Origin: a virus | Direction: 5' to 3' (one strand) | DNA length: 23,057 nucleotides | IMG/VR virus record: IMGVR_UViG_3300032053_000549 | Coordinates: 1 to 23,057 of that record | Shown here: positions 1 through 23,057 of the stretch, in pieces | Position numbering within the stretch: the first letter of the stretch is position 1 | How the letters are laid out: the number at the start of each line of letters is the position of its first letter | Notes under the pieces: generated by a model | Database searches by the model: none | Told to the model about the DNA's origin: nothing | What the model saw: the letters and a program-made list of their open reading frames with translations, nothing else | Position numbers and translations under genes: made by a program

Positions 1-780
1 TATCTTATCATAGTCACATCTATAAAGTAGATTGCCTAGATAAGCACTAGTTTCTTCAGCTGTACTAAAAGTAGAGATTATAGGCTTCTTTGTTTTAGGG
101 TCAATACGAGTTACTACAAATTTACCGTCCTTCATATCTACGGTAGTTTGATAAAGTAACTTTTCTATACTTCTTCTATTACTCTCAAATTTTGCAGTAT
201 CTGGAGATGTTTGTAACGTTTTGACAGCATTCTGTAGTAAAGGAAATGCAGTAGTATCTTTAATAGCGTGAGACTTCATCTGTATAGGATACAATCCATA
301 AGCAGAAGGCACTAACATATAAGGAATACCTTCTATAAGATTTTTCTCAATATTTACACTAGATGCTAATAATTCTTCTCTGAATTTCTTATTAGTTTTA
401 GTTTCTCTACCTACTTTAATTATTCCTGCTACTTTAATAACAACTACAAGAGGAATATCTTTAGCTTTAGGATCTCTAGCTTTTCTCTCAGCATTGGCTT
501 TTTTAAGTATCTCTACGGGATTAGCATTAACAAATGCTAAAGTACCTGCTTCTCTAGCATTATTAATTCTAGATTGTATCTTACTTAAAATACGTAGTTG
601 TATGGGTTGCTTCTTGATTCCTGCTTCAGCAAATTCTTTAACTTTTTTAGCATCAGCTTTTAATCCAGGAATTTTAATTTTCTTGTCCTTAATTAAAACA
701 TCTAGTAATCCGTTATTTAAAATTTGTTTGAATTCTTCTTCAGAACGCCAAGCGTCATTGTACCAATATTGACAAGCCAT
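1..780 (-). CDS. N-terminal part of a long phage protein, function unknown (runs off left edge)
   Basis: The frame opens at ATG 780 and stays open for 260 codons to the window edge, so the C terminus and full size are unknown. The start is supported by the stop of the preceding ferritin-like gene lying 11 bases upstream. The product begins MACQYWYNDAWRSEEE and has a lysine-rich helical stretch (about residues 26-80), then a mixed segment with a hydrophobic strand (IPLVVVIKVAGIIKVG, about 129-144). No signal peptide, membrane segment or catalytic motif is visible. Its place after the large virion genes would fit the region where crAss-like phages carry more giant virion proteins, including the virion RNA polymerase. 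No polymerase motif is present in this part, so that link is positional inference only. Confidence 0.8.
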   Translation of the reverse strand, partial: MACQYWYNDAWRSEEEFKQILNNGLLDVLIKDKKIKIPGLKADAKKVKEFAEAGIKKQPIQLRILSKIQSRINNAREAGTLAFVNANPVEILKKANAERKARDPKAKDIPLVVVIKVAGIIKVGRETKTNKKFREELLASSVNIEKNLIEGIPYMLVPSAYGLYPIQMKSHAIKDTTAFPLLQNAVKTLQTSPDTAKFESNRRSIEKLLYQTTVDMKDGKFVVTRIDPKTKKPIISTFSTAEETSAYLGNLLYRCDYDKI

Positions 781-791
781 ATTTTTAGTTT

Positions 792-1274
792 TTATCCTTC
801 ACTTCTCTCTAACATATCAGCATCAAATACTAACATATTATCTGTAAGTTTTAAACGATTAATTAAATCCCCGTATTCCCCTACTGCTGATACTTGTATT
901 ATAATAAAGTCTTGCAACAAAATTAACACTTTTTTTGAGATTTCCATAGAAGAAGTTTTCTCATATTCTTCTAGTAAGTCTGCTTCCATTTGATAAGCTA
1001 ACTCCAGAGCGTCTCCAATGCCTGCTACATCGCTTTTAACAGGGTCTAATGATTCTACGCTAAGTTCACAATTCATGTCGTTCATAAACTGTTCTAACTT
1101 ATTATAATGAGTTCTTTCATCTAAAGATTCACCTAAGAAAAACTTCTCAGCACCGAAGTAACCAAGAGTCTTCATTCTATTAGTAAGGTGTTGATAAACA
1201 TGAGAAGCAGTTAATTCTAATTTACCAAACTTGTTTAATTCTTTTTCTTCTATTTCACTAAGTAATTTTTCCAT
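792..1274 (-). CDS. Ferritin-like protein with intact dinuclear ferroxidase residues
   Basis: This 160-residue protein aligns by eye with bacterial ferritin over nearly its whole length as four helices. Helix A carries KLELTASHVYQHL with E20. Helix B carries GAEKFFLGESLDERTHYNKL with E53 and H56. Helix C carries LAYQMEADLLEEY with E97. Helix D carries LLQDFIIIQ with Q127. These match E17, E50, H53, E94 and Q127 of E. coli FtnA in order and spacing, so both iron sites of the ferroxidase centre look retained. The third-site acidic residues near Q127 in FtnA (SEQHEEE) are replaced here by IIQVSAV, so that site is probably lost. Expected activity is Fe(II) oxidation, perhaps with iron storage or peroxide scavenging. 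A Dps or rubrerythrin relative is the main alternative. It lies between two large virion-type genes with 11-base gaps on both sides. Confidence 0.75.
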   Translation of the reverse strand: MEKLLSEIEEKELNKFGKLELTASHVYQHLTNRMKTLGYFGAEKFFLGESLDERTHYNKLEQFMNDMNCELSVESLDPVKSDVAGIGDALELAYQMEADLLEEYEKTSSMEISKKVLILLQDFIIIQVSAVGEYGDLINRLKLTDNMLVFDADMLERSEG

Positions 1275-1285
1275 TGTTATTTATT

Positions 1286-4200
1286 TTATTTACAACCTTG
1301 TGTTTTAATTTCTGCTTGTTCTGCAATTGTTTTTAAGTATTGGTCGATAATATTTTTTCTTGATATATTATCTTGAGGTGCAGCACTTTTACTTAATGTA
1401 TTTGGCCCATAAAAAGATTTAGCATCATAAATGACATAAAATGGATCAACATTTTCATTGCCAATTATATGATTTATAACTTTAACTCCTTTCACATCAG
1501 GATTAGAATCTTGAAAATCTTTAAACAAACTCATTGCTGCTCCTGGAGAATCTTTTAAAGAATTAGTATCATCATACTCAGTTTCTGGACTTCCTCCTAC
1601 GTATGCTCCACCTTGTGGCGTAGCCTTGCCCATTTGAGGATTATTAAACTTAAATCCTTTAGCTACTAGTATGTCATACATTGCCTTTTGAGACATGTTA
1701 GCATCAACAACTATAAAATCAGAATCTTTAACTTCTCCTTTAATTGGATTACCGTATTTCTTAACAAAGAATGGTGTAGTAGTAGAGGCTGCATTTAAAC
1801 CATCTCCAAATTGACTAATTTGATCTTTACCTTTTTGGAAGTCACTAAAATTAAAATCTTGAGGATTAACATTTGTATGGTGGTAAACAGTAACAATATT
1901 AGAAACACCGATAGAACTACTTTCTAAAGCAGCTAATTCATCAGTAAGTTTTTTCTTAGCTTCTTCATATTCTAGTTCTAATGCATAGTCAGCATTTACT
2001 CTAGCTGCAGGATCTCCAAACATTGTTTTCATAAAGCCTGCTTTAGCAAACTTATCTTCTACCGCTTGTTTATCTTTTTCATATTTAGCATCTAACTCTT
2101 CTAGTTGTCCTTTTATTATTATGATTTTATTTTCACTACTGATAAAAGGAGTTTCTTCAGTAACTCCAGTTTCTTGAGCTACAATAGCTTTACGAAGAGC
2201 TAAAAAATTTGACGGCATGCCCGCTGTAAAAGCAGGTAAATCCATTAAGAAAATACCATTATGATATGCGCCTATTCTAGTATTGGCATCTGTTATTTCT
2301 ACAGTGTTGCCCTTAGAATCTTTCCAAGGAATAGTTTCTTCTAATTTAAACTGTACATATTTAAACTCAGCTTTTAGTTCTGCATTAGATAAAAACTCAG
2401 GAGAATTTAAAAGAGCAGTATCTGCTTTTTGTGCAGTATCTCTTTTTATAAATCTACCTGTAGCAGGATCTCTAGTAAGTTTTCCACCTTTTATTTCTTT
2501 ATCGTGAGTTACTCCTATAATTGCTGTAGGATTTACTTGTTGTCCAGGTGCAAAAATTCTTTCTAGTTTATTTAAGGATTGCTCTAGTTGCTGTTCTAAA
2601 GTTAGTTCTTCTTGAGGTACAGGATTAGGTTGAGAAGAATCTTGTTCGTCCGCAAAATCTAAACTTTGATCTTTAACAGATTCTTCTGAAGAATTAGCTG
2701 CCATTAATTTAGCAAATTCTGCAACAATTGCTGGGCCTATCTTAGGGTCTTCTACTAAGTTTTCTCTTACTTCAGAAACAGTATCTCCTATAACAATATT
2801 TTTGTCTAATAAACTTTTTCTTATTATAGCAAATAATCCTGGCTTACCTTCAAGTACTTTTAAAATTTCAGTAGGACTAACTAGAAGAATTAGAGAACTT
2901 AAATCTGCTACTTGAGAAGCATCTTGAGGAGAATTTTGATTAATCATTGCTACTACTTCTGCATATGCTAAATCTGCTTCTCTCTTAGTTTGTGCATTTA
3001 CAATAGGAGTATCGCCAGTAATAGACTTTTCATCCATAGAATTTTTAGTAGTTCTACCTGCTGTCTTAGCATTTTTAGCAGCATTAGCAACTTGTTCTAG
3101 TACTTGCTTGTGTGCCTCTCCTACATAATGCTCTTCTAATAATTCGTAAAATTTACCAAATTTCTCTGCACCCGATTTAGTAAACAGCATATTGTACATA
3201 GTACTTAACTGTGCTTTTTTTACTTTTATCTTTACTAAGTCTTGTAGAATAGGAGCAACTTCTTTAGAATGTAAATTATACCCAACTGGATCTTCAGATT
3301 TCCAATCTTGCATTGCAGCTTTGTATAATTCTTTAGCAGAAGTAATCATCTCTGCACTACCGTCATCTTTTCTTACTCCTGTTATTCTTCCTATAATATT
3401 TCTAAATACAGTAGGATTTATTTTACCGTCAGTTAAGTCTTGAACTTCTGACTCCAGAGATTTCTCTCTTTCACTAAAGTTTTTATTAGCTGAATGTAAA
3501 TATATCATCTGCTCTTTTAGGGCCCCTGTTATATTCTTTGGATCTTGTAGGCCTTTATAATCTTTTCTTAAAAAATCTACTAGTACTTTAGTGTCATTGA
3601 AAAGAGCGTTTACTTCTTTAGTTGCCTTAATAACATTCTTAGTTTCATTCCTAACTTTATCTAAAGATTCTTTACGAGTTTCTTCAGTAAAGTCTTTTAC
3701 TCCTTTAGTAGCAAACTGATCGTTAAAGTTAGCAAGAGGTAAAGCTTGAAAAGCATCTAAGTCTTGAAAAATAGTGTCCTCTAATCCTAGTTGTATTCTT
3801 GTAGATACAAATGAATGCATTGAAGAATGTTCTGAATTCTTAAATCCATACTTATCCCCTGCTGCTAATGCTGCATCTTGGTCTTCTTGAGTAGTTACCC
3901 CACGGGCCATGTTATCATAGTTGGCTTTTAGTGCATCTTGGGTAGAATTGGTATTCTGGTATTCAGCGTTAACTGCATCTTGGGCCCATTTTTGTTTAAG
4001 TTCTTTACGAGCTTCTCTAGCTCCCCCGTAAGCTGCCCAACCTCTTTCTAATTTACCTGTTTCTTTATTAACTCTCATAGGAAGACGTAGTCCCACCATC
4101 CCCATTAAGAATCCAATAGCCATTGAATCTTGTCCTTCAGTTGACCCTGCATAGTTTCTAGCTGCAGTATTCATAGCTGATAATAATCCAATAGAAGTTT

Positions 4201-5722
4201 CTCTAGAATTTTTAGTATATTTTGCAGTATAGTAATCCGCTAATCCATGTTCAAGAACTCCTTGAGAGAATTCTTCAAATCCTTCAGTAACTCCTGACTT
4301 TACCATTGCACCTCCAACAGCAGCTGTTCGACCCCATTTTCCTAGTACTTCTGATCTAGCTTCTCTTTGACCTGCTTTATTAATAACAGTTCCTGTAGAC
4401 CTTAAAGGACTTAATCTTGACAATGCTTGATTAACTTTATATCCTCCTGCAAATATCTTAGGAAATTGCATCATATTGGAAAAGCCTACTAACGGAATAT
4501 TAGTAAACCACGCATACTCAGAAGCGTCACCTGCTTTTTGTTTGTATAGCGCCATCTCTGCTTCTGTAGGAGGCTCGCCATTTAACTCACCGTGCTTTGC
4601 TAGTAAACTTTCTAGTGTGCTGTCATAAGTATCTCTAGCTATTAGAGAAGATTCATATCCTGCACTTCTTACCATAGAAGTAGCTGTTCCTAAAGTAGCT
4701 CTATATTTCTGAGAAAGTACTGCAACTTGTTTGGCTTTTTGATAATCAGTTAGAGTTTCTAATCCTCTAAGTACTTTCATCCCTTTAGGAAGTAGTACGT
4801 TAGTTCCTTTTATTCCTAAAGTTCCTAGTTCACTAGCTCCTCTTGCAAATGTTCTAGTAGCTTGGGCTCCTAATCTAGCTGTATTTGCTACTAATGCTGT
4901 ACCACCTGTCACTGCTCCTAAAGGAACTGCAAGCATTTCTGTGATAATAGCTCCTGCAATAAAGGAAACTGCAGGCGCAATATCAGCATTAAGAGATTTC
5001 ATTGGGTGAGATACAAATCTAGAGAAGAATCCTTTCTGTTCTCCATTTTCATCTATATCATAATCTGAACCTCCGTATACTGCAAATTTATTATTAATTC
5101 CTTGATCCATAGTCTCCCATGCATCAAACATTCCATTGTTAAAAATATTTTGAGCATCCCAAGTAAATAAACCTTTTCCTAATCCATATACTAAAGGTAT
5201 TAAAGAAGAGACAGCTACTGCAGTATTCCCAATTAATTTAGTAGCAGTGTTCCCTGCTTCGGCTAGAAATCCTTGATTCTCGTCTAAATCATCTAAGAAT
5301 TTATCTACACGTTTATCGTATAATTTTTCTTTATAAGCTGCATAATCTTTTATCTCATGATTAAATCGGATACCATATTGATCTTGACCCATTAATTTAG
5401 TCATTCGAGACCCGTGTTCATTTAAGAACTTAGCTCTTTCATTAGGGTCTCTGATTCCTGCAGCTAAATCTACAGGAGTATAGAGCATTGCTGCTCTAGG
5501 ATCTACTGTAAAATCTGTATCTAAGATTGCAGCACCTGAACTTACAGATGCAACGTTACCTATTTTCTGAAGGAAGTCTTCTTGTGCAGTTTTAGGTGCT
5601 TTATAAACATCCGCAGGTTTACTTCTAGGAATTTTTGTATAATCATGTCCACCGCCATCTGTTGCTCCAGGTTCTACCCCTGTGTCTATACCTTTTACTT
5701 TAATAGGTTTTTCGTCTTCCAT
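1286..5722 (-). CDS. Large virion or ejected protein (1478 aa) with C-terminal ADP-ribosyltransferase-like domain
   Basis: The N-terminal part (1-150) is polar. Two long hydrophobic, Gly/Ala-rich stretches follow, at about 159-186 and 247-285, and a shorter one lies near 530-548. They could insert into a membrane or line a channel. The middle (about 550-1050) is mostly charged helix. A mixed alpha/beta part and a helical linker precede the end region. Residues 1279-1445 look like an ADP-ribosyltransferase of the polyvalent-protein type: VYHHTN with candidate NAD-binding histidines H1281/H1282, then DFNFSDF, then FGDGLNAAS followed by FFVKKYG. It lies downstream of the 981-aa gene across a 32-base gap holding a promoter-like element. 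I do not recognise the N-terminal 1200 residues. An internal or ejected virion role is inferred from size, hydrophobic segments and position. Confidence 0.75.
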   Translation of the reverse strand: MEDEKPIKVKGIDTGVEPGATDGGGHDYTKIPRSKPADVYKAPKTAQEDFLQKIGNVASVSSGAAILDTDFTVDPRAAMLYTPVDLAAGIRDPNERAKFLNEHGSRMTKLMGQDQYGIRFNHEIKDYAAYKEKLYDKRVDKFLDDLDENQGFLAEAGNTATKLIGNTAVAVSSLIPLVYGLGKGLFTWDAQNIFNNGMFDAWETMDQGINNKFAVYGGSDYDIDENGEQKGFFSRFVSHPMKSLNADIAPAVSFIAGAIITEMLAVPLGAVTGGTALVANTARLGAQATRTFARGASELGTLGIKGTNVLLPKGMKVLRGLETLTDYQKAKQVAVLSQKYRATLGTATSMVRSAGYESSLIARDTYDSTLESLLAKHGELNGEPPTEAEMALYKQKAGDASEYAWFTNIPLVGFSNMMQFPKIFAGGYKVNQALSRLSPLRSTGTVINKAGQREARSEVLGKWGRTAAVGGAMVKSGVTEGFEEFSQGVLEHGLADYYTAKYTKNSRETSIGLLSAMNTAARNYAGSTEGQDSMAIGFLMGMVGLRLPMRVNKETGKLERGWAAYGGAREARKELKQKWAQDAVNAEYQNTNSTQDALKANYDNMARGVTTQEDQDAALAAGDKYGFKNSEHSSMHSFVSTRIQLGLEDTIFQDLDAFQALPLANFNDQFATKGVKDFTEETRKESLDKVRNETKNVIKATKEVNALFNDTKVLVDFLRKDYKGLQDPKNITGALKEQMIYLHSANKNFSEREKSLESEVQDLTDGKINPTVFRNIIGRITGVRKDDGSAEMITSAKELYKAAMQDWKSEDPVGYNLHSKEVAPILQDLVKIKVKKAQLSTMYNMLFTKSGAEKFGKFYELLEEHYVGEAHKQVLEQVANAAKNAKTAGRTTKNSMDEKSITGDTPIVNAQTKREADLAYAEVVAMINQNSPQDASQVADLSSLILLVSPTEILKVLEGKPGLFAIIRKSLLDKNIVIGDTVSEVRENLVEDPKIGPAIVAEFAKLMAANSSEESVKDQSLDFADEQDSSQPNPVPQEELTLEQQLEQSLNKLERIFAPGQQVNPTAIIGVTHDKEIKGGKLTRDPATGRFIKRDTAQKADTALLNSPEFLSNAELKAEFKYVQFKLEETIPWKDSKGNTVEITDANTRIGAYHNGIFLMDLPAFTAGMPSNFLALRKAIVAQETGVTEETPFISSENKIIIIKGQLEELDAKYEKDKQAVEDKFAKAGFMKTMFGDPAARVNADYALELEYEEAKKKLTDELAALESSSIGVSNIVTVYHHTNVNPQDFNFSDFQKGKDQISQFGDGLNAASTTTPFFVKKYGNPIKGEVKDSDFIVVDANMSQKAMYDILVAKGFKFNNPQMGKATPQGGAYVGGSPETEYDDTNSLKDSPGAAMSLFKDFQDSNPDVKGVKVINHIIGNENVDPFYVIYDAKSFYGPNTLSKSAAPQDNISRKNIIDQYLKTIAEQAEIKTQGCK
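1388..1888 (-). other. ADP-ribosyltransferase-like domain (residues about 1279-1445 of the 1478-aa protein)
   Basis: The segment shows the usual order of an ART fold seen in polyvalent phage and plasmid proteins. It has an opening strand with VYHHTN, an aromatic F-x-x-F turn, and FGDGLNAAS before FFVKKYG, which resembles the G-x-G-[IL]-Y-F-[ST] core followed by an A-x-x-Y-type helix. A strand FIVVDANMSQ and the later FYVIYDAKSFYG complete it. The usual catalytic Glu or Gln cannot be placed with certainty, and the aromatic of the YFT triplet is replaced (LNAAS). The domain may therefore be a divergent active enzyme or a degenerate fold. Confidence 0.5.
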
Positions 5723-5739
5723 GGAATATTTTTATTAGG

Positions 5740-5747
5740 CAAAGATA
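5740..5747 (-). promoter_or_regulatory. Bacteroidota-type -7 promoter element (TATCTTTG)
   Basis: Within the 32-base gap before the 1478-aa gene the minus strand reads TATCTTTGCC, a perfect match to the TAnnTTTG element of Bacteroides primary-sigma promoters. It ends 17 bases before the ATG, leaving room for a very short leader. No TTTG box is visible at the usual upstream spacing. The same spacing to the start is seen at the similar element before the 1279-aa gene. Confidence 0.5.
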
Positions 5748-5754
5748 CATAAAT

Positions 5755-8700
5755 TTATTTTCCTGCAGGGACAATACCTACAGATTGCATAGCTCCCGCA
5801 ATATTTTGGAAAGCAGGTACAAACGTTTGAGTATCCCAGCCTACAGTAGAATGTACTAAGTCAGATTCTGCTCCTGTTCCAAACATAATGTCTAAAGACC
5901 TTAACTGTGTTGGTAAATTCTCAGTAGCACTTAAAGTTTTTCTTCCTATTAATTCATAAACATCTGGCTTACCTGCTCCCATTACTGTAACTTTACTAAT
6001 ATCAGCAATGTGTTCTCCTCCTTGTACACTATAAGTAATAGTAAATCCAGAGTAAGTTCCATCAGGTTGTCCATTAGGACCTAAATTTTGCTGTAATGCT
6101 GCAGGAGCTTGTGTAATTTCTGTAGTAGTATAATTATTATTTTTAGCATGTTCTAAACGTGATGAAAGTTCAGAGTATTCTTTTCTTGTATTAGGAGTAC
6201 CTATTAAACTTACTTGTGCAAAGTTATTTACACATTGAAATAATTTTTCTCCATTTTGAGTTCCTATAGCCATACTTGCGTAATCAACAAAAGTTTTTTC
6301 TGCTGCTACAGCAGGATTTGCTGCAGAAGTTACTCCAGGAACTGCAACATATATATCTAAAGGATTAGCAGTTCTCCAAGCAGCAACTTCTGCCTCATTA
6401 GGTATGTAATCCTCAGCTTTTCCTTTTTGAATTCTTATTTGATTTGCTATATAAGATTTAGAACTTTCTACACCCAATTGATTTTCTCTTTTTAAAACAT
6501 AATGTATAATAGGAGAACCGTCTTGATCATTTCCTGCCCATTTTCCTCCGTCAGTTACGTAATTAGCTAAATCAAAATTGTTGCTATCAAGTAGGGGAGT
6601 AGCATTTCCTGTAAAAGGATCTAGGTTTACTCTAACAATTCTATTTTTACCTCCTTGATTATCTAGTGCATGTTTTGCTAGTGTTTCAGAAGTTCCTCCT
6701 GTTATAGTACTAAGACTTTTATCCATAGTTATTTCTACAGGAGTTGTAGCTGATGCTAAATCTGTGCTAAGATTAGCTCTATAGTTACTCATTAAAGTTT
6801 CTGCAAAAACATTTGTACTAGTTTTATGGCCTTCTTCTACTATTTGTCGTCTATAATCTTCTGTGGCTTTCGTTATAATAGACATAGCTTCTTCTTCTGG
6901 CATATCAGAAATTACATTTCCTGCCCAATCTGAATGAGTACTATAATCTTTCTGTCTTTCTACTAAACGGTCTTGTGCATATTTAGCAGTATTTGCATCT
7001 ACAGTTTGTTTATCTTTTTCTGAAGTAAATATAATTTCTTCAAACTTATTATTATTTTTAGTATTTAAATAATTAACATTGTCTTTAAATAATATATCTA
7101 GGAATTTAGGCAAATCTTTTCCTGCATCTACTTCCCATATTTTCTTAATATCTGGGTCTGCTTGTACATCTCTTTCAATTATATTAAATAATGTCTTACC
7201 TTCATTATCTAATGCAATATCTGTCTGAGTTTTATTTTTATTTAATGCATCTAATTTAGCTATTTCTAGTCTCTTATCTTCAGGAGTAGGAGCTTTACTT
7301 ACAGCTATTTGTTGTAAAGTTATTTGTGCATTTAAATCTTTTATTTCTTTTTCAGAATCTTTTAATCGTCTACTTACTATAAATAAATCTTTTCCTGTAT
7401 TAAGAGCTGATCTAGCAGCTGCAGAACCTGTCTCAATCATCTTACCATCAGGTCCTGTTACAGTAAATTGTTTTAATCCAGGAATTTTATCAGGAGTCAT
7501 CCATTTTAACTCTTCATAAGTATCTTTTTTGTATTTGTATTTAATTTCATCATCAGCATCCGAAGTTGCGCCTCCTGTGATACTTACCCCAGGTTTAATA
7601 GTTGCTGTGGAGGTACTTACAGTAAGTGGAGTTATTTCATCTAACTTCTTAACTTTAGCAGTATAATCAGGAGATGCTGCGGTAGTATTTTCTTCAGTTT
7701 TTACACTATATAAATCTACAAGATCAGATGCCGCCATTCCTAATTGTCCAAATTTATTAGAAGCTGCTTCTTTGTAATATTTTTCTGCTAATTTTTGAGT
7801 GTTACCAGTTGTCTGTGCTTCTGCTATTTCAGTAGCTTTTTGTGCCATTTCGGCTTTAAGAGTTGCTATTGCTTTAGGGTCTTTAGTATAAGCAAGTTGA
7901 TTTTGAAGTATACTCATAGTACCTTCTAAGACTCCATTTTGAAACTCTTGCCCTTTAGGTCCTTGAGAACTAGCATAAAAACTATAGTCTGCATCTTCCT
8001 GCACCCAATCTTTATACTTATCTGAAGTAGCTAACATACGTTGTATTTCTCCTGCTACTTGATTTAAATCTCTATAATCTATAGTTGTTTTTAATTTAGT
8101 AGTACTTCCATCTATATTTACAGTCTCGTTTCCTGGAGTTTCTGCATGTTGTAGTACCGCCATTCTAGCTAACTCTAAAGATTCTTTACGCATGTCTTCT
8201 TCCATATTTTGCATACGTGGTTGAAGACTAATAGCAGTGTAATCTTTTTCTCCCTGATTATAGCCTGTACCTTTAAACTCTCCTAGAGTCTTCATTTTCC
8301 AAGTATCAAAATCTCTTTGAGAAATATCTCCTTTTTCTACTCTAGCCTTATGCTCGGTTTCCATTTTTTTATAACCTTCATAGTTACTCTTAATAGAAGA
8401 TAACTCTGGGTCTTTATTAAACAACTTGTTTAAGTCAGCAATTTGTTGTGTAGCTTGACGATAGTTTTTAGAAGTACTAAGATTAGAAGCTATTTCGTTT
8501 CTTTTCTTCTCTAATAACTCCATCAATTCTTTACTACGAGGATCATCTTGATTTAATCTACTCATTTCAAAATCTGCATTAGCAGCAAGACTTTTGGCTG
8601 TCTCAAGTTTCTCAGACATCTGAGATAGAGGTTGCGCAAAAGCCTCTAATCCTAAAGGCTTGTATTCAGTTTTTAATGGTGTAGAATATGGAGTTATCAT
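5755..8700 (-). CDS. Large helical virion protein (981 aa), function unknown
   Basis: The first 150 residues are strongly helical and charged, with heptad-like stretches (for example KELMELLEKKRNEIASNL), so an N-terminal coiled coil is likely. The opening PYSTPLKTEYKPLGLEAFAQ is of a kind I associate with crAss-like virion proteins. A second helical part around residues 435-520 is rich in Lys, Asp and Glu. The C-terminal third is more beta-like and Gly/Thr-rich, ending in IAGAMQSVGIVPAGK. I see no enzymatic motif, signal peptide or clear membrane helix. The ATG at 8700 follows the stop of the 1279-aa gene by two bases (TAATTATG), which argues for this start and for coupled translation. By position it is probably a cargo or internal virion protein. 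Confidence 0.75.
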   Translation of the reverse strand: MITPYSTPLKTEYKPLGLEAFAQPLSQMSEKLETAKSLAANADFEMSRLNQDDPRSKELMELLEKKRNEIASNLSTSKNYRQATQQIADLNKLFNKDPELSSIKSNYEGYKKMETEHKARVEKGDISQRDFDTWKMKTLGEFKGTGYNQGEKDYTAISLQPRMQNMEEDMRKESLELARMAVLQHAETPGNETVNIDGSTTKLKTTIDYRDLNQVAGEIQRMLATSDKYKDWVQEDADYSFYASSQGPKGQEFQNGVLEGTMSILQNQLAYTKDPKAIATLKAEMAQKATEIAEAQTTGNTQKLAEKYYKEAASNKFGQLGMAASDLVDLYSVKTEENTTAASPDYTAKVKKLDEITPLTVSTSTATIKPGVSITGGATSDADDEIKYKYKKDTYEELKWMTPDKIPGLKQFTVTGPDGKMIETGSAAARSALNTGKDLFIVSRRLKDSEKEIKDLNAQITLQQIAVSKAPTPEDKRLEIAKLDALNKNKTQTDIALDNEGKTLFNIIERDVQADPDIKKIWEVDAGKDLPKFLDILFKDNVNYLNTKNNNKFEEIIFTSEKDKQTVDANTAKYAQDRLVERQKDYSTHSDWAGNVISDMPEEEAMSIITKATEDYRRQIVEEGHKTSTNVFAETLMSNYRANLSTDLASATTPVEITMDKSLSTITGGTSETLAKHALDNQGGKNRIVRVNLDPFTGNATPLLDSNNFDLANYVTDGGKWAGNDQDGSPIIHYVLKRENQLGVESSKSYIANQIRIQKGKAEDYIPNEAEVAAWRTANPLDIYVAVPGVTSAANPAVAAEKTFVDYASMAIGTQNGEKLFQCVNNFAQVSLIGTPNTRKEYSELSSRLEHAKNNNYTTTEITQAPAALQQNLGPNGQPDGTYSGFTITYSVQGGEHIADISKVTVMGAGKPDVYELIGRKTLSATENLPTQLRSLDIMFGTGAESDLVHSTVGWDTQTFVPAFQNIAGAMQSVGIVPAGK

Positions 8701-8702
8701 AA

Positions 8703-11700
8703 TTATACTGTTTTATTGTCTTCTTTTTTCTTTTTTCTAGCAGCCTGTGAAGCAGCAAATGTTTTTTGCAATCCTTGTAGGTAAGGAATGTTTTCATAAG
8801 TATAATTACCTTCACCTGCCATTGCATTATAATCACCTGCTAAAGCATTTTGAGTTTGCATATTGCTGTAATCTTTTATACCTGTTATAGCTTCTTTTTG
8901 AGCTTCTGCTTTAGCATTTTTCATCTGTGCTTCTAGTTGCCACTTCATTAATTTAGCATCTACTTTATTCTTATTATTATATTTAGCAGCTTCTGTTTTA
9001 GATAGATTATCTGCATTTTCTTTAGCTGCTAATATTTCTGCACGGGCAAGAGCATTCTGATGACTTAAATTGCCTAAGTTAGCAGCAACTGCTCCTGGAT
9101 TACCCATGTTTCTTAATGCTGCATAAGCATGTGCTGCTTCTTCTTGTGCCGCTCGTAACTGTGGATTAACATTTTGTAAGTAAGGGTCATATTGCGCAGC
9201 CATGTTTTCAGGCAAAGGCATTTGTTTAGCCAAGAATCCTTGATAAGCGTTATAAGCAATAGGTGCCATATTAGCAGCAAATGCTCCTAAACCTTCTCTA
9301 TTTTCATAATTAGACTTTACAGTATCTTGTCCTGTTTTAAATTCTTCTATAGGAGTATTTAAACCTTTACTGCCAGGAGTCATATAAGGTAAATTAGGAT
9401 TACCTACTGCCCCTGTAGTTAAGCCTGTATTTCCTTGATACATAGAAGGAAAATCTGAACTAAACATTTGAGAAGGACCTGATATACCATCAAAGTAATG
9501 ATTCATATTACCCCCCATAGCAAAGTTATTACCTTCTTGATTTTTAGCCATATATTCTGCTCGTTCTCTTGCTAATCTTTGTGGAGTAGTTTCTTGTATT
9601 GCAGGTCCTGCATTTGCAATTCTTGCGACACTTGCAGCTCTCTCTGCATTAACAGCATCTCTTTTTGCTATTGCTTCAGGAGAATTAGCTGCTTCTGCTA
9701 CATATTGAGGATACTGATAATTAGCTACCATAGCATTTCCATTCATAGTATTACCTCTTTCAGGCATTGCTATTCCTTGATTAGCTGAAGTAAACCCCGC
9801 AGTACCTCCTGTAGAAATTGCAGGCGCAGGAGTAGGTAAATACTCTAAAGGTTTTGCAGGGTCAATAAAAGTCCCCCCACTATACCCAGTGCTTGCGTTT
9901 GATTTATATATAGCCGTTGGGCGGAGCCCTGTTGATTCATCAATTTTATAAGCTCCTGAAGCATCAAAAGCATCACGATATACTGGATCTTTTGGATCTA
10001 TAAGAATTTTAGTATTATGGATACTTTTATTACCTGCTATTGTCTCATTATATAATTTTAATTGAGCAGCGTAATTAGGATTTAATGTTCCTTTGCTAGT
10101 AGTGCTTGCTGCAGCTGTGGTAACAGGAGGATCTCCAGGTCCGTCAAACATTCCTCCCATTGCATATAGATTAGTTAATGGTTGCCCCATAGGACCTGCA
10201 CTGTTTTTAAAGTTGGGGTATGCAGTAGAGAATTGATGTCCTCCATATTTTGCAAAATTAGAATTAATATCATCTTGTGGTTGTTGATTATAACCTGCTA
10301 TACCTGCTTGAACAGCACTATTAATCATATTTTGTTGTTGTTGTTGTGCAGCTAATTGTTGTTGGTTATATGCTTCTTCTTGAGCTTTTTGATCTGCGAT
10401 ATTTTGTTTAGCTTCTGATTCTAAAGCATTTACATATCCTTTACCTGTAACATCTTTCCAACCTCCTTCATAACTTGCTCTAGTTGTAATTGCTTTAACT
10501 GGGTCAAATAAACTACCAATAATTGCACCCGCTTGAGCCCCTTTTTTATTTTCTAAATTTCCTTGTTCGTCTGTTCTTTCTAATTTTGTTCTAATTGGTT
10601 TACCAATCATATTTCCTACTCCAATAGCAGCTCCTACAATAGGATTAATAGCTCCTGCAACTCCTTGAACAGTTCCATCTAAAGATTCAGACTTAGTTCT
10701 CATAGAAGCGTTAGGGTCTTTAAAATTATTATAAGTCTGTGTTGCTCCTCCTGCTATAGCAGTTCCTATCTGAGCATATTGACCTCCAGATAATCCATTA
10801 TTTCCAGCAGCTTGTTGAGTATTTAAACCATTAGTAGTAAGTCCTTGATTATTTAAACCATAATAATTTCCAGAATCATTAAAATTAGAACCTGGCATAG
10901 TACCTCCACCATAAAACTGTCTAGATAAATTTCCCCCGTATTCATACATTTCTCCTCCGCACTTGTACGACATAGGACCTCCGTATTGCATAGGCATTTG
11001 TGGAGCACCTTGTTGCTGTGCCATCATTTGTTGCATCATTGCAGGATCCATAGGAGGTTGTCCTTGACCTTGTTGTTGCATCATCATCATTTCTTCAGGA
11101 GATGGTTGTCCTTGCTCCATACCTTGTTCCATTCCTTGAGGAGGCATTCCTTGAGGTTGATAAGATTGTGCTATTTGTTCTAATGCATTAGGATCAAGAG
11201 CTTGAATCTCTGCTAGTTTCTTCTCTACAGCTTTTTGTTTAAATGCTTCTTGAGCATTCATTAGATTATCTAAATCTCTTTGAATAGCATTAGTTTCTAT
11301 AGTATCGTTTTCTCTACGAGAATCTTTTCTATTAGCAATTTTAGAAGCTTCAGCAAAATCCTTATTTACAAAATTAGGCTTAAGATTAAATTCTTGTGCA
11401 GTTTCTTTATCTATTTTTAAAGTCTTGGAAAATATATAATCGGCAGCATTTAACTTAGTCTCTCCTTGTTCTACTAAGTTAGTTCCTCCGTCAGGAGCTT
11501 GTCCTTGAGGTATTCCTCCTAAAGGACTTTCTTCGTGAGAACCCCCTGCATTAAACTCAGTAAGTTGCCCCATGGGACCCCCTGCTTCAAAACGCTTATT
11601 GTGCATATTAGTCCTAATTTTATTTTGCACTTCTTTAGGTAGTGCATGAAATCCTGAGTTATTTAGAGATCCTCCCATAGCATTAAAAGTTGATTTACCG

Positions 11701-12542
11701 CTACCGAACCATCCTTTAGGCGCGCTCATTTGCATGGCCTCGCTTGCAGGAATAACTACAGGTGCAGAATTAGTAGGTATGTAATCGGCTTGGGCAGGAC
11801 TAGTTGAAATTTCTGGTCTTACTCCAAGTGTGTTTGTTTCTATTAGTTGTATTGGTTTAGTAGGTAATGCTTGTACTATCTCAGGAGTTTGTCCTGCTTC
11901 AGAAGTACCTAGTTTTACTTTAGATGTAGTAGCGCCAAAACTTTTAGGTCTTGTGTCTCCAGAAAGAGGACTCTTTTCTTTAGGCAATACATAATTATTA
12001 TAAAGAGTTGTTCCGTAATTAGTAGCAGTTGCATAACCTGCTTTTTCTAATCCTTTAGCAAAGTCTTTAGCAGTTGTTGCATTTAATGCTCCTTCGTATA
12101 TAGGATTTGTTTCTAAAAATACTCTATGAGCTTGAAAGCCGTCAAAGGCATTATCAAAAGCCATAAATTTATTCTTAGTATTTACTTTTTTTCCATCACG
12201 TACTTCAGGTGTATCTGTAAGAGCGCCTACTCCTACGTTAATACCTCTAGCAATTAATCTATCTCTAACAGCTTGAGTATGAGCTTGTATTCCAAAATAA
12301 TTATGATTAGCGCCCATATGAACACCTCCTCCAGATTCAAATTGCCATTGTCCAGCAACTACTTTAGCTTGCTCAGGGGAATTACCTACAGCCTCTGCTA
12401 ATAACTTAGCTTGATTATAAGTTTGAGGTTCAGATATTCCTAAGCTAAACCATTGTAAAGCTTTCTCTCTATTTACTCCTGGCCTACTTAAGTAGGCTTC
12501 TACGTTAGGCGGTAAATCTCCGTAAGTTAAATCTTCTGGCAT
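8703..12542 (-). CDS. Large virion protein (1279 aa) with N-terminal GH73/FlgJ-type glucosaminidase domain
   Basis: Residues about 42-186 look like an endo-beta-N-acetylglucosaminidase: QWQFESGGG with the candidate catalytic acid E69, NHNYFGI, then KFMAFDNAFDGFQAHRVFL (125-143) and GYATATNYGTTLYNNYV (169-185). These are the hallmark blocks of the FlgJ/LytD family, which cuts peptidoglycan glycan strands. The rest is not a known enzyme. Residues 284-355 and 520-550 carry aromatic-x-x-Gly-Gly repeats, 455-520 is Gln/Met/Pro-rich, 590-680 is Gly/Ala-rich with membrane-like stretches, more GG repeats lie near 763-800 and 1006-1022, and 1120-1230 is Ala-rich helix. The C terminus is basic (ARKKKKEDNK). 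The protein is probably carried in the virion and opens the cell wall during infection; the separate endolysin would serve exit. Confidence 0.8.
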   Translation of the reverse strand: MPEDLTYGDLPPNVEAYLSRPGVNREKALQWFSLGISEPQTYNQAKLLAEAVGNSPEQAKVVAGQWQFESGGGVHMGANHNYFGIQAHTQAVRDRLIARGINVGVGALTDTPEVRDGKKVNTKNKFMAFDNAFDGFQAHRVFLETNPIYEGALNATTAKDFAKGLEKAGYATATNYGTTLYNNYVLPKEKSPLSGDTRPKSFGATTSKVKLGTSEAGQTPEIVQALPTKPIQLIETNTLGVRPEISTSPAQADYIPTNSAPVVIPASEAMQMSAPKGWFGSGKSTFNAMGGSLNNSGFHALPKEVQNKIRTNMHNKRFEAGGPMGQLTEFNAGGSHEESPLGGIPQGQAPDGGTNLVEQGETKLNAADYIFSKTLKIDKETAQEFNLKPNFVNKDFAEASKIANRKDSRRENDTIETNAIQRDLDNLMNAQEAFKQKAVEKKLAEIQALDPNALEQIAQSYQPQGMPPQGMEQGMEQGQPSPEEMMMMQQQGQGQPPMDPAMMQQMMAQQQGAPQMPMQYGGPMSYKCGGEMYEYGGNLSRQFYGGGTMPGSNFNDSGNYYGLNNQGLTTNGLNTQQAAGNNGLSGGQYAQIGTAIAGGATQTYNNFKDPNASMRTKSESLDGTVQGVAGAINPIVGAAIGVGNMIGKPIRTKLERTDEQGNLENKKGAQAGAIIGSLFDPVKAITTRASYEGGWKDVTGKGYVNALESEAKQNIADQKAQEEAYNQQQLAAQQQQQNMINSAVQAGIAGYNQQPQDDINSNFAKYGGHQFSTAYPNFKNSAGPMGQPLTNLYAMGGMFDGPGDPPVTTAAASTTSKGTLNPNYAAQLKLYNETIAGNKSIHNTKILIDPKDPVYRDAFDASGAYKIDESTGLRPTAIYKSNASTGYSGGTFIDPAKPLEYLPTPAPAISTGGTAGFTSANQGIAMPERGNTMNGNAMVANYQYPQYVAEAANSPEAIAKRDAVNAERAASVARIANAGPAIQETTPQRLARERAEYMAKNQEGNNFAMGGNMNHYFDGISGPSQMFSSDFPSMYQGNTGLTTGAVGNPNLPYMTPGSKGLNTPIEEFKTGQDTVKSNYENREGLGAFAANMAPIAYNAYQGFLAKQMPLPENMAAQYDPYLQNVNPQLRAAQEEAAHAYAALRNMGNPGAVAANLGNLSHQNALARAEILAAKENADNLSKTEAAKYNNKNKVDAKLMKWQLEAQMKNAKAEAQKEAITGIKDYSNMQTQNALAGDYNAMAGEGNYTYENIPYLQGLQKTFAASQAARKKKKEDNKTV
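10983..11180 (-). repeat. Gln/Met/Pro/Gly-rich low-complexity segment inside the 1279-aa gene
   Basis: Residues 455-520 are built almost only of Q, M, P, G and E, with short tandem units such as GMEQGMEQGQ and runs MMMMQQQ and AMMQQMMAQQQ. It is probably a disordered linker between the wall-cutting N-terminal half and the rest of the protein. Its simple codon composition also creates a spurious open frame on the opposite strand. Confidence 0.7.
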
Positions 12543-12559
12543 ATACGTAATTTTATGTG

Positions 12560-12567
12560 TAAAGATA
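12560..12567 (-). promoter_or_regulatory. Possible -7 promoter element (TATCTTTA) before the 1279-aa gene
   Basis: The 50-base gap 12543-12592 is very AT-rich and holds TATCTTTACAC on the minus strand, one mismatch from TAnnTTTG. It ends 17 bases before the ATG, the same distance as the element before the 1478-aa gene. No upstream TTTG box is seen. The gap has no hairpin that would suggest a terminator. Confidence 0.3.
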
Positions 12568-12592
12568 CAATTTTTTATTTATTTTTTTAATA

Positions 12593-15028
12593 TTATAATC
12601 CTTTAGGTTTTTCCTGCCAAGGATTTGATAAAGCTGCTCCGCCTGCTATTCCTGCTGCGGGAACTACCCCCCATACTTTATTAAATAAATTAGCAGCTGC
12701 TTTAGAATTTTTTATTATTCCAGGAAAATCTGAATTTATGGGTGTTCGACCATGATATATTTCATTTAACATATCGGCAGCTTGTTCAGGAGTTATAACA
12801 TCACTAGGAGTTAAATTAAAATGTTTTCTAGTTTCCATTAATCGTGCATGTATTTCTGTCGGATCAGCTAAATAATCGAGATGTTTTTGATAATCTGGAT
12901 ATTGTTCTTTAAGGCTATTAATATGGTCAAAATCTATTGCATCTTTAATAATTTTTTCTTGATCTGTTAATTTTAAAGTTTTTTCTTTTAACCAATCATG
13001 TCCTAATTCATGTACTCCTGTACTTAAACGTTGTTCAGGACTTAAAGTTCTTGAAATCCAATTACCGTGTCTAGTATGTGCAGGAACAGTAGCTAATGCG
13101 TTAGGATAACTAGAATTAAAGATATCAGGAGAAGGCAAAGGGGGCGGAGAAAAAGGGCCATTTGGAATAAAAGTATTAGTATTTTTTTCAAAAGGCAGAA
13201 ATTCTCCAGGAATATCATGGTGAGTATAACTAACTCCTAAATTTCCTTTATGAATATTAGTGGTATTTAACTGTGGATATTCTACAAATTGATTTAATAA
13301 AGGGTATTCTTGTAATCTTCCTGAAGGATCGTATCCACTAGAAAATTTAATTGCTTCTTCTAAATTATGTTTAGCAACAGGGGAATCAGCAACTTTACCA
13401 AATACAGACTGATTATCAGATAATTTTAAACCTTCTTTATAACTATTTAATATTTTTTCTTGAGTAGCAGGATGGTTTACCCAATCTTTTGTCCAATTTT
13501 CAGCTTCTCGTAATGTTTCTTGTCTACCAGGAGTTTTACTTGCTATGACTTCATTTATAAAAGAAGACTGGGGTAATTTTCCTTCTATGTTTATTAATTT
13601 ATTAGCAGAACTTTTTGCTAATTGATTACCCATTAATGGTGCACCTTTTAATCCTAATAAACCTAATCCTAGTTCTGTTGCTCCTTGTACATAGTTACCT
13701 TCACCATATTGTCTTCCTGCATGACCTCCCCAATTACCAGGATTAAATACATTAACAACATCATTAATACTTAAGCCTCTAGTTTGTCCAGTAGCTTTTA
13801 ACCATCTATCATAATCAGGACCACCATCTCCTAGTCCTTCTGCCATACCAGGTATATAAGCTTGATCCCCCATTATTAAGTTTGCAGCCATTAACAAAGG
13901 TTGATTTAAAGCAGCATTAGTTCTATCTAATACTTTTTCACCAAAAGACATTTTATTATACTTATCCCATTGTTCTTTTTCAAATTTAGCTTGTGCTTCC
14001 TTTTCAGCTTTTTGTTGTGCTTTATATTCAGGAGACTCCATGTATGCTGCATTTTGTATAGCTGCTAATGCTTGATCAGCAGTTACATCTTTTGTATTAT
14101 CTGCTACAACAGGTTTTAATTTTGCTTGATAATTAATTGGAGTATTTTTATCATACTTTGAATTAGGTTTTGTTGCTGCAGGTTTTTGAAATAAAACATT
14201 TGTAGCTCCAGCATCAGGATGTGTGAAAGAAGTTGGGTCTATGTATGCAGATTTACCTACTAAAGGTTTAGCTTGTGCATTTAATAATGCTGTACGTTTT
14301 CCAGTAGGGTCTTTTACAGGAACAAATCCATTTGTATGTTCTGTTCTTATTTCCCAACCATTTGCTCCTTTCTGATATTCAGCACCTGGTCTTCCTGCGT
14401 AAGTATATATTTGTCCTCCTCCTGCGTAAGAATTATTTAAAGCTCCTCCGTTTGCATATACTAAGTCTTTACCTTCTCCTGACATCTCAGGTGTATTAGA
14501 CATTGATAATATGCTTCCTCCCGTGCGAGTGACGTGATCGAGTGGCATGTACATTTGTTGTCTAGTAGAAAGATTATCTCCTAGAGTACCTCCAAAGTTA
14601 TATACAGCGGGATACTGCTGAGGGGAGGAAGCGTAGACACTGTTGTGAAGGTTATTTCCTCCTTGTTTAAAACTGTCTTCAGGCAATGAATAATTACCTT
14701 GGAACTGTCCTCCGTTTTCATAACTATTATTAATCTTTTTTTCTTGGGCCAACATTTCTTTAGTAGGAGCTTTTCCTGAACCTTTGTTAGCTCTAATATT
14801 ATCCCATAGACCTTTTGGAGAGTAAGAACCATCTGCTCTTTTTAACATGCCTCCAGTAGCATAGTAATCTCCTAAAGCAGATGCATACACACTGTTTAAT
14901 AAATTACCATTAATATCTCTATCGTGTAGAGGACCTCCGTCTGCAAATGGAAGAGCAGTAGTATCTCTAAAGATTGGAGTACCTGGGAAGTTATAATAAG
15001 TCGGTATATTTTTAGCTAACTTTTTCAT
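12593..15028 (-). CDS. Large virion-type protein (811 aa) with GG-motif array and C-terminal HExxH metalloprotease-like domain
   Basis: The N-terminal quarter (about 28-207) carries repeats of an aromatic-x-x-Gly-Gly motif, several joined to NS-Y or NSVYAS units (YATGG, YENGG, YNFGG, YANGG). Residues 330-360 form a charged helix, and 443-470 is a Gly/Leu-rich hydrophobic stretch. The C-terminal part holds STGVHELGHDWL, an HExxH zinc site with H673, E674 and H677, followed 48 residues later by ADPTEIHARL, where E725 is a plausible third zinc ligand. This is a zincin-like peptidase signature of the kind found in phage and polyvalent proteins; the substrate is unknown. Possible roles are virion protein maturation or cutting a host protein after ejection. 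The ATG overlaps the stop of the muzzle gene by one base (TAATG). Confidence 0.78.
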   Translation of the reverse strand: MKKLAKNIPTYYNFPGTPIFRDTTALPFADGGPLHDRDINGNLLNSVYASALGDYYATGGMLKRADGSYSPKGLWDNIRANKGSGKAPTKEMLAQEKKINNSYENGGQFQGNYSLPEDSFKQGGNNLHNSVYASSPQQYPAVYNFGGTLGDNLSTRQQMYMPLDHVTRTGGSILSMSNTPEMSGEGKDLVYANGGALNNSYAGGGQIYTYAGRPGAEYQKGANGWEIRTEHTNGFVPVKDPTGKRTALLNAQAKPLVGKSAYIDPTSFTHPDAGATNVLFQKPAATKPNSKYDKNTPINYQAKLKPVVADNTKDVTADQALAAIQNAAYMESPEYKAQQKAEKEAQAKFEKEQWDKYNKMSFGEKVLDRTNAALNQPLLMAANLIMGDQAYIPGMAEGLGDGGPDYDRWLKATGQTRGLSINDVVNVFNPGNWGGHAGRQYGEGNYVQGATELGLGLLGLKGAPLMGNQLAKSSANKLINIEGKLPQSSFINEVIASKTPGRQETLREAENWTKDWVNHPATQEKILNSYKEGLKLSDNQSVFGKVADSPVAKHNLEEAIKFSSGYDPSGRLQEYPLLNQFVEYPQLNTTNIHKGNLGVSYTHHDIPGEFLPFEKNTNTFIPNGPFSPPPLPSPDIFNSSYPNALATVPAHTRHGNWISRTLSPEQRLSTGVHELGHDWLKEKTLKLTDQEKIIKDAIDFDHINSLKEQYPDYQKHLDYLADPTEIHARLMETRKHFNLTPSDVITPEQAADMLNEIYHGRTPINSDFPGIIKNSKAAANLFNKVWGVVPAAGIAGGAALSNPWQEKPKGL
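14408..14944 (-). repeat. Array of aromatic-x-x-Gly-Gly / NNS-Y repeats in the 811-aa protein
   Basis: At least seven copies lie in residues 29-207: ADGGPL, YATGGML, YENGGQF, FKQGGNL, YNFGGTL, YANGGAL and YAGGGQI. The unit L[LH]NSVYAS occurs twice (about 43-50 and 127-134), and NNSY twice more (about 100-103 and 198-201). The spacing between copies is irregular, so this looks like a short linear motif used many times and not a structural tandem repeat. Confidence 0.7.
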
Positions 15029-18000
15029 TAGAACATTTGTACATCGTAGTAAGACATTAAATTATTCATTATGAGCTGCTGGTTACTTTTATTGTCAAAG
15101 TATAAAGTTACAATAAAATATGAACTTCTCAAACGTCCTTGATTATTAGCTGTATTAATATCTCTAGGAATTTTAACTCTCCATTTGTCAAATTTTCTTT
15201 TAATTCTTCCTGAAGAGAAAGGAATTATTCCCGTATCTTGTACTTGATTCTGTATTCTGAATCCTGTTATTGTACGATTTCTGTCTACTACCTTAGCATC
15301 ATCTCTTACAATAGAGTTATATTCTAAAGTTCTTAATACTTTATTTATATCAGCATTAGGATTAATTACTAGGGTAATAGAAGCTTCTTCTATGTTTCCA
15401 TAGAATTCTCCCCAAGGACCTATATTATGAGTATACACACTTAAACTTTCTGGCGTACTTCCAGGCCCAGAAGTCATTAATATATCGCCATTATCCATCC
15501 ATATTTGCGGAGTGGCAGAATACATAGAAGAAAATTCTCCTACTAGTTCATCAAATACTATAGACTTATCTAAAGTAGTTATATCAAAAGTTACAGAGTT
15601 AGATAAAATAAGGTGAAGATTAGTATCGTTATCTTCACCTGTTGTTACTTCTGTGATTATTTGTACATAATATCCTGGGCTTATTTCTAGTATATCTCCT
15701 GGATAATAAGTAGTATCTTTATCTATTTTTGGGATGTCAATTCCTGAGCCTAAAAAAGTAAAGATAATTTCATCATTAATTTTATCTCTACCAATGGCTA
15801 TACCTCTTTTTAAGATAGCATTATCTCCTCCGTCAGTTTTTCTACTAAAAATTGCATCAGGTAAACTTTGTAGAAAACTATGTATTCCTTTTTCAGATAA
15901 AGGATTTAATCCTGATTCTCCTCTTGCTCCTATAGCTATACTAAATAATTTTCTATGAATAGCATCAAAGAAATAAATAGCAGTATTAGTTGCTTTAACT
16001 CCGTATTGATGAATACTACCGTGTTCTTTAGAGATATATAAATGTTTTCCAAATCCTTGACCTGTACCTAATTGCGTAGGAATACCATCGGTAGTAGTAG
16101 TCATGGCTCTAGGATTGATAGCATAAGTTCCTATTCCTTTGTCTTGAATAAAATATACTAAGTCTTTCCAATTAAGTATTTTATTAATAGGACCGTAGTC
16201 ATCTATATCATAGTAATCATTGGTTCCAAACTTTGTCCAAGAATCTATTAATTCTTCATTGATTTTTACTTTGGATAAATAAGCTCGTATATCATTTCCT
16301 CCACAGTCTCCGTCATTTAAAGGACTAACTCCAAAAGCCAAGTCTTCATTTTCTCTAGAATATGCTGTGTTGTATGCATACATGTCTGTACCTATCCCAT
16401 ATCCGTAAGTAGTATTATTATTTTCTTGTCTTAATACTACTTCTTCTACACTTGTAGTTAAGTACTTAACTCCTGTTTTAAGAGTGGTACCGTGTGCAAG
16501 GTCTATATTGATAGTAGATTCCATCGTATATAATTCTGTTCTAGAAGAATTAGATCGGTAATCTCTGGTATTAACTTTATAAAATACTGTATTTAAAGAC
16601 ATAGTTGCTGTCTGCAGTGTGACAGTATTTAAGAAAATATCTCCTCCAAATACTCTAGGACTTGTGTTTACTTTATCTATTACAGGAGAGGCTATTTGGA
16701 ATATATTTGTTTCTAGTACAGATTGATCAAATCCTCCGTAAACTTCTAATTTAGGGATTACAGTATCTACAATAGGAACTGCAATATGTCGTGTTAAGAT
16801 ATTTAAAGGACCCACTGCATTAGGAGTATTAAAATACTCTGTAAAAGGAACTGTAGGTACACCACTTCCTGTAATAGGGTCTAAAGAAATTTTCTCTATA
16901 TTCCCAAATATATTACTTCCTCCTTTAAATAGAATAGATTTACCTTGGGCAGTTGATGGATTTTTTTCTGGATTATTTAAATCGGAATCTACTCCTGCTC
17001 CTCCTGTACTAAAATTATCAGCAGCATAATAATTCCTCATCCACTCCCCAGTATTAATTTCTAAAGAAGATTCTGGAGTATTTTTACCGTAATCGTTATC
17101 ATCATCCATTTTAATGTAACGATTTTTTTTCCATTTTCTAATATTTTCTATGCTGTTAAAAGAAACAGGATCGGTAGTAGTAGCATTATTCCGTTTATCT
17201 ATGCAAGTATCTGATAAATCTATTCCGCTTAAATCTTTATCAGGAACTGATATATCTCCTTGTAGATTAAAGTCTGTATAAGCACCTGTAATTAATAAGC
17301 AAGGAGCTGTAGTAAAAGTAGTTGCTATATCTTTTACTGTGTTAAAATCGTAACTTATTTCTGGAGAAAAGTATCCTAAGCAAGTTGGCTGTATAATATA
17401 ATCTGCATGATCTCCATGCACACTATTATTTAATGTATTAAAAGTACCTGGATTATAAAAAAGTAACGGTGCTGCGCTTACAGGATAAACAGGCATTAAA
17501 TGATAAACATTAGTATCATTATTTATTCTAAGATCAAAGTCTATACCAGAACCTGGAGTTGTTATAGGATTATGCCAGAAAGGTTTTATAATTCCTTGAG
17601 TTAATCTTCTAGTGTCGGCAATGTTTCTTTTTACTCTTACTATTTGGTAACTAGTAATAATTGCTAGTAACTCAGGCGGAAAATTAAAAGTAAACTCTAT
17701 ACCCATAGCATAAGCAGTAGTTTTTGATGATGCTACATTACTAAGAGGAAAATAGTCAGTTCCTGATGAATTAGGAGTAGCATCTTGTTCAGAGATATCA
17801 GGGAATTTAATGTCTCCAATATATTCTACAAAAGAAGCTTCTCCTTTTACGTTATAAAAGATTATACCAAATCTATAAGTTTCTCCGCGTTTATAACCTC
17901 GCAACAATCCTGAGATAAAAGGAGAGGCATTGTTGGGGTACGTAGTATTGTTATAAATGTAACCGTCTTGTAAATCATGCGCATATGTATCAGGTACGTT

Positions 18001-19317
18001 AGCTACGTTAGCAAATCCTACGGTAGCATTATTACCATCTACAGTAAACTTTTCTAAATGAAATTTGTAACTAATATTAGGGCCCTCTCCGCCTAAAGTA
18101 ACTCCGTCAGATTTATATCGGTACTGTTCGTTTATATGCCAATCAGAATCCCAATGAGCATCTAAATTATAATTAGTATTAAAAGCTAAATCTAATTCTG
18201 TTTTAACTGGTCCAAGAGGATTTTCAGTATTCCAATCGTTACCTAAATAATTATATCTTTTAGTCTTTGCGTCAAAGATTCCTGGGATTATTGCTTGTAC
18301 ATCAAAAACTGAAGATTTAATATTAGCTACTACTAAGGAATTATCTTTTTGTGTAAGAGTTTTACAAGTTTTAAAAGGGTAGTTCTTAAGAGTATAAGTA
18401 AAAAATTCAATAGGGAAACTCCCCGTCTCGTTCCCTGTTATAGTAAATTGTAAAGAAGTTCCAATAACATCTTTAGTTTCTATATATGTAACTGAAGGAG
18501 TTCCTGCTAAGTCTTCATGAAATACAGAAATAATATCCATTTCTTTAAATACTCCCACGTAATCGGTAGTGTCTATAGTTACTTGAATAGCTTTTCCAGA
18601 ATTAGTTCCTTTAATATTACCTCGATATTGTGCAGACTGTCCTAGGGATTCTGAAGTATCAGTAATGTGTATTAAATTACTAGGAGGGGATATTAGTGTT
18701 TCTTTACCGTCATCTGTGCGTAGAAGATAAGCTACTTGATATTCTCCTACAAGCAAACTTCCACTTCCTAGAATAGCTGTTAACAATGGCTGTTGGTAAG
18801 TTACTGCAGGAAAGATATCTATTAGATTCGGGTCAAATGTAAGAATGTTAGGGTCAGAGATATTAATCGATCTTAGGTAGTTCTCAAAATCTGTCCAGTA
18901 AACTCTTTGAATACAATCAGACTCGAATCTTCCTATAGCTTCAATAGGATTTGTTTTATTAAAATTTAACTCTGTTGCTGTATATAATAACTCAGGATAT
19001 AACGCAGTGTTTACTACTCTAGTAGCAGGGTCGTATTTTACTAAATAAATCCAACCACCAATTCCTGAGTCATCTGCTACAAATAAAATAATCTTATCTC
19101 TAATTGTAGTATAACCAATTATTTCACTCAATCCTGAACCTATTTGGGGCACAGAAAAAGATTCTACGTTGCCTTTTATATTGGTAAAAGACCCCATAGA
19201 TTCTCCTGTAGTAGTAGTTATTCTAATATCTACTGCATTAATATAATGAGTATTAGGAATGCTGTCGTAGCCAGCATCCTTATTCATTCCTTGGTATGCG
19301 TTAACTTGTTTTTCCAT
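15028..19317 (-). CDS. crAss-like muzzle / 'stabilization' tail protein (1429 aa)
   Basis: The N terminus (EKQVNAYQGMNKD, then NAVDIRITTTTGESMG and NIKGN) has the form I recognise in the large tail protein annotated as stabilization protein in crAss-like genomes and as the muzzle in the crAss001 virion structure. The whole chain is rich in beta strands, Gly, Thr and Asn, with few long helices, as expected for a beta-propeller-like assembly at the outer end of a short tail. The C terminus (KFDKWRVKIPRDI, then RLRSSYFIVTLYFDN) looks like one more packed strand set. No catalytic motif is visible. The gene is joined to the ring-protein gene before it and to the 811-aa gene after it by one-base TAATG overlaps. 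The family is assigned from memory. Confidence 0.8.
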   Translation of the reverse strand: MEKQVNAYQGMNKDAGYDSIPNTHYINAVDIRITTTTGESMGSFTNIKGNVESFSVPQIGSGLSEIIGYTTIRDKIILFVADDSGIGGWIYLVKYDPATRVVNTALYPELLYTATELNFNKTNPIEAIGRFESDCIQRVYWTDFENYLRSINISDPNILTFDPNLIDIFPAVTYQQPLLTAILGSGSLLVGEYQVAYLLRTDDGKETLISPPSNLIHITDTSESLGQSAQYRGNIKGTNSGKAIQVTIDTTDYVGVFKEMDIISVFHEDLAGTPSVTYIETKDVIGTSLQFTITGNETGSFPIEFFTYTLKNYPFKTCKTLTQKDNSLVVANIKSSVFDVQAIIPGIFDAKTKRYNYLGNDWNTENPLGPVKTELDLAFNTNYNLDAHWDSDWHINEQYRYKSDGVTLGGEGPNISYKFHLEKFTVDGNNATVGFANVANVPDTYAHDLQDGYIYNNTTYPNNASPFISGLLRGYKRGETYRFGIIFYNVKGEASFVEYIGDIKFPDISEQDATPNSSGTDYFPLSNVASSKTTAYAMGIEFTFNFPPELLAIITSYQIVRVKRNIADTRRLTQGIIKPFWHNPITTPGSGIDFDLRINNDTNVYHLMPVYPVSAAPLLFYNPGTFNTLNNSVHGDHADYIIQPTCLGYFSPEISYDFNTVKDIATTFTTAPCLLITGAYTDFNLQGDISVPDKDLSGIDLSDTCIDKRNNATTTDPVSFNSIENIRKWKKNRYIKMDDDNDYGKNTPESSLEINTGEWMRNYYAADNFSTGGAGVDSDLNNPEKNPSTAQGKSILFKGGSNIFGNIEKISLDPITGSGVPTVPFTEYFNTPNAVGPLNILTRHIAVPIVDTVIPKLEVYGGFDQSVLETNIFQIASPVIDKVNTSPRVFGGDIFLNTVTLQTATMSLNTVFYKVNTRDYRSNSSRTELYTMESTINIDLAHGTTLKTGVKYLTTSVEEVVLRQENNNTTYGYGIGTDMYAYNTAYSRENEDLAFGVSPLNDGDCGGNDIRAYLSKVKINEELIDSWTKFGTNDYYDIDDYGPINKILNWKDLVYFIQDKGIGTYAINPRAMTTTTDGIPTQLGTGQGFGKHLYISKEHGSIHQYGVKATNTAIYFFDAIHRKLFSIAIGARGESGLNPLSEKGIHSFLQSLPDAIFSRKTDGGDNAILKRGIAIGRDKINDEIIFTFLGSGIDIPKIDKDTTYYPGDILEISPGYYVQIITEVTTGEDNDTNLHLILSNSVTFDITTLDKSIVFDELVGEFSSMYSATPQIWMDNGDILMTSGPGSTPESLSVYTHNIGPWGEFYGNIEEASITLVINPNADINKVLRTLEYNSIVRDDAKVVDRNRTITGFRIQNQVQDTGIIPFSSGRIKRKFDKWRVKIPRDINTANNQGRLRSSYFIVTLYFDNKSNQQLIMNNLMSYYDVQMF

Positions 19318-20141
19318 TATGTAGTAGCTGGATTACCTCCTTGAGTACTTTGACTAATAACATTAATAGTAGATACTAAACCTATGCCTGCTTTTGGCCT
19401 AAACTTACGTTGTTCAGGTAATTGCATATTAGCAAAGAAAGAAGCATGTGCTTGTAGGTCAGGTATAGTTCTTACTACGCTGTTTTTAACACTTTCTGCT
19501 TCATCAACGTTATGCCATTGTTTAGCATGGTTAACAGCTTGAGCAAAGTACCATTCTTTATCTCGTTCTATAATTTGAAACTTATCAGCAGTTAATTCGT
19601 TGCGTATCCACAATTTTCTTGCTATTTTATGAGCAATATAATGTGCTCCTGCTTCCAACCATTGTTGCTCTGCAGGAATAGTAGGATATCCACATTCGTC
19701 CGTAGGAATAGCGCTGTAAGACATTGCTAGTATTCCCGCATGCATTGATGGGAAAATGTATCCTTGGCCAACTGTGTAAGTTTCTCTAGATTCAGTAGTG
19801 TAGTCCCGCTCGTCACGGTGATATCTCTTGTGAAAGTAATCTGTTTTCCAACGCATTGGAAACATTTTACCTCCTCCACATTCTGCTTCCTCAATAGAAG
19901 CAACACCTGTAACGTGAGCTACTTGCCCTATTTTGTATAAATCAAAAGGTAAATCTCCGCGTCCATCACATATTTCAATATAAGCAATTTTCTCCTCCAT
20001 AGTCACACCTACATTAGTGTGAGCCATAAATTCTGCTAACCATTCTACTCCTTCCTCTTCGTGAATATCGTAGTTAAAGCCGAAATCCCTGATGGTTTTA
20101 TCAAGGATTGCTTTATATGAAACTGTCTTTCCTGCGTACAT
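19317..20141 (-). CDS. Tail ring / adaptor protein of crAss-like phages (274 aa)
   Basis: A compact soluble protein with an N-terminal helical part (SYKAILDKTIRDFGFNYDIH), acidic and aromatic-rich segments, and a mid-part with IYLEICDGRG-like strands (IAYIEICDGRGDLP, about 48-61). A long helical stretch (about 163-220) contains WLEAGAHYIAHKIARKLWIR and WYFAQAVNHAKQWHN. I see no zinc-binding or catalytic pattern, although it is rich in His, Tyr and Trp. Its place directly before the muzzle gene, coupled by TAATG, fits the tail ring that contacts the muzzle in crAss001 (ring protein 1 type). The ATG itself overlaps the stop of the 92-aa gene by one base. The family call rests on order and size, recalled and not searched. 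Confidence 0.65.
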   Translation of the reverse strand: MYAGKTVSYKAILDKTIRDFGFNYDIHEEEGVEWLAEFMAHTNVGVTMEEKIAYIEICDGRGDLPFDLYKIGQVAHVTGVASIEEAECGGGKMFPMRWKTDYFHKRYHRDERDYTTESRETYTVGQGYIFPSMHAGILAMSYSAIPTDECGYPTIPAEQQWLEAGAHYIAHKIARKLWIRNELTADKFQIIERDKEWYFAQAVNHAKQWHNVDEAESVKNSVVRTIPDLQAHASFFANMQLPEQRKFRPKAGIGLVSTINVISQSTQGGNPATT

Positions 20142-20419
20142 TACATTAGGCCTTTAAGTACTGATTCTAATCTACTTGCGATTCCTTCAGAAGACTCGTC
20201 TTTATTAGGGTCTTCTGTGCTTACAGACTTCTCGTCTGAGTATTGCCAGCATCCGTCTTTATCTTTGTATCTTTTACAGATAGTAGTAATAAATCCTCCG
20301 TCTACTTGCTCTACTTTAGTTTCTTCGTGACTACCGTCTTCAAATTCTTTTCTAGTAATCTTTACTATCGATTCTACTCCTTTTGAAGAACCTTCGTTTT
20401 CTATTGCTTCGTTATCCAT
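20141..20419 (-). CDS. Small acidic protein in the tail-assembly block (92 aa)
   Basis: The chain is very acidic at both ends (DNEAIENEGSS and STEDPNKDESSEG), with a short central beta-like part (GGFITTICKRYKDKDGCWQYS) and a C-terminal amphipathic helix (IASRLESVLKGLM). The start overlaps the end of the 207-aa gene by eight bases, and the stop overlaps the ring-protein start by one, so it belongs to the same translated unit. Its size, charge and position would suit an assembly chaperone or a minor tail component. I do not recognise a family. Confidence 0.75.
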   Translation of the reverse strand: MDNEAIENEGSSKGVESIVKITRKEFEDGSHEETKVEQVDGGFITTICKRYKDKDGCWQYSDEKSVSTEDPNKDESSEGIASRLESVLKGLM

Positions 20420-21035
20420 AATAAAATACTTTACGGTTTGGGTCTTTTACTATCTTAGCTATTAATCTAGAATATTGTCTAGAAGCTTTGAAAGTATAAA
20501 AACTTTTAAATTTTAAATTAGCAGTTACCTTATCCCAATAATGCTCATAAAACTCTTGGTCTGTATGATCGTTCTCGTGATATATAACTCTCTTATTATT
20601 TATATTTACTATTTCATCTCTAGTTAATCCTGGGTATTTAATATGCCAGAATTCCCAAGTTGCTTGCCAATTAGGTTTAAGACTTTTAGATCTTTCTCCA
20701 TTAACTTTAAAAAAATTAAGATGACTACTGCGTATTCTTAATTTTCCTACTTTAGTAATCTTTAATTCTAAACCTGTAGCGACAATTGCTGTGCTATAAG
20801 TTTCTAATAGCTCTTTTACAAATGCATTATAAGTAGGTTTATCTACTAGTGTTTCTTTGGCATTCTTTTGATAAAATGAAAAAAAAGCAGTTTTCTTAAT
20901 TCCTCCTGCAAGTTTTCCTTTACCTCTTTTTAAATAATTATTACTGTCCTCCACTTTGTTGTTGTTGTGGTGCTCCTCCGCCTCCTTGGCCTGGAGAATC
21001 TGTTCTTTGGTCTTGTGCATTATTAGCATTATCAT
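20412..21035 (-). CDS. Basic protein of the tail-assembly block (207 aa), function unknown
   Basis: The N-terminal 35 residues are charged and low-complexity (KEAEEHHNNNKVEDSNN), followed by a Lys-rich stretch and then a folded alpha/beta part with many Trp, Tyr and Phe (for example WQATWEFWHIKYPG). The first ATG lies 95 bases inside the end of the preceding gene. It is preceded by AAGGAGG with eight bases between, and no later ATG exists in the first half of the frame, so this start is preferred. ATGs six and fifteen bases later would change little. By position it would match one of the small tail or neck proteins of crAss-like phages. No motif allows a firmer call. Confidence 0.7.
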   Translation of the reverse strand: MIMLIMHKTKEQILQAKEAEEHHNNNKVEDSNNYLKRGKGKLAGGIKKTAFFSFYQKNAKETLVDKPTYNAFVKELLETYSTAIVATGLELKITKVGKLRIRSSHLNFFKVNGERSKSLKPNWQATWEFWHIKYPGLTRDEIVNINNKRVIYHENDHTDQEFYEHYWDKVTANLKFKSFYTFKASRQYSRLIAKIVKDPNRKVFYYG

Positions 21036-21681
21036 AAGGGAAACCTCCTTTTTGAATCAACTGTTGTAATATGTAAGGTTTAATATATGCCCACATCCAT
21101 TGATTAATAGGATAAGGGTCTGTTGGTAACCAACAACTATGATTAGTTTCGCAATTTAAGAAATCTCCTAAAGATGTTGGGTCTTCAAAAATTCCTCTAA
21201 CTGTAATATATTTAAGCATCATATTACTAGGATTCTTACTAGTAACATACATGTAACCTCCATATAGAAAAGCATATACAGAATTCTTAGTTGTTCTTCC
21301 GTTGCCTACGTAAGGCACTCTAGAATAATCTATTAGTAAAAATCTAGGCTGCATTATATCTGCGGAACCCACTGAAACTATTCCTTTAGTAAAAAAGAAT
21401 TCTATAGTATTAGGTATTTTCTTTTTAGTTCGTAGTACTTGGCATCCCGTAGGAACTGTTATGCAACAATCAATAGGACTAACAGGTTCTAATTCTAGGC
21501 AGTTTAGATCCTGAATAACATAAGGATCAATGCTTCTGTTTTTATTATATTCATTCCTTAGCCATAGGGATCTTTGCTCGTTAATTAAGTCTGTATAGAA
21601 CTCATACGAGTAAGATGACTCTATGGAGTTAATCGCAAGAGCTTCATCTATTTGTGCCTGTAAATCTTGTAATGATAACAT
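20941..21681 (-). CDS. Probable tail ring / head-tail connector protein (246 aa)
   Basis: It begins with a helical segment (SLQDLQAQIDEALAINS and TDLINEQRSLWLRNEYNK) of the type seen in phage connector and ring proteins. A cysteine-containing beta-rich core follows (CCITVPTGCQVLRTKKKI), then VYAFLYGGYMYVTSKN and a WMWAYIKPYILQQLIQ helix. The last 30 residues are a disordered Gln/Gly/Pro tail (GQGGGGAPQQQQSGGQ) whose codons overlap the start of the next gene. Size, layout and position two small genes before the other ring protein suggest a ring or adaptor protein of the crAss-like tail (ring protein 2 type). This rests on recalled gene order. The start lies five bases after a promoter-like element, so the message may be nearly leaderless. 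Confidence 0.62.
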   Translation of the reverse strand: MLSLQDLQAQIDEALAINSIESSYSYEFYTDLINEQRSLWLRNEYNKNRSIDPYVIQDLNCLELEPVSPIDCCITVPTGCQVLRTKKKIPNTIEFFFTKGIVSVGSADIMQPRFLLIDYSRVPYVGNGRTTKNSVYAFLYGGYMYVTSKNPSNMMLKYITVRGIFEDPTSLGDFLNCETNHSCWLPTDPYPINQWMWAYIKPYILQQLIQKGGFPYDNANNAQDQRTDSPGQGGGGAPQQQQSGGQ

Positions 21682-21686
21682 AATAG

Positions 21687-21694
21687 CAAATATA
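21687..21694 (-). promoter_or_regulatory. Possible -7 promoter element (TATATTTG) before the tail block
   Basis: The minus strand reads TATATTTGC in the 28-base gap before the 246-aa gene, matching TAnnTTTG. Its end is only five bases from the ATG, so transcripts starting at the usual distance would begin at or very near the start codon. No TTTG box is seen upstream. It would separate the tail block from the lysis genes. Confidence 0.4.
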
Positions 21695-21709
21695 CGATTA
21701 TTTTATTAA

Positions 21710-21850
21710 TTATCTACCTTGTCCTGCGTAAGCTTTTTTATAATTCTTAGAGCTTTTTAACTTAGAACTTCTGCTTTTAGCATGTATTCCTGGTCTACTT
21801 ATTTTAGAAGTAACTTGTTTTCCTGTGTCAGAATTAGAAATCTTAGCCAT
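21710..21850 (-). CDS. Small basic Ser/Lys-rich protein (46 aa)
   Basis: Translated by hand from ATG 21850 to TAA at 21710. The product starts MAKISNSDTGKQ and ends SKNYKKAYAGQGR, with Lys and Arg near 30 percent and many serines. The RSSKLKSSKNYKKAYAGQGR pattern resembles short basic proteins I recall in Bacteroidota phages, whose role is not known. It may bind nucleic acid or be a small virion decoration. The start follows the stop of the 52-aa gene by two bases (TAATTATG), the same junction as between the 1279- and 981-aa genes, which supports it as real. Confidence 0.65.
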   Translation of the reverse strand: MAKISNSDTGKQVTSKISRPGIHAKSRSSKLKSSKNYKKAYAGQGR

Positions 21851-21852
21851 AA

Positions 21853-22011
21853 TTATCTATTTTTAATAGTAAAGTTTAGCACTGTTAGCATGTAGAACTC
21901 TCTAGAGATATCTATCTCTACAGTAAATAAATCTACAGCACCTAATCTACATCTAATGGCAAACTTATCCCATTGTTTATTCCGTGATTTCCAAGAGTTT
22001 CTTATTTTCAT
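21853..22011 (-). CDS. Small protein between lysis and tail genes (52 aa)
   Basis: Translated by hand from ATG 22011 to TAA at 21853. The product opens with a basic helix (MKIRNSWKSRNKQWDKFAIR), then beta-like segments (LGAVDLFTVEIDIS and FYMLTVLNFTIKNR). The ATG overlaps the endolysin stop by one base (TAATG), the same junction used three times in the tail block. That junction, and the coding frame filling the space exactly, are the main evidence. No family is recognised. Confidence 0.6.
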   Translation of the reverse strand: MKIRNSWKSRNKQWDKFAIRCRLGAVDLFTVEIDISREFYMLTVLNFTIKNR

Positions 22012-22529
22012 TATGCTTCATTTTTACTGACAATACCTTTAGCATCTAAATACACTTTACGAACATTTGCAGGTTGTGCAACTTTCCATGCTGTTCTTCT
22101 TGCTTGATATAATCTTGATTTAATAATTCTTGTTACTGATACTGCGTTTCCCTGGTTTCCACCAAGCACATGATAACAGTCTTTATCTTCACCTACATAG
22201 ATTCCAACATGACCACCACCATCTCTTTTAAATGTAAGAATATCCCCTAACATAGGTTCAGTAACTTTAGTTCCCCATTTAGCCCATGATAAAGCCCATA
22301 ATGGTTTATCTATTACTTCTACTCCTGCTTTATGACAAGCATACGCAATAAATAATCCACACCAAGGAATTTCATCTGCTGTATAAATCTTTTGTAAGTC
22401 AAGGTCTTTAGCCCAAGCCATAATAACTGGATTATGAACCTTTCCTACAACCTCTTTTATTCCTATAAGCTTAACAGCTTGAACAAGAATCTTTGGAGAT
22501 TTTTCTGTATTTAAAAAACTATAACTCAT
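22011..22529 (-). CDS. Endolysin, CHAP/NlpC-P60-like cell-wall amidohydrolase (172 aa)
   Basis: A single-domain protein with the papain-like layout of TIGR02594/CHAP-type peptidoglycan hydrolases. It shows EIPWCGLFIAYACHKAG with the nucleophile candidate C57, GDILTFKRDGGGHVGIYVGED with H107, and VLGGNQGNAV with N125 as the polar third residue. It should cut peptide or amide bonds of peptidoglycan to release progeny. There is no signal peptide or membrane anchor, so export would depend on the holin encoded just upstream, whose last codons it overlaps by 11 bases. No separate wall-binding domain is evident; the last 25 residues are a short basic tail. Confidence 0.85.
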   Translation of the reverse strand: MSYSFLNTEKSPKILVQAVKLIGIKEVVGKVHNPVIMAWAKDLDLQKIYTADEIPWCGLFIAYACHKAGVEVIDKPLWALSWAKWGTKVTEPMLGDILTFKRDGGGHVGIYVGEDKDCYHVLGGNQGNAVSVTRIIKSRLYQARRTAWKVAQPANVRKVYLDAKGIVSKNEA

Positions 22530-22959
22530 TTAATTTCTTTTTTATGTTCTTAGCTTTCATTACTAAATCAATAATCTTCTTAAGAAAAGAGTATCCTTTT
22601 ACAGCAGTAAAATTTTCATCTATACTTTTTACTTCAATAGAAAGAAGTACAAGTGCAATTACTTTTGTAAATAAGAAGTCTATGCTTATTACAGAATGTG
22701 TAATAACATTTATCAAAAGAAAGTCTGCAGCATATACTAACATTATGGCAACTACATAAGAAATCATTTTAGGAATTAATCCATGTCTAAATATTTTAGA
22801 TGAAACATCTTGTCCTGTCTTATATGCTCTCCAAACACCAAAACCTGTGTCTATCAATACTGATAATATAACAAGTATTATAATTCCATTAATAGGCGCA
22901 AAAAATAAAAGTAGTGTTTTCAAAATAGTCATTATGTTTGTAGAGATAAGAGTTTTCAT
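22519..22959 (-). CDS. Holin, phage_holin_4 type (146 aa)
   Basis: Three hydrophobic segments are visible: about 12-40, 63-85 and 93-110. Between the first two is DTGFGVWRAYKTGQDVSSKIFRHGLIPKM, which matches the D-x-x-x-G-x-x-x-A-x-K...SSK-x-x-x-G-x-x-x-K signature of the Bacteroidota and Firmicutes phage holin family. The C-terminal 35 residues are a positively charged helix (FLKKIIDLVMKAKNIKKKL), common for holins on the cytoplasmic side. It lies directly before the endolysin with an 11-base overlap, the classic holin-endolysin pair. Its stop is TAG, while every other complete gene here ends in TAA. Confidence 0.85.
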   Translation of the reverse strand: MKTLISTNIMTILKTLLLFFAPINGIIILVILSVLIDTGFGVWRAYKTGQDVSSKIFRHGLIPKMISYVVAIMLVYAADFLLINVITHSVISIDFLFTKVIALVLLSIEVKSIDENFTAVKGYSFLKKIIDLVMKAKNIKKKLNEL

Positions 22960-22960
22960 T

Positions 22961-23057
22961 TTAAAATAGTTTAGACTTAGCTACCTTGTATAAGGTATAG
23001 CCAACAGTTATAATTAGCAAAAATACAAAAATCCAATTGATAATCTTTTTCCATAGT
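22961..23057 (-). CDS. C-terminal end of a small membrane protein (partial, runs off right edge)
   Basis: Only the last 31 residues are visible. They form one hydrophobic helix (WIFVFLLIITVGYTLY) with a basic tail (KVAKSKLF) and end in TAA one base before the holin ATG. The frame is open to the window edge. A single membrane helix next to a holin suggests an accessory lysis protein or a small membrane protein of unknown role. The helix sits at the C terminus, which does not fit a typical inner-membrane spanin. Confidence 0.6.
   Translation of the reverse strand, partial: LWKKIINWIFVFLLIITVGYTLYKVAKSKLF

Follow-up and report, generated by a model that had tools for sequence, protein, structure and literature searches.

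A ferritin gene within the virion-cargo cassette of a crAss-like phage

Mass spectrometry has identified gp45, gp46, gp47, gp49 and gp50 of phiCrAss001 as virion cargo (PMC10172136). The corresponding genes of phi14:2 bear the label 'structural protein', from MS/MS, in the reference annotation. Phage polyvalent proteins have been argued to be packaged and injected (Iyer et al. 2017, PMC5512222), in a paper that makes no mention of ferritin. Ferritins are known from giant viruses (PMC7136201), and passages of a study of Bacteroides gut phages (Gratiaviridae and others) describe Dps and Mn-catalase, proposed to raise reactive-oxygen tolerance (PMC8008677). A sequence-only reading of the DNA analysed here had called a virus-borne ferroxidase unexpected. 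This statement needs tempering, as viral ferritins and Dps are known; what remains without a report that we could find is the position in a cargo cassette. Our searches of the open-licence PMC literature found no paper describing a Crassvirales ferritin or one encoded next to a virion RNA polymerase (RNAP) or polyvalent proteins, and none placing the viral ferritins of the databases in a virion-cargo cassette beside a virion RNAP.

The window, i.e., the whole stretch of 23,057 nucleotides that was analysed, is by its gene content a 23-kb fragment of a Crassvirales genome: genes for the muzzle protein, cargo protein 1 and the virion RNAP follow each other in the conserved order, the window holding only the N-terminus of the polymerase and the DxDxD motif being seen in relatives. 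All genes described here lie on the minus strand. They include a holin (22519–22959; Pfam Phage_holin_4_1, 6e-10), a probable CHAP/NlpC-type lysin (22011–22529; Pfam CHAP, 4e-5, below the curated cut-off), a virion structural protein (20941–21681; phrog_9863 'virion structural protein', 3e-17) and the Crassvirus muzzle protein, homologous to gp44 and to phi14:2 gp082 (15028–19317; Pfam crAss_MUZ, 1.2e-144; phmmer, 1e-66 to gp082). An 811-aa protein of the tail/cargo block (12593–15028), placed by its ORF and synteny only, is followed by the homologue of cargo protein 1, gp45 (8703–12542; Pfam crAss_CARG1, 1e-25; phmmer, 3e-19 to gp45), which has a glucosaminidase (peptidoglycan hydrolase) domain near its N-terminus (Pfam, 7e-14). 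A 981-aa protein (5755–8700) occupies by synteny the position of cargo protein 2, gp46, and has no detectable match to gp46 or to any Crassvirales reference. The 1478-aa protein encoded at 1286–5722 is a homologue of gp47, the RNAP-associated virion cargo protein (phmmer, 5e-17); an ART-like domain suspected in its C-terminus was not supported. At the end of the window, positions 1–780 encode 260 aa, beginning with MAC (Cys3 at 772–774), of a protein that runs off the window and that is homologous to phiCrAss001 gp50 and phi14:2 gp077. We assign this fragment as the N-terminus of the virion RNAP fusion through its similarity to the N-termini of homologues in the nearest relatives (66–95% identity); it is the full-length copy of one relative, G002 (3067 aa, with a catalytic DFDID motif), that was compared with gp50 (E=5e-105). 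Set against phiCrAss001 and phi14:2, the gene order therefore reads muzzle (gp44), 811-aa protein, gp45, 981-aa protein (gp46 position), gp47, ferritin and RNAP (gp50), and G002 completes it with a gp49 homologue after the RNAP. The muzzle, cargo protein 1 and holin genes and the weak lysin match bear out the phage late-gene block proposed from the sequence alone, and the large virion genes said to surround the ferritin are indeed homologues of virion cargo proteins.

The gene at 792–1274 has an ATG start and encodes a 160-aa product with one cysteine, which had been described as ferritin-like. The HMM search against ferritin-like families suggested along with that description placed the product above the curated cut-off of Pfam PF00210 (Ferritin; E=9e-11, 42.3 bits against 24.5). 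A phmmer search of PDB sequences matched animal and bacterial ferritins (best 6e-8), and a family profile of the phage ferritin reached 8e-18 against PDB ferritins. The AlphaFold2 model, computed from an alignment of 44 sequences (the window and viral loci), has a mean pLDDT of 95.7 and folds into a four-helix bundle (helices A–D, residues 7–37, 40–66, 86–108 and 114–143) with a long B–C crossover and a short fifth helix (147–159). In Foldseek searches of the PDB the best match was the Vibrio ferritin 3qz3 (TM 0.91), followed by the ferritins of Pyrococcus, Thermotoga, Helicobacter and E. coli. Both approaches thus return the four-helix ferritin bundle and not another fold, and the ligands are kept in relatives. 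Taken together, these data show that the ORF encodes a true ferritin; profile, fold and conservation rule out a chance resemblance. Pairwise dN/dS between the window gene and its relatives was about 0.07–0.22, values that are approximate since dS approaches saturation in comparisons with the distant relatives. They indicate that the gene is under purifying selection and rule out a dead gene or a decoy.

Other families of the superfamily were considered. Dps proteins have an inter-subunit site and no fifth helix; the phage protein has this helix, and its family profile gave no match to E. coli Dps. Bacterioferritin was discarded because Q127 and A130 stand in place of the helix-D E127/H130, and the family profile did not match E. 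coli Bfr. The hallmarks of rubrerythrin are a second ExxH motif in helix D and a rubredoxin-type Cys site. PF02915 does match the phage protein (28.3 against 22.8 bits), but helix D reads Q127-x-x-A130 and there is only one cysteine.

The five ligands that had been matched to FtnA in order and spacing were recovered by profile alignment, in which E20/Y27/E53/H56/E97/Q127 fall on E. coli FtnA E17/Y24/E50/H53/E94/Q127. We collected 88 phage relatives from IMG/VR, retrieved with family-derived patterns and with identities down to about 36%. E20 is identical in 86 of these, and E53, H56, E97 and Q127 in 87 each, the remainder being gaps. E49 (window numbering) is also identical wherever the residue is present, E133 is kept in 87/88, and position 27 is a tyrosine in 76 and a tryptophan in 11. 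The register with solved ferritins suggests that the five residues converge on one site. The third-site acids had been described as gone: this is correct for the positions of FtnA E126, E129 and E130, which are I126, S129 and A130 in the window ferritin, and incorrect for that of FtnA E49, where D52 is still acidic (D or E in 59/87 relatives). The window ferritin therefore does not carry the FtnA-type three-site set. As a rule FtnA E130 is also included among the B-site ligands, so the ligand set is complete in the H-ferritin sense and not in the FtnA sense. As the third-site acids are mostly lost, the dinuclear site is, as read from the alignments, H-ferritin-like, with a largely dismantled third site.

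The gaps on either side of the window ferritin are 11 bp each, and across loci the median gap between ferritin and neighbour is 1 bp. Between the window gene and its neighbours there is no terminator-like site and no strong promoter, promoter-like matches being at chance level. Co-transcription is thus expected, and the ferritin would be made late, together with the cargo proteins, which we consider very probable. Same-strand ORFs of at least 800 aa lie on both sides of the ferritin in 64 of the 93 loci in which both neighbours are visible, compared with 1/348 for the other small ORFs of the same loci; since the loci are related and not phylogenetically independent, the figure of 64/93 overstates the sample and is descriptive only. 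Many independent contigs show this same arrangement, which rules out host contamination or mis-assembly.

The nature of the flanking genes differs between lineages. The gp47 and RNAP homologues are the neighbours in the group of the window. A second Crassvirales group has its RNAP divided between two ORFs, with the ferritin exactly in the split (L017, L019, L021, L026, L028, L032, L033, L149, L151, L152, L159 and L209). The final stretch of the upstream ORF matches phi14:2 gp077 residues about 525–1127. The downstream ORF picks up near gp50 residue 1300 and has DFDVD near position 270; its N-terminal leader is of the MAC type also found on the unsplit polymerase fusion. In other lineages the giants beside the ferritin carry LPD38, ART-PolyVal, Zeta_toxin and DarB-like domains of the polyvalent, injected type, and in still other phages the ferritin follows the portal gene, or the portal and a MuF-like head protein. 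Zeta-toxin-like and ART-PolyVal domains were seen in the giants at L098:1665-7949, L108:8432-12265 and L113:4324-7968. A search for RNAP motifs in the giants of the non-Crassvirales loci gave no convincing DxDxD motif. The collections scanned contained no ordinary bacterial relative of the phage-type ferritin and only two contigs from metagenome-assembled genomes (MAGs) encoding it (L067 and L068, Rhodoferax and Zoogloea). One of these, L067, also encodes a giant ORF with a terminal-Cys tail, and both are for this reason probably misbinned phage DNA. Catalogued phages searched for the same ferritin gave only weak matches of 22–26%, in two gut contigs.

A screen of Crassvirales RNAP loci revealed a different ferritin directly downstream of the RNAP in five loci (L165, L167, L169, L172 and L226). 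The members of this second clade keep the FtnA third-site acids, and the three compared in detail are 25–31% identical to FtnA and 13–27% identical to the window type. In a small tree, whose cellular members are FtnA and FtnB only, the five branch with FtnA/FtnB and are separated from the window type (support 0.998). As a separate FtnA-like clade lies beside the RNAP, ferritins appear to have entered the cargo cassette more than once. The gene is also absent from some close relatives: in L140–L145 the gp47 homologue is followed by the RNAP after 32 bp, an empty site, and no ferritin was found anywhere in these partial records. The cultured references phiCrAss001 and phi14:2 have no ferritin gene either. 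This distribution marks the ferritin as an accessory gene. Nucleotide comparisons point to exchange as well. Compared with L024, the ferritin has an identity of 0.66–0.70 for most of its length and 0.82 at the start; close to its 3' end the value rises abruptly from 0.66 to 0.95, and it is about 0.95 in the next gene. Compared with L016, identity is 0.79–0.88 in the ferritin and 0.64–0.71 beyond. Such mosaic identity indicates that recombination has swapped the ferritin allele inside an otherwise conserved frame.

The giants flanking the ferritin (L016–L118) are almost free of cysteine except at the termini that face each other across the gene junctions. A cysteine lies within the last 12 residues of 69/70 upstream giants (0/43 at the N-terminus) and within the first 12 residues of 75/76 downstream giants, and only 21 interior cysteines were counted in about 250,000 aa. 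The single cysteine of the 1478-aa gp47 homologue of the window is its penultimate residue (1292–1294). The pattern holds in the cultured phages. In phi14:2 (L126/L127), gp078 has only C1797, its last residue, gp077 only C3 and C2179 of 2180, and gp076 only C3; in phiCrAss001 (L125), gp47 has only C2339 of 2341, gp49 only C5, and gp50 C5, C1334 and C2404 of 2412. The first protein therefore carries its cysteine at the C-terminus only, the middle one at both ends and the last one at the N-terminus only, which suggests that gp47, gp50 and gp49 could form a head-to-tail chain linked by disulfides or metal. Disulfides have been reported in the phiCrAss001 capsid and tail, and the text of that paper reports none for the cargo (PMC10172136). 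The ferritin is encoded at a joint of this putative chain and is itself without a terminal cysteine (0/99 ferritins have one in their last three residues), so the possible tag of the neighbouring giants is not shared. One might imagine an ordered chain of Cys-linked giants threading the tail, with a virion-borne ferritin controlling iron or oxidant at the joints, where the links form or are protected, and then in the infected cell. We regard this as very improbable; if true, it would mean that the virion delivers an iron/redox enzyme and couples it to the ejection of the cargo.

The best reading of these observations, to which we give a probability of about 0.5, is that of a functional ferritin made late, packaged with the cargo and protecting the DNA and proteins that enter the cell from Fe(II)/peroxide chemistry. 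The gene would be transcribed late as part of the cassette gp45 - [gp46 position] - gp47 - ferritin - gp50 - gp49. In each subunit, the dinuclear site within the four-helix bundle would take up Fe(II), which would be oxidised with O2 or peroxide and stored or sequestered. Oxidation of Fe(II) is highly probable, and assembly into a cage and a benefit to the phage are presumed. Our best guess is that the virion takes up a small amount of the protein along with its cargo, and that this ferritin and the polymerase are ejected together. Early in infection the ejected ferritin would reduce both the free Fe(II) and the Fenton damage suffered by the DNA and giant proteins as they enter, and excess ferritin would do likewise in the lysing cell. 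Packaging itself is a tentative proposal, with slightly less than an even chance. An assembled ferritin 24-mer measures about 12 nm. The constrictions of the tail are below 5 nm (PMC10172136). A 24-mer could therefore not pass the tail without dissociating. The suggestion that the phage infects an anaerobe found no support, as neither aerobic (PF00268) nor anaerobic (PF13597) ribonucleotide reductase was detected in 23 ferritin-bearing records.

Carriage with the cargo is likelier than any single alternative; nearly as likely is a late auxiliary gene acting in the cell only, whose unpackaged product would store iron or limit Fenton chemistry until lysis, the place in the cargo operon merely giving late, strong expression. 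The late co-transcribed position fits this explanation, which is the usual reading of viral ferritins and Dps, and so do the lack of a terminal-Cys signature and the moron-like behaviour of an accessory, exchangeable gene, with empty sites and an allele swap that left the flanks intact. However, a generic moron could occupy many late junctions, whereas two ferritin clades are found repeatedly at the joints of packaged or injected giants, and even inside a split RNAP. The position among virion genes would equally suit a ferritin fold serving as an internal virion or scaffold piece for which iron chemistry is irrelevant. Such a role would not preserve metal ligands, yet the five ligands, together with E49 and E133, show little or no variation even between deeply diverged relatives, and a purely structural function is accordingly very unlikely.

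Equally improbable is that the protein withholds iron from competing phages, or supplies it, being loaded during infection and releasing its iron for the progeny or in the next host. A ferritin can load iron, packaging is possible, and the Ferrojan-horse idea, in whose spirit this would be, is discussed in phage papers; but the neighbourhood of the gene showed no sign of iron uptake or receptor binding, and nothing specific favours delivery or competition. We retain, at the odds given above, the packaged and protective ferritin.

Phage ferritins have so far been scattered annotations. In the present data, ferritins from two distinct clades are linked to the genes of giants that are packaged or injected, the crAss-like virion RNAP among them, and dozens of phages besides this crAss-like phage carry a ferritin among the genes for such giants. 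This suggests that control of iron or oxidants plays a part at the beginning or the end of infection by these phages. If the ferritin travels in the particle, an iron-oxidising enzyme is delivered with the phage DNA, and iron/oxidant control at the start of infection becomes testable in a defined protein. The terminal-Cys pattern, for its part, offers a possible simple and testable mechanism for keeping cargo in order, present in cultured phiCrAss001 and phi14:2.

With regard to known systems, the window protein shares with the non-haem ferritins (E. coli FtnA, Vibrio, Helicobacter, animal H-ferritin) the same fold, including the fifth helix (TM about 0.84–0.92), and has dinuclear ligands in register with theirs. 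It differs from them by an identity of about 17–26%, by the loss of three of the four FtnA third-site acids, by a VGEYGD stretch in helix D that is conserved phage-wide and by a restriction to phages in the collections scanned, apart from the two MAG contigs. The viral ferritins A0A8D9C9X5 (uncultured marine phage), A0A8S5Q7U4 (Siphoviridae ctrzs15) and A0A8F6UAB8 (Rhinella virus) also have the same fold (BFVD TM 0.83–0.88), at about 20% identity to the window ferritin. The Dps and Mn-catalase of gut phages, as described in the passages cited above, are like it iron/peroxide proteins of the ferritin superfamily, but belong to different families (PMC8008677). Domains of the polyvalent proteins (Iyer et al. 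2017, PMC5512222) occur in the giants flanking the ferritin in several lineages, whereas the ferritin is a separate ORF and not a domain. Finally, the window shares with the gp45–gp50 cargo cassette of phiCrAss001 and phi14:2 the gp45 and gp47 homologues and the start of gp50, in order; in contrast to both phages, it has a ferritin inserted between gp47 and the RNAP.
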